A model generated the notes under the pieces. That model saw only the letters and a list, made by a program, of their open reading frames with translations, was not told the DNA's origin and searched no databases. From an uncultured SAR86 cluster bacterium (GTDB taxonomy: Bacteria > Pseudomonadota > Gammaproteobacteria > Magnimaribacterales > Magnimaribacteraceae): a stretch of DNA of 51,705 nucleotides. Of this stretch, positions 1 through 51,705 are shown piece by piece. The first letter of the stretch is position 1, and each line of letters opens with the position of its first letter. The stretch covers positions 1 to 51,705 of the forward strand of contig CACLEI010000008.1 of NCBI GenBank assembly GCA_902605935.1, read 5' to 3'. A program made the translations under genes and the position numbers.

Positions 1-1181
1 AAGATATATGGCATCAAAAAGTAATAACCCAATTACATGATAAAGGGGCTGACTTAGTCTTAAATATCAATGCTTCTCCGTTTCACCTAAATAAAATACA
101 AGAAAGAAAGAATTTAATTTCAGGACATGCATCAAAATTCTCAATGCCTATTGTTTATGCGAATCAAGTAGGAGGACAGGACGAATTGGTTTTCGATGGT
201 ACTTCGATGGCTATGGACAGTAAAGGTAAGCAAGTGTTGCAACTTGCCAAATTTGAAGAAGATCAAGCTGTAGTAAGTTTTTTGTCCCAAGATGATGGGA
301 ACTTATTGAGTCATAAAAACCAAGTTATTCCTGAGGATTCAGAGCTTGATGAGGTCTATAGAGCTTTGGTTTTAGGGGCGAAGGATTATATTAATAAAAA
401 TAAATTTCCTGGAGTATTGATAGGTTCTTCTGGAGGCATAGATTCCGCTTTAACTGCTGTCATAGCAACAGATGCAATTGGATCTGAAAATGTAAGAAGC
501 TTTATGATGCCTTTCAAGTTTACTTCTGACATGAGTGTTGAAGATGCTAATAAGCTAGCAGAAAACTTAGGCATAAAACATTCTATTATTCCTATAGGTG
601 AAATATATGATTCTTTTCAAAGCAGCCTTGAATGTGAATTCATAGGACTTGAACCTGATATTACAGAAGAAAATCTTCAATCAAGGTGTAGGGGGGTCAT
701 CTTGATGGCCTTGTCAAACAAATCTGGGGAAATAGTCTTAACTACAGGCAACAAAAGTGAAACGGCTGTTGGATATTCGACTCTCTACGGAGACACAGCA
801 GGAGGTTTTGGGGTTTTGAAAGATGTGCCCAAAACTTTAGTTTATGAGCTCGCGAGATATAGAAATACAATTTCTAATGTAATACCTGAAAGAATTATTG
901 AGAGGCCTCCTAGTGCCGAACTTGCACCAGATCAACAAGATAGTGATAGTCTTCCTGATTATGACACTCTAGATAAAATTATAGAGCTTTACGTTGAACA
1001 AGATAAAAGTAAAAAAGAAATAGAAGAGTCAGGAATTGAAAGTAGTATTTTAAATAGAGTAATAAGATTAATTGATTTTAGTGAATACAAAAGACGACAG
1101 GCACCTCTTGGAGTAAAGATAACTTCGAGAGGTTTTGGAAAGGACAGAAGATATCCTATTACTAATAAGTTTTTAAAATAA
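1..1181 (+). CDS. nadE: Glutamine-dependent NAD+ synthetase, 3' part (5' end outside window)
   Basis: Makes NAD+ from nicotinic acid adenine dinucleotide, ATP and glutamine in the cytoplasm. The frame is open from the left edge (codons from base 3), so the ATG at 144 is internal and not the start. The first codons read DIW and continue into a stretch with NASPFH, which is the end of the nitrilase/glutaminase domain; the catalytic Cys of the usual CEDIW motif would lie just outside the window. The synthetase domain follows, with the ATP pyrophosphatase P-loop SGGIDS near bases 427-444 and the conserved TGNKSE and YGDTAGGF segments near 745-810. About 392 residues are visible of the roughly 540 usual for the family. 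It is followed by 56 bases and then scpA on the same strand. Confidence 0.95.
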   Translation, partial: DIWHQKVITQLHDKGADLVLNINASPFHLNKIQERKNLISGHASKFSMPIVYANQVGGQDELVFDGTSMAMDSKGKQVLQLAKFEEDQAVVSFLSQDDGNLLSHKNQVIPEDSELDEVYRALVLGAKDYINKNKFPGVLIGSSGGIDSALTAVIATDAIGSENVRSFMMPFKFTSDMSVEDANKLAENLGIKHSIIPIGEIYDSFQSSLECEFIGLEPDITEENLQSRCRGVILMALSNKSGEIVLTTGNKSETAVGYSTLYGDTAGGFGVLKDVPKTLVYELARYRNTISNVIPERIIERPPSAELAPDQQDSDSLPDYDTLDKIIELYVEQDKSKKEIEESGIESSILNRVIRLIDFSEYKRRQAPLGVKITSRGFGKDRRYPITNKFLK

Positions 1182-1211
1182 GGCGTATTTCCTCAAATGC
1201 GGATAAGTGTC

Positions 1212-1217
1212 TATAAT
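1212..1217 (+). promoter_or_regulatory. Candidate -10 box upstream of scpA
   Basis: A perfect TATAAT hexamer lies in the 56-base gap after nadE, 20 bases upstream of the first possible scpA start. No good -35 hexamer is visible at 16-18 bases; TTTCCT at 1188-1193 is the best and is poor. It may drive scpA-scpB-rluB. In such AT-rich DNA a lone TATAAT is weak evidence. Confidence 0.3.
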
Positions 1218-1237
1218 ATGGGATCAATACACAAGTA

Positions 1238-2086
1238 TTGGAAAAAATGGTTGATACAAAGGCCTTAAATCCTCAAAAAAAAGAGGAAAAACGAGCTCAA
1301 CCTCGTCAAGAGGAACTTTTCTTAGCGACTGTAAAAGGTAAAGAAACTAGCCTTCCTGAAGATTTATATGTCCCCCCCAATGCACTAGAGATTCTATTAG
1401 ACAGTTTTGCTGGCCCTCTAGATTTTCTTTTATACCTCATAAAGAAACAGAACCTTGATATTTTAGATATAAACGTAGCTAAGATAACTGAACAATATAC
1501 ATCTTACATAGAGTTGATGGATGCAATGCAGGTTGAATTGGCAGGAGATTACCTAGTAATGGCTGCTTATTTGGCTGAATTAAAATCTAGAATGTTGCTG
1601 CCAAGGCCCTTAGAGCAAACCGAAGATGAGGATCCAAGAGCCGAATTAATTAAGCGACTTCAAGAGTATCAAAGGTACAAAGAGGCTGCAGAACGAATAG
1701 ATAAAATTCCTAGAATAGATAGAGAAATTTTTGCAGCTAATGCAAAACTACCAGAATTTACTACTCAAGCACCTCTCATAGATGTGCCTCTCGAAGATTT
1801 AACGATTGCACTTGCTGAAGTTCTAAGAAGAGCTGAACAATCTCATGCTCATTTAATAAATTTCGAAGAACTCTCAACTAGAGAAAGAATGACCCAAATA
1901 TTAGAAAGAATGAGAACTGAATCCTTCATAGAATTCACTTCTTTATTCAATCCCAAAGAGGGCAAGATAGGCGTGGTGGTAACATTCTTAGCAATTTTAG
2001 AACTTCTGAAAGACTCATTAATTGAGATTGTACAATCAGAGGAGTTTGGTCCTATACACATTAAAGGAATTGAAGAGGTACATTAA
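1238..2086 (+). CDS. scpA: Segregation and condensation protein A
   Basis: Kleisin subunit of the SMC-ScpA-ScpB condensin complex, which organises and segregates the chromosome. The family hallmark FAGPLDFLLYLIK sits near residues 54-66, followed by the typical LDI...I..QY segment and the LKSRMLLP motif; the C-terminal winged-helix half is also present. The length of 282 residues is normal. The start is either TTG at 1238 or ATG at 1247; neither has a strong Shine-Dalgarno sequence, so the first three residues are uncertain. The stop overlaps the scpB start as TAATG, implying translational coupling. The N-terminal ~40 residues are charged and variable. Confidence 0.95.
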   Translation: MEKMVDTKALNPQKKEEKRAQPRQEELFLATVKGKETSLPEDLYVPPNALEILLDSFAGPLDFLLYLIKKQNLDILDINVAKITEQYTSYIELMDAMQVELAGDYLVMAAYLAELKSRMLLPRPLEQTEDEDPRAELIKRLQEYQRYKEAAERIDKIPRIDREIFAANAKLPEFTTQAPLIDVPLEDLTIALAEVLRRAEQSHAHLINFEELSTRERMTQILERMRTESFIEFTSLFNPKEGKIGVVVTFLAILELLKDSLIEIVQSEEFGPIHIKGIEEVH

Positions 2087-2676
2087 TGGAGAGGAAACTA
2101 AGTGAAATTCTTGAAGCATTGCTTTTATCAGCTTCAAGACCAATAAGCATTGACGATATCGTTAAAGTTTTTGAGGATCCTAAGCCTTCTAAAGACGAGA
2201 TTAGAAAAGCCCTGAATCAAATAGACCAGGACTGCCTAAAGCGAGGTATTGAATTGAAGAAGATAGCTAGTGGATATCGTTTGCAGGTAAAACAGTCTTT
2301 GTCTCAATACATTGCAAAACTTTGGGAAGAAAAACCTCAGAAATTTTCTAAGGCCACTTTGGAGACTCTTTCTCTTATTGCATATAAGCAACCTATAACT
2401 AGGGGGGAAATAGAGGAAATAAGAGGAGTAGCTGTTGGAACTCAATTAATTAGAGGGCTTATGGAAAGAGGCTGGGTAAAGATTGTTGGTCAAAGAGATG
2501 TGCCCGGCAGACCTTCTTTATATTCTACTACTAAAGAGTTTCTAGATTATTTTGGATTACAACATCTTAGAGAGCTTCCAGAACTCCCTTCTTTGCCTGA
2601 CCTAACATCAATTGAGCATGAACTACCGATAGATGAACCCGATGAGTCTATTGATAGCTCAAAATCTTTGAATTAA
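2086..2676 (+). CDS. scpB: Segregation and condensation protein B
   Basis: Partner of ScpA in the SMC condensin-like complex; it dimerises through tandem winged-helix domains and binds ScpA. The first ~80 residues form winged helix 1. The conserved ETLSLIAYKQPITRGEIEEI segment opens winged helix 2, followed by the RGL..RGW....G..D.PGRP..Y motif typical of ScpB. Length of 196 residues is normal. The ATG overlaps the scpA stop (TAATG). The C-terminal tail after about residue 165 is acidic and proline/leucine rich (repeated LPELPSLPDL-like pattern) and probably disordered. rluB follows three bases after the stop. Confidence 0.95.
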   Translation: MERKLSEILEALLLSASRPISIDDIVKVFEDPKPSKDEIRKALNQIDQDCLKRGIELKKIASGYRLQVKQSLSQYIAKLWEEKPQKFSKATLETLSLIAYKQPITRGEIEEIRGVAVGTQLIRGLMERGWVKIVGQRDVPGRPSLYSTTKEFLDYFGLQHLRELPELPSLPDLTSIEHELPIDEPDESIDSSKSLN

Positions 2677-2679
2677 ATA

Positions 2680-3417
2680 TTGAAGACCAGGATCCATAAG
2701 ATCCTCGCAGATCATGGTATTGGATCTAGGAGAGGAATAGAATCATTAATAAGGCAAAAAAAGGTTTTGGTTAATGGTCAGTTGGCCTTCATTGGTCAGC
2801 TAGTATCAGAAAAAGATACATTTGAGATCGAAGGCAGATCAATAAAGCTTTTAAAGAAAGATCCTTCTAAAAGAAGGGTTCTGATGTATAACAAGAAGGT
2901 AGGAGAAATATCCTCTCGAAGTGATCCTGACCACAAGAAAACTATTTTTGATTCTCTTCCTAAATTGAGATCAGGCAGATGGGTTTCTGTTGGCAGGTTA
3001 GATATTAATACTTCTGGATTAATTTTATTTAGTAACGATGGTTCTTTCGCAAATAACTTAATGCATCCTTCCTCTAACATCGAGAGAGAATATGTCGCTA
3101 GAGTACATGGTCATGTGAGTGAAAAAATAGTGAATAATCTTATTAAAGGAGTCAAATTAGAAGATGGTTTTGCAAAATTTTCAGATGTTCAGGGAGGAAG
3201 GAAAGGAAAAACAAATCAATGGTTTGCAATGGTCATCATGGAGGGTCGTTCTAGAGAAGTAAGAAGGCTATGGGAGAGTCAAGGTTTAGAAATTTCGCGC
3301 CTGAAAAGAGTTCGCTATGGCAACCTGTTTTTACCTGCGACTCTAAAGCAAGGCGATTTTAAGGAACTTACAAAAAGTGAGATCAGTGCTCTTGAGCGTC
3401 AATCGATTGGCCATTAA
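2680..3417 (+). CDS. rluB: Ribosomal large-subunit pseudouridine synthase B
   Basis: RsuA/RluB/RluE-family pseudouridine synthase; RluB modifies U2605 of 23S rRNA in E. coli. An N-terminal S4 RNA-binding domain spans about residues 1-60, with the ILADHGIGSRR start typical of the family. The catalytic motif GRLDINTSG follows, with the nucleophile Asp108, and the C-terminal EGRSREVRR segment is conserved. The start is TTG at 2680, three bases after the scpB stop; no ATG lies at the right place to encode the S4 domain. Linkage scpA-scpB-rluB is widespread in proteobacteria and supports RluB over RsuA. The last 35 bases overlap the 3' end of the converging yciK-like gene. Confidence 0.9.
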   Translation: MKTRIHKILADHGIGSRRGIESLIRQKKVLVNGQLAFIGQLVSEKDTFEIEGRSIKLLKKDPSKRRVLMYNKKVGEISSRSDPDHKKTIFDSLPKLRSGRWVSVGRLDINTSGLILFSNDGSFANNLMHPSSNIEREYVARVHGHVSEKIVNNLIKGVKLEDGFAKFSDVQGGRKGKTNQWFAMVIMEGRSREVRRLWESQGLEISRLKRVRYGNLFLPATLKQGDFKELTKSEISALERQSIGH

Positions 3418-4141
3418 TATCTTTACTCAAATCACTTATCAAATATAAATAAGGATTCATAATCTCATTAGCCGATGGATTAGACTCCGGATTCTCTGCA
3501 GGGTATGCCGACTCTCTCATTTTAGTTCTGACTGCTCCAGGGTTTATACAATTGACTCTGATTGATGAGGTGTTCTGGAGTTCTTCAAATAGGATTTGCA
3601 TCATTGCTTCAGTTGCAAATTTACTTATCGAGTAAGCCCCCCAGTAAGCTCTTCCTTTTCTACCAACTCCAGATGACGTGAAAATTATCGAGCTACTGCT
3701 AGATTCTTTCAAAAGAGGAATCAAATTTTTTGTTAGCAGAAAGCTTGCGTCGAGGTTGACCTTAAGTACATCTCTCCAGACCGAGTAACTGTATTGTTCA
3801 AGAGGTTTTTTTTCACCGAGTATCCCTGCATTATTCACCAGTCCATCAATTTGCGAATATTCCTCTTTAATTGCTCCAACAATTTTCTGATAGTTTTTTT
3901 CATCAGCAGTTTTAAAATTTATAGTCTGGATGATCACACTACCAGAAGTTATTTGATTTATTTCTTCATAAATGGATTCTAGTTTCTCAATACTCTTACT
4001 TAGAAGAATTAAATCTGCACCAAACTCTGCGAAAGTCGTCGCTATTTGTCTTCCTATACCTGAACCTGCTCCAGAGATAACGATTGTTTTACCTTCTAAG
4101 AGATTCGAAGGAAAATTATGTTTTTCGAATCGCATTTTCAT
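3383..4141 (-). CDS. yciK: YciK-type short-chain dehydrogenase/reductase
   Basis: Classical SDR oxidoreductase of unknown substrate. The Rossmann motif GAGSGIG is at residues 24-30, the NNAG motif at 103-106, the catalytic Ser near 156-157 and Tyr170-x3-Lys174 (YSISK). I chose the ATG at 4141, not an in-frame ATG at 4198: it overlaps the upstream phosphatase stop as TAATG and gives a 252-residue protein with a YciK-like N-terminus, whereas the longer form would sit inside the phosphatase gene. The order ubiG-mupP-yciK matches the Pseudomonas locus next to gyrA. Its 3' end overlaps converging rluB by 35 bases. Confidence 0.85.
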   Translation of the reverse strand: MKMRFEKHNFPSNLLEGKTIVISGAGSGIGRQIATTFAEFGADLILLSKSIEKLESIYEEINQITSGSVIIQTINFKTADEKNYQKIVGAIKEEYSQIDGLVNNAGILGEKKPLEQYSYSVWRDVLKVNLDASFLLTKNLIPLLKESSSSSIIFTSSGVGRKGRAYWGAYSISKFATEAMMQILFEELQNTSSIRVNCINPGAVRTKMRESAYPAENPESNPSANEIMNPYLYLISDLSKDINGQSIDAQEH

Positions 4142-4797
4142 TATTGGACCAATGCAATCATTTCGTTCGCTTCTTCGAATACATAATCTGCCTTCCATTT
4201 CTCCACATTATCATTTAGAGGAATATATCCATAAGCCGCTGCACCGGTGAGCATATTGGCCCTTTCACCTGCTTTAATGTCTATTTGATGGTCACCAATG
4301 TAAATACTATTTTCTGGTTTTGAAACTGATAATGTTAGAGCATGAAGAAGTCCATCTGGTTCAGGTTTTCGTGCACCTACGTCATCTGGACATACTAAAA
4401 AAGGAGGTTTGAACTTACCCAATTTATCTTGCACAATACCTTTGGCAAATCTTCTCGGTTTATTAGTAACAATTCCCCACTTAATTTTTTTCTCATTTAG
4501 TTCATTTAGTACTTCTTCCACTCCATCAAACATTTTGGTATTTGTCAGGCAGCAGTCTTCGTATATATCTAGTAACTCTTGTCTATGAGATTCAATTATT
4601 TGATTTGATTCGCCTTGTAGGTTGAGCGCATATGCAGCAAGACTCGCCGCTCCTTGTGATACCCTAGATCGTACTTGCTCATAATCTGCTTCACCAAATT
4701 TATACTTTTTTCTGAGTAAATTTACCGCATAAAGAAAATCAGGTGCAGTATCAAGAAGAGTTCCATCTAAGTCGAATGCGAAGAGTTCAATTTTCAA
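4141..4797 (-). CDS. mupP: HAD-family sugar phosphatase, MupP-like
   Basis: HAD hydrolase with the nucleophile motif DLDGTLLDT (Asp9, Asp11), the TNKP motif of region II, and the GDHQIDIKAG acidic motif of region IV. It could be labelled phosphoglycolate phosphatase (Gph), but three things favour MupP, the N-acetylmuramic-acid-6-phosphate phosphatase of the Pseudomonas cell-wall recycling route. These are its 218-residue length, segments resembling MupP (TAPDF, WGIVTNKP, CPDDV, AYGYI) and its location between ubiG and yciK. The AmgK and MurU partners are not in this window. Its ATG overlaps the ubiG stop by four bases, so it is probably translated from the ubiG transcript. Confidence 0.75.
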   Translation of the reverse strand: MKIELFAFDLDGTLLDTAPDFLYAVNLLRKKYKFGEADYEQVRSRVSQGAASLAAYALNLQGESNQIIESHRQELLDIYEDCCLTNTKMFDGVEEVLNELNEKKIKWGIVTNKPRRFAKGIVQDKLGKFKPPFLVCPDDVGARKPEPDGLLHALTLSVSKPENSIYIGDHQIDIKAGERANMLTGAAAYGYIPLNDNVEKWKADYVFEEANEMIALVQ

Positions 4798-5504
4798 ATG
4801 CTTTCCTTTTTTGCATGAACCATATAGTTAACTTGGATATCTTTACCAAGCCAATAGTTATCAGTTATGGGGTTATAACTTAATCCTATTGTTTCTTTGG
4901 AATTTAGGCCTACATCTCGAATCCATTTTGCTAACTCTGAAGGTTTTATAAATTTTTCGTAATCATGTGTGCCTTTCGGAAGAAGGTTTAATATGTATTC
5001 CGCTCCTATAACAGCAAAAAGATAGGATCTCGGGTTTCTATTTATTGTTGAAAAAAATATGTTTCCATTTTCTTTCAAGAGATTAGAGCAGCTCTTTATA
5101 ATTTCATAAGGTGAAGGGACATGTTCAAGCATCTCTAAACAAGTAATTACATCAAATCTTTCGTCTGGATATGAGGAAGTAAATTCTTCAATTGTTGTTT
5201 GTATATATTTAACATCGCTTCCTATAGATTTAGAGTGAGTTTTTGCAACACCAATAGTATTTTCTGAAGCGTCTATACCGGTAACAATAGCACCCAATTC
5301 GTTTAGAGCTTCAGCAAGAATACCACCCCCACAACCTACATCTAGAACTTTCTTACCTTCCATAGAAGATCTTTCTTTAATAAAACCGACTCTTAAGGGA
5401 TTAATTTGATGAAGGGGCTTAAATTCACCATCCTTGTCCCACCATTTTGCAGCAAGTTCATCAAATTTATTTACTTCATCATGATCTAAATTTTTTATGT
5501 TCAT
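4794..5504 (-). CDS. ubiG: Ubiquinone biosynthesis O-methyltransferase
   Basis: SAM-dependent methyltransferase performing both O-methylation steps of ubiquinone synthesis. The N-terminus carries the family segment FDELAAKWWDKDGEFKPLH, then SAM motif I VLDVGCGGG at residues 53-61, and the CLEMLEHVP motif of UbiG. Length of 236 residues is normal. It heads the leftward ubiG-mupP-yciK operon and is divergent from pntAa with only 53 bases between the two starts, so both promoters must lie within that short space or overlap. Confidence 0.93.
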   Translation of the reverse strand: MNIKNLDHDEVNKFDELAAKWWDKDGEFKPLHQINPLRVGFIKERSSMEGKKVLDVGCGGGILAEALNELGAIVTGIDASENTIGVAKTHSKSIGSDVKYIQTTIEEFTSSYPDERFDVITCLEMLEHVPSPYEIIKSCSNLLKENGNIFFSTINRNPRSYLFAVIGAEYILNLLPKGTHDYEKFIKPSELAKWIRDVGLNSKETIGLSYNPITDNYWLGKDIQVNYMVHAKKESI

Positions 5505-5557
5505 AGTTAACTTTTTTCATTAAACTGTTCTTCGAAAATTCCAATTCAAAAATAATT

Positions 5558-6676
5558 ATGCAAATATTTTTTCCTAAAGAAGAGGATCACGAGATACGTG
5601 CCACTATTTTACCTGAAGTAGCCAAGAAGTTTACTGATTTGGGCATTGAAGTTTTGATTGAATCTGGGCTGGGAGAAAAAGTTTTTGTTTCCGATGAACA
5701 ATATATTGAGGCAGGTTCAACTGTTTGCAATGAAAAAAAGGAAGGGTTTGGATCAGCCGATGTGGTTTGTAAAATAAATAAACCTAATCATGACGAGATT
5801 CAGTCTCTAAAAAAGGATTCCATATACATTAGTTTTTTAGACCCATTTAACGAAAGACAAATTGTATCTGATTTGGCTGCAGCTAATGTGAGCTCCATAA
5901 GCATGGAACTTGTTCCAAGAATAACAAGAGCACAAAAGATGGATGCACTTAGTTCCCAAGCAAATTTGGCAGGATATGCAGCTGTAATTGAAGCCTCAAG
6001 AACACTTTCTAAGTCTTTTCCAATGATGATGACTGCAGCAGGAACAATCTCTCCTGCCAGAGTATTTGTGGTCGGTGTGGGAGTAGCTGGATTACAAGCT
6101 ATCGCTACTGCTAAGAGGCTTGGGGCGAGAGTAGAGGCATTCGATACAAGGCCTGTCGTAGAAGAGCAGGTAAAATCTTTAGGAGGAAAATTTGTAAAAA
6201 TTGATATTGGTGATACTGAGGAGACAGATCAAGGCTACGCAAAAGAATTAACTCCTGAACAAATTAAGATGCAGCAAGATGGTATGAAAAAAATCTGCTC
6301 TCAATCCGACGTAATTATAACTACAGCGCAAGTATTCGGTCGACAAGCCCCTAGGATAATAACTCAAGACATGGTTGAAGCAATGCAACCCGGTAGTGTA
6401 ATTGTGGACATGGCCGTATCTACAGGTGGTAATGTTGAAGGCTCCAAGAATGATGAATATGTTTTCCATAATGGAGTAACAATTATTGGAATGTCCAACT
6501 TACCTGGAGAAGTTGCGAGGGATGCCTCTCAAGTGTTTGGTTCTAATTTATTTAATATGATTGAAGAATTTTGGGATAAAGAAAATAAAAATATAAATTT
6601 TGATTTAGAAGACGAAATACTCAAAGGATGTGTAATTACCCATCAAGGTAGTATTGTAAACGAATCAGTAAAATAA
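5558..6676 (+). CDS. pntAa: NAD(P) transhydrogenase subunit alpha part 1
   Basis: Soluble NAD(H)-binding domain I of the proton-translocating Re/Si-specific transhydrogenase, which makes NADPH from NADH using the proton gradient. Visible are the family segment RITRAQKMDALSSQ near residues 121-134, the Rossmann motif GVGVAG at 173-178 and the conserved TTAQVFGRQAP segment. At 372 residues it covers domain I only, and the membrane part is encoded by the next gene, as in the three-gene arrangement known from Rhodospirillum rubrum and unlike the fused E. coli PntA. The start is ATG at 5558, the first in frame. Confidence 0.95.
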   Translation: MQIFFPKEEDHEIRATILPEVAKKFTDLGIEVLIESGLGEKVFVSDEQYIEAGSTVCNEKKEGFGSADVVCKINKPNHDEIQSLKKDSIYISFLDPFNERQIVSDLAAANVSSISMELVPRITRAQKMDALSSQANLAGYAAVIEASRTLSKSFPMMMTAAGTISPARVFVVGVGVAGLQAIATAKRLGARVEAFDTRPVVEEQVKSLGGKFVKIDIGDTEETDQGYAKELTPEQIKMQQDGMKKICSQSDVIITTAQVFGRQAPRIITQDMVEAMQPGSVIVDMAVSTGGNVEGSKNDEYVFHNGVTIIGMSNLPGEVARDASQVFGSNLFNMIEEFWDKENKNINFDLEDEILKGCVITHQGSIVNESVK

Positions 6677-6685
6677 CAGTTAAAT

Positions 6686-6964
6686 ATGGAAACACAAATC
6701 ATACTTTTGATATTTGTATTAGTTCTATCAATCTTTTTAGGTGTTGAACTGATTACAAAAGTACCCTCTACTTTGCACACACCTTTGATGTCAGGTGCCA
6801 ATGCTATTTCTGGGATAACTTTAGTCGGAGCAATCTTATCTTCAGGATCTTCGGAGATTGTAACTATTATCCTTGGAACTGCTGCAGTTTTTTTTGCATC
6901 AATCAATGTTGTAGGTGGATATCTTGTAACAAACAGAATGCTTGGAATGTTTAAAAAGAAATAA
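6686..6964 (+). CDS. pntAb: NAD(P) transhydrogenase subunit alpha part 2
   Basis: Small membrane subunit (92 residues) supplying the first helices of transhydrogenase domain II. Hydrophobic segments lie near residues 3-21, 33-52 and 56-82, separated by the conserved VPSTLHTPLMSG.NAISG loop. It sits nine bases after pntAa and two bases before pntB, clearly in one operon. The C-terminus ends with a positively charged FKKK tail, consistent with a cytoplasmic end. Confidence 0.93.
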   Translation: METQIILLIFVLVLSIFLGVELITKVPSTLHTPLMSGANAISGITLVGAILSSGSSEIVTIILGTAAVFFASINVVGGYLVTNRMLGMFKKK

Positions 6965-6966
6965 AA

Positions 6967-8352
6967 ATGGATACTGCAATACTAGTTAACTTATTTTACA
7001 TAGCTTCTTCAATTTTGTTTATTGTCGGACTCAAGATGTTGGGATCTCCCGATACTGCAAGAAGAGGAAACTTACTATCTTCTTCTGGAATGCTTTTGGC
7101 AGTAACCATAACCTTACTGGATCAGAATATAATCGATTATAGATATATAGCTGGGGCACTAATTGCTGGAAGCATAGTGGGGTATTTCGCAGCTACCAAA
7201 GTAAAAATGACCTCAATGCCCGAGATGGTTGCAATTTTTAATGGATTTGGTGGTATTGCTAGCCTTTTAGTTGGTTCGGCTGAATATGTTTCTGGGACTT
7301 TCGATAATCCTGCCTTTTTAGGAGCTATATTTTTAACAGTTTTAATAGGTGGTCTAACTTTTAGTGGCAGTATTATTGCATATGGAAAGTTATCTGAAGT
7401 AATCTCAGGGAAGCCATATCTCTACAAAGGACAACAATTTGTAAATGGAATTTTATTGATAGCCATTTTGTTTGTTGGAATAAATATGCTTTTCATTCAA
7501 GGTTTCATTTCCTCCGAAGAAACACTTGTCTTGCTAATAGTTCTCGCTTTTATTCTTGGTGTATTGTTTGTAATACCTATTGGCGGAGCTGATATGCCGG
7601 TTGTAATTGCCTTGCTCAATAGTTTTTCAGGTTTAGCAGCTTGTGCTGCAGGTTTTGTCATTCTTAATAATGTACTTATTGTGGCAGGTGCCCTGGTTGG
7701 TGCAAGCGGACTGATACTTACAAATATAATGTGTAAGGCAATGAATAGATCATTAGCAAATGTTCTATTTAGCGGTTTTGGGGCTGCTCCCGACGCTACT
7801 TCTGAGTCAACCCAAGAACAAGGTGAAGTAAAACCTATTTCTGCTGAGGATGCTTACTTGATACTAGAAGCTGCCTCATCTGTATTAATAGTACCTGGTT
7901 ACGGAATGGCAGTCGCGCAAGCACAACATGCGGTGAGGGAATTGGGAGAGTTATTAGAGGATAATGGGGCAGAAGTTAAGTATGCAATTCACCCAGTAGC
8001 GGGAAGAATGCCTGGACATATGAATGTATTACTTGCTGAGGCAAATGTCTCTTACGATGTTTTAGTTGAACCTGATGATGTTAATCCTGTAATGGAAACT
8101 GTTGATGTTTGTATTGTAATTGGGGCAAACGACGTAGTTAACCCAGATGCCAAAGATAATGAGGGCAGCCCTATCTACGGCATGCCTATTATTGAGGTGG
8201 ATAATGCTAAAACGGTCTTTGTATCTAAAAGATCAATGGCATCAGGATTTGCAGGTATTCAGAACCCTCTATTCTTTAAATCCAACACAAGAATGTTGTT
8301 TGGAGATGCAAAAGAAACTGTATCCACATTAGTCTCTGAATTTAAGGGCTAG
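6967..8352 (+). CDS. pntB: NAD(P) transhydrogenase subunit beta
   Basis: Membrane subunit with the remaining domain II helices (about residues 1-260) and the NADP(H)-binding domain III (about 290-461). The membrane half contains MPEMVAIFNGFGG and the IGGADMPVVIALLNS segment typical of PntB. Domain III shows the GYGMAVAQAQ motif and the conserved HPVAGRMPGHMNVLLAEA segment. Length of 461 residues is normal. It is last in the pntAa-pntAb-pntB operon; a weak hairpin with a T-run follows. Confidence 0.95.
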   Translation: MDTAILVNLFYIASSILFIVGLKMLGSPDTARRGNLLSSSGMLLAVTITLLDQNIIDYRYIAGALIAGSIVGYFAATKVKMTSMPEMVAIFNGFGGIASLLVGSAEYVSGTFDNPAFLGAIFLTVLIGGLTFSGSIIAYGKLSEVISGKPYLYKGQQFVNGILLIAILFVGINMLFIQGFISSEETLVLLIVLAFILGVLFVIPIGGADMPVVIALLNSFSGLAACAAGFVILNNVLIVAGALVGASGLILTNIMCKAMNRSLANVLFSGFGAAPDATSESTQEQGEVKPISAEDAYLILEAASSVLIVPGYGMAVAQAQHAVRELGELLEDNGAEVKYAIHPVAGRMPGHMNVLLAEANVSYDVLVEPDDVNPVMETVDVCIVIGANDVVNPDAKDNEGSPIYGMPIIEVDNAKTVFVSKRSMASGFAGIQNPLFFKSNTRMLFGDAKETVSTLVSEFKG

Positions 8353-8365
8353 TCACTATTTTTAG

Positions 8366-8386
8366 GCTTAATTTTAAGCGATTTTT
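8366..8386 (+). terminator. Possible weak rho-independent terminator after pntB
   Basis: A five-base stem (GCTTA/TAAGC, extendable by one A-T pair if the loop tightens) with a four-base loop is followed by a run of five T. The stem is short and AT-rich, so it is only suggestive. It lies 14 bases after the pntB stop and before the gyrA leader (8387-8508), in which AT-rich -10-like hexamers occur (TAAAAT at 8401-8406, GATACT at 8418-8423) but no convincing -35 is visible. Confidence 0.3.
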
Positions 8387-8508
8387 GTGGTCAATTATGC
8401 TAAAATTAGCGTAATTTGATACTGCGAAAATCATGCCAAAATATTTCTCTTTCCTTAGAAGGATTTTCCTGTCATTTCAACAAATTTTTAAATTTTTGGA
8501 TCTAAATT

Positions 8509-11052
8509 ATGGGTGAAATTGCTGCTAAGGAAATTGTTCCTGTAGACATAGGACAAGAGCTCAAACAATCTTATCTTGATTACGCCATGAGCGTAATTGT
8601 AGGCAGAGCCTTGCCAGATGCGAGAGATGGATTAAAACCTGTCCATCGCAGAGTCCTCTATGCAATGCATGTCTTGAATAATGATTTCGGTAGACCGCAT
8701 AAGAAGTCAGCCAGAATAGTTGGAGATGTCATTGGTAAATATCATCCTCACGGAGATAGTGCAGCTTACGAAACTATTGTAAGAATGGCTCAATGGTGGT
8801 CTCTGAGATATCCCTTAGTAGACGGACAAGGAAATTTTGGATCTATGGATGGAGATGGACCAGCCGCACAAAGGTATACAGAAGTAAGAATGGCCAGAAT
8901 ATCTCAGGAGTTATTGGCAGATCTTGAAAAGGAAACAGTAAACTATGTAGAAAATTACGATGGCACTGAAATGATGCCAGAAGTTTTACCCACAAAGATT
9001 CCAAATATGCTCGTGAATGGTTCTGCTGGAATCGCTGTTGGGATGGCTACAAATATGGCACCTCATAATTTGAATGAGTCTTTGTCTGCTTGTTTAGCCT
9101 ACATAGACAACCCAGAAATTTCAGTTCAAGAGCTAATGGAATTCATGCCTGGACCAGATTTTCCTACAGGAGCAATCATTAATGGTAAGGCTGGAATCGT
9201 AAGTGCTTACGAAACAGGTAGAGGGCGAGTAAAAATAAGAGCTAAAACTGAATTTGAAGATGAAGAAAAGGATAAGGCGAAAATTATTATTACTGAGATG
9301 CCCTATCAAGTAGTAAAAGCCAGATTGATTGAAAAAATAGCCGAGCTTTCTAGGGATAAAAAGTTAGAGGGCATAAGGGATATAAGAGATGAATCTGACA
9401 AGGATGGAATTAGGGTGGTCATTGAACTGAAATCAGGTCAAATTCCAGATGTAGTTCTCAATAATCTATATTCTCAAACTCAGATGCAAACTGTTTTTGG
9501 TATTAATAATGTTGCGTTAATTGATGGAGAACCAAAGTTACTGAATCTTAAATCAATACTTTCAGTTTTCTTCAACCATAGAAAAGAAGTTGTTTCTCGA
9601 AGGACATTTTTCGATTTAAGAAAAGCAAAAGAAAGAGGGCACATCTTAGAAGGTCTCACCATAGCATTGGCTAATATTGATGAGATGATAGACCTCATTA
9701 AGAAATCAAAAGAGGGATCCGAAGCAAAGAAGAAATTACTCTCAAAAAAATGGAAACCAGGAAAAATAACTGCAATGCTTGAAAAGGCTGGACCAGATGC
9801 TTGTAAAATTGATGTAACTGACAATTCTGTTGGTCTAATCGGAAGGACTTATCAATTATCCGAACAGCAAGCTCAAGCAATATTGGACATGAGATTGCAG
9901 AGGCTTACTGGCCTTGAGCAAGATAAGTTAATTAAAGAATACGAAGAAATAATAGATCACATAACATATTTGCTAGAAATACTTGGAGACTCTGAAAGAT
10001 TAATCGAGGTTGTTAAAGAGGAACTTTTGGAAGTTCAAGAGAAATATAAGGATGATAGACGAACTGAAATACAAGATTCAGCAGCAGATCTAACTGAAGC
10101 TGATCTGATTACTCCCGAAGATAGAGTGGTGACTATTTCTCATGAAGGTTATGCCAAAACTCAACCACTAGAGGAATATAGGGCACAGAGAAGAGGAGGA
10201 ACCGGAAAGACTGCAGCATCAGTTAAAGATGAAGATTTTGTTGAACAGCTATTAGTAGCAAATACACATACAACACTTCTATGCTTTTCTAACTTAGGAC
10301 AAGTTTACTGGTTAAAAGTATATGAGATTCCTTCTGCTGGACGTGCTGCGAAAGGTCGACCTCTAGTCAATCTTATACAACTCAGTGAGGGCGAGAGAAT
10401 AACAAGCATGGTGCCCGTGGAGGAATATGATGATCAGCATTTCATTTTAATGGCTACTCGCGCTGGGACAGTAAAAAAGACTGTATTAACAGAATTTCAA
10501 AATCAGAGAAAAGGCGGTAAAAGAGCAATAACTTTAGAAGATGATGATGAGCTTGTTGGAACTACTGTAACTGATGGTAGCAAATTTGTTATGTTGGTTA
10601 CTAATGCTGGGAAGGCAGCCCATTTTTCTGAAACAGAAGTAAGATCTATGGGAAGAACCGCTAAAGGAGTAAGAGGGATCAAGCTGGAAAAAGAACAGCA
10701 TGTAATTTCCTTAATAATTCCAGAGGAAGAGGCTAGCATCTTTACAGTAAGCGAAAACGGATATGGAAAACGTTCAAAATCTATTGACTTCAGAAAAACT
10801 AGGCGAGGAGCCAAAGGAGTTATTGCAATGCAAATCTCTGAAAGAAATGGTCAGTTAATTGGAGCTGCGCAAGTCACAGAAGATGATGAATTAATGCTCA
10901 TATCCGATAAAGGTATGTTGGTTAGAACCAGAGTGTCGGAGGTGAATATTATTGGAAGAAATACCCAAGGCGTTACCGTGATTAGATTAAAAGATTCAGA
11001 AAAGTTAATTAGCATTGCTCCTATAAGTGAAGAGTTCATAGGAGATGAATAA
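8509..11052 (+). CDS. gyrA: DNA gyrase subunit A
   Basis: Breakage-reunion subunit of DNA gyrase. The quinolone-determining region is visible with Ser84 and Glu88 (E. coli Ser83 and Asp87 equivalents) in HGDSAAYE, and the catalytic Tyr123 in QRYTEVRM. The C-terminal beta-pinwheel contains the GyrA-box QRRGGTG near residues 560-566, which separates gyrase from topoisomerase IV ParC. The length of 847 residues is normal, with a short acidic tail. Its stop overlaps the serC start (TAATG). The gyrA-serC junction is conserved in Pseudomonas. Confidence 0.97.
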
Positions 11053-12131
11053 TGCCAAGAAAATTTAATTTTGGTGCAGGTCCGGCAACAATGCCGGAAT
11101 CTGTTTTAACAGAGGTTCAAGAAGAGCTTTTAGATTGGAATGGTCTTGGATTGTCTGTAATGGAAATAAGTCACAGAAGTCCAGAGTTCATAGAAATTGC
11201 TAAACAAGCAGAAAGTGACTTTCGAGATTTATTATCTATTTCTGACGAGTATGCTGTGTTATTCACACATGGTGGAGCAACCATGCAAAATGCTATGGTA
11301 CCTTTAAATTTAGCATCTCCGGAGGGTAATGTTGATTATGTAAATAGTGGACACTGGGCCAAACGTTCAATCAAAGAGGCCGAAAGATATACAAATGTCA
11401 ATATCGCAGCTACGTCTGAAGAAGAAGATTTTAAATACTTTCCTGCTCAAGATTCTTGGATATTTTCTGATAATTCATCTTATGTGCATTACACCCCTAA
11501 TGAAACCATTGGTGGTTTGTGTTTAAGAACATTGCATGACTGTGAGATACCTGTTGTAGCTGATTATTCTTCAGGTATTCTTTCTGAACCGATTGATGTA
11601 AGTAAATTCTCTTTAATTTATGGAGGAGCTCAAAAAAATATTGGTCCCTCGGGCCTCGGTTTTGTGATTGTAAAGAAAGATTTATTGGGAAAGGCGCAAT
11701 CCATTACCCCCAATCTTCTAAATTACACCCTAATTAATGAAGGCGAGTCTATGTCCAATACTCCTCCAACTTTTGCTTGGTATGTTGCTGGTAAAGTATT
11801 TAAATGGCTTAAATCCATGGGAGGAGTCGAAGCTATTTCTATAATAAATAATAGAAAAGCCAACAAGTTATATGACTATATTGATTCTTCAGATTTCTAT
11901 TCAAATAATATCAATATAGAAAATAGATCGATTATGAATGTTCCCTTTTTACTGGGGAATGAAGATTTAAATGATAAGTTCCTTGAGTTTTCTAAAGAAG
12001 CTGGTTTGTTGGCTTTGAAGGGTCACAGATCTGTTGGAGGCATGAGAGCTAGTATATACAATGGTCTTCCTGAAGAAGCAGTAGATGCTTTAATTGAATT
12101 CATGGACTTCTTTCAAAAAGAATATAGTTAA
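11052..12131 (+). CDS. serC: Phosphoserine aminotransferase
   Basis: PLP enzyme converting 3-phosphohydroxypyruvate to 3-phosphoserine for serine synthesis; it also serves pyridoxal phosphate synthesis. The N-terminus has the family pattern NFGAGPATMP. The PLP-binding Lys195 lies in GGAQKNIGPSG and the C-terminal GHRSVGGMRASIYN motif is characteristic. Length of 359 residues is normal. The start overlaps the gyrA stop, and pheA follows after six bases. Confidence 0.96.
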   Translation: MPRKFNFGAGPATMPESVLTEVQEELLDWNGLGLSVMEISHRSPEFIEIAKQAESDFRDLLSISDEYAVLFTHGGATMQNAMVPLNLASPEGNVDYVNSGHWAKRSIKEAERYTNVNIAATSEEEDFKYFPAQDSWIFSDNSSYVHYTPNETIGGLCLRTLHDCEIPVVADYSSGILSEPIDVSKFSLIYGGAQKNIGPSGLGFVIVKKDLLGKAQSITPNLLNYTLINEGESMSNTPPTFAWYVAGKVFKWLKSMGGVEAISIINNRKANKLYDYIDSSDFYSNNINIENRSIMNVPFLLGNEDLNDKFLEFSKEAGLLALKGHRSVGGMRASIYNGLPEEAVDALIEFMDFFQKEYS

Positions 12132-12137
12132 TTTGGG

Positions 12138-13214
12138 ATGTCTAAAAACAGCGATCTATCTAAAATCAGAGATAAAATTGACTCTCTTGATAACCAAATA
12201 CTATCTTTGCTAAATGAACGTGCAGAACTAGCTGTTCTAGCTGGGCAGGCTAAAGAAGATCCAATTAAATATAAACCCGCCAGAGAATCTTCAATTTTAA
12301 AGAGGGTATTAGATTTAAATGAAGGACCTTTGGAGTCAGAACAAGTCAAAAATGTTTTTAATGAGATAATTTCGAGTTGCAGATCAACTGAATCAACTTT
12401 CTCAATATCTTATTTAGGCCCAGAAGGGACATTTTCAGAATCAGCGCTTCAAGGCCAATTTGGTAAATCAGTGGACAAGATACCTCAAGAGACCATACGC
12501 TCGATTTTTGAATCTGTTGATCGTGGAGAATCTGATTTTGGTATTGTGCCAATAGAAAACTCTACTGAAGGATCTGTTAATTCCACTTTGGATTGTCTAA
12601 GCGAGTTTAATCTTAAAATTTGTGGCGAGATAGAAATGGAAATCCATCACAATCTACTGGGGCATAACAAACCATTGCCTAAAAATGGATTTGAGATTCA
12701 TGCTCATGAACAAACTCTCGGACAATGCAGAGCATGGTTAGAGTCTTATTGTCCAGAAGTCAAATTAGTCAGTGTAAGTAGTAATGCGCAAGCAGCATCA
12801 AATGTCAAAGAAGATAATACAGTCATTGCTATTGCAGGAGAACTCGCTGCAAAGAAATATGGTTTAGATATTCTTAGTAAGAATATTGAAGACTATTCGA
12901 GCAATACAACACGTTTTTTAACTATAGGTAATATAGAATCGGGACAAACTGATTCTGATAAAACATCTATTATGGCTACCACTAAGAATGAAGAGGGTGC
13001 TCTCTATTCTTTATTGGAGCCCTTTAATAAATTAAATGTTAACTTGTATCATTTGACCTATAGACCTTCAAAAGTGAACAAATGGCAGTATTCATTCTTT
13101 ATAGATTTTGATGGACATAAAGACGATGACCTCTTAAAAGAATTATTATCAAGCCTAGCCAACAAGGAAATCGAAGTAAAGATTCTTGGCTCTTACCCCA
13201 AATCATTAGGTTAA
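12138..13214 (+). CDS. pheA: Bifunctional chorismate mutase/prephenate dehydratase
   Basis: Converts chorismate to prephenate and then phenylpyruvate. Residues ~1-85 form an AroQ-type chorismate mutase (KIRDKIDSLDNQIL pattern). Residues ~92-270 form the dehydratase with YLGPEGTFSE, the substrate loop NSTEGSVN and the catalytic TRF motif. Residues ~275-358 form an ACT regulatory domain starting at GALYSLLEPF. The usual ESRP or ETRP motif of the phenylalanine site reads TYRP here (bases 13056-13067), so feedback sensing may be altered. The gene sits between serC and hisC as in Pseudomonas. Confidence 0.95.
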   Translation: MSKNSDLSKIRDKIDSLDNQILSLLNERAELAVLAGQAKEDPIKYKPARESSILKRVLDLNEGPLESEQVKNVFNEIISSCRSTESTFSISYLGPEGTFSESALQGQFGKSVDKIPQETIRSIFESVDRGESDFGIVPIENSTEGSVNSTLDCLSEFNLKICGEIEMEIHHNLLGHNKPLPKNGFEIHAHEQTLGQCRAWLESYCPEVKLVSVSSNAQAASNVKEDNTVIAIAGELAAKKYGLDILSKNIEDYSSNTTRFLTIGNIESGQTDSDKTSIMATTKNEEGALYSLLEPFNKLNVNLYHLTYRPSKVNKWQYSFFIDFDGHKDDDLLKELLSSLANKEIEVKILGSYPKSLG

Positions 13215-13217
13215 TTT

Positions 13218-14306
13218 ATGGATTTAAAAAAATTAGTCAACAAAGGAGTAGATAGTCTCAGTCCTTATGAACCTGGCAAGCCAATTGAAGATCTAGAAAG
13301 GGAAATTGGAATAAAGAATGCAATCAAACTAGCCAGTAATGAGAATCCCATAGGCCCTAGTCCAAAGGTTTTGCAGTCAATAGATGTAATATTGAAAGAA
13401 ACCCATAGGTATCCTGATGGTAATGCTACTAGGCTGAAAGACAGTATTGCTAAAAAATTTAATACTTCACCTAATCAAGTAACAATCGGTAATGGATCTA
13501 ATGACATAATCGAGTTTATTGCCCGAAGTTTTTTAGGATCTGACGATAGTGCTATTTATTCAGAACATGCATTTGCTGTTTATCCATTAGTAGTGAAAGC
13601 TGTTGGAGCAAAAGGAATTGAAGTTCCGGCTAAGGATTTTTCTCATGATCTGGAAGCGATGCTTAATGCCATAGAGGAAAATACAAAATTAATCTTTATA
13701 GCTAATCCCAATAATCCAACTGGTTCTTTTGTTGATCTTGATGAGTTGCTAGATTTTTTAGAAAAAGTGCCTGAAGATATAATAGTGTTATTAGATCAAG
13801 CTTATTATGACTATTCTTCGTTTGAAACTAGAGATGCTGATTTTGATATCTTAAAAAAATTTCCAAATCTCGTAATGAGTAGGAGTTTTTCTAAAGCTTA
13901 CGGTCTTGCCGGATTTAGAGTTGGCTACTCTGTTTCATCAGAAGACATGGCTAATTACCTTAATAGAGTTAGACAACCATTTAATGCTAATTCACTTGCT
14001 CTATATGCTGCAGAGAAAGCTTTGGAAGATGACGAATATATGAATCAATGTCTTCAACTCAACTCTGAGCAAAAGAAAGTACTTTATGAGGGTCTTAATT
14101 CTCAAGGATACGAATATCTCCCCAGTAGAGCAAATTTTATATCCTTTGACTGCAAGAAAGATTCAAACGATGCCTTTAATAAATTACTTCATGAAGGAGT
14201 AATAGTTAGATCCTTGGGCGTATATAAAATGCCTAATTTCTTAAGAGTCTCCATAGGCTTGCCTGAAGAAAATCTTATTTTTCTAGAGAAATTAAAACTA
14301 ACTTAG
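13218..14306 (+). CDS. hisC: Histidinol-phosphate / aromatic aminotransferase
   Basis: PLP fold-type I aminotransferase. The LASNENPIGPSP start, the NPNNPTG motif and the PLP-binding Lys226 in SRSFSKAYGLAGFRVGY are typical of HisC. Length of 362 residues is normal. Location between pheA and tyrA suggests that it may act as the aromatic aminotransferase, as proposed for hisC copies in the equivalent locus of other gammaproteobacteria. The sequence alone cannot separate the two substrates, and whether this genome has a second hisC is not visible. Confidence 0.9.
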   Translation: MDLKKLVNKGVDSLSPYEPGKPIEDLEREIGIKNAIKLASNENPIGPSPKVLQSIDVILKETHRYPDGNATRLKDSIAKKFNTSPNQVTIGNGSNDIIEFIARSFLGSDDSAIYSEHAFAVYPLVVKAVGAKGIEVPAKDFSHDLEAMLNAIEENTKLIFIANPNNPTGSFVDLDELLDFLEKVPEDIIVLLDQAYYDYSSFETRDADFDILKKFPNLVMSRSFSKAYGLAGFRVGYSVSSEDMANYLNRVRQPFNANSLALYAAEKALEDDEYMNQCLQLNSEQKKVLYEGLNSQGYEYLPSRANFISFDCKKDSNDAFNKLLHEGVIVRSLGVYKMPNFLRVSIGLPEENLIFLEKLKLT

Positions 14307-14312
14307 AGTTAG

Positions 14313-15194
14313 ATGAGCAACATAAAAGAATTTGATAACATCTTAATTGTTGGTTTAGGTCTAATCGGCGGATCGATTGCGAAGAAAATCAAAGAGATTG
14401 ATTATTCAGCAAATGTATATGGGTTTGAAAAAAATCAAGAAATACTCAAAGAAGCAAACAAAAAAGGTCTCGTGACCAATGACAAAGAAATTGATCTTAA
14501 AAACTCTAAAAACCTATTAGTAATATTTTGCGTTCCAGTTTTGTCCTTCAAAAAGGCTTTGAACTCTGTTAAAAAACACTTACCTTCACAAAATATAATA
14601 TTTACTGACACTCTCAGTACAAAAACTGAAATTTTTAATTCCCTGTCAGATGAGTTTAGTGACATTCTAGGAAGCTTTGTTTTATCCCATCCAATCGCAG
14701 GTTCTGAAAAAAGCAGCTTATACAATTCTAAGAAAGGCCTATTTGAAAAGAAAGTGGTCGTAATTTCACCTCACGAAAAAAATAATCAGAATGATATCGA
14801 TAAAGTCATTAATTTTTGGAGATTGCTAGGATCATCTTCAAAGATTCTTTCCTATAAAGATCATGACTTTTTGTTCTCTAAAACAAGTCATTTGCCACAT
14901 GTAATATCTTACTCTCTAACTGAAAGCTTATTTAGAGATTTAGGTGATAAAACTTTTGATTTCTCTGGTGGAAGCCTGGAGGATTACACTCGTATCGCAT
15001 CAAGCGATCCACATATGTGGAAAGATATTATGATTTCTAATCATCAAAATATCTTAGATTCCATAGAAGATTTTGAAGAAAGTCTTACAAATTTAAAGGT
15101 TCTAATTAAGAAAAAAGATGAGAAAGCGCTAATTGATTACTTTAACAGAGTAAAGACATTAAGAGATAATTCAGTCAAATCCGATGAACTTTAA
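14313..15194 (+). CDS. tyrA: Prephenate dehydrogenase
   Basis: NAD(P)-dependent oxidative decarboxylation of prephenate (or arogenate) toward tyrosine. The dinucleotide-binding motif GLGLIGGS is at residues 14-21. The conserved SHPIAGSE motif and the HLPHVISYSL segment mark the family, and FSGGSLEDYTRIASSDP is the usual C-terminal helix region. At 293 residues it carries no ACT domain. In Pseudomonas the tyrA and aroA domains are encoded as one long protein; here they are two genes overlapping by 11 bases in different frames. Confidence 0.93.
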   Translation: MSNIKEFDNILIVGLGLIGGSIAKKIKEIDYSANVYGFEKNQEILKEANKKGLVTNDKEIDLKNSKNLLVIFCVPVLSFKKALNSVKKHLPSQNIIFTDTLSTKTEIFNSLSDEFSDILGSFVLSHPIAGSEKSSLYNSKKGLFEKKVVVISPHEKNNQNDIDKVINFWRLLGSSSKILSYKDHDFLFSKTSHLPHVISYSLTESLFRDLGDKTFDFSGGSLEDYTRIASSDPHMWKDIMISNHQNILDSIEDFEESLTNLKVLIKKKDEKALIDYFNRVKTLRDNSVKSDEL

Positions 15195-16518
15195 AGTTAA
15201 GAAAGGAAAGGGTGTGAGGGGTGAAATAACAATTCCCGGGGATAAGTCTATATCTCATAGGTCCATAATGTGTTCATCTCTAGCAGAAGGCAAATCAAAA
15301 ATCTATGGATTCTTAGAAGGAGAAGATTGTTTAGCCACTAAACTTGCCTTCCAAGACATGGGTATTAATTTTGAGACAAATAATGATGAAATAGTAGTTC
15401 ATGGTTCAGGCTTATATGGATTGAAGGAACCAAAAAAAGAAATTAATTTGGGAAACTCTGGAACATCTATTAGGCTGTTAAGTGGAATATTATCTGCCCA
15501 GAAGTTTTCTTCAACTCTTATAGGAGATGAGTCTTTATCATCTAGACCTATGAATAGAATCATAGAACCCCTGTCTCTGATGGGCGCAAATATCAAGTCT
15601 CAAAACTCTGGAAGACCGCCTTTAGAGATTGGAAAGTCAGATATGCTAAATTCAATAAACTACGACCTTCCTATTGCGAGCGCTCAAGTGAAATCAAGTA
15701 TTTTATTTGCAAGTCTTTACTCTGAAGGAAAGACGATTGTAAGAGAGAAACAAACAACTCGTAACCATACAGAAATAATGTTCAAGCAATTTGGAGTACC
15801 TTTGAGTATTCAAGATACAGATGATGGAAAAAATATAGAAATGCTTTCTCCATCAAGATTAAAAAGTACTGAAATTGATATTCCGGGAGACTTCTCTTCT
15901 GCAGCATTCTTTATTTTGGCAGCATTAATAATCCCTAATTCAAATTTAACAATTAAAAATGTAGGTATGAATGAAACTCGTATAGCATTATTAAATGCTT
16001 TTCAGGAAATGGGTGCTGAAATAGATATTATTAACAAAACTAGAGAATTTGAACCCCGCGCTGATTTAAAAGTTAAATTCTCAAAACTAAAAGGTATAAA
16101 TCTTGATACTAAGTTAGTACCTAATTTGATAGATGAATTACCGGCCTTCTTTGTTGCTGCGGCAATGTCATCTGGTTCAACTGCCGTAAGAGATGCTGAA
16201 GAATTAAGGCATAAAGAATCTGACAGACTAGAAGCTATGGGAGATGTACTCAAATCACTTGGTGTGGATTTTAATATGTATCAAGATGGAATGGATATAA
16301 ATGGTTTCGATAACAATAATACTTTCAGTTCTTACACAGGAGGAAAAATAGAATCTTTCGGTGATCACAGAATAGCGATGTCTTCTGCAATTGCATGCAG
16401 TCTCTTCGATCAGGAATCACTTGTTTTAAATACTGATAATGTAAATACCTCATTTCCAACATTTTTAACGATTGCAGATCAAGTAGGCCTAAATATCAGT
16501 TTAGAGGAAAGTTCATGA
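15184..16518 (+). CDS. aroA: 3-phosphoshikimate 1-carboxyvinyltransferase (EPSP synthase)
   Basis: Shikimate-pathway enzyme joining shikimate-3-phosphate and phosphoenolpyruvate. DKSISHR (residues 20-26) and LRHKESDR are the substrate-binding signatures, with the catalytic acid in DELPAFF. The loop usually written GNAGT reads GNSGTSIRLLSG (residues 90-101), closer to the form I recall from Bacillus and cyanobacteria than from enterobacteria. Length of 444 residues is normal. The start lies inside the end of tyrA, and the stop overlaps cmk by four bases (ATGA), so the three are likely co-translated. Confidence 0.95.
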   Translation: MNFKVKKGKGVRGEITIPGDKSISHRSIMCSSLAEGKSKIYGFLEGEDCLATKLAFQDMGINFETNNDEIVVHGSGLYGLKEPKKEINLGNSGTSIRLLSGILSAQKFSSTLIGDESLSSRPMNRIIEPLSLMGANIKSQNSGRPPLEIGKSDMLNSINYDLPIASAQVKSSILFASLYSEGKTIVREKQTTRNHTEIMFKQFGVPLSIQDTDDGKNIEMLSPSRLKSTEIDIPGDFSSAAFFILAALIIPNSNLTIKNVGMNETRIALLNAFQEMGAEIDIINKTREFEPRADLKVKFSKLKGINLDTKLVPNLIDELPAFFVAAAMSSGSTAVRDAEELRHKESDRLEAMGDVLKSLGVDFNMYQDGMDINGFDNNNTFSSYTGGKIESFGDHRIAMSSAIACSLFDQESLVLNTDNVNTSFPTFLTIADQVGLNISLEESS

Positions 16519-17177
16519 TACCAGTTATAACAATTGATGGTCCGAGTGGTGCAGGTAAAGGAACAATTGCCCAGATGCTAGCACTTGAACTGAATTGGAA
16601 TATTTTAGATAGCGGAGCTTTATATCGAACATTAGCTTTTTTTATGAAGGAAAATACTATCAATTTAAATAATTTCGAAGAAAATCGAAATTTATTAAAA
16701 GAAAGATTTAGAGTTTCATTTGATCCAGGAACACCAGGCGAGCCTGTGAAAGTTATGTTTGAAAATAAGGACATTACATCGATAGTAAGAACAGAAGAGA
16801 TGGCTAAATTAACTTCTACTTTAGCTGCAGAACCTGTGATAAGAGATTTTATTAAGCCCTGTCAAAGAGATTTTATGAAGTTACCTGGCTTGGTTGCAGA
16901 TGGAAGAGACATGGGTACTGTCATTTTTACCGATGCAAAATATAAAATCTTTCTAACAGCTTCTGCAGAAGAAAGAGCTAAAAGAAGACAAACACAGTTG
17001 AAAAGACAAGGTTTGGAGGTTAACATGCGATCCCTTTTACAAGAGTTAAAGGAGAGGGATCGTAAAGATACGGAAAGAGAACATTCGCCGTTATTTCCCG
17101 CTGAAGACTCTGTGTTAATTGATACAAGTAATTTAAACCCTGAAGGAGTGGTAAAGGAAATAAAAACTTACCTATAA
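16515..17177 (+). CDS. cmk: Cytidylate kinase
   Basis: Phosphorylates CMP and dCMP. The P-loop GPSGAGKGT is at residues 9-17, followed by DSGALYRTLA, which is specific to bacterial Cmk, and the DGRDMGTVIF motif. The family signature RRQ..L...G is visible near residues 157-166. Length of 220 residues is normal. It overlaps aroA by four bases and lies nine bases upstream of rpsA, the standard proteobacterial arrangement in which rpsA is often transcribed in part from within cmk. Confidence 0.95.
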   Translation: MIPVITIDGPSGAGKGTIAQMLALELNWNILDSGALYRTLAFFMKENTINLNNFEENRNLLKERFRVSFDPGTPGEPVKVMFENKDITSIVRTEEMAKLTSTLAAEPVIRDFIKPCQRDFMKLPGLVADGRDMGTVIFTDAKYKIFLTASAEERAKRRQTQLKRQGLEVNMRSLLQELKERDRKDTEREHSPLFPAEDSVLIDTSNLNPEGVVKEIKTYL

Positions 17178-17186
17178 AATAAAAAT

Positions 17187-18872
17187 ATGGCAGCAAGCTT
17201 TGAACAACTATTAGACGAGAATTTAAGTACGGTAATTATGAAACAGGGCAGTCTCGTGACTGGCATTGTGATAGACATTTTAGATAATCACGTAGTGGTT
17301 CATGTGGGATTAAAATCTGAAGCAGTGGTTCAAGTATCTGAATTCTATAATGAATCAGGAGAGCTGGAACTAGAAATAGGAGACGAAGTTCAGTTAACCC
17401 TTGAGGCTATTGAAGACGGTCATGGAAATACTCGTGTTTCAAGAGAAAAAGCTATAAAGCAAGAAGTTTGGAAGAGAATAGAAGAATCATTGGCTAACGA
17501 ATCCATCCTAAAGGGACTCATAACAGGTTCTGTAAAAGGAGGTATGACTGTTGATGTTCAGGGTATAAAGGCTTTTCTACCCGGATCATTAGCTGAAGTT
17601 ATGCCCACAAAAGATTTAGAACATTTAGTAGGAAACTACGAAGAATTTAAAGTAATCAAATTGGATAAAGATAAAAATAATGTTGTACTTTCAAGGAAAG
17701 CTGTAATTCAGGAAGCAAATTCTGAAGAGAGAGAAAAACTTCTCTCAACATTAGCCGAAGGCCAAGTCATTAAAGGAGTGGTTAAAAACTTAACAGATTA
17801 TGGAGCATTTGTTGATTTAGGTGGAATAGATGGACTTCTTCACATTACAGACATTTCTTGGAGTAGAATCAACCATCCCTCCGAGGCTATTAATATTGGA
17901 GAAAGGCTGGATGTAAAAATCATCAAATATGATGCTGAACAGAAGAAGGTTTCTCTTGGTGTGAAACAATTAATAGATGATCCTTGGGTTGGAATTGAAT
18001 CAAAATTTCCACTAAATACATCAGTTATGGCAAAAGTTACTAATCTTACTGACTACGGTTTTTTTGCAGAAATAGAACAGGGTGTTGAAGGCCTAGTTCA
18101 TGTTTCAGAAATAGATTGGACAAATAAGAATATTCATCCTTCTAAAGTGGTGCAATTGAATGATCAAGTAGAGGTCATGATTCTTGAAGTTGACGAAGAA
18201 AAGAGAAGAATATCCCTTGGATTAAAACAACTTAAGGAAAATCCTTGGCAAGTTTTTGCACATAAATATAAAGAAGGTGACAAAGTTACTGGTGCTATAA
18301 AATCCATAACAGATTTTGGAGCGTTTATTGAACTTGAAGGAGGAATAGATGGTTTAGTCCATCTTTCCGATATTTCTTGGGACGAAAGTGAAGAATCAGC
18401 AAGGTCCTTAAATAAAGGTGATGAAGTTGAAGCTCTTGTTTTATCCATCGAAGCTGAAAGAGAAAGAATTTCTCTAGGCATGAAACAACTTCTCTTTGAT
18501 CAGTTTGGTGACTTTACAGAATCTAACAAAAAAGGAAGTAGGGTCAATGCAGTTATCATCGGTTCATCGGAAGAAAGAGTTGAACTAAGACTCAGTGATG
18601 GTGTTAATGGATATCTTCCAATGAAAGATTATACTAATTCAATGTCTGACATTTCCCTGGAGGAAGGAAATAACATAGAAGTCGTCATTGCAAATGTAAA
18701 TCGAAAAGATAGAGAAATAATTCTTTCTTTAAGAGCACTGGAAAAACAAGACGAAAAAAGCGCCCTTCAAGATAATGCAAAAAAAAATAAAGAGATAGAA
18801 GAAGCAACAAAGTCTAATATCGGTGATCTAATTAAAGCTGAATTGCAAGATACTGATAAAGACGATGAATAA
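17187..18872 (+). CDS. rpsA: 30S ribosomal protein S1
   Basis: Binds mRNA leaders on the 30S subunit and is required for initiation on most mRNAs. Six S1 (OB-fold) repeats fit the length: the two N-terminal ones are divergent, and the later ones have the pattern G.V..ITDFGAFIEL.GG.DGLVH.SDIS (clearest near residues 190-260, 277-345 and 364-430). At 561 residues it matches the six-domain gammaproteobacterial form. The C-terminus is rich in Lys, Glu and Asp. The last codons overlap the ihfB start. Confidence 0.97.
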   Translation: MAASFEQLLDENLSTVIMKQGSLVTGIVIDILDNHVVVHVGLKSEAVVQVSEFYNESGELELEIGDEVQLTLEAIEDGHGNTRVSREKAIKQEVWKRIEESLANESILKGLITGSVKGGMTVDVQGIKAFLPGSLAEVMPTKDLEHLVGNYEEFKVIKLDKDKNNVVLSRKAVIQEANSEEREKLLSTLAEGQVIKGVVKNLTDYGAFVDLGGIDGLLHITDISWSRINHPSEAINIGERLDVKIIKYDAEQKKVSLGVKQLIDDPWVGIESKFPLNTSVMAKVTNLTDYGFFAEIEQGVEGLVHVSEIDWTNKNIHPSKVVQLNDQVEVMILEVDEEKRRISLGLKQLKENPWQVFAHKYKEGDKVTGAIKSITDFGAFIELEGGIDGLVHLSDISWDESEESARSLNKGDEVEALVLSIEAERERISLGMKQLLFDQFGDFTESNKKGSRVNAVIIGSSEERVELRLSDGVNGYLPMKDYTNSMSDISLEEGNNIEVVIANVNRKDREIILSLRALEKQDEKSALQDNAKKNKEIEEATKSNIGDLIKAELQDTDKDDE

Positions 18873-19143
18873 GTCTGATTTAGTAAAAAAACTATCTTCC
18901 AAGGAAAATTCACTCAATGAAGAAGATGTATATCTGTCTGTATCTCTGATTATTAAACTAATTACAGATACGCTAAATAATTCCAATAGGATTGAGGTTA
19001 GGAACTTTGGAACTTTCTCAACAAGACATAGAAGCCAGCGCGTTTCAAGAAATCCAAAAACTGGCACATCAATTTTAGTCGAATCTAAATTTTATCCTTA
19101 TTTCAGAGCATCCAAACACTTAAAAGAATCTTTAAACAAATAA
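18865..19143 (+). CDS. ihfB: Integration host factor subunit beta
   Basis: DNA-bending nucleoid protein of the HU/IHF family. The DNA-binding arm VRNFGTFSTRHRSQRVSRNP carries the conserved GTFS and RNPKTG elements, and the C-terminus matches IHF-beta (YPYFRASKHLKE). Length of 92 residues is typical. Position directly after rpsA, with an eight-base overlap, is the diagnostic location of ihfB in gammaproteobacteria and supports beta over alpha or HU. Confidence 0.93.
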   Translation: MNKSDLVKKLSSKENSLNEEDVYLSVSLIIKLITDTLNNSNRIEVRNFGTFSTRHRSQRVSRNPKTGTSILVESKFYPYFRASKHLKESLNK

Positions 19144-19186
19144 AATATAAGAAGTTGTATAGTATCCTTAATAAAAAGAGGGATAT

Positions 19187-19798
19187 ATGTCACAGGAATT
19201 AAAAAATAAGATCAAACAAACCTTTATTGATTCGATATCTGTCAAACAAAAGATAATTGAAAATAATAGCTTTTCTGTTCTTATAGATGCAGGTGATATT
19301 ATCTCCAGATCAATAATTAATGGAGGTAAATTACTTATTTGTGGGAATGGAGGTTCTGCTGCTGATGCACAACATCTAGCTGCAGAATTTTTAATCAGAC
19401 TGACTTCTGATGTAAATAGAAAAAGTATACCTGCTTTATCATTAGCACAAGATACTTCTACACTTACAGCTTGCATCAACGATTATGGTCCAGATGATAT
19501 TTTCAAAAGAGTATTTTCGTCGCTATATTCTGATGGAGATATTCTTTTAGCCATTACAACCTCTGGCAATTCAAAAAATATAATTGAGACACTAAAGCTG
19601 GCTAAACTTAAGGGTATATACTCTTTAGGTTTCTTAGGGAATGGAGGAGGAGAGGCACTTAATTACTGCGATTCAGCTTTTGTTGTTCCAGATGATGTAA
19701 CTGCTAGGATTCAAGAAAGTCATATAACTGCTGGCCACGCTTTACTTCAATATATCGAAGATCAGCTACTGGAAAGCGGTTGGCTAGTAAAAAATTAA
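19187..19798 (+). CDS. gmhA: Sedoheptulose-7-phosphate isomerase
   Basis: SIS-domain isomerase making D-glycero-D-manno-heptose 7-phosphate for the LPS core. The core motif CGNGGSAADAQHLAAE (residues 52-67) supplies the catalytic Glu67, and QESHITAGH (176-184) supplies Gln176 and His184, matching the E. coli GmhA Gln172, His180 pattern. The segment DTSTLTACINDYG is also typical. The DiaA replication factor is a homologue, but the retained catalytic residues favour GmhA. A Shine-Dalgarno-like AGAGGG lies just upstream. A second, less canonical SIS gene is at 26799-27338. Confidence 0.85.
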   Translation: MSQELKNKIKQTFIDSISVKQKIIENNSFSVLIDAGDIISRSIINGGKLLICGNGGSAADAQHLAAEFLIRLTSDVNRKSIPALSLAQDTSTLTACINDYGPDDIFKRVFSSLYSDGDILLAITTSGNSKNIIETLKLAKLKGIYSLGFLGNGGGEALNYCDSAFVVPDDVTARIQESHITAGHALLQYIEDQLLESGWLVKN

Positions 19799-19804
19799 TC
19801 AATC

Positions 19805-20032
19805 ATGGGCTTCGGTCTTATCATTATTTTAATATTTATTATCTTGATTGGAATCTATTCGCTTCTGCTCTTAAATTTAAATCAAAGTATAGTTCTCTTA
19901 GATCTATTCTTCATTGAATTAGATTTCTCCATAGGCCAAATACTCTTGGCCACTTTTCTCACGGGAATGATTGTTACTTTATTACTTGAGTTTTTTTTCT
20001 TTTTAGCTAGAAAAAAAAATAAGCATGAATAA
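19805..20032 (+). CDS. lapA: LapA-like (DUF1049) small membrane protein
   Basis: A 75-residue protein with two hydrophobic helices (about residues 3-25 and 41-68) and a basic tail (ARKKNKHE). The N.S..LLDLFFIELDFSIGQILLATFLTG pattern between and into the second helix resembles the LapA domain, an inner-membrane protein acting with LapB in LPS synthesis control. In E. coli the order is rpsA-ihfB-lapA-lapB. Here gmhA intervenes and no lapB follows; pgi starts inside the last codons. The assignment is by motif and location and is moderate. Confidence 0.6.
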   Translation: MGFGLIIILIFIILIGIYSLLLLNLNQSIVLLDLFFIELDFSIGQILLATFLTGMIVTLLLEFFFFLARKKNKHE

Positions 20033-21509
20033 GATAAGATCAGAAATAAAGAATAATCTTTCGTCATTTGGAAAGAAACTATATGGTTCGCATATATCTG
20101 AACTCCGAAAAGACTCAAATCTAAATGACTACTCTGTCACTACATCACTTGCCAATTTTGACTATTCTAAAAATCGAATAAATCAAGAGAGTTTAAATTA
20201 CCTTCTTGAAGCGTTGGACTCGCTTGAAGTAAGAAAATCTCTAAAAGAACTATTTGAAGGAGAAACAAAAAATCCAACTGAAAATCAATACGTCTCTCAC
20301 ACAATTTACAGGAACAAGAATTTTAATGAGAACTATAAATCGATTCTTTCTGAGAGAGATAAGATGAAGTCTTTTTTAGAATCTTCTTTAGAGAAAAGAC
20401 CATTCAAAAACTTAATTTGTATAAGTATTGGTGGGTCGAGATTAGGGCCTGAATTGCTATACGAATTTCAATCCTTAAGTGATCCAGTAAAAGTTTTCTT
20501 TTGCTCTAGTTATGATCTATTGGAATTGAAAGATACTCTTAAGAGTCTTAAGCAAAAGGACACTGTAATTTTTATTTCTTCAAAATCATTCCAGACATCG
20601 GAGATATTAAAAAATTTGTCCTATGTAAAATCTTGGCTAAAAAGAGATCCAACTTCAAATATTGATGATCATTTATATGCAATATCCTCAAATACCGCTG
20701 CCATGGCATCTCATGATATTCCGAAGGATAACCAATTTGTTATTTTAGATTCCTTGGGAGGCAGATATTCCGTCTGGTCATCGATGAGTATTCCTGGTTT
20801 CATAAACTCTGACTTTGAGTGTTACTTGGATTTCTTGGAAGGGGCTAGTCTTGCCGATAAATATACTCTTAATGAGCCATGGAGAAATAATATTTCTGCA
20901 ATAATGGCATTATTGAGTGTCTGGAACTCTAATGCTTTAAAAATCAATAATCATGCAGTATTCACTTATAACTTTAGATTACGCTCTCTAACAAAATATA
21001 TAGCTCAACTAAGCATGGAGAGTAATGGCAAATCTATAAATCATAAATTTTATGAATCTCCTTTTAATACTTCACCATTGATTTGGGGTGGCTACGGAAT
21101 TGAATTGCAACACTCAGTGTTTCAATGGTTACTGCAAGGAAAGACAGAGTCATCATGTGATTTTATAGGAGTAAATAATGATTCTGAAGAATCATTTGAT
21201 TCTCATAAAATGCTTCTTTCTCAAGTAATTGCTTTAACTGAAGGAAAAAAAGATAAAGTTGACCCTTATAAATCTATTGAAGGGAATACTCCTTGCTCAG
21301 TATTGCAAATTAACACTTTAAACTTAAGAAGCTTAGGATTTATCATGGCTCTTTATGAACATAAAACATTTATTGAAGCAATAATTTTAGGATTAGATCC
21401 ATTTGACCAATGGGGAGTTCAATTAGGGAAGAATTTAGTCTTTACTTCCAAAACCAACAATAAATTTTTTGAGGAACATTTCCCTCAAGTCTTTTTACCT
21501 AAATGCTAA
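20025..21509 (+). CDS. pgi: Glucose-6-phosphate isomerase
   Basis: Interconverts glucose-6-phosphate and fructose-6-phosphate. ISIGGSRLGPELL (residues 134-144) is the phosphosugar-binding SIS motif, GGRYSVWSSMSIPG is the family signature, and MESNGKSI, QHSVFQWLLQG and a late LGK carry the positions of the catalytic Glu, His and Lys. At 494 residues it is shorter than the usual ~550, and some invariant segments are changed (ENRAVLH reads ENQYVSH). It is therefore a divergent Pgi but with the active-site framework retained. It overlaps lapA by eight bases. Confidence 0.88.
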   Translation: MNKIRSEIKNNLSSFGKKLYGSHISELRKDSNLNDYSVTTSLANFDYSKNRINQESLNYLLEALDSLEVRKSLKELFEGETKNPTENQYVSHTIYRNKNFNENYKSILSERDKMKSFLESSLEKRPFKNLICISIGGSRLGPELLYEFQSLSDPVKVFFCSSYDLLELKDTLKSLKQKDTVIFISSKSFQTSEILKNLSYVKSWLKRDPTSNIDDHLYAISSNTAAMASHDIPKDNQFVILDSLGGRYSVWSSMSIPGFINSDFECYLDFLEGASLADKYTLNEPWRNNISAIMALLSVWNSNALKINNHAVFTYNFRLRSLTKYIAQLSMESNGKSINHKFYESPFNTSPLIWGGYGIELQHSVFQWLLQGKTESSCDFIGVNNDSEESFDSHKMLLSQVIALTEGKKDKVDPYKSIEGNTPCSVLQINTLNLRSLGFIMALYEHKTFIEAIILGLDPFDQWGVQLGKNLVFTSKTNNKFFEEHFPQVFLPKC

Positions 21510-21588
21510 ATTGCATTATTCCAGAACAAGGCGCTATAACCATGTTAAAAAACTTGGTATATTTTTTTTTCTATTTTGAGTTAAGCAT

Positions 21589-23427
21589 ATGGAACAAAAA
21601 AATTTTATAAGTCCACCTTTAATAATTCCTGATAGCGAAAAAGAAATTCCAAATTTCCTTAAAACTCTTCCAAAATCTCCTGGTGTTTACAAATTTCTTG
21701 ACCAATACAATACTCCTCTTTACATAGGTAAAGCTAAACTCTTGAACCAGCGTATTAGGTCTTATTTCCAAACTTCTTCAAAATCAAAAAAAATAGAGAA
21801 ACTTATAGAAGAGGCCGAATTCGTCGAACTTTCCATAACAAGTACAGAGCTAGAATCTTTACTTCTGGAGCAATTCTTAATTAAAGAATTTAAACCTAAA
21901 TTTAATGTTCAGTTTAAAGATGATAAGGGTTATCCCTGGATAAAAATTGACAAGTATAAGAAATATCCTTCTGCAAAATCTTTTTTAGGAAAAAAGCAAG
22001 AAAATGGAAAATTCTATGGACCCTTCCCAAATTCTTATGCTGTTAGAGATGCTTTGAAAGTGGTACAAAAGACTTTCAAACTTAGAAATTGCTCTGATTC
22101 CTCGTTTAGGAGTAGAAAAAGGCCTTGTCTACAATATGAAATAGGAAGATGTTCCGCTCCTTGTGTAGGCTTAATAAACATGGATGATTATAAACAGGAA
22201 GTAGAATCTGCAGAGCTACTTTTAGAGGGTAAATCAAATAAACTTATCGATGAATTTTATGAATTGATGGATAAATATTCTTTAAATAAGGATTATGAAA
22301 GAGCAGCTATCTACAGAGACAGAATATCTTCTATTAGAGACATACAAAGATCTCAAAGTATTACAGGTTTCAAAGAACAGAGAGATGCAATATATGTTCA
22401 TGCAAAATCAGGTATCTCAAAAATCGGAGTTACTCATGTGAACGAAGGCTGGGTTACAGGACATCAGAATTACTTGGAAGTTGAAGATCTTTTTGAAGAA
22501 GATGTTTTAGAGAAATTTATTTTGCAAAATTATTTTCTTATTAAAGATTGTCCGCCTTATCTTGTAATTAGTAGGAAGTTAAAAAATAAAGATTTTATAG
22601 AAGAATCTTTATCGAAGCATCATTCAAAACGAATAAAGATAATTACTAGGCCTAGTAAAAAAGACAAAGGACTTTTAGAGATATGTAAGTCAAATACTGA
22701 ATACAGTCTAGGCAATAAAATAAATAAAAAGACGTTAAGTAATAAGTTGAAGAATCTAGAGAGCTTATTAGATATGAGAAATCCGATCGAAACTATCGAA
22801 TCATATGACATTAGTCATCACGCAGGGGAATATGCTGTAGGTGCGTGCGTGGTCTATTCAGAAAAGGGAAGGCTAAAAGATCAATCTAGACTTTACAACA
22901 TTGATAAAAAGAATTCCGGTAATGATATTGCTTCTATGATGGAGCTAATAGATAGAAGGTTTAATAAACAATCTTTAAATAAAGTCCCAAGTTTAATAAT
23001 AATTGATGGAGGAAAAACACATTTAGAATTTACCCTTAAGAAGTTTAAACAATTGGATATACAGGACGTCAAAATTATTTCCATATCGAAAGGTGCAAGA
23101 AGAAAAGCTGCTTTTGATTTAATTCATTTAGATAATGGGAAATCTTTAGGTATATCTCCAGGTTCTCCAGAACATTCACTCATACAGATAATTAGAGATG
23201 AAACTCATAGGTTAGCAATATCTAGACAAAAGAAGAAACGTTCGAATTCTTCTTTCATATCATCTCTCGATAGTCTTGAAGGTATCGGAAGGGTTAGAAA
23301 AAAATCTTTGTTGAGATATTTTGGTTCTGTAAAACAATTAAAAAGAGCTAGCGTCAATGATATAACTAATGTGAAAGGTATTGGTAAAGAACTAGCTATT
23401 TCTATTTTCACGAATCTACATAAATGA
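21589..23427 (+). CDS. uvrC: UvrABC system protein C
   Basis: Nucleotide-excision-repair nuclease making both incisions around a lesion. The N-terminal GIY-YIG domain is visible (GVYKF ... LYIGKAK, residues ~31-53), then the Cys-containing PCLQYEIGRCSAPCVG segment, a UVR UvrB-binding domain near 212-250, and the RNase H-like C-terminal nuclease with YDISHHAGE and IIDGGKTHL. The tandem helix-hairpin-helix at the end is marked by EGIGRVRKKSLL and VKGIGKELA. Length of 612 residues is normal. The four-base overlap with pgsA reproduces the conserved uvrC-pgsA pair. Confidence 0.96.
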   Translation: MEQKNFISPPLIIPDSEKEIPNFLKTLPKSPGVYKFLDQYNTPLYIGKAKLLNQRIRSYFQTSSKSKKIEKLIEEAEFVELSITSTELESLLLEQFLIKEFKPKFNVQFKDDKGYPWIKIDKYKKYPSAKSFLGKKQENGKFYGPFPNSYAVRDALKVVQKTFKLRNCSDSSFRSRKRPCLQYEIGRCSAPCVGLINMDDYKQEVESAELLLEGKSNKLIDEFYELMDKYSLNKDYERAAIYRDRISSIRDIQRSQSITGFKEQRDAIYVHAKSGISKIGVTHVNEGWVTGHQNYLEVEDLFEEDVLEKFILQNYFLIKDCPPYLVISRKLKNKDFIEESLSKHHSKRIKIITRPSKKDKGLLEICKSNTEYSLGNKINKKTLSNKLKNLESLLDMRNPIETIESYDISHHAGEYAVGACVVYSEKGRLKDQSRLYNIDKKNSGNDIASMMELIDRRFNKQSLNKVPSLIIIDGGKTHLEFTLKKFKQLDIQDVKIISISKGARRKAAFDLIHLDNGKSLGISPGSPEHSLIQIIRDETHRLAISRQKKKRSNSSFISSLDSLEGIGRVRKKSLLRYFGSVKQLKRASVNDITNVKGIGKELAISIFTNLHK

Positions 23428-23960
23428 ATTTAACTTTGGCTTCTTACATAACATTACTGAGGATTGTTCTGATAGCTCCCATTGCCTCTTTTATTTATTT
23501 TGGTGGTTTATTAAATAGTATTCTTGCATTACTCTTTTTTTTAATTGCTTCTATAACGGACTATTTAGATGGGTATATTGCTAGGAAGACTTCTACAGAA
23601 ACAGACCTTGGTGCAACGCTCGATCTATATGCTGATAAACTTCTAATAATCATTGTTTTGATTTTCATAAATGCAGCAATAGATGACACTTTATTAATCG
23701 CCCTTTCTTCAATAATTATAATTAGAGAATTTATCCTTATAGTGCTCCGCCATTTTAAAACCTTAAGAGGCAGACTTAAAGTTCGTGCATTAGGCAAGCT
23801 TAAAACATCTATACAAATGATTGCTATTTCTATGCTCTTAATCGCACCATATGCAGGCACAGGCTTGTACTATGTTGCTTTAAGCCTTACTGCTATTGCC
23901 GCGTTGATATCGACTATTTCGTTGATAGACTATTTAAGGATTCTAGTTAGAGATGATTAA
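23424..23960 (+). CDS. pgsA: CDP-diacylglycerol-glycerol-3-phosphate 3-phosphatidyltransferase
   Basis: Membrane enzyme committing CDP-diacylglycerol to phosphatidylglycerol synthesis. The CDP-alcohol phosphotransferase motif is complete: Asp46, Asp49-Gly50, Ala53-Arg54, Gly63, Asp67 and Asp71. The rest is mostly hydrophobic helices. Length of 178 residues is normal. It overlaps uvrC by four bases. In E. coli pgsA is followed by tRNA genes glyW-cysT-leuZ; here two leftward genes intervene before the tRNAs. Confidence 0.93.
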   Translation: MNLTLASYITLLRIVLIAPIASFIYFGGLLNSILALLFFLIASITDYLDGYIARKTSTETDLGATLDLYADKLLIIIVLIFINAAIDDTLLIALSSIIIIREFILIVLRHFKTLRGRLKVRALGKLKTSIQMIAISMLLIAPYAGTGLYYVALSLTAIAALISTISLIDYLRILVRDD

Positions 23961-23981
23961 TAATTTAATCTGCAAAATAAT

Positions 23982-24374
23982 TTATTTTAGTTTGCCCTTT
24001 TCTCTCATTTCTTTTCTAATTTTAGTAGCGCTTATGTCAGTTATTTCTGATTCAAAAGTCTCTTCTTCAAATACGTAGCCAACCCCTCTGCCATAAGTAA
24101 TATTAGTAATATTGGGTACTAACATTATTTCGAAATTTTTACCTCGAATGTATCCATCCTTTTCAAGGCCTTCTTCAATATTAGAACATACATCTTCCCA
24201 TGAGAAAGGATTATCATCTTGTCCATCTCCACCAGAGGCACCCTCCACATCTCTCACTTGGATAATTACTTGCCCGGTTTTTTCAATAGCCCTTTTGAAT
24301 AGAGCTTGGTGACCATCATGCCAGGGCTGCCATCTTCCTAACATTTGTACAGTAGGTTTTTTCCAATCAAACAT
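23982..24374 (-). CDS. Small HxGH nucleotidyltransferase of unknown substrate
   Basis: A 130-residue single-domain nucleotidyltransferase of the cytidylyltransferase/NMN-adenylyltransferase superfamily. Visible are GRWQPWHDGH (residues 13-22, with His19 and His22 as the HxGH pair) and ISATKIR (114-120), the second family signature. The substrate cannot be read from sequence. It lies two bases downstream of an APS-kinase-like gene, suggesting they work together. Similar small nucleotidyltransferases and APS-kinase-like proteins occur in T4-like marine phages, to my recollection, so a phage origin is possible. It converges on pgsA with a 21-base gap. Confidence 0.7.
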   Translation of the reverse strand: MFDWKKPTVQMLGRWQPWHDGHQALFKRAIEKTGQVIIQVRDVEGASGGDGQDDNPFSWEDVCSNIEEGLEKDGYIRGKNFEIMLVPNITNITYGRGVGYVFEEETFESEITDISATKIRKEMREKGKLK

Positions 24375-24376
24375 AA

Positions 24377-24784
24377 TTATTTCGTATTTAGCGCATGCGC
24401 AATTTCAATCTGAGTTTTATCATTCCATTCTGTTACCTCAAAATCAAATTGCATTGGTTTTTCAAAGATTTTATTTGTATCTTCAAATCTTCCTGCTTCT
24501 ATGGTGTTCATCCATATTAAGACATCAGCTTCAAACATTTTACGCGTTTCTTCTGTAGGGCAGACAAAATCACAAATGACTTTCCTACCTTTGATTGATT
24601 CAAAGTCTGCAAATGTTTTCATTCTTTCACTCTGCCTGAGTCTACCTTCATTGGAGAAATCCCAGTCACCAGCCATTTCTCTAACCTTGTCTGCATTGTA
24701 CCAAGCTGACTGAATCAACGGTTGCAATCTTTGAGCCAGGTATGTTTTTCCACTTCCTGGAAGACCTAGAATTAAAATTTTCAT
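24377..24784 (-). CDS. APS-kinase-like P-loop protein
   Basis: A 135-residue P-loop protein with Walker A GLPGSGKT (residues 7-14). The segment NADKVRE...WDFSNEGRLRQSERM resembles the DGDNVR...GFS..DR...RR pattern of adenylylsulfate kinase, which makes PAPS from APS. It is shorter than typical CysC (about 200 residues) and lacks the clear C-terminal lid, so the true substrate may differ. It is co-oriented with the nucleotidyltransferase gene two bases downstream. If it does make PAPS, it could feed the sulfotransferase-like proteins at 46149 and 48354, but that link is inference. Confidence 0.6.
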   Translation of the reverse strand: MKILILGLPGSGKTYLAQRLQPLIQSAWYNADKVREMAGDWDFSNEGRLRQSERMKTFADFESIKGRKVICDFVCPTEETRKMFEADVLIWMNTIEAGRFEDTNKIFEKPMQFDFEVTEWNDKTQIEIAHALNTK

Positions 24785-24841
24785 TTATTTACAAATTTAT
24801 TGATTTAAAGATTAAGTTAATCTTAACAGTGAAAGTTTATA

Positions 24842-24847
24842 TATAAT
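24842..24847 (+). promoter_or_regulatory. Candidate -10 box for the tRNA-Cys/tRNA-Leu transcript
   Basis: A TATAAT hexamer lies 41 bases upstream of tRNA-Cys. TTAATC at 24817-24822 (19-base spacer) and TTAACA at 24823-24828 (13-base spacer) are possible but badly spaced -35 elements. As the only good -10 before the tRNAs it may start the transcript that continues into the glycan cluster. Confidence 0.35.
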
Positions 24848-24888
24848 AACATCATTGAGTTTTAGAAACTAATATTCAAAATTAAATT

Positions 24889-24959
24889 GGCTGAGTGGCA
24901 GAGTGGTTATGCAGCGGATTGCAAATCCGTCAACGCCGGTTCAATTCCGACCTCAGCCT
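24889..24959 (+). tRNA. cysT: tRNA-Cys (anticodon GCA), CCA not encoded
   Basis: The seven-base acceptor stem GGCTGAG pairs fully with CTCAGCC (24952-24958) and is followed by discriminator T, as usual for tRNA-Cys. The anticodon loop TTGCAAA is closed by a five-base stem (one G-T pair) and gives anticodon GCA. The T-loop TTCAATT is canonical, but the T-stem has one C-A mismatch (GCCGG against CCGAC). No CCA follows the discriminator, so the 3' end must be added by a nucleotidyltransferase. The order cysT-leuZ after pgsA matches E. coli. Confidence 0.93.
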
Positions 24960-24975
24960 TCAAAGCTCAATTTAT

Positions 24976-25062
24976 GCCCGGGTGGTGGAATTGGTAGACA
25001 CAAGGGACTTAAAATCCCTCGAAGGAAACTTCGTGCCGGTTCGAGTCCGGCCCCGGGCACCA
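24976..25062 (+). tRNA. leuZ: tRNA-Leu (anticodon TAA)
   Basis: The seven-base acceptor stem GCCCGGG pairs perfectly with CCCGGGC (25052-25058), followed by discriminator A and an encoded CCA. The anticodon loop CTTAAAA gives anticodon TAA, reading UUA. A long variable arm (CGAAGGAAACTTCG) confirms a class II tRNA. It lies 16 bases after tRNA-Cys and 16 bases before the first gene of the glycan cluster. Confidence 0.97.
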
Positions 25063-25078
25063 TTGTTTAGGGAGTAAA

Positions 25079-25849
25079 ATGAAAATTTCTATAGTCAGCG
25101 GCGGTTTTGATCCAATTCATTCTGGTCACATAGCATATCTAGAAGCTGCTTCAAAGATGGGAGATATACTAGTTGTCCTATTAAATAATGATGAGTGGTT
25201 AATAGATAAGAAAGGGAGTTTTTTTATGCCATTTGAAGAGAGAAGTAAAATATTAAAAAGCCTAGAAATGGTAGATGAAGTTCATGGGTTCCAGAATGAT
25301 GATAAAGGTACATGTATAAATGGTTTAAAAATGATTAAACAAAAATATAAAGATGCTGATTTAGTATTTTGTAATGGAGGAGACAGAAATGCAAAAAATA
25401 TCCCAGAAATGTTGCTAGAAAATATAGAGTTTGCATTTGAGGTTGGAGGAGAAGAAAAGCTAAATTCAAGCAGTTGGATTTTAAAAAAATGGTCATATCC
25501 ACAGCAAAAGAAAGTTTGGGGAGAATATTTTGACCTTTTTAAAGATAGCCAGGTAAAAGTTAAAGAATTAATTATTGATCCAAATCAAGGTATGAGTTTT
25601 CAAAGACATAAAAAAAGAGATGAATTTTGGTTGGTTTCAGCTGGAAGCTGTAAAGTGTATTACTCTAAAGACAAGCCAGAAAATAAAGAAGAATTTTTTT
25701 TAGAAAAATATGATTATTTTTTTGTGAAGGAAGGAGAATGGCATCAAATAATCAATGAGAGTGAAATTCCATGTCACATCATAGAGATACAGTATGGTGA
25801 AGAGACTGAGGAAGACGACATAGAAAGACTTTTTTATTATGGTGAATAG
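25079..25849 (+). CDS. Nucleotidyltransferase-cupin fusion protein
   Basis: Two domains. Residues ~1-135 form an RfaE/TagD-type nucleotidyltransferase with GGFDPIHSGH (residues 8-17, His14 and His17). Residues ~150-256 resemble the cupin of type II phosphomannose isomerase (the ManC C-terminus), including the QRHKKRDEFW, EGEWHQI and EIQYGE segments. In the usual H-x-H-R-x-E metal motif the second His is Lys179; His177, Glu182 and His222 remain. I do not know the substrate. A joint role in isomerising and activating a sugar phosphate or alditol phosphate is inference. It begins 16 bases after tRNA-Leu with a good AGGGAG ribosome site, and is the first gene of the cluster. Confidence 0.75.
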   Translation: MKISIVSGGFDPIHSGHIAYLEAASKMGDILVVLLNNDEWLIDKKGSFFMPFEERSKILKSLEMVDEVHGFQNDDKGTCINGLKMIKQKYKDADLVFCNGGDRNAKNIPEMLLENIEFAFEVGGEEKLNSSSWILKKWSYPQQKKVWGEYFDLFKDSQVKVKELIIDPNQGMSFQRHKKRDEFWLVSAGSCKVYYSKDKPENKEEFFLEKYDYFFVKEGEWHQIINESEIPCHIIEIQYGEETEEDDIERLFYYGE

Positions 25850-25881
25850 TATAAAGTCACCTATAATAGCCTCAACCAAAA

Positions 25882-26799
25882 ATGCAAGAAGTACAACTTT
25901 CAGATTTAGTAAGTTTTTTAAGGACCAAGATTGTTCTTATTTTAGTTTTGACTTTTTTGTCCTCTTTAACTTCGGCTATAGTTTCTCTAAATCTGACTGA
26001 AATTTATGCATCTGATGCTATCCTAAAAATAACAGATATAAGCCCAGCATCCGGTGGAAAAACAGTTTCTTCTGGTGCACAAGGGCTTGCTTCACTAGCT
26101 GGAATCAACTTGGGAGGTGCTGTTGAATCCTCAGAGAAAACACCCTCCTATTTGATAGCTAAACTGAAATCTAGAACTTTTTTTAAGCAATTACTTACTT
26201 TTGAAGGCATCCTTGAAGGAATAGTTGCCGGAAACTCCTTTGACAGTAAAACTGGCAATTTAGTTTACGATGAAAATAAATATGACGCAGAATCGAAGAA
26301 ATGGATCAGAAAGATAAGTGGCTCCATGAAATTGATTCCGAGCAGTCAAGAGGCCCACAAAATCTTCCTCAAACAATTAGTTGCAGATTTTGATAAGAAA
26401 ACTGGCTTTATTACTGTTATATATGAGCATCCTTCTCCCTATTTTGCACAAAAAATGCTGAAGTTAATGGTTAAAGAGGTAAATAGATTACAAAAGAACC
26501 AAGATTTAATTCAGTATGAAAAAGAAATGCAGTATCTTTTGGAACAGAACGCTTCAAATAATATAGTTTTTCTAGAAAAATCTATTTCTTTAGCTGTAAT
26601 GAATCTAATACAAGAACAATCTCTTGCTAAGGCAAAAGATGATTATCTGGTCGAATATATAGACGAGCCGCACGCACCAGAATCAAGGATATTTCCTAGG
26701 AGAACACAAATTGTTTTAATCACTGCATTCCTTTCATTTATTATTCTTATTTTTTCTTTCACCTACTATCATTCTTATTTAAACAAACAAAATAGCTAA
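25882..26799 (+). CDS. wzz: Wzz-like polysaccharide chain-length regulator
   Basis: Inner-membrane co-polymerase controlling the modal length of surface polysaccharide. A transmembrane helix at about residues 15-36 is followed by a long periplasmic region. A second helix lies at about 277-298, preceded by the proline-containing PHAPESRIFPRR segment typical of Wzz. Length of 305 residues is normal. A TATAAT at 25862-25867 lies just upstream but has no clear -35. The stop overlaps the next gene as TAATG. Presence of Wzz fits the Wzy-like polymerase at the right edge. Confidence 0.85.
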   Translation: MQEVQLSDLVSFLRTKIVLILVLTFLSSLTSAIVSLNLTEIYASDAILKITDISPASGGKTVSSGAQGLASLAGINLGGAVESSEKTPSYLIAKLKSRTFFKQLLTFEGILEGIVAGNSFDSKTGNLVYDENKYDAESKKWIRKISGSMKLIPSSQEAHKIFLKQLVADFDKKTGFITVIYEHPSPYFAQKMLKLMVKEVNRLQKNQDLIQYEKEMQYLLEQNASNNIVFLEKSISLAVMNLIQEQSLAKAKDDYLVEYIDEPHAPESRIFPRRTQIVLITAFLSFIILIFSFTYYHSYLNKQNS

Positions 26800-27338
26800 T
26801 GGATTTTTTTACAAAATATTTTGATGAAATTCATCATCATACTAAAGATATAGATCATAATTTATTGATTGAATGTAATACCTTAATAAATAAGTTAAAA
26901 ACTAATAGAGGTAAAATAATTCTTGTTGGGAATGGAGGAAGCGCTGCAATGGCAAGTCATGTTGCTGTAGATTTCACAAAAGCAGCAAAGGTAAGAGCTA
27001 TAAACTTTAATGAAGCCGACTTGATCACATGTTTTGGTAATGATTATGGTTACGAAAATTGGGTTACGGAAGCAATAAGGGCATATTCGGATGATAATGA
27101 TCTGATCATTTTGATAAGCAGCAGTGGCCAATCCGAAAATATTATCAATGCTGCAAAATTTTCAAAAGAAAAAAATCTAGATTTAATAACTCTTTCGGGC
27201 TTTAAATCTTCTAATCCGCTGAGAGAAATTGGAGATGTAAATCTTTGGATTAATAGCGATAACTACAATTATGTTGAGATGAGCCATCATATTTGGCTTG
27301 TTGCATTATGTGATTTTGTAATAGCTTCGAATCAATAG
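26799..27338 (+). CDS. SIS-domain sugar isomerase, GmhA-like but atypical
   Basis: A 179-residue SIS protein with VGNGGSAAMASHVAVDFT near residues 43-60. Aligned by eye to GmhA, the catalytic Glu is Asp58, and the Gln-x7-His pair of the C-terminal helix is absent: MSHHIWLVA has Met161 and Ala169 at those places. It therefore resembles the phosphoheptose isomerases found in capsule clusters but should not be assumed to use the GmhA mechanism. Its position before a guanylyltransferase-like gene recalls the GDP-heptose pathway (gmhA-hddC); no hddA or gmhB is seen. Confidence 0.7.
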   Translation: MDFFTKYFDEIHHHTKDIDHNLLIECNTLINKLKTNRGKIILVGNGGSAAMASHVAVDFTKAAKVRAINFNEADLITCFGNDYGYENWVTEAIRAYSDDNDLIILISSSGQSENIINAAKFSKEKNLDLITLSGFKSSNPLREIGDVNLWINSDNYNYVEMSHHIWLVALCDFVIASNQ

Positions 27339-27342
27339 TTAC

Positions 27343-28125
27343 TTGAAAGCTTTATTACTATCTGGGGGTTACGGGAATCGGTTGAGTCCACTTACAGACG
27401 TTCTGCCTAAATGTTTAATGCCAATTCGCTCTAAACCTCTACTGGAAATTTGGATAGATCAGCTTCTAGAACTAGGGGTAGAGCAAATTTTGGTAAATAC
27501 TCATTATCTATCAGAACAAGTAATTGAATTTCTCGGAAGAAAAAAGTTTAAGGATAAAGTTCACTGGGTTTATGAAAAAAAGTTACTAGGAACTGCAGGT
27601 ACTTTGATTGAGAACATTGAATTTTTTGGCGATTCTGATGTGTTCCTGGCTCATGCGGACAATTTTTGCACAGCAAAATTACAAGACTTTTACCAGGCTC
27701 ATATTAATAGGCCCGAATGTTGTGTCATGACCATGATGAGTTTCCAAACCAGTAATCCAAAATCTTGCGGTATTTTAGAACTTGAGAATAATATCTTGGT
27801 AAATTTCTATGAAAAAGTAGAAAACCCTCCCTCGAATTGTGCAAATGGTGCAGTTTATCTCTTAAGTAGTGATCTTTTGTCATGGCTAAAAAAAGAGGAA
27901 AACATTACAGATTTCAGTATAGAGGTGATTCCTAAGCTACTTAATAAGATTCAAGTCTGGGAAAATACAAATGATCATATTGATATTGGAACTATAAATA
28001 ATCTCCTTTCTACTCAAAATATAGCAGTAGAATCTCATAAGCATGACATGAGTTTTGATGAATGGGAAAAATCATATAAAGATCACAAAATTCACGCTTT
28101 AATAAAAGAGCTTCAAAATGATTAA
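27343..28125 (+). CDS. Sugar-1-phosphate nucleotidyltransferase, HddC/PtmE-like
   Basis: Makes an NDP-sugar from a sugar-1-phosphate. The N-terminal signature LSGGYGNRLSPLTDVLPKCL (residues 6-25), with Gly-rich loop, Arg13 and Lys23, is diagnostic of this superfamily. The base may be GTP, because such short proteins next to SIS genes are often HddC (D-glycero-D-manno-heptose-1-phosphate guanylyltransferase) or PtmE-like, but sequence does not settle it. The start is TTG at 27343, five bases after the SIS stop. Length of 260 residues fits a single catalytic domain. It overlaps the next gene by eight bases. Confidence 0.8.
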   Translation: MKALLLSGGYGNRLSPLTDVLPKCLMPIRSKPLLEIWIDQLLELGVEQILVNTHYLSEQVIEFLGRKKFKDKVHWVYEKKLLGTAGTLIENIEFFGDSDVFLAHADNFCTAKLQDFYQAHINRPECCVMTMMSFQTSNPKSCGILELENNILVNFYEKVENPPSNCANGAVYLLSSDLLSWLKKEENITDFSIEVIPKLLNKIQVWENTNDHIDIGTINNLLSTQNIAVESHKHDMSFDEWEKSYKDHKIHALIKELQND

Positions 28126-29119
28126 AGATAATAGATTTTTAGTTATAGGCTCTAACTCTTTTACTGGCTCAAACTTTATTGCTCGTTTAATTAGCTCAAG
28201 TTACAAATGCATAGGAATCAGCAGATCCCAAGAGCTTGAGGATCCTTTTTTACCTTATAAATGGACACAAGCTTACAGGGAAAGCTTCAAGTTTTATCAA
28301 CTTGACCTGAACAAGGATCAGGATCAAGTTACTTCACTAATTAAAGAGGAAGAAATTTCTCATATAGTTAATTTTGCAGCACAAAGTATGGTTGGTCAAA
28401 GTTGGGATTCCCCTGAAGATTGGTATAAAACTAATGTAGTTTCTATTTCTAAATTCGTAAATAAAATAAGAGATATAGAATCTATTAAAAATTTTGTTAG
28501 TGTTACAACTCCTGAAGTCTATGGATCAACAGATGGTTGGGTTAAAGAAAATTCTGATTTCAAGCCATCAACACCATATGCCATCTCTCGGGCAGCCCAG
28601 GATATGCACTTAAGAGCATGCTTTGAAAATTTTAAATTTCCAGTAACTTTCACAAGGGCTGCAAATGTATATGGCCCAGGACAAAGTCTCTATAGAATCA
28701 TACCAAGAACACTTATTGAAGCTTTGACTGATGGTAACTTAATACTTGATGGAGGGGGAAAATCGGAAAGATCATTTATACATATTGATGATGTTTGTGA
28801 TGCTACTTTGAAAATTTGTCTCAAAGGCGAATTAGGTTCCACTTACCACATATCCACTGATCAATCTATACAGATAATTGATTTAGTTAATTTAATAGCT
28901 AAAATTTGTAATAAAGATTTAGAGGATTTTGTTTCCTTTGGTCCAGAAAGACCTGGAAAGGATTCTGCCTATCTTTTAGATTCCCAAAAATTGAGAAATG
29001 AACTATCGTGGACGGATGAAATAACCATTGAGCGAGGATTAACTGATACCCTTGAATGGATGGAAAAAAATATAGATTTCCTCAAAACTTGTAAAAGAGA
29101 TTACATACATAAGAAATGA
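28118..29119 (+). CDS. NDP-sugar 4,6-dehydratase-like extended SDR with YxxxR
   Basis: Extended short-chain dehydrogenase resembling GDP-mannose/dTDP-glucose 4,6-dehydratases: NAD-binding GSNSFTGSNF (residues 11-20), NFAAQS, the VTTPEVYGS active-site strand (129-137, with Thr and Glu as in dehydratases) and RAANVYGPGQ. The catalytic Tyr154-x3-Lys motif reads YAISR, with Arg158 encoded by CGG at 28589-28591. In most members that Lys is essential, so activity may be altered or the substrate unusual. The gene overlaps both neighbours (8 and 4 bases). Confidence 0.75.
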   Translation: MIKDNRFLVIGSNSFTGSNFIARLISSSYKCIGISRSQELEDPFLPYKWTQAYRESFKFYQLDLNKDQDQVTSLIKEEEISHIVNFAAQSMVGQSWDSPEDWYKTNVVSISKFVNKIRDIESIKNFVSVTTPEVYGSTDGWVKENSDFKPSTPYAISRAAQDMHLRACFENFKFPVTFTRAANVYGPGQSLYRIIPRTLIEALTDGNLILDGGGKSERSFIHIDDVCDATLKICLKGELGSTYHISTDQSIQIIDLVNLIAKICNKDLEDFVSFGPERPGKDSAYLLDSQKLRNELSWTDEITIERGLTDTLEWMEKNIDFLKTCKRDYIHKK

Positions 29120-30072
29120 GCAGAATATTAGTAACCGGTGGTTGTGGATTTGTTGGAAGTTCTCTTGTTAATCATTTACTTGAAAGTGGTCATAAAATCA
29201 TCGTTGTTGATACAGAATGGTTTGGAAATTATTTAAAAAGTCATGAAAACTTAACCTGCTTGAAACAAGATGTCAGAGATGTAGATACCATACCATTTGA
29301 GGGCATTGAGAGCATAATCCACTTAGCAAATATAGCTAATGACCCTGGTGTAGAGTTGAATCCCACTCTGTCTTGGGAAGTAAATGTTTTAGCTACTCAG
29401 CAACTCGCAAATAAAGCCAGATTATACGGAGTAAAACAATTTATATATGCTAGCAGCGGCAGTGTTTATGGAGTAAAGGAGGAAGAGAATGTGACAGAAG
29501 ACCTAGAGCTAGTTCCAATTTCTGTTTATAACAAAACAAAGATGGTAGCTGAACGAGTATTATTAAGCTATGAAGATGATTTTAAAGTTCATTGCGTAAG
29601 ACCAGCAACTGTGTGTGGATGGTCCCCTAGAATGAGACTAGATGTAAGTGTCAATATGTTTACTTGGCAAGCCTTACGAAATAAAGAAATGACGGTTTTC
29701 GGAGGAAATCAAGTGCGACCTAATATTCACATAGATGATATGGTGAATGTCTATGACCATTTTTTAACAAATCCCCATATTAAATCTGGTTGTTATAACG
29801 CAGGTTTTGAAAATATTTCTATCTTGGAAATTGCTGAAATGATAAAGAAAAAGATGCAAGGAACTAAAATTACAATTACTGCAAGTAATGATCCAAGGTC
29901 TTATCGCCAAAATTCCGATAAACTTTTACAAACCGGCTTTAAACAAAAATATTCTGTTGAAAACGCCATAGATGACATTATCCAAATATTTGAGGATGGA
30001 AAACTGGACGAAGGTGATAATTGTTTTACTGTAAAATGGATGAAGCACCTTAATTTAAATATAAAAATCTGA
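29116..30072 (+). CDS. NAD-dependent nucleotide-sugar epimerase/dehydratase
   Basis: Extended SDR with GGCGFVG (residues 8-14), an ASSGSVYG active-site strand (112-119) and a complete Tyr138-x3-Lys142 (YNKTK). The later RPNIHIDDM motif is typical of epimerases of the RmlB/GalE group. Length of 318 residues is normal. The reaction and sugar are not readable. It overlaps the previous dehydratase-like gene by four bases, so the two probably act on the same NDP-sugar; an intact partner may compensate for the YxxxR of its neighbour, but that is inference. Confidence 0.8.
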   Translation: MSRILVTGGCGFVGSSLVNHLLESGHKIIVVDTEWFGNYLKSHENLTCLKQDVRDVDTIPFEGIESIIHLANIANDPGVELNPTLSWEVNVLATQQLANKARLYGVKQFIYASSGSVYGVKEEENVTEDLELVPISVYNKTKMVAERVLLSYEDDFKVHCVRPATVCGWSPRMRLDVSVNMFTWQALRNKEMTVFGGNQVRPNIHIDDMVNVYDHFLTNPHIKSGCYNAGFENISILEIAEMIKKKMQGTKITITASNDPRSYRQNSDKLLQTGFKQKYSVENAIDDIIQIFEDGKLDEGDNCFTVKWMKHLNLNIKI

Positions 30073-30079
30073 CCACAAA

Positions 30080-31396
30080 ATGGAATTGCTAGAAAAGATT
30101 AGAAAAGAAAAGGCTACAATAGCGATTATTGGTCTAGGCTATGTAGGACTACCTTTATCAATAGCTTTTTTGAATAAAAATTTCAAAGTTATTGGCCTTG
30201 AATTGGATCAAACTAAAATTGATACTCTCAAAAAGGGGGAGTCCTATTTAAATCATATACCTTCAGAAGAAATATCTTCATATGTAAGTAAAAAAAAATT
30301 CATAGTTTCAAAGAATTTCAAGAATATTACTAAAGCTGATGTTGTCATAATATGTGTCCCCACTCCTCTAAATAAGTTCAGGGAGCCTGATCTGGGGCCC
30401 GTATTGAGTTCAGCTTCAAAAATTCAAAAATTTTTAAAAAAAGGTCAGTTAATTATATTAGAATCAAGCACCTATCCAGGTACTACTGACGATGTGCTGA
30501 CAAAGGAATTAGAGAAATCTAATCTTAAAGCTAATGAAGAATTTTTCTTAGCTTATTCTCCTGAAAGGGAAGATCCTGGTAACAAAAAATTTTCTACTTC
30601 AACTATTCCCAAGATTGTCGGTGCTGATACGTTTTTTTCAAGAAAGCTTGCTTCTGAATTATATAAAAAAGTCATATCGGATGTTGTGACAGTATCAAGC
30701 TCACGTACAGCTGAAGCTACAAAGTTAACTGAGAATATATTTCGAAGCGTAAACATAGCTCTAGTCAATGAATTGAAAACAATTTATGACGTTATGGAAA
30801 TTGATATTTGGGAGGTTATTGAAGCAGCGGCCACAAAGCCTTTTGGATATATGCCTTTCTACCCTGGCCCGGGTTTGGGCGGACACTGTATACCCATCGA
30901 TCCATTTTATCTTACCTATAAAGCACGAGAGTTTGAAGTTCCCACAAAATTTATAGAATTGGCAGGAGAAATTAATACTAGTATGCCTCACTTTGTTCTT
31001 AAGAAGGTTATTGATAGTCTTAGTCTCGTATCAGGAAAACCAATCAGAGGGGCAAAAATACTTATAATTGGTATGGCCTATAAGAATGATATTGCAGACT
31101 TGAGAGAAAGTCCTTCATTGACGCTAGCAAAACTCTTAAAACAAAATAAAGCAAAAGTTAGCTATCATGATAACTTCATTCCTGTTCTTCCGTCTCTTGA
31201 GGGATTTTCTGAACTAGCTGGAATGAAAAGTATTTCTTTGCAAAAAAATGTAATCGATAAATTTGATGCGATATTAGTCATTACTAACCATAGTTATATT
31301 GACTTTGACTTAATAGCTCAAAACGCTAAATTAATTATCGATACGAGAAATGCATTAAAAAATTTAAAATCAAATGCAACTATAATTAAGGCTTAG
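30080..31396 (+). CDS. UDP-sugar 6-dehydrogenase, WbpA/UDP-GlcNAc dehydrogenase-like
   Basis: Oxidises a UDP-hexose(amine) to the uronic acid with two NAD+. The N-terminal Rossmann motif GLGYVGLP is at residues 18-25. The catalytic Cys270 lies in GGHCIPIDP, preceded by the PGPG loop, and the C-terminal domain contains IGMAYKNDIADLRESP. The GGHCIPIDP form, rather than the GGxCxPKD form of UDP-glucose dehydrogenase, points to UDP-GlcNAc or UDP-GalNAc as substrate. Length of 438 residues is normal. It suggests an acidic amino-sugar in the glycan. Confidence 0.88.
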   Translation: MELLEKIRKEKATIAIIGLGYVGLPLSIAFLNKNFKVIGLELDQTKIDTLKKGESYLNHIPSEEISSYVSKKKFIVSKNFKNITKADVVIICVPTPLNKFREPDLGPVLSSASKIQKFLKKGQLIILESSTYPGTTDDVLTKELEKSNLKANEEFFLAYSPEREDPGNKKFSTSTIPKIVGADTFFSRKLASELYKKVISDVVTVSSSRTAEATKLTENIFRSVNIALVNELKTIYDVMEIDIWEVIEAAATKPFGYMPFYPGPGLGGHCIPIDPFYLTYKAREFEVPTKFIELAGEINTSMPHFVLKKVIDSLSLVSGKPIRGAKILIIGMAYKNDIADLRESPSLTLAKLLKQNKAKVSYHDNFIPVLPSLEGFSELAGMKSISLQKNVIDKFDAILVITNHSYIDFDLIAQNAKLIIDTRNALKNLKSNATIIKA

Positions 31397-31400
31397 CGAA

Positions 31401-32099
31401 ATGGGCCTTAGGAAATTAAAAGTTTTAGCACTTATCCCTGCAAGAAGCGGCTCCAAAGGTATTAAAAATAAAAATATGTATCCCATTAACAGAAGATATC
31501 TAATCGACTTCACTTTAGAAGCTGCAATATCGTCATCTTTTGTTGATCATGTCTATGTCTCTAGTGATTCAAAAAAAATACTGGATCATGCTGAAGAAAA
31601 TTTGGCTTTACCTGTTCAAAGACCAAGCAAGTTTTCTAAAGATACATCTACTGCCACTGAAGTAATCTATCATTTTTACGATTTCTTAATATCTAATGAT
31701 TTAATTGAAAGAAGAGAAGATTTTTATCTAAGTTATCTTCAGCCAACATCTCCATTGAGAAATTCTAAAATCCTTGATGAAAGTTTCTCTGCTCTTGAGA
31801 AAAGCAACATGGATTGCTTAATAAGTCTTGTTAAAGATAAGCAGACTCCGTTTAAATCCTTTCTCATAAAAGATGGTTTAGTTCAGTCTTTGTTTAAAGA
31901 GTCTGATACAAATAAAAATAGACAAGACTTACAGCCAACATATAGAGCCAATGGCGCAATTTACACATTCTTGATTTCCGAATTTCTTCGAAACAAGGGG
32001 TTTCCCTCTAATGCTTCAATACCTTTTATAATGTCAGAAGAGGAAAGTTTAGATATTGATAGTTATGAGGATTTAGATACCTTAAAATCAAGACTATAA
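31401..32099 (+). CDS. neuA: CMP-nonulosonate cytidylyltransferase (NeuA/LegF-like)
   Basis: Activates a sialic-acid-like sugar with CTP. The N-terminal LIPARSGSKGI motif (residues 11-21) is the family signature, YLQPTSPLRN is the conserved central strand, and RANGAIY follows. Length of 232 residues is normal. It is directly followed by neuB and neuC homologues, which strongly supports a nonulosonic acid role. Whether the sugar is Neu5Ac, legionaminic or pseudaminic acid cannot be read; no aminotransferase or N-acetyltransferase for the legionaminic or pseudaminic routes is visible here. Confidence 0.85.
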   Translation: MGLRKLKVLALIPARSGSKGIKNKNMYPINRRYLIDFTLEAAISSSFVDHVYVSSDSKKILDHAEENLALPVQRPSKFSKDTSTATEVIYHFYDFLISNDLIERREDFYLSYLQPTSPLRNSKILDESFSALEKSNMDCLISLVKDKQTPFKSFLIKDGLVQSLFKESDTNKNRQDLQPTYRANGAIYTFLISEFLRNKGFPSNASIPFIMSEEESLDIDSYEDLDTLKSRL

Positions 32100-32119
32100 A
32101 ATAATTTATTTGGAGAGCT

Positions 32120-33166
32120 ATGAAAGGAAATCCTCACATAACTATAGAAAACAGAAGAGTTGGATTTGATGAGAATCCTCTCGTGATAGCAGAAATAGGC
32201 ATAAACCATAATGGATCTTTGGAAGTTGCAAAAAAGATGGCTAAATCTGCTTTGGATGCAGGTGTTGATGTTGTTAAGCATCAAACTCATATTGTAGATG
32301 ATGAGATGTCCAAAGAGGCAGACAGTCAGAAAATTGACTATATTGGAAAAACCATATATCAGCTGATGAAAGAATGTGCTCTTTCTAGAGACGATGAATA
32401 TGCATTGATGAGATATGTGCAGGATCTCGGAGGAATTTTTATGAGTACACCATTTTCCAGAGCAGCAGCAGATAGGCTAATGGAATTTGAAGTGCCTGCA
32501 TTTAAGATAGGCTCTGGTGAGTGTAATAATTATCCCCTACTTGAACATATTGCAATGTTTGGCAAGCCTATAATTCTTAGTACTGGGATGAATACTTTAG
32601 AATCTGTTTCTATCGCAATTGATATTTTTGAGAGTAATGGAGTTGATTGTGCTATTTTACATACTACCAATATCTATCCAACTCCTGTCAATTTAGTCAG
32701 ACTCGGTGCAATGGAAGAACTAAAAAATTCTTTTCCTAGTTGTGTCTATGGTCTATCGGACCATACTACATCTAATCATGCATGCTTTGGAGCTGTAGCG
32801 CTTGGGGCAAGCATATTAGAAAGACATTTCACTGATAGTATGGATCGAGAAGGTCCTGACATAATAAACTCTATGGATCCTCTCGCTGCTAAGGAATTAG
32901 TTGAGGGTTCAAGGATATTAAAAGAAGCTAGAGGTGGAACAAAAGGTCCAATAGATGAAGAAAAACCTGTCATTGATTTTGCCTATGCTTCTGTTGTTAC
33001 GATAGCAGATATAGTCGCCGGTGAGACTTTTTCAAAAGAAAATATATGGGTGAAAAGGCCGGGAACAGGTCCGATATTTGCCAAAGACTATAATGATATT
33101 ATCGGAAAAAAAGCTTCAGCAAATATACCGTCTGATACCCATTTAAAACTCTCAGATATTGACTAA
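32120..33166 (+). CDS. neuB: Nonulosonic acid synthase (NeuB/LegI-like)
   Basis: Condenses phosphoenolpyruvate with an N-acetylated hexosamine (ManNAc or its 6-deoxy diamino analogue). The TIM-barrel domain begins with AEIGINHNGS and has VKHQTH, FKIGSGE and LSDHT segments typical of NeuB. A C-terminal SAF (antifreeze-like) domain occupies about residues 285-348, opening with ENIWVKRPGTG. Length of 348 residues is normal. A GGAG ribosome site precedes the ATG. It sits between neuA and neuC homologues. Confidence 0.9.
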   Translation: MKGNPHITIENRRVGFDENPLVIAEIGINHNGSLEVAKKMAKSALDAGVDVVKHQTHIVDDEMSKEADSQKIDYIGKTIYQLMKECALSRDDEYALMRYVQDLGGIFMSTPFSRAAADRLMEFEVPAFKIGSGECNNYPLLEHIAMFGKPIILSTGMNTLESVSIAIDIFESNGVDCAILHTTNIYPTPVNLVRLGAMEELKNSFPSCVYGLSDHTTSNHACFGAVALGASILERHFTDSMDREGPDIINSMDPLAAKELVEGSRILKEARGGTKGPIDEEKPVIDFAYASVVTIADIVAGETFSKENIWVKRPGTGPIFAKDYNDIIGKKASANIPSDTHLKLSDID

Positions 33167-33171
33167 CTTCA

Positions 33172-34323
33172 ATGAAAAGGAAGATAGCCTGTATAACTGG
33201 CACAAGAGCAGATTACCCCAGAGTAAGAAGCGTTCTAAAAGAAATTCAAACCAGAGATAACTTAAGTCTAGATATTATTGTTACCGGTTCTCATTTACTT
33301 GATGAATATGGATTTTCTGCGCAAGAAATTTTGGATGATGGCTTTGAAATTGCAAAAAAAGTTGAGATGTTTGTTGGTGACTTTGATACTCCACTTGGAA
33401 TGGCTGAAGCCTCTTCTAGATGCACTGCTGGGATTGCTAGAGCCCTGAGCGAACTAAATCCTGATCTTGTATTGATTACTGTAGATAGAGTTGAAACACT
33501 TGCAAGTATAACAGCTGCAAGTTTAATGAATTTTCCAATAGCTCATATACAAGGTGGAGAAGTTACGGGGACTATAGATGAATCCATCAGGCATGCTGTA
33601 ACTAAATTAAGTCATATCCATTTTCCTGCTACTGCTGATGCTGCAAAGAGAATTGTAATGATGGGTGAAGACGAGAAATATGTATTCAATACAGGTTGTC
33701 CATACATCGATGAAATCATTGATCTGGTGCCAGTAGATATTAATATTCTTGCTAATCGTTATAATTTTGATCCAAAAAAGGAGGTTATAATTTTTACCCA
33801 ACACTCTGTGACCACCGAACATGATGAGTCTCTGGGACAAGTAGAAGAAACTATTTCTGCTCTAGAAAACTTTCAGGATTATCAAATAATAAGTCTCTTT
33901 TCGAATACAGATGCGGGGGGCAAGAAAATTATTGAAAGAATTGGGAAGCAGAAAAATTTTATCAAGATTCCTAACATTGTAAGTAAAGATTTTTTAAGTT
34001 TGATGAAGCACAGTTCACTAATGATTGGAAATTCCTCAGCGGGCATCAGGGAAGCACCTAGTTTTAATTTACCAGTTATAAACATTGGCTCAAGGCAAAA
34101 TGGAAGGTTAAGAGCTAAAAACGTAATAGACGTACCTCATTCAGAAGTGGAGATAACAAAAGCTATAAAATTTTGTCTTCATAATGAGGATTTTAAAGAA
34201 TCCTTAGTCAATATGGAAAATCCTTATGGTAACGGAACTGCATCTACTCAAATAGTGGATATTTTGGAAACTATAGTTCTAGATCGCAAACTTATTCAAA
34301 AAGAAATTTGTTATGAAATATAA
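33172..34323 (+). CDS. neuC: Hydrolysing UDP-N-acetylglucosamine 2-epimerase (NeuC/LegG-like)
   Basis: Releases UDP and inverts C2 to give ManNAc or its diamino analogue, the substrate for NeuB. ITGTRADYPRV near residues 8-18 is the family N-terminus. The IQGGEVTGTIDESIRHA segment and the FTQHSVT and GNSSAGIREAPSF motifs define the GT-B-like epimerase fold. Length of 383 residues is normal. The order A-B-C completes a minimal CMP-sialic-acid-type pathway. The stop overlaps the next epimerase by 11 bases. Confidence 0.88.
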   Translation: MKRKIACITGTRADYPRVRSVLKEIQTRDNLSLDIIVTGSHLLDEYGFSAQEILDDGFEIAKKVEMFVGDFDTPLGMAEASSRCTAGIARALSELNPDLVLITVDRVETLASITAASLMNFPIAHIQGGEVTGTIDESIRHAVTKLSHIHFPATADAAKRIVMMGEDEKYVFNTGCPYIDEIIDLVPVDINILANRYNFDPKKEVIIFTQHSVTTEHDESLGQVEETISALENFQDYQIISLFSNTDAGGKKIIERIGKQKNFIKIPNIVSKDFLSLMKHSSLMIGNSSAGIREAPSFNLPVINIGSRQNGRLRAKNVIDVPHSEVEITKAIKFCLHNEDFKESLVNMENPYGNGTASTQIVDILETIVLDRKLIQKEICYEI

Positions 34324-35317
34324 ATTCAAAAAAGTTTTAATCACTGGCGGTGCTGGGACAATAGGAATTTATCTAACTAATGAATTAATTTTAAGAGGCG
34401 TTGATGTGGTTGTTTTTGACTTGCATGAACAAATTGAAAGAGTAGATAAATTTATAAATCCAAAAGCAACTAAATTTTATGGATCTATTTTAGATATTTC
34501 AGCTTTGCGAGATGCTTTAATAGGATGTGATGGAGTAGTCCACCTTGCAGCTCATCTAGGAGTACAAAGAACTGAGAGAAATAGATTACGTTGTCTTGAT
34601 ATTAATATTACAGGTACTAACAAGGTTTTAGATGCAAGCATTATGAATGGTCAAATAAAAAAATTTGTATTTGCCTCTTCATCAGAAGTTTATGGAGAGC
34701 CGCTTGAAAATCCAATTACAGAGAGTGCTATTACCCAAGGTAAAACGGTTTATGCAGTATCTAAACTCGCAGGAGAGGAGTTAGTAAAAGCCTATGGTAT
34801 TGAGTTTCCCGAGATGAAATATTCAATTTTAAGATACTTTAATGCTTATGGCCCTCATCAAGTAAGCCAATTTGTAATAACAAAATTTATTCATAGAGTG
34901 GCTGAGAACAAAAATCCAGTAATATTTGGTGATGGAACACAAAAACGTAGTTATAACTTTGTCTCAGATACCGCAAGAGGAACAGCTGATGCTCTATTTT
35001 CTTCTAAAACAGATAAAATGATTATGAATTTGGGTAATAGTAAAGAGCCAATATCCCTTTTAAATTTAGCAGAAAAGATCATCAAAATAGCTGGAAAAGA
35101 AGGTGATTTATGTGTTGAGGTGCAGAATACCTTTGAGAATACCGACAGAGACGAAAATAGAGAAATTTTTCAAAGGTATTGTGATACTTCAATTGCAAAA
35201 GACCTCATTGCATACGAATCATTAGTTACTTTAGATACAGGAATAAAGACTATTTTCGACTTGGGACACTTCCAGTCAACATGGCTAAGCTCAGAAAAGG
35301 AGTATTTGGTCGACTAA
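34313..35317 (+). CDS. NAD-dependent nucleotide-sugar epimerase/dehydratase
   Basis: Extended SDR with GGAGTIG near residues 12-18, HLAAHLGVQ, the FASSSEVYG strand and an intact YAVSK Tyr-x3-Lys. RYFNAYGPHQ is typical of UDP-sugar epimerases such as WbpP/GalE and of UDP-GlcNAc-modifying enzymes in nonulosonic clusters. Length of 334 residues is normal. The specific substrate is not readable. It overlaps neuC by 11 bases and precedes the E1-alpha gene by 41 bases, so it may belong functionally to either module. Confidence 0.8.
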   Translation: MKYKFKKVLITGGAGTIGIYLTNELILRGVDVVVFDLHEQIERVDKFINPKATKFYGSILDISALRDALIGCDGVVHLAAHLGVQRTERNRLRCLDINITGTNKVLDASIMNGQIKKFVFASSSEVYGEPLENPITESAITQGKTVYAVSKLAGEELVKAYGIEFPEMKYSILRYFNAYGPHQVSQFVITKFIHRVAENKNPVIFGDGTQKRSYNFVSDTARGTADALFSSKTDKMIMNLGNSKEPISLLNLAEKIIKIAGKEGDLCVEVQNTFENTDRDENREIFQRYCDTSIAKDLIAYESLVTLDTGIKTIFDLGHFQSTWLSSEKEYLVD

Positions 35318-35358
35318 ACTCATTTATCAATAACCATATAATAATAAAATCAAAAAAT

Positions 35359-36294
35359 ATGTCCTTATTTGAAATGCAAAAAAGAATGCTCAAGATTAGA
35401 TTTGTTGAGGAATCAATTGCTGAAAGATACTCTGAAGGAAAAATGAGATGTCCAACTCATTTATCTATAGGGCAGGAAGCAATTGCTGTCGGCGTTTGTG
35501 CAAACTTAAATAAAGATGATTTAGTGCTAAGTACGCATAGGGCTCATGCGCATTATTTAGCAAAGGGAGGTGATCTGAAGAAGATGATTGCCGAGATTTA
35601 TGGGAAAGTAACAGGATGTTCCAAAGGTATGGGTGGTTCCATGCATTTGATAGATAAATCAGTAGGATTTATGGGCAGCACTGCGATAGTTGGAAATACT
35701 ATTCCGGTGGCTGTGGGAATGGCAAAAGGCTTAAAGCTTAGAAATAAAGATGCTATTTCGTGCGTGTTCTTTGGTGATGGTGCGACTGAAGAAGGGGTAT
35801 TTTTTGAATCCTTAAATTTCGCAATTATCCAAAATCTTCCCGTAATATTTGTTTGCGAGAATAATCTATATTCAGTCTATTCAGGCTTGGAAGTAAGACA
35901 ACCAAAAGGGAGAAAAATCTATGAAATGGCAAGATCTATGGGCATTGAAGCAAATCATGGAAATGGTAATGATGTTGTAGAGGTTTACGAAAAGATGTTA
36001 AAAGCAAAAGACAATATTTCTAAGGATAAGGGTCCTCAGTTTCTAGAATTTGATACCTATAGATGGAGAGAACACTGCGGCCCCAATTATGATAATGATC
36101 TTGGCTACAGGGATGAATCAGAGTTTTTGAAGTGGAGAGAAAAAGACCCACTTAAAAATGTTTTGGACTCTTCAGAATTTAAAAGCTATATAGATTCCTT
36201 AAAGGATGATATCTGCGAAGCACATTTGTTTGCAGAAAACTCAAAATATCCTGAATATGAAGAATTTTTAGAAATTTCAGGAATTAAGAAATGA
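35359..36294 (+). CDS. TPP-dependent E1 alpha subunit in a glycan cluster
   Basis: Homologue of the alpha subunit of pyruvate/branched-chain/acetoin dehydrogenase E1. The thiamine-diphosphate motif runs from GDG (residues 139-141) to NN (168-169), and STHRAHAHYLAKGG and GSMHLID are typical. I chose ATG at 35359, giving 311 residues; an upstream in-frame ATG at 35281 overlaps the previous gene and adds a non-homologous leader. No E2 lipoyl transferase or E3 is nearby, so it is unlikely to serve a classical dehydrogenase complex. A ketol transfer onto a sugar or its precursor is a plausible but untested role. The beta subunit follows with a four-base overlap. Confidence 0.82.
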   Translation: MSLFEMQKRMLKIRFVEESIAERYSEGKMRCPTHLSIGQEAIAVGVCANLNKDDLVLSTHRAHAHYLAKGGDLKKMIAEIYGKVTGCSKGMGGSMHLIDKSVGFMGSTAIVGNTIPVAVGMAKGLKLRNKDAISCVFFGDGATEEGVFFESLNFAIIQNLPVIFVCENNLYSVYSGLEVRQPKGRKIYEMARSMGIEANHGNGNDVVEVYEKMLKAKDNISKDKGPQFLEFDTYRWREHCGPNYDNDLGYRDESEFLKWREKDPLKNVLDSSEFKSYIDSLKDDICEAHLFAENSKYPEYEEFLEISGIKK

Positions 36295-37343
36295 GAAAGA
36301 TTTCTTTTGCGCAGGCAGTAAACGAAGCAATTGATATGGCTATGTCCATTTCAGACGAAGTGATAACTTTTGGTTTAGGGGTTCCAGATCCTAAGGGAGT
36401 TTTTTCAACTACCTTAGGATTACAAGATAAGTATGGAAATGAGAGAGTTTTTGATATGCCTACCTCAGAGAATGCCATGACAGGTATAGGGATTGGCTCA
36501 TCTATTGTTGGCTTGAGACCTATAATGGTACACCAGAGGGTAGATTTTTTTCTCCTAGCTTTAGATCAACTTATAAATAATGCAGCCAAATGGAACTTTA
36601 TGTTTGGGGGAGATAATAATATTCCTATAACAATTAGGCTTATAGTCGGCCATGGTTGGGGTCAAGGGCCAACGCATTCACAAAATCTACAATCAATCTT
36701 TTCTCATATACCTGGCCTTAAGGTTGTGATGCCAACTACTGCTTATGATGCAAAAGGTCTCTTATTAGAAAGTATCTTTTGCGATGATCCAGTTCTTTTC
36801 CTTGAACATAGATGGTTACATGGTACGGAGGGTGAAGTCCCTGAAAAAGACTATCGAATAGCAATTGGTAGCTCTAAAGTAATTAAACCTGGTAAAGATA
36901 TTACCTTAGTATCTTTGTCTTACATGACAATAGAAGCCATGAGAGCTGTGGAGGAACTAGAAAAAGAAGATATATCCTGTGAATTGATAGATCTGCGCTC
37001 AAGCAGCCCTCTTGATTGGGTCACCATAAGTAAATCTATTAAGAAAACAGGCAGATTATTAGTTATAGATACTGCAAATGAAAGTTTTTCTATATCAAGT
37101 GAAATAATAGCTAAAGCTAGTATGGAGATATTTACAAGTTTCAAATCACCTCCGCAGAGGCTGGCTTTAATTGATGCACCATCTCCTACAAGCTTCGGTC
37201 TAACTTCTACTTATTACAATGGAGCAGAAGAAGTATTTGCAAAAGTATTAGAAATTTTCGATCAACCTTCAAAACCCAATGATAATTTAAAGAGTGATCA
37301 TTCTCATGATATTCCTGGAGACTGGTTTAAGGGGCCTTTCTAA
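36291..37343 (+). CDS. TPP-dependent E1 beta (transketolase-like) subunit
   Basis: Partner of the preceding alpha subunit. The N-terminal pyrimidine-binding domain includes FDMPTSENAMTGIGIG, where the conserved Glu that activates thiamine is expected, and the C-terminal transketolase domain carries GKDITLVSLSYM and ELIDLRSSSPLDW. Length of 350 residues is slightly longer than the usual ~325; the extra C-terminal tail (DHSHDIPGDWFKGPF) is not part of the common fold and could be a docking element. It overlaps alpha by four bases and lies 13 bases from the kinase fusion, so it is part of one module. Confidence 0.83.
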   Translation: MRKISFAQAVNEAIDMAMSISDEVITFGLGVPDPKGVFSTTLGLQDKYGNERVFDMPTSENAMTGIGIGSSIVGLRPIMVHQRVDFFLLALDQLINNAAKWNFMFGGDNNIPITIRLIVGHGWGQGPTHSQNLQSIFSHIPGLKVVMPTTAYDAKGLLLESIFCDDPVLFLEHRWLHGTEGEVPEKDYRIAIGSSKVIKPGKDITLVSLSYMTIEAMRAVEELEKEDISCELIDLRSSSPLDWVTISKSIKKTGRLLVIDTANESFSISSEIIAKASMEIFTSFKSPPQRLALIDAPSPTSFGLTSTYYNGAEEVFAKVLEIFDQPSKPNDNLKSDHSHDIPGDWFKGPF

Positions 37344-37356
37344 AAAAAATTACTAT

Positions 37357-38811
37357 ATGAATAAGAATATTATCTTTGTATTTGGAAATTTCAATATCCT
37401 TCACCCAGGTCATCTTAGATTATTCCAATTTATAAAATCATTAAAAAAAGAAGTTTACATAGGACTCATTCCCGATAAAGACGTTGAAGAAAGTGTATTC
37501 ATAAATGAGATTTTAAGGAAAGAAAATTTGGACTCAAATAGTCTAGTAGATAAATGTTTAATTATTGAAAATTCTATTGAAGAAACAATTATGGAATATA
37601 AGCCATATGCGGTAGTGAAAGGGAAAGAATATGAAAACGCATTCAATCCTGAATTAAAAATATTAGAATCTTATGGTGGAAAATTAATATTTTCTTCTGG
37701 AGATGTTGTTTTTTCTTCAAAAGCTCTATTAAAAAATGAATTGGGACCCATTAACAATGATCTTATTTCTGTACCAATGGATTTTTTAAAAAGACATAAA
37801 ATAAATTTTGACAACATCACAAATATTATTGAAGGTTTTTCAAAAATTAAAGTTCTTGTAATTGGAGATTTAATTTTAGATAAGTACATTACCTGCGAAC
37901 CTTTGGGTATGTCACAAGAAGATCCAACAATAGTTGTTAAGCCAATTGATTCAAAAGTTTTTGTAGGAGGAGCAGGTATTGTGGCGCTTCACGGAAGTGC
38001 TTTGGGCTCTCATGTTTGGTTTTCTTCTGTTTCAGGAATAGACGAGCAAAGGGGTTTTATAGATCAGGAGTTGCGAGAAATTGAAACTAAAATTTTTAAA
38101 GATCCCAATCGTCCAACGATTTTGAAAGAGAGGTACCGCAGTAAGGGAAAAACTCTTCTTAGAGTTAGCAGATTATCCGAAAATTCTATTGATGCCTCTC
38201 TTCAGAAAAAACTCTTAAATTATGTCAGACCTATCATTAAGAAAGTAGATATGATTCTTTTTTCCGATTTTAATTATGGTTTTTTGCCGAATGAAGTCGT
38301 AAATGAAGTAATCAAATTAGGCAAAAAACATAAAAAAATTATGATTGCTGACAGTCAATCATCTTCACAGATTGGTGATATATCAAGATTTAATAATATG
38401 GATTTAATATGTGCGACTGAAAGAGAAGCAAGAATAAGTGTCTCTGATAAGGAAATTGGGCTAGTGCAACTTGCTGAGATGTTGCAAAAGAAATCTTGTG
38501 CTAGCAACATTTTCTTAAAGCTAGGAGAAGAAGGAACCTTTTTTCACGTGTTGGATGAGTTAAGACAAGAGTTTATTACTGATAAGATAAACGCGTTGAG
38601 TAATGTTGCAATTGACACAGCTGGGGCAGGTGACTCAATGCTAATAGGTTCATCTTTATCCTTAGCTACCGGTGCATCAGTCTGGGAAAGTGCTTACATA
38701 GGAGCATTGTGCGCAGCAATTCAAGTAAACAGAATAGGCAATATACCGCTTCAACAGAAATATCTATTAAATTTGATAAAAGATCAAAAAAATTTTTATG
38801 AAAACAATTGA
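37357..38811 (+). CDS. Nucleotidyltransferase-PfkB kinase fusion (reverse of HldE order)
   Basis: Two domains: residues ~1-140 are a cytidylyltransferase-like nucleotidyltransferase with HPGH at 16-19. Residues ~165-484 are a PfkB/ribokinase-family sugar kinase with VIGDLILD, the FVGGAG loop and the catalytic DTAGAGD at 420-426. The E. coli heptose enzyme HldE has the kinase first and the nucleotidyltransferase second; here the order is reversed. I chose ATG at 37357 because an upstream ATG at 37294 lies inside the E1-beta gene and adds an unrelated leader. The likely job is phosphorylation of a sugar phosphate and its activation to an NDP-sugar, possibly a heptose. Confidence 0.8.
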   Translation: MNKNIIFVFGNFNILHPGHLRLFQFIKSLKKEVYIGLIPDKDVEESVFINEILRKENLDSNSLVDKCLIIENSIEETIMEYKPYAVVKGKEYENAFNPELKILESYGGKLIFSSGDVVFSSKALLKNELGPINNDLISVPMDFLKRHKINFDNITNIIEGFSKIKVLVIGDLILDKYITCEPLGMSQEDPTIVVKPIDSKVFVGGAGIVALHGSALGSHVWFSSVSGIDEQRGFIDQELREIETKIFKDPNRPTILKERYRSKGKTLLRVSRLSENSIDASLQKKLLNYVRPIIKKVDMILFSDFNYGFLPNEVVNEVIKLGKKHKKIMIADSQSSSQIGDISRFNNMDLICATEREARISVSDKEIGLVQLAEMLQKKSCASNIFLKLGEEGTFFHVLDELRQEFITDKINALSNVAIDTAGAGDSMLIGSSLSLATGASVWESAYIGALCAAIQVNRIGNIPLQQKYLLNLIKDQKNFYENN

Positions 38812-40264
38812 AGTTTCGACTCCCAATAAGAAGATACTCCTAATAGGTGGGAAAAGTGATATTGGCTCGAACTTTTTCAAGAAATTTTCAAAGACCTTAG
38901 ATATAGATCTCACTTCAAAAGAAAAGGAAAAAGGTTATGTTTTTGTTGATTTGGAAGATGTTTTAACTTTTAAAAATTTAGATTTTTCCAGATATGACAG
39001 CGCTATCTTCTTAGCTGGAATAACTAATCTGCAATATATCAATTCAAATAAGTCAAAGACTCGTTTGATAAATCAAAAAAACACATCTTTGCTAATCGAT
39101 AAGTTACTAAGAAAGAAGATTTTCACTCTCTTTTTATCTTCTAATCAGGTTTTTTCAGGGAAAAAAGACTTTTACTCCTGCGAGGATAAAAAAGACCCTC
39201 TTTCACTTTATGGATCTTATAAATCTGAAGTAGAAGATTATATTCTTGGACATAAAGAAAAGGATCATGCTGCCATCTTAAGGTTAACTAAGGTTATTTC
39301 TAATCAAACAAGGTTTATAAAAAATTGGAAAAAGGAATATAAAACCAACCAACAAGTGAGTGTATTTTCAAATCGATTTATCTCTCCAATTGAACTAGAA
39401 GAAGTTCTAGATGCAATGCTTTTAATCATCGAAAATAGAAAAAAAGGAATTTATCAGCTAGGTGGCAAGGAATATTTAACTTATTTGCAATATGCGAAGG
39501 AATATTTTCCTCAAATAAAAGATACTAATTTTAAGTTAATACCTTCTAGTGAGAATGATGATAGGCTGTATCCTCCATCTTCTTTGAACACAAACCTACC
39601 AACTAAAGAGTTACAGTATGATGATTTCAGAAATCAGCCCGATATAAGCTTGGGTTTAATGACAAAATATGCATATTGGAACGATCCAAAAAGGATGGGT
39701 TTCACTTTCTCTAGATATAAATTTGTATCGAAAATGTTTGATGGATTTGATTCTGTGTTGGAAATTGGATGTGCAGATGCATTTTGTTCAACCTTAGTAA
39801 TGGAATCAGTTAAGAAACTTGAAGCATGCGATTTTGATAAAATGTTTATCAAGGAAAATGAGAAAAATCACCCTCATAGGTCTAGAATAAAATTCTATTA
39901 TCAAGATTTAGTAAAAAATTCTCTTCCAAAAAAATATAATGGCATCTATGCCCTTGATGTATTGGAGCATATTGAGAAACATGAAGAACAAAAGTTTTTA
40001 ACTAACCTAAGTAGGGGTTTAAAGGCGAATGGTACATGCATTATAGGCATGCCAAGCCTAGAATCTCAAAAATTTGCAAGTGAAATTTCTAAATTAGGTC
40101 ATGTAAATTGTAAGTCTGGTGAAGAACTTAAATCTACGATGAAAAATTATTTTAGGAATGTATTTATATTTTCTATGAATGATGAAACGTTACACACAGG
40201 TTTTTTCCCCATGAGCCACTATCTTCTTGCTCTTTGTATAAATCCTAGGATTCAAAAAAATTGA
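38798..40264 (+). CDS. RmlD-like reductase fused to a SAM methyltransferase
   Basis: Two domains: residues ~10-280 form an SDR resembling dTDP-4-dehydrorhamnose reductase, with GGKSDIGS at 17-24, FLSSNQVFSG and Tyr138-x3-Lys142. Residues ~300-488 form a class I methyltransferase with SAM motif VLEIGCAD at 320-327 and ALDVLEHIE. The combined length of 488 residues is continuous in one frame without any stop. It could reduce a keto-sugar and methylate it in one protein; the position of the methyl group is unknown. It overlaps the kinase fusion by 14 bases and is the last gene of the E1 module. Confidence 0.75.
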   Translation: MKTIEVSTPNKKILLIGGKSDIGSNFFKKFSKTLDIDLTSKEKEKGYVFVDLEDVLTFKNLDFSRYDSAIFLAGITNLQYINSNKSKTRLINQKNTSLLIDKLLRKKIFTLFLSSNQVFSGKKDFYSCEDKKDPLSLYGSYKSEVEDYILGHKEKDHAAILRLTKVISNQTRFIKNWKKEYKTNQQVSVFSNRFISPIELEEVLDAMLLIIENRKKGIYQLGGKEYLTYLQYAKEYFPQIKDTNFKLIPSSENDDRLYPPSSLNTNLPTKELQYDDFRNQPDISLGLMTKYAYWNDPKRMGFTFSRYKFVSKMFDGFDSVLEIGCADAFCSTLVMESVKKLEACDFDKMFIKENEKNHPHRSRIKFYYQDLVKNSLPKKYNGIYALDVLEHIEKHEEQKFLTNLSRGLKANGTCIIGMPSLESQKFASEISKLGHVNCKSGEELKSTMKNYFRNVFIFSMNDETLHTGFFPMSHYLLALCINPRIQKN

Positions 40265-40298
40265 TTATCTCACCTACCTAATTTTCTCCTTTTGTGTC

Positions 40299-41543
40299 AT
40301 GAAAAAAAAAACTAAATTATACTTTTTGTCTCCTAACTACAGAAGTTTCGGGAATGCAGCAGAAGAGATTTACTTTGCCATTTTAAAAGCCACAAGAGAT
40401 GGTTGTAAGGTCGTTTTATTAATTCCAAATTTTTTTTTTCTGAACAAACAAATTAAATCGAATAAAGAACTGTATCTTCTAGATCATCCGCTACTAGTTA
40501 ATAAAAATACTTGCCTCAATGTTAGTCTTTCTTTAGTCTGGTTTTTTTATGCAGTACTTTTGTATATACGGTCATTATTTCTAGATAAAATCACCCAGAT
40601 CTTTCCAGCTAATAACAAAGTTTTTTATACGAATAGTGTTCCAGCGATAGGTAAATTAGGTTTATGGAAATCGAAATATGATCTTTTTCTCGATACTAAG
40701 GAGCTAAGTAAGTTTTGGATTCAAAACTATAGCAACTTTTCTCCCCCCTGCATTAGTGAGCACAAATTACTGTATGCTGAAAATAAGAAAAGTGAGTTAT
40801 TTGGAAAAAAAGATGCATGGTTTGTGTCTCTTCACGTACCAAGTTCTCTTGTAGAAAGTAATATTAGACAAGCTGATATTAAAAATTATATTAAAGCTAT
40901 TGAATATATAACTTCAAAAGGTGGTTATGTTGTGAGACTCGGAGATTCAACAATGCCAAAACTTCCAAAACTTAGACATGTCATTGATTATGCTCATTTT
41001 GAGAACCAATCTGAGATAATGAATTTATATTTTCTTTCAAAATCAATTTTTCTTTTAGGTGCGTCATCAGGACCTACGGCTGTTGCAAAGTTACTTGGAA
41101 ATAAGGTAATAGCTGCCAATAGAACCCACTTCATTCAAGATCCTTTTGTTGACTTATCAATTCAAAAGCACGTTTTTAGAAAGATAGATAATAGTAAGTT
41201 ATCTCTAAAGGAGGTTAATGATATCGGGGCAGATACACAGTTCTTTGAAAACAGAGATTCCGAAGTTTTTTTTCTTAAAGAAAACAACCCCGAAGAGATT
41301 TTAAATTTAGTTAAGGAAGCATTGCAATTCGACATAAAGAAACCAACAGATTTGCAAATAAGCTTCAATAAATACTTGAGACGAAGCGCTCTAAATATGT
41401 TTATGAAAGAGGATTTTCCTAGACACTATGATGGAATAAGAAAAGAAGATATGGCTGATTACAAAGTAAGGGCATTTGTTGAATCTCCACTATGTTACAG
41501 AAATAATTACATTGCTGACTTTTTTATTAAAGAGAACATGTAA
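40299..41543 (+). CDS. Putative glycosyltransferase, TIGR04372-type
   Basis: A 414-residue protein. The segment from about residue 190, ADIKNYIKAIEYITSKGGYVVRLGD, and the later GASSGPTAVAKLLGNKVIAAN match my memory of the TIGR04372 putative glycosyltransferase family found in surface-glycan clusters. The N-terminal half has a hydrophobic stretch near residues 77-93 that may be membrane-associated. The sugar donor and acceptor are unknown. It ends only three bases from the converging dehydrogenase gene. Confidence 0.65.
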   Translation: MKKKTKLYFLSPNYRSFGNAAEEIYFAILKATRDGCKVVLLIPNFFFLNKQIKSNKELYLLDHPLLVNKNTCLNVSLSLVWFFYAVLLYIRSLFLDKITQIFPANNKVFYTNSVPAIGKLGLWKSKYDLFLDTKELSKFWIQNYSNFSPPCISEHKLLYAENKKSELFGKKDAWFVSLHVPSSLVESNIRQADIKNYIKAIEYITSKGGYVVRLGDSTMPKLPKLRHVIDYAHFENQSEIMNLYFLSKSIFLLGASSGPTAVAKLLGNKVIAANRTHFIQDPFVDLSIQKHVFRKIDNSKLSLKEVNDIGADTQFFENRDSEVFFLKENNPEEILNLVKEALQFDIKKPTDLQISFNKYLRRSALNMFMKEDFPRHYDGIRKEDMADYKVRAFVESPLCYRNNYIADFFIKENM

Positions 41544-41546
41544 TAC

Positions 41547-42587
41547 TTAATGTTCCATTCTTATTATCGGTCTTAGGACCTTGCCTAGTGAAAGATCTCT
41601 TACAGCCCGATTAATTTGATTTAATTTGTACGGCTCTGACAAAAAGTTGTTTAGATCGAAATTTCCACATATTTTTTTTGTCATTTTGGGTATATCCTTA
41701 TCTGGATTAACCGCCCCCCCCCAAGTACCCTCTAATTTTTTCCCCGATATTAATTCATGAGGATAAATTGATATTTTTTGGTCATCTGGAGGATGAGAAG
41801 CAAATACAACTTTACCACTACTATTGATTAGTGAAAATGCAGTTTCGATCGTAGATACTTGGCCAGCAGATTCAAAACAAAAATCGGCACCTTCTGGGTA
41901 TATATTTTTAAATTTTTTAGAAAAGTTATTATCTTTAAGATTAATGGTATTCTCAACTCCCCAAGAACTTACCAAATCTAGCTTTTTCTTCGTAATATCT
42001 ACAGCCACTATCTTGTTGATATCTAATGAGAGTAACGCAGCAATTGCAGACAAACCTACACCTCCTAAGCCAATAACCAAGACCTTACTATCTTTATTCA
42101 TTGTTGACTCATTCAGAACCATACCTGCCCCTGTAGGAAGTGCGCATCCAAAAAGGACAGCTTCTTTAAGATTAAGGACTTTAGGTTTTTTTATAATTCT
42201 ATTTTCTGAAATAACCGAATAGTTGCTAAATGTTGTTATCTTACCTGAGTTAATAACTTGATCATTCTCTACCTCATCATATTTTATTTCTTCAGATTCT
42301 AGTCCACTACTTTTTATCCAAGATAGCACTACTTCATCTCCTTTCTTTACTTTCTTTACTCCCCTTCCGACATCTATCACCTCTCCGGAACCTTCATGGC
42401 CTAATAAATGTGGTAGCCACTTGTCATGTCCCCTGTGTCCTTGTATCTCCATTAACTGGCTACGGCATATGCCGCTATATGCAATTTTTACTAGCACTTG
42501 TCCAGCAAGGAGCTTTCTAGAATTTAATTTCTTTATTTCTAGAGGTTCATTCAGTTTTGTAAGAACTGCAGCTTGTATTTCTTTCAT
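41547..42587 (-). CDS. Zinc-type alcohol dehydrogenase (MDR) family protein
   Basis: Medium-chain dehydrogenase/reductase with the catalytic zinc positions Cys40 (SGICRS) and His in LLGHEGSG, and the Rossmann motif GLGGVGLSA near 175-183. The structural-zinc four-Cys lobe seen in classic liver-type enzymes is not apparent. The C-terminal segment LSLGKVLRPII is typical. It overlaps the upstream methyltransferase as TAATG, so the two are a leftward operon in an otherwise rightward cluster. The substrate may be a sugar or lipid-linked alcohol; nothing in the sequence fixes it. Confidence 0.8.
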   Translation of the reverse strand: MKEIQAAVLTKLNEPLEIKKLNSRKLLAGQVLVKIAYSGICRSQLMEIQGHRGHDKWLPHLLGHEGSGEVIDVGRGVKKVKKGDEVVLSWIKSSGLESEEIKYDEVENDQVINSGKITTFSNYSVISENRIIKKPKVLNLKEAVLFGCALPTGAGMVLNESTMNKDSKVLVIGLGGVGLSAIAALLSLDINKIVAVDITKKKLDLVSSWGVENTINLKDNNFSKKFKNIYPEGADFCFESAGQVSTIETAFSLINSSGKVVFASHPPDDQKISIYPHELISGKKLEGTWGGAVNPDKDIPKMTKKICGNFDLNNFLSEPYKLNQINRAVRDLSLGKVLRPIIRMEH

Positions 42588-43246
42588 TATTCGGCAAAAA
42601 ACCAGTAATAATCACCTTTAAAGTTTACTTCTTCAAAAAGGTCGATCCATTCATCACAGCTCATATAAGTTAGCGCCGTCAAATTCCATTTCAGCATTGA
42701 ATTTTTTCCTTTTTCGTCTCTCCATGCATCATTCATAACAAAAGAATCACGACTTGAAACCCTATTAATCTCTTTAAATGCTTGCTTACAATCTATCAAA
42801 GGTAAATTATGTAAGGTATTTATAGCAATTACTAAATCAAAACTGTCATCTTCAAACGGGAGATTATTTGCAGAAGCTAGATATATATTTTTTTTCATTG
42901 AGTCTATAGCATTTTTTTTTGCATACGAAGATATGTCCACACCCTTGATTTCGGCTTCTGGTATTATCAACGAGAGATCATGCATCATAAATCCCTTCGC
43001 ACATCCTACGTCAAGGATTTTACTTGAATTATCTAAATTATAGTATTCTGCAATAAATTTAACAGTTTCAGTCCAAAATTTTGGATTATAGCTATATCCT
43101 CCATAGCCTGTTAAACGGTTTCCATCAAAATATTCTTCATCAAATTTCCTTGCAACTGCTCTATCTTCCTCAGAGATTAAATTCCCTCTTTCTTCTATGG
43201 GTCTTTTTGAAGAAGGGTAATACTTTAATAGATTTATTTCTTTCAT
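42587..43246 (-). CDS. Class I SAM-dependent methyltransferase
   Basis: A methyltransferase of about 219 residues. The N-terminus MKEINLLKYYPSSKR, followed by FDGNRLTGYGGYSYNPKFW, matches a methyltransferase family common in surface-polysaccharide clusters. SAM motif I is ILDVGCAKG and motif IV is DLVIAINTLHNL. I prefer the ATG at 43246; an in-frame ATG at 43276 would add ten hydrophobic residues without a ribosome site. It precedes the dehydrogenase with a TAATG overlap. It diverges from the flippase gene across about 200 bases. Confidence 0.75.
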   Translation of the reverse strand: MKEINLLKYYPSSKRPIEERGNLISEEDRAVARKFDEEYFDGNRLTGYGGYSYNPKFWTETVKFIAEYYNLDNSSKILDVGCAKGFMMHDLSLIIPEAEIKGVDISSYAKKNAIDSMKKNIYLASANNLPFEDDSFDLVIAINTLHNLPLIDCKQAFKEINRVSSRDSFVMNDAWRDEKGKNSMLKWNLTALTYMSCDEWIDLFEEVNFKGDYYWFFAE

Positions 43247-43335
43247 GGTAATGTTGAAGTATTTGAATATAAGCAAAGAAAGTTTAACTTAAAATCGTCC
43301 TTAGTATAAATAAAATAAAAAGATATCACTCGGCA

Positions 43336-43353
43336 TAGGTAATCATTTGCCTA
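43336..43353. promoter_or_regulatory. Imperfect palindrome in the divergent intergenic region
   Basis: TAGGTAA and TTGCCTA form a seven-base inverted repeat (one G-T) around TCAT. It lies between a leftward methyltransferase and a rightward flippase and is not followed by a T-run on the + strand, so it is more like an operator than a terminator. The rest of 43247-43447 holds no gene that I can see. Confidence 0.2.
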
Positions 43354-43447
43354 GTAAAGTACAAAAAAATGAGCTAAGCTTTGATTTAGTTGCTAGGGGC
43401 TGAATTAAAGTTCACAAATATTCGATATTTCTTTACAAGGAAAATAA

Positions 43448-45223
43448 TTGTTCACAAAGATATTAAGTTTAATTGAGCCTGCTCAAAGAAATAAATTTAT
43501 ACTTTTATGCTTTTTATTTATCGTTCTCGGATTATTGGAAATTATAGGTATAAGCTCAGTAATTCCATTTTTAAATATAATTTCTTACTCCAAAATAGAG
43601 CAAACAGATAGCCTCACCCAATATATTTACACCCTTGTAAACCCCTCTAGTTATCAAAATTTCTTGGTTCTATCCGGTCTTATAGTTTTAGTTATGATTT
43701 TAATCACAAATGGAATGAGAATACTTGTACTGTATTTGAGTTCTTATTTTGTTTGGTCAAATCAAGCCGATATGGCAGTTATGCTTCTCAATAAAATTCT
43801 TGATAGACCCTACGAAGTTTTTTCTAATGAAAATTCCTCCGATAATACAAAAGATGTGCTTACGGAAACTGAAAACTTTGTAACAGGGTTATTACAACCT
43901 CTATTATTTTTGATATCAAATTCGGTAATCGCTTTATCAATTTCCCTGGTAGTGTTTCTTTATAATGCGGAGATAGGTTTTTTGGTTCTTTTTATCGTTA
44001 CATTTATATTTGGTACTTTCTTACTTACCGTTCACCGACCTTTAATAAATAGAGGAAAAGAAAGGTTAAGCGCTACAACTACTAGATTTAAGGTAGTTGA
44101 TGAGGCTCTTTCTGGTATCAAGCTAATAAAATTGCTTAGGAAAGAAGAATATTTTGCTTCACAACTTAAAAAGCCTTCTCAGGAATTTGCATCAGCAAGA
44201 TCATTTCAAGCTTTTACTCGAAGTCTTCCCAGAAGCATTTTTGAAGTCGTGGCATTCGGTGCAGTAGTAAGTATGGCTTTGTATGGAATATACGCAGGGT
44301 ACGATATCGATGGCCTAATACCACTTATTGGTTTATTCGCATTTGCGGGATACAGGCTTCTTCCAAGCTTTTCTATAATGTACCAATCGATTAGTTCGTT
44401 AACTTTTCACTCTATAGTTTTAGATAGGCTATATGAACAAAGGAACACATCACCTTCTGCTTATAAACAAGGTCAAATTGATACTGTGAAAGGTAATTAT
44501 TCTTACAGCTTTAAAGAGGTTTCTTATTCTTATCTTTCAAGCGATGAATTTGCCCTAAAAGATATAAATATAAACCTAAAAAGCCCATCAACAATCGGAA
44601 TTATTGGTACAACAGGGTCAGGTAAGTCCACCTTTATAGATCTTCTTCTCGGATTATCTAAACCCACAGAGGGTATTATTGAATTAAATGATATAGATCT
44701 ACAAGATTATTCTCCTGAATTTCTTGCAGACAAAATTGGCTATGTTCCACAGGAAATCTATTTAACCGATGATACCATTGAGAGAAATATAGCTTTGGGC
44801 ACTGATGAGGATAATATTGACCAAGATAGGGTTATAAAAGCAGCAAAACTAGCAGAATTGCATGATTTAATTCAAAAAGACCTAGAGCAAGCATATCAAA
44901 CAGTTGTTGGTCAGCGGGGTGCTAAGTTGAGTGGAGGACAAGTTCAAAGGATAGGGATTGCAAGAGCAATCTATAACAATCCCGAAGTTTTAATTTTAGA
45001 TGAGGGAACTAGTAATTTGGATCAGACAACAGAATCGAAAATTATAAGAAATCTTGATCAAGACAGTGATATTAAACTGCGCATAATGGTCGCTCATAGA
45101 TTAAAAGCTATTAAAGACTGTGACAGATTGTATTTGTTCAATGATGGAAAGCTTGAGGACTCAGGATCTTATGAAGATCTTTCCTCAAGAAATGAAATCT
45201 TCAAGAGTATGCTCAAGTCATAG
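43448..45223 (+). CDS. ABC transporter, PglK/MsbA-type lipid-linked glycan flippase
   Basis: Half-transporter with fused permease and ATPase. Six hydrophobic segments occupy about residues 1-320. The ATPase has Walker A GTTGSGKST (387-395), signature LSGGQ (494-498) and Walker B VLILDEGT. The N-terminal LLEIIGISSVIPFLNII is the pattern I associate with PglK, the C. jejuni flippase of lipid-linked oligosaccharide. The start is TTG at 43448, supported by AAGGA seven bases upstream and the absence of a better ATG. Length of 591 residues fits. A Wzx-type flippase is not seen in the window. Confidence 0.82.
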   Translation: MFTKILSLIEPAQRNKFILLCFLFIVLGLLEIIGISSVIPFLNIISYSKIEQTDSLTQYIYTLVNPSSYQNFLVLSGLIVLVMILITNGMRILVLYLSSYFVWSNQADMAVMLLNKILDRPYEVFSNENSSDNTKDVLTETENFVTGLLQPLLFLISNSVIALSISLVVFLYNAEIGFLVLFIVTFIFGTFLLTVHRPLINRGKERLSATTTRFKVVDEALSGIKLIKLLRKEEYFASQLKKPSQEFASARSFQAFTRSLPRSIFEVVAFGAVVSMALYGIYAGYDIDGLIPLIGLFAFAGYRLLPSFSIMYQSISSLTFHSIVLDRLYEQRNTSPSAYKQGQIDTVKGNYSYSFKEVSYSYLSSDEFALKDININLKSPSTIGIIGTTGSGKSTFIDLLLGLSKPTEGIIELNDIDLQDYSPEFLADKIGYVPQEIYLTDDTIERNIALGTDEDNIDQDRVIKAAKLAELHDLIQKDLEQAYQTVVGQRGAKLSGGQVQRIGIARAIYNNPEVLILDEGTSNLDQTTESKIIRNLDQDSDIKLRIMVAHRLKAIKDCDRLYLFNDGKLEDSGSYEDLSSRNEIFKSMLKS

Positions 45224-45241
45224 CTTGAGAATTAACTTATT

Positions 45242-46147
45242 ATGGTAAAAAAAATTATTACAAAGTTAGGCTCTCTTTATTTATTTTGTCTAGGTATGAT
45301 TTTATCAAATCAACTTGTGTGGAAAATTTTGAATTCAAAAAATAGATTTTTATATAAATCTTCACAAAAAAAATTATCTCAATTAGAAAAAAAGTTGCTT
45401 ACACAACTTAAAAAAGATGGGATTGCAATTACTTCTCTACAAGAATTATTTGGAATTGATCAAGTTAATTTTTTAGATTGGAAGGAAAAACAAAAGGAAT
45501 CGAATATTACACCAAATAAAAAAGACTTCCTTACATATTATTTGGGTGGCTCTTATCAAAACAAAATTCAAAAGTTTTATACAAAAGACGTATTGATAGA
45601 TTTTTCTCTCAGAGATGAGCTTCTAAGTATTGTAAATGGATATTTTAATATGTTCACTCGGTTAGTTTATTTAGAATTTAATGAAACTAAGATAATTGAA
45701 GAAAAGGAGAGTTTGAAAATGTCTCAAAATTTCCATAGAGATCCTGGTTTGCATGGTTGTATAAAAGTTTTTTTGTACCTAACCAAAGTAGAAGAGGGAG
45801 GAGGGGCATTTACTTACATTAAGGATTCACACTTTTTAGGTAAATTCGGTAAAGTCTTAAGATCAAAGTATTTTGGTGCTGGCGGTGTGTACCCTTCATT
45901 AGACAAAATTAATAAAGAGATACCTCAAGAAAATATCACTGAGGTCTTTGGTGATATAGGCACAGTGATAATCGCAGATACTACAGGATTGCACAGAGGC
46001 GGAATTTCATTCAAAGAAAAGAGAGAAATGACCACTTCGGTTTTTTATCCAGAACATGATTATCATAAATCCAAGATTGAATGGTTATTTGAGGATGAAG
46101 AGCAGATATCCAGACAACAATCTTTTGCTATGAATAACCGAAATTAG
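45242..46147 (+). CDS. PhyH-like Fe(II)/2-oxoglutarate dioxygenase
   Basis: A 301-residue protein of the phytanoyl-CoA dioxygenase superfamily. The iron ligands are readable as His165-x-Asp167 (FHRDPG) and His251 (GLHRGG), with Arg261 as a candidate 2-oxoglutarate anchor. A hydrophobic stretch at about residues 10-27 may tether it to the membrane. Proteins of this type in glycan clusters are presumed to hydroxylate a sugar, lipid or acyl group; the substrate is unknown. It lies 18 bases after the flippase gene and two bases before a sulfotransferase-like gene. Confidence 0.7.
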   Translation: MVKKIITKLGSLYLFCLGMILSNQLVWKILNSKNRFLYKSSQKKLSQLEKKLLTQLKKDGIAITSLQELFGIDQVNFLDWKEKQKESNITPNKKDFLTYYLGGSYQNKIQKFYTKDVLIDFSLRDELLSIVNGYFNMFTRLVYLEFNETKIIEEKESLKMSQNFHRDPGLHGCIKVFLYLTKVEEGGGAFTYIKDSHFLGKFGKVLRSKYFGAGGVYPSLDKINKEIPQENITEVFGDIGTVIIADTTGLHRGGISFKEKREMTTSVFYPEHDYHKSKIEWLFEDEEQISRQQSFAMNNRN

Positions 46148-46148
46148 A

Positions 46149-47009
46149 ATGAAAAGGAAAGTTATCTATATAGCAGGTTTATACCATACGGGTTCTACAT
46201 TATTAGATTTACTTCTTGGTAATTTGCCCAATGTCATAGGTCTCGGAGAAATCTTTAAGTGTTTTCATGATAAATTTGAAGAACAGTGCTCATGTGGAAA
46301 AACTATTGAGAATTGCCCTTTTTGGGGTGAAGTTCTTAGTAAGTACGATAGTTCTTTTTCTGTTGATGAATCTTATGAATTAGTCTTGGAAACCTTTAAT
46401 GACCAATATAGCACAGATAAAATTTTAGTTGATAGTTCAAAATGTCATCCATTTAAGATTTTTCAAAAAAAAGATGACAGAGGTATGCAAGGTCTCAATT
46501 CATTAATTTATCGTCCAGATATTGATCTGTATGTTCTTCACTTAGTACGTGATGTCAGGTCTTGGTCTAATAGTCTAAATTTACGTGATAAAAGGTATAG
46601 ATCAGATCACACACCTCTAGAGAATATCTACATGTTTATTTTTAGATCTACATTTTTTAGGTTTATTCAATGGTACGTGGGGCATAAAAGAATACTTCAA
46701 TTTATAAATAAAAATAAATTAAAAAGTTTGCGTATAAGTTACGAGAGCTTGTCCATTAACCCTGCTGACACTCTCAAAGATTGTTGTAATTTTTTGAAGA
46801 TAGAGTACGACGAATTTTCTGACTTGTCTAATTCGAAAAGTCATATTGCTGTAGGTAATCCTATGAAGTTGAGGTCAAAAGATCTTGGCAAGGTCACTTA
46901 TGATATGAGGTGGCTTGAGACCTTGAGTCACATCTTGCCATCGATAATTCTTCTTCCCATAATGAAATTTAATCAAAAACTCACCTATGGAAGAAAGGAT
47001 ATCAAATAA
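46149..47009 (+). CDS. Sulfotransferase-like protein 1
   Basis: A 286-residue protein with an N-terminal GLYHTGSTLLD loop (residues 10-20) resembling the 5'-phosphosulfate-binding P-loop of PAPS-dependent sulfotransferases, and LHLVRDVRSWSNS (about 134-146) resembling the 3'-phosphate-binding strand and helix. A CSCGKTIENCPFW motif near residues 52-64 is a Cys-rich insert common in one bacterial sulfotransferase subgroup. It would sulfate the glycan or a lipid. It overlaps the next gene by 23 bases. Confidence 0.7.
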   Translation: MKRKVIYIAGLYHTGSTLLDLLLGNLPNVIGLGEIFKCFHDKFEEQCSCGKTIENCPFWGEVLSKYDSSFSVDESYELVLETFNDQYSTDKILVDSSKCHPFKIFQKKDDRGMQGLNSLIYRPDIDLYVLHLVRDVRSWSNSLNLRDKRYRSDHTPLENIYMFIFRSTFFRFIQWYVGHKRILQFINKNKLKSLRISYESLSINPADTLKDCCNFLKIEYDEFSDLSNSKSHIAVGNPMKLRSKDLGKVTYDMRWLETLSHILPSIILLPIMKFNQKLTYGRKDIK

Positions 47010-48354
47010 CAAAAGGGTACTTTTGTTATTACCAACAGGAATGACAATAAGGAATTTTCTCACTACTGAGATTTTAAATTTCTTATTAGAAAATCCATCA
47101 GTTGAAATTTATTGTGCTGTGAAGAATAAGCAAAAGTATTCAGAATTCTTATCTCATGACAGATTACATTATGTTGATTTTTTTAATAAAAGTTTATTTA
47201 GCCCTTCAAATATTCTTCTTTTGATTCTCAGAAGAAGGTTTTACGAGATTTTCCCAAATAAAACTTTGAACATACTGAAGCAAGGTCCCTTGTTTCAAAA
47301 TATGTCTTCTAGGATTTCAAGCTTTCTAATTTATCCTTTCCCCAGAAGTGAAATAGTATTTAGGTTTTTGGAAAGCATTTTGCACTTATTCCATAAAATT
47401 CCAAAAAATATTTTAAATCAGATTCAGGAAATTAAGCCTCATCTAATTGTTTCAACTCATTTAGTGGCAAAGAATGAGTTCGATTACCTTCAGGCAGCCA
47501 AGCTTATTGGTATTCAAACTACTGGAATGGTCAAAAGTTTTGATAACCTGACAAGTAAGGGTTTCCTTCCATGCAAGACGGAAAATGTAGTAGTTTGGAA
47601 TGAAATAATGCAAAAAGAACTAATAGATATATATCAATATGATAAATCTAAAGTGCACATATCTGGTGTACCACAATTTGATGAGTACAAAAAGAAACCT
47701 TCAATATCTAAGTATGAATTTTTAGGGAATATGAAACTTTTAAGTTCAAAGAAAACAATATTATTTGCTACAAATCACGAAAATATATCTCCTGATGATC
47801 CTAAGATAATTTCCTACATAGACCGTTTTTTGGATCAATTAAATGCTCAACTAATTGTTAGACTGCATCAAATGGACAGTATGGAAAGATACAGAGATAT
47901 AACTTCTGAAAATATTATTTTTCAAGTACCCGGTATTGATGAAGGCAAACTTTCTGATCAACGTGTGGCATATTATGATTTTATCAAAGACTTAAGAGAT
48001 ACAATCTATTTTAGTGACGTGACTATTAATACAGCTTCAACCATGAGTCTTGATGCCATTGCATTGAATCGTCCGGTGATAAATATCTGCTTTGATATCG
48101 AAGAGAGACCTTATTACAACTCAGTAAAAAGATTTTATGATTTTGTACATTATCAACCCATTGTAGATACAAAAAGTACTTATATCTGTCTTTATAAAGA
48201 AGAGATTATCAAAAATCTAGAATTATTATTAGATGGAAATGACACCACCTCTCCTGGACGAAAAGTTTTAAGTCAAACTATGCTTGCAGGAAATAAAGGC
48301 AATGCTTCAAGACGCGTATCTGAAGTTATATTGGGGAACTTAGGACTTTCCTGA
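46987..48354 (+). CDS. GT-B-fold transferase, glycerophosphotransferase/epimerase-like
   Basis: A 455-residue protein I cannot name with certainty. The second half has GVPQFDEY near residue 227, ATNHENISPDDP, RLHQMD and SDVTINTASTMSLDAIALN near 339-357. That pattern recurs in CDP-glycerol glycerophosphotransferase-like and UDP-GlcNAc-2-epimerase-like GT-B proteins of capsule clusters. A glycosyl- or alditolphosphate-transferase is the likely class. Its start lies 23 bases inside the preceding sulfotransferase gene, and its stop overlaps the next start (TGATG). Confidence 0.55.
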   Translation: MEERISNNKRVLLLLPTGMTIRNFLTTEILNFLLENPSVEIYCAVKNKQKYSEFLSHDRLHYVDFFNKSLFSPSNILLLILRRRFYEIFPNKTLNILKQGPLFQNMSSRISSFLIYPFPRSEIVFRFLESILHLFHKIPKNILNQIQEIKPHLIVSTHLVAKNEFDYLQAAKLIGIQTTGMVKSFDNLTSKGFLPCKTENVVVWNEIMQKELIDIYQYDKSKVHISGVPQFDEYKKKPSISKYEFLGNMKLLSSKKTILFATNHENISPDDPKIISYIDRFLDQLNAQLIVRLHQMDSMERYRDITSENIIFQVPGIDEGKLSDQRVAYYDFIKDLRDTIYFSDVTINTASTMSLDAIALNRPVINICFDIEERPYYNSVKRFYDFVHYQPIVDTKSTYICLYKEEIIKNLELLLDGNDTTSPGRKVLSQTMLAGNKGNASRRVSEVILGNLGLS

Positions 48355-49316
48355 TGAGCGGTAAAATACTTTTCCATATAGGAATGCCAAAAGCTGCCAG
48401 TTCAACTTTACAAAAAGAGATTTTTAGAAAGTATTTAAAACACAGCAACTACACAAAATTTGGTGCATTTAAGAAACAAGCAAATCTATTGAGATACGGG
48501 TTGTTAGGTCTGGATGATGAAGCCTTCGCAAGGTATTTTGAAAAAATTAAGTCTCACATTAATAAGTTGCCATATGAGGAAAATGTAAATGTCTTTAGCG
48601 AATCCGGCATTTGTAATGAAAATTTTGAAAAGAATATACATAGGCTTTCAAAGGTATTTAATGGAGAAAATAAAATTGATGAATTCCTTTTAATTGTCAG
48701 AAGACAAGATCAGACTTTTTTGTCCTCAATAACTCACAGAGGTCCTTTAGGTCTTATTCCTACGAGTATGTCTCTATCAGATACATTGGACCAGGTAATT
48801 TCGAATTTGGATTCTGGAACGTCCAAAGATCAAGTCATAGCCAACTTTATTTCTTCCTTAGATTATTTAAACATTTATGAGACGCTTACTAAACATTTCC
48901 CCAAATCCAGAATTAATGTCTTAGTGTTCGAAGAACTTGTAACCAATAAAAAAGTTTTTTTAGATAAGTTAAAAACTATTCTTAAACTTGACCAAGAAAT
49001 TAAACTTCACAAAGAAAGAAACAAATCAATTAAAAATTCAGACGAGAGTAAATACTTTTGGAAAGGTAAGATATTTCCATTTAGGGAAAAACTTCTCGAA
49101 AATCCCTTCTATACAGGCTTTTACTTCGCTGGTTTTCGCCGAAGAGCCTTGCTCACTTTTATTAAAAGAATAACCCTTATTTTTAGATTTAGAAATAATA
49201 TTTCAGTGGAAGTCAATGAATCTCAAAGACAAGAAATCCTAAATGCTTACAAACATTCAAATCAAAAGCTTAATAAGCTCTTGTCTCTTAATCTTGATAA
49301 ATACAATTACTTTTAA
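48354..49316 (+). CDS. Sulfotransferase-like protein 2
   Basis: A 320-residue protein with HIGMPKAASSTLQ (residues 8-20), matching the PAPS-binding loop of sulfotransferases with the usual Lys, and LLIVRRQDQTFLSS (about 113-126) at the 3'-phosphate site. The C-terminal half is very basic and diverged. The sequence differs from the protein at 46149, so the two are not a recent duplication. The start overlaps the preceding stop (TGATG). Sulfation of the glycan is the likely role; the acceptor is unknown. Confidence 0.65.
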   Translation: MSGKILFHIGMPKAASSTLQKEIFRKYLKHSNYTKFGAFKKQANLLRYGLLGLDDEAFARYFEKIKSHINKLPYEENVNVFSESGICNENFEKNIHRLSKVFNGENKIDEFLLIVRRQDQTFLSSITHRGPLGLIPTSMSLSDTLDQVISNLDSGTSKDQVIANFISSLDYLNIYETLTKHFPKSRINVLVFEELVTNKKVFLDKLKTILKLDQEIKLHKERNKSIKNSDESKYFWKGKIFPFREKLLENPFYTGFYFAGFRRRALLTFIKRITLIFRFRNNISVEVNESQRQEILNAYKHSNQKLNKLLSLNLDKYNYF

Positions 49317-49322
49317 CCTAAT

Positions 49323-50453
49323 ATGAAGATTATCATTATAGATCCTACTTCAACGTCTCCACCTTATTGTAATTATTTATCTTCTTCCATATCTAAATTG
49401 GGGCATGAAGTTTGCTTAATTGGACCGGAAAAAGATATTTTTTTTGAGAAAATATCAGCATTTGATAGCAGGCCATTCTTTCCTGATTACGTCTCTAAAA
49501 ATAATTTTTTTCGACTTTTATTTTATCCTTTGTCCTTAATTCAGATTCTAATAAAAGTTTTCAAGGACAATGTTTCAATAGTACATTTTCAATGGTCTCA
49601 TATTCCTTTGATTGAATTTATCTTTATAAAATTTATCAAAAAAAAGGCAAAAGTTGTTTACACAGCACACAATACTCTTCTTTTCCACGGAGAAAAGCAT
49701 CTCTTAAGAAGATTTCTTCAGATTGGTAGAGAGCTATATCTAAAGCAAGTTGATCAAGTGATTGTGCATACAGTTTACTCTAAGGAAACTTTATTGAAAT
49801 ATTATCCTTTTCTAAAAAATAAAATACAGGTTATTCCCTATGGCCAAGAAGAATTTCTTAGAGCCGAGGAAAAAGAGAAATTTGAGAGATCTTTCAGTTT
49901 AAATACCAAACAAATACCTCACTTACTTTTTTTTGGACAAGTAAGTTACTATAAAGGTGTAGATATATTAATCGAAGCAGTAACTCTTCTTGGTGATCTT
50001 GACTTTACCCTCAATATTTGTGGCAGACCTGAAATAAAAAAAGATCTAATTGAACATATGGTTATATCCAAGAATTTATCTGAAAAGGTTAATTTAGATC
50101 TGAGATTCTTGCCAAATCATGAAGTTCATAGGTACTTCCTAGAATCTGACATTTTAGTTTTCCCTTATCGACATATCGATCAAAGTTCAGTTTTAATGAG
50201 TTCTTTTATTTATGGTAAGTCATTGGTAGCCTCACGAATAGGCGGATTTATTGAAACTATTAATGATCACGAAAATGGACTACTATTTGAATCAGAGAAT
50301 CCTCAAGATCTTGCAGACAAATTGAGAGTAGTTTTAACATCCAAGCAAATAAGAAACAAATTAGGATCTAATAATATTCAATTAAGTAAAATACTTCCTG
50401 ACTGGATAGGAATAGCTCGGAAAACCCTTGATCTTTATTATGACTGTAGCTGA
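49323..50453 (+). CDS. GT4-family glycosyltransferase
   Basis: A 376-residue GT-B glycosyltransferase. The N-terminal domain has VHFQWSHIPL and VYTAHNTLLFHGE, and the C-terminal domain has HLLFFGQVSYYKGVDILIEA and the nucleotide-sugar segment SSFIYGKSLVASRIGG, both typical of GT4. Donor and acceptor cannot be deduced. It is six bases after the second sulfotransferase-like gene and is followed by a 110-base gap with no gene visible. Confidence 0.85.
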   Translation: MKIIIIDPTSTSPPYCNYLSSSISKLGHEVCLIGPEKDIFFEKISAFDSRPFFPDYVSKNNFFRLLFYPLSLIQILIKVFKDNVSIVHFQWSHIPLIEFIFIKFIKKKAKVVYTAHNTLLFHGEKHLLRRFLQIGRELYLKQVDQVIVHTVYSKETLLKYYPFLKNKIQVIPYGQEEFLRAEEKEKFERSFSLNTKQIPHLLFFGQVSYYKGVDILIEAVTLLGDLDFTLNICGRPEIKKDLIEHMVISKNLSEKVNLDLRFLPNHEVHRYFLESDILVFPYRHIDQSSVLMSSFIYGKSLVASRIGGFIETINDHENGLLFESENPQDLADKLRVVLTSKQIRNKLGSNNIQLSKILPDWIGIARKTLDLYYDCS

Positions 50454-50563
50454 ATATTACTAATCACACACACTATATCTATAAAAATATTTAGATTAGA
50501 AAAAGCTAACTTATGCCTTTTATTTTCAGACTTCAGTAAACTATCTGCTAAGGACTAGATCTA

Positions 50564-51705
50564 ATGAAATTTAGTAATTATTTTTATTATATTATCGCTT
50601 TTGGAATAAGCCTTTCATCAGTTTCTTTTAAGATCCCAATATCGATTGCTATAAGTGACTTGACTGTATTGCTTCTTCTATTTTTGTCAATCTTCTCTTA
50701 TAAGAAAATTACATTTTCTTCGATAGCAAATTGGACGCTTTTATTGGCTTTATATCTATTGCTTGCAAATTTAATTAACTTTTTCCTGATAAGAGAATTT
50801 TCTATGCCTTCTTTCCTGACAAACTATTTAAGAGTCATTGCAATATTAGGGATAATTTTTTTACTACCCGGTTTCATGTCGAGTCTAAATCTTAAATTAC
50901 TTGCAAGAGCTCTCATGATTGCAGTTAACTTCCACTGTTTATTAGTTTTTTTTGACCTATTTATTAGCTATCCATGGAACTTCAATGAAGATGGTTTTGT
51001 TCTAGGAGCTGGATCAGAAAATTCAGCATTAGAAGGTCGAGGACGGGGCTTATTTGACGAACCCTCTTTTTTTGCTGCTTACGTAGGACTTATCTCTTCA
51101 TTGATTTTACAGTATCAATCGTATTCAAAAATAGTCATATTCAAGCCTATTAATTATTTGATCTTGGTTATTGGTTTAATTGCATCGGCGTCTCTTACAG
51201 GTGCGGCCGTACTATTGCTCTTACTACTTCAACTACTTTTAATAGAAAGAAAAAAAATTCTATCATTTACTAGTATAACGAGCTTAATAGCTGTTCTTCT
51301 TGTTACTATACCTTTATCTATTTTTTTACTTGCACAGTCTTTTAGTTATATTTCTTCTAGAACAACTGACCTAGAAGATGGGTCTACTCTAGGAAGGTTA
51401 GTTGGAAGTGCTTTTTATACTCTCGATATTATTGAAGAGAGGCCACTTGTTGGAGTTGGCATGGGTTCTGAGAACCAACTAAATTTTTCAAAAACCAGAG
51501 ATCAATCAATTCTATTTGATTTAATAGAAAATGAAGACGGTGATAGTATTAATCTCCATCAGTCTGTTGTAACTTATTGGGCATCACTTGTTGCTGCTGG
51601 AGGAATCCCGGCTCTCATAATTTTTTATGTTTTCGTAATTGGTGCACTTTTAGTTAGAAAGGAAACTTTTTTAATAGGTATAATGATACTGGCATTGGGA
51701 ATGGC
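50564..51705 (+). CDS. Wzy-like O-antigen/polysaccharide polymerase, 5' part
   Basis: An ATG at 50564 opens a frame that runs without a stop to the right edge, giving about 380 residues. It is strongly hydrophobic, with repeated helices separated by short loops. The GRGLFDEPSFFAAYVGL segment near residues 158-175 and the later GMGSENQL loop resemble the O-antigen ligase/polymerase (Wzy/WaaL) family. Together with Wzz at 25882 it supports a polymerised glycan. The 3' end is outside the window, so a WaaL-type ligase is not excluded. The preceding 110 bases contain no clear promoter. Confidence 0.75.
   Translation, partial: MKFSNYFYYIIAFGISLSSVSFKIPISIAISDLTVLLLLFLSIFSYKKITFSSIANWTLLLALYLLLANLINFFLIREFSMPSFLTNYLRVIAILGIIFLLPGFMSSLNLKLLARALMIAVNFHCLLVFFDLFISYPWNFNEDGFVLGAGSENSALEGRGRGLFDEPSFFAAYVGLISSLILQYQSYSKIVIFKPINYLILVIGLIASASLTGAAVLLLLLLQLLLIERKKILSFTSITSLIAVLLVTIPLSIFLLAQSFSYISSRTTDLEDGSTLGRLVGSAFYTLDIIEERPLVGVGMGSENQLNFSKTRDQSILFDLIENEDGDSINLHQSVVTYWASLVAAGGIPALIIFYVFVIGALLVRKETFLIGIMILALGM

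Follow-up and report, generated by a model that had tools for sequence, protein, structure and literature searches.

The closest described systems are found in antibiotic biosynthesis. The alpha-KADH2 pairs, which resemble the E1 component of pyruvate dehydrogenase (PDH), are proposed to transfer a two-carbon unit from pyruvate to keto-sugars in antibiotic clusters (PMC12247030); examples are known for aldgamycin, avilamycin (AviB1/AviB2), paulomycin, trioxacarcin and kibdelomycin (KbDH-alpha/beta) (PMC12247030, PMC4753412). Sugar branching by PDH-E1-like enzymes has been described for about 120 natural-product gene clusters (PMC12247030). In O-antigen clusters, the YerE-like lyases of yersiniose and erwiniose are ThDP enzymes that branch a keto-sugar of the surface polysaccharide (PMC12247030).

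The window examined here, a 51,705-nucleotide contig from an uncultured SAR86 cluster bacterium (CACLEI010000008.1), likewise encodes a PDH-E1-like alpha/beta pair within a sugar-biosynthesis cluster (Table 1). The likeness to alpha-KADH2 is drawn from published descriptions, and the window differs in that its cluster is for a surface glycan and contains a SIS isomerase and a nucleotidyltransferase-kinase fusion. The pair is also distinct from the YerE-like lyases: these are single-chain members of the decarboxylase family (TPP_enzyme N/M/C), whereas the window encodes a two-subunit E1 with E1_dh and Transket_pyr domains.

Table 1. Features of the E1-associated gene set in the window, with model scores and occurrence near E1 in 80 related loci
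Feature	Position	Strand	Remarks
SIS isomerase, GmhA-like	26799..27338	+	85 bits against a cut-off of 209; near E1 in 45/80 loci
NTP_transferase family sugar-1-phosphate nucleotidyltransferase, labelled HddC-like	27343..28125	+	near E1 in 19/80 loci
RmlB-like SDR	28118..29119	+	TPE for TDE, YxxxR for YxxxK; near E1 in 57/80 loci (may include paralogues)
GalE-like SDR	29116..30072	+	SSGSVYG, YNKTK; near E1 in 67/80 loci (may include paralogues)
NeuA-NeuB-NeuC-SDR nonulosonic-acid cassette	31401..35317	+	between the two module parts; not counted in module
E1 alpha (ThDP-binding subunit), proposed carboligase alpha	35359..36294	+	E1_dh 194 bits
E1-alpha loop TYRWREHCGPNYDNDLGYR	36055..36111	+	residues 233-251 (protein of 311 aa); loop shorter and of G/A-H-S type in E2-linked E1 alphas
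E1 beta, proposed carboligase beta	36291..37343	+	Transket_pyr 99, Transketolase_C 94 bits
Nucleotidyltransferase-PfkB fusion	37357..38811	+	CTP_transf_like 29, PfkB 77 bits; near E1 in 59/80 loci
RmlD-like reductase-methyltransferase fusion	38798..40264	+	RmlD_sub_bind 74, Methyltransf_25 29 bits
Zinc-type alcohol dehydrogenase	41547..42587	-	near E1 in 34/80 loci
Class I SAM methyltransferase	42587..43276	-	near E1 in 54/80 loci; closest E1 partner in relatives (median 0.7 kb)

Open reading frames and Pfam domains confirmed the arrangement of four genes reported in the initial annotation, in which E1 alpha, E1 beta, the nucleotidyltransferase-PfkB fusion and the RmlD-methyltransferase fusion are spaced by -4, 13 and -14 bases, the second gap being measured to the in-frame ATG of the nucleotidyltransferase-PfkB frame. 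The longest E1-alpha frame starts at 35281, and the alignment of close relatives begins at about the ATG at 35359. E1 alpha scored below the cut-offs of the NCBIfam PDH-alpha models (276 of 394 and 175 of 411 bits), and the solved structure nearest to E1 beta was the PDH E1 beta 3duf_B. A congener of the window genome carried an E1 alpha that was 69% identical, as well as an E1 beta fragment of 161 residues at 83% identity. For the wider survey, the best 80 of at least 571 E1-alpha matches were kept; these were 49-62% identical in E1 alpha and represented 26 named phyla, with archaea and environmental Chlamydiota among them. The congener match and the similarity of these relatives indicate that the E1 genes are not a chance finding.

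The catalytic features of a two-subunit, PDH-E1-like ThDP enzyme are present in the pair and were largely conserved. Among the relatives, the ThDP motif G[DE][GA]-X25-ENN was found in 73 of 80 E1-alpha segments, the Glu of the DxPxSE type in 79 of 80 E1-beta segments, and the HSQ motif in 75 of 80. Given this family-level similarity to PDH E1, the pair might simply be the E1 of a normal pyruvate or acetoin dehydrogenase, placed in a glycan cluster by chance, with E2 and E3 encoded elsewhere. No E2 (PF00198) was found in the window's own genome, which by itself is a weak argument since that genome is only 51% complete. The initial annotation had described the pair as lacking E2 and E3, and had named linkage of these genes in relatives as the observation that would speak against it. 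When the loci were searched with the E2 and E3 of Priestia, neither gene was found in any of the 80, of which 53 spanned at least 15 kb, and the description stands. The linked lipoyl E2 and E3 genes that characterise PDH, acetoin and branched-chain dehydrogenases were not detected in these loci, and the setting was instead that of a sugar-nucleotide pathway, as for alpha-KADH2.

The E1-alpha loop also departs from the dehydrogenase type. In the window it reads EHCGP, three residues longer than the G/A-H-S-type loops of E2-linked relatives, and EHCG occurred in at least 77 of the 80 E1-alpha relatives. In 34 further loci, an EH loop and E2 linkage never coincided: nine had E2, all with G-H, and 19 had EH without E2, the pattern having misplaced the loop in the Streptomyces fungicidicus row, where the true loop is AHS. 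The EH loop does not define one clean clade, since seven EH rows clustered with PDH-type rows in the tree (97% SH-aLRT). Nor was it retained as a perfect marker, as some pairs of glycan clusters that have no annotated E2 carry G-H loops too (Solidesulfovibrio L161, L039). Two Streptomyces plasmid relatives, 50% identical and with the loop EHVGP, lay in contexts that were non-sugar or unannotated. Distribution was patchy: within the order, matches at 1e-60 came from only four of 101 genomes and from none of the 39 of good quality. A housekeeping PDH was rejected on synteny, loop and this patchy distribution; with the same sugar genes recurring across the 26 phyla, an ordinary dehydrogenase E1 is very improbable.

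Analysis of the gene neighbourhoods showed that the E1 pair has recurrent neighbours. At least one of six core partners (GalE-like SDR, nucleotidyltransferase-PfkB fusion, RmlB-like SDR, methyltransferase, GmhA-like isomerase and alcohol dehydrogenase) was found near E1 in 79 of the 80 loci, the sole exception being a contig of 3.2 kb, and partners were nearly always on the same strand as E1. All six are encoded in the window, divided by the nonulosonic-acid cassette. The initial annotation had taken the four genes of the central stretch as the unit, and this was not borne out. E1 and the nucleotidyltransferase-PfkB fusion lay within 6 kb of each other in 46 of 80 loci, and in only four of the 80 did a gene related to one of the two halves of the RmlD-methyltransferase fusion also fall within 6 kb. 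Matches covered one half or the other, indicating that the RmlD and methyltransferase halves are separate genes in relatives. The four-gene stretch was therefore rejected as the conserved unit, which extends beyond 35359-40264 to 26799-30072 and 41547-43276, where six further conserved partners are encoded.

As loci centred on NeuB were too few to serve as a control (5 of 114 genomes), the remaining glycan genes of the window were used instead. These were near E1 in far fewer of the 80 loci (ABC, 14; SDR334, 10; NeuB, 5; UDPdh, 4; NeuA, 4; CTPtr-cupin, 2; GT04372, 2; NeuC, 1) than the module genes (19-67). The control bears on whether the pair might be a carboligase with an acceptor other than an NDP-sugar of this module, such as a nonulosonic-acid intermediate or a non-sugar acyl group. 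The pair lies directly 3' of the NeuA-NeuB-NeuC-SDR cassette both in the window and in the congener (L036), where the cassette has the same gene order, and a relative on Streptomyces griseofuscus pSGRIFU1 adjoins a condensation-domain gene. However, only 5 of the 80 loci had NeuB close to E1, as against 79 with sugar-nucleotide genes, so that a link between the cassette and the module was rejected and another acceptor seems unlikely.

The partner genes suggest how the sugar itself may be made. The nucleotidyltransferase-PfkB fusion contains both domain families of HldE (heptose 7-phosphate kinase / heptose 1-phosphate nucleotidyltransferase) with the motifs HPGH and GAGD intact, and its kinase domain matched the heptose 7-phosphate kinase 4e84. 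It does not fit HldE, however: the kinase-then-nucleotidyltransferase order is reversed (type II), and scores fell far below the equivalog cut-offs (kinase 172 of 345 bits, nucleotidyltransferase 42.5 of 181.5 bits). The separate nucleotidyltransferase scored 71 bits with the HddC model (cut-off 300) and 116 bits with an archaeal GlmU-type model. dTDP-glucose 4,6-dehydratases carry a TDE motif, which holds the catalytic Asp, and a YxxxK motif. The RmlB-like SDR is not such an enzyme by motif (TPE, YAISR) or score (205.7 of 365.1 bits); it lacks the catalytic Asp and, in the window, also the Lys, which makes normal 4,6-dehydration to a 4-keto sugar doubtful. With the SIS, kinase, RmlB-like and nucleotidyltransferase scores so far below equivalog cut-offs, a heptose-derived acceptor is a guess.

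On balance, we consider it probable that the E1 pair works alone as a ThDP carboligase, rather than as a subunit of a 2-oxoacid dehydrogenase complex, and transfers an acetyl unit of pyruvate onto a keto-sugar nucleotide, giving a C2-branched surface sugar. This is the best reading of the co-conservation, the absence of E2 and E3, the motifs and the published analogues. We infer the donor, acceptor, order of steps and product as follows. The GmhA-like isomerase and the PfkB kinase, together with a nucleotidyltransferase (the fusion domain or the separate enzyme), would produce an NDP-sugar, perhaps heptose-derived, which the RmlB-like and GalE-like SDRs would oxidise and remodel to a keto-sugar nucleotide. 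The E1 pair would decarboxylate pyruvate to the hydroxyethyl-ThDP carbanion, an acetyl equivalent, and add it to the keto group, so that the sugar gains a C2 branch and a tertiary alcohol. The acetyl branch could then be reduced to a hydroxyethyl branch by the alcohol dehydrogenase or an RmlD/SDR domain, and SAM methyltransferases would methylate the sugar before it enters the surface glycan; for alpha-KADH2, too, the branch is in some cases then reduced or methylated (PMC12247030, PMC4753412).

The initial annotation had left open whether two-carbon transfer yields a branched or a chain-extended sugar. For chain extension, the pair would act at an early step, in the manner of a transketolase or DXP synthase, and couple a two-carbon unit with an aldose phosphate; the SIS protein would isomerise the ketose phosphate so formed, and phosphorylation and activation would yield an NDP-octose-like sugar. 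The SIS isomerase and kinase fusion are indeed frequent partners (both present in 39 of 80 loci), and in L025 and L026 split transketolases (Transketolase_N) take the place of the E1 pair. On the side of branching, other candidates for this chemistry, YerE-like or split transketolase genes, occurred in 27 of 80 loci, YerE-like lyases as separate genes in 19 and split transketolases alongside the pair in nine. The pair is of the PDH type, though, not the transketolase type, and in those nine loci the transketolases are additional to it, which makes branching the likelier outcome. On chemical reasoning, a pyruvate donor would moreover give a 1-deoxyketose unusable by an aldose-ketose isomerase. 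Chain extension is therefore improbable, and a sugar that is branched, activated, reduced and methylated is still the best fit. That no characterised pathway has this composition, as first supposed, holds in part: our literature search, with most subscription journals outside its coverage and absence from print thus partly checked, found no description of this gene set, yet PDH-E1-like sugar branching is described for antibiotic clusters (PMC12247030).

Beyond the window, four Rhodopseudomonas strains carried a 12-gene version of the module, and matches occurred in 16 of 248 genomes of the family of a Rhodopseudomonas genome, none of them identified as Bradyrhizobium. The O-antigen sugar of R. 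palustris CGA009 is C4-branched (PMC9912281), and bradyrhizose of photosynthetic Bradyrhizobium is made by an 11-gene cluster that includes a dTDP-glucose 4,6-dehydratase homologue (PMC4743980). Both are higher-carbon sugars, branched or bicyclic, and are tied to the module by analogy, the CGA009 and Bradyrhizobium genomes lying outside the comparison. In the Rhodopseudomonas literature branching is attributed to a putative YerE-like enzyme, and the 12-gene operon also has a YerE-like gene. Matches were present in 16 of 396 Actinomycetota genomes, with no antibiotic-sugar cluster identified among the 16. No relative was found in viral contigs searched with the fusion, and two of 50,697 phage records had a match, to an acoA-like gene at 34.5%. 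It is a rather doubtful extension that a single widespread, unnamed pathway, in which a PDH-E1-type carboligase equips an activated heptose-type sugar with a two-carbon branch, explains the Rhodopseudomonas O-antigen sugar and perhaps bradyrhizose.

PDH-E1-like sugar branching is already described for natural-product clusters. If the same chemistry operates in surface-glycan synthesis of bacteria and archaea, many dehydrogenase-E1 annotations would be wrong (at least 571 relatives matched, not all of them checked). The origin of C-branched O-antigen sugars could then be tested by removal of one gene pair, and the family would be a source of new ketone-accepting carboligases for chiral tertiary alcohols.

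The initial annotation described four genes packed with spacings of -4, 13 and -14 bases, and the ORFs and domains of the window agree with this; the genes stand, while their delimitation does not, the conserved unit being larger than described. For E1 alpha, the ATG at 35359 was the best choice of start. The third gene encodes CTP_transf_like and PfkB domains, with HPGH and GAGD both intact and a domain order reversed relative to HldE. The fourth combines an RmlD-like domain and a methyltransferase domain in one protein. The nearest solved structures to both E1 subunits were PDH E1s. Across the best 80 of at least 571 relatives, the ThDP motif of E1 alpha was kept in 73, the catalytic Glu of E1 beta in 79 and its HSQ motif in 75. 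With these motifs conserved, ThDP-dependent activity is to be expected of the pair.

These relatives come from a scan of the genome_contigs collection in which five aligned E1 alphas served as query; at least 571 were confirmed. Counts are for the best 80, and thus apply to the closest relatives and not to the whole set of at least 571. These showed 49-62% identity to the window E1 alpha and came from 26 named phyla, a number that binning errors may inflate since many loci are metagenome bins; two loci were archaeal and two had no phylum. Partners were scored using window proteins as queries (best hit >60 bits) in stretches of up to about 21 kb, at least 15 kb long in 53 of the 80. At least one core partner was found in 79 of the best 80, the exception (L053) being a 3.2 kb contig. 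Paralogues may swell the SDR counts, a problem that affects those for the fusion, SIS and methyltransferase less. The remaining glycan genes of the window served as an internal control in the same 80 loci (ABC 14, SDR334 10, NeuB 5, UDPdh 4, NeuA 4, CTPtr-cupin 2, GT04372 2, NeuC 1). Among the best 80, partners nearly always shared the E1 strand, and the methyltransferase lay nearest E1 (median 0.7 kb). The real conserved unit is a widespread, putatively stand-alone E1 carboligase with a sugar-nucleotide kit, extending beyond the four genes.

Features of the window, with the number of loci holding each partner among the best 80 of at least 571 relatives
Feature	Position	Strand	Loci
CTP_transf_like domain fused to mannose-6-phosphate-isomerase-type cupin	25079-25849		
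SIS isomerase	26799-27338	+	45
HddC-like nucleotidyltransferase	27343-28125	+	19
RmlB-like SDR	28118-29119	+	57
GalE-like SDR	29116-30072	+	67
UDP-sugar dehydrogenase and NeuA-NeuB-NeuC-SDR cassette	30080-35317		
NeuA-NeuB-NeuC-like cassette with LegB-like SDR	31401-35317		
E1 alpha	35359-36294	+	
E1 beta	36291-37343	+	79
Nucleotidyltransferase-PfkB fusion	37357-38811	+	59
RmlD-methyltransferase	38798-40264	+	17
Alcohol dehydrogenase	41547-42587	-	34
Methyltransferase	42587-43276	-	54

In the window the partners form two groups (26799-30072 and 41547-43276), the first split from E1 by the UDP-sugar dehydrogenase and cassette. The congener L036 keeps the order NeuA-NeuB-NeuC-SDR-E1. NeuC, at 414 bits, exceeded the NCBIfam threshold of 236, and the other proteins of the 31401-35317 cassette scored below theirs.

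A role as the E1 of a dehydrogenase complex was rejected as very unlikely, on the lack of E2/E3 in the best 80 of at least 571 loci, a changed loop and patchy distribution. The pair had been described as lacking E2 and E3, and this extends to relatives: Priestia queries found neither in any of the best 80 of at least 571 loci. E2-linked reference E1 alphas carry a GHS or AHS loop; at least 77 of the best 80 relatives carry EHCG, in a loop three residues longer. Of 34 further loci, nine had E2 next to E1, each of them with a G-H loop; the 19 EH-loop loci had none, a weak absence as the loci extend only about 1.5 kb past the match. In a 67-row tree (SH-aLRT only; loop and everything after it left out), the window fell in an all-EH set of 16 rows (96% support), and PDH- and acetoin-type rows formed one group of 18 (90%). 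The EH label required 3 changes, compared with 18.4 on average after shuffling. The split is not a clean one: seven EH rows, the two Streptomyces plasmid proteins among them, joined the PDH types (97%), and G-H loops occurred in L039, L142 and Solidesulfovibrio, with no E2 among the neighbours of L039 and Solidesulfovibrio. Within the window's order, matches at 1e-60 or better occurred in 4/101 genomes and 0/39 of good quality, so E1 alpha is accessory, not housekeeping.

Streptomyces griseofuscus plasmid pSGRIFU1 (L120 17989-20035) carries an E1 pair, its alpha at 50.7% and with an EHVGP loop, whose neighbours are regulators and a condensation-domain gene instead of sugar genes; the pair may be a related carboligase that acts on something other than a sugar. 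A similar E1 alpha is found on S. albogriseolus pSALBX2 (L122, an unannotated record). Plasmids of Azospirillum and Solidesulfovibrio (L159, L160, L161) hold a second type of E1 pair at greater distance (41-44%), accompanied by a DegT aminotransferase and an oxidoreductase; no E2 is annotated there.

With queries extended by proteins of Azospirillum oryzae and other module loci, two types of fusion were distinguished among the best 80 of at least 571. Type I, in 42 loci, frequently comes with SIS and two SDRs; type II, to which the window's fusion belongs, is present in 19 loci and frequently adjoins the alcohol dehydrogenase and the HddC-like gene. Optional genes in the same 80 were two DegT aminotransferases (25 loci each), a YerE-like single-chain ThDP lyase (19) and a split transketolase (9); 27 loci had one of the latter two, and one had both. 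Where the YerE-like lyase clusters with the E1 pair (L037 5905-7638 and related loci, the 19 of the best 80), two putative C-C ligases lie within one sugar pathway. In L025 and L026, of the window's class, a split transketolase accompanies the fusion in place of the E1 pair; L024 appears to have the same layout. Seven Chlamydiota loci (L062, L065, L079, L084, L087, L088, L100) share the order SDR, SDR, SIS, fusion, E1 alpha, E1 beta, methyltransferase, mostly with an RmlB-like gene. In L028 (8083-16692), SDR, SIS, fusion and E1 pair lie beside two flgL-/flgK-like genes (N-termini, by eye), perhaps a flagellin-glycosylation version.

E1 alpha was present in 10/16 Rhodopseudomonas genomes. Four loci (L101, L102, L113, L119) share the order FkbM, SIS, SDR, RmlB-like, methyltransferase, E1 alpha, E1 beta, alcohol dehydrogenase, fusion, HddC-like, SDR, YerE-like. 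The O-antigen of R. palustris CGA009 is reported to be built of a C4-branched, 3-O-methylated sugar (PMC9912281), whose branching a review credits to a putative YerE-like enzyme (PMC12247030). The YerE-like last gene of the four loci would fit that branching at least as well as E1. The eleven-gene bradyrhizose cluster described for Bradyrhizobium ORS285 includes one dTDP-glucose 4,6-dehydratase homologue, whose mutant lacked O-antigen (PMC4743980); a link of the E1 module to bradyrhizose is conjecture.

RmlB is characterised by the motifs TDE and YxxxK. The RmlB-like protein, nearest to dTDP-glucose 4,6-dehydratases, has TPE and YxxxR at these positions, which makes textbook 4,6-dehydration doubtful. 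Pro was found in 50/56 relatives (motif classes PE/R 25, PE/K 18, AE/K 4, unread 9). Other possible sources of the keto group are the GalE-like SDR and the alcohol dehydrogenase. For the SIS protein the nearest structures were those of GmhA; for the kinase domain, the nearest was 4e84, a heptose 7-phosphate kinase. A heptose-derived acceptor is a guess, as SIS, kinase and RmlB-like scores all lie far below equivalog cut-offs.

Sugar branching by such pairs has precedent. The alpha-KADH2 enzymes, as outlined in the review, put C2 branches onto antibiotic keto-sugars, backed for aldgamycin by feeding and knock-out evidence and for KbDH by carboligation in vitro (PMC12247030). For avilamycin, AviB1/AviB2 have been proposed, with pyruvate as donor (PMC4753412). 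The likeness is one of PDH-E1-like alpha/beta type. The widespread, putatively stand-alone E1 carboligase with its sugar-nucleotide kit is a real finding; by analogy, its E1 pair most likely works like the alpha-KADH2 branching enzymes.
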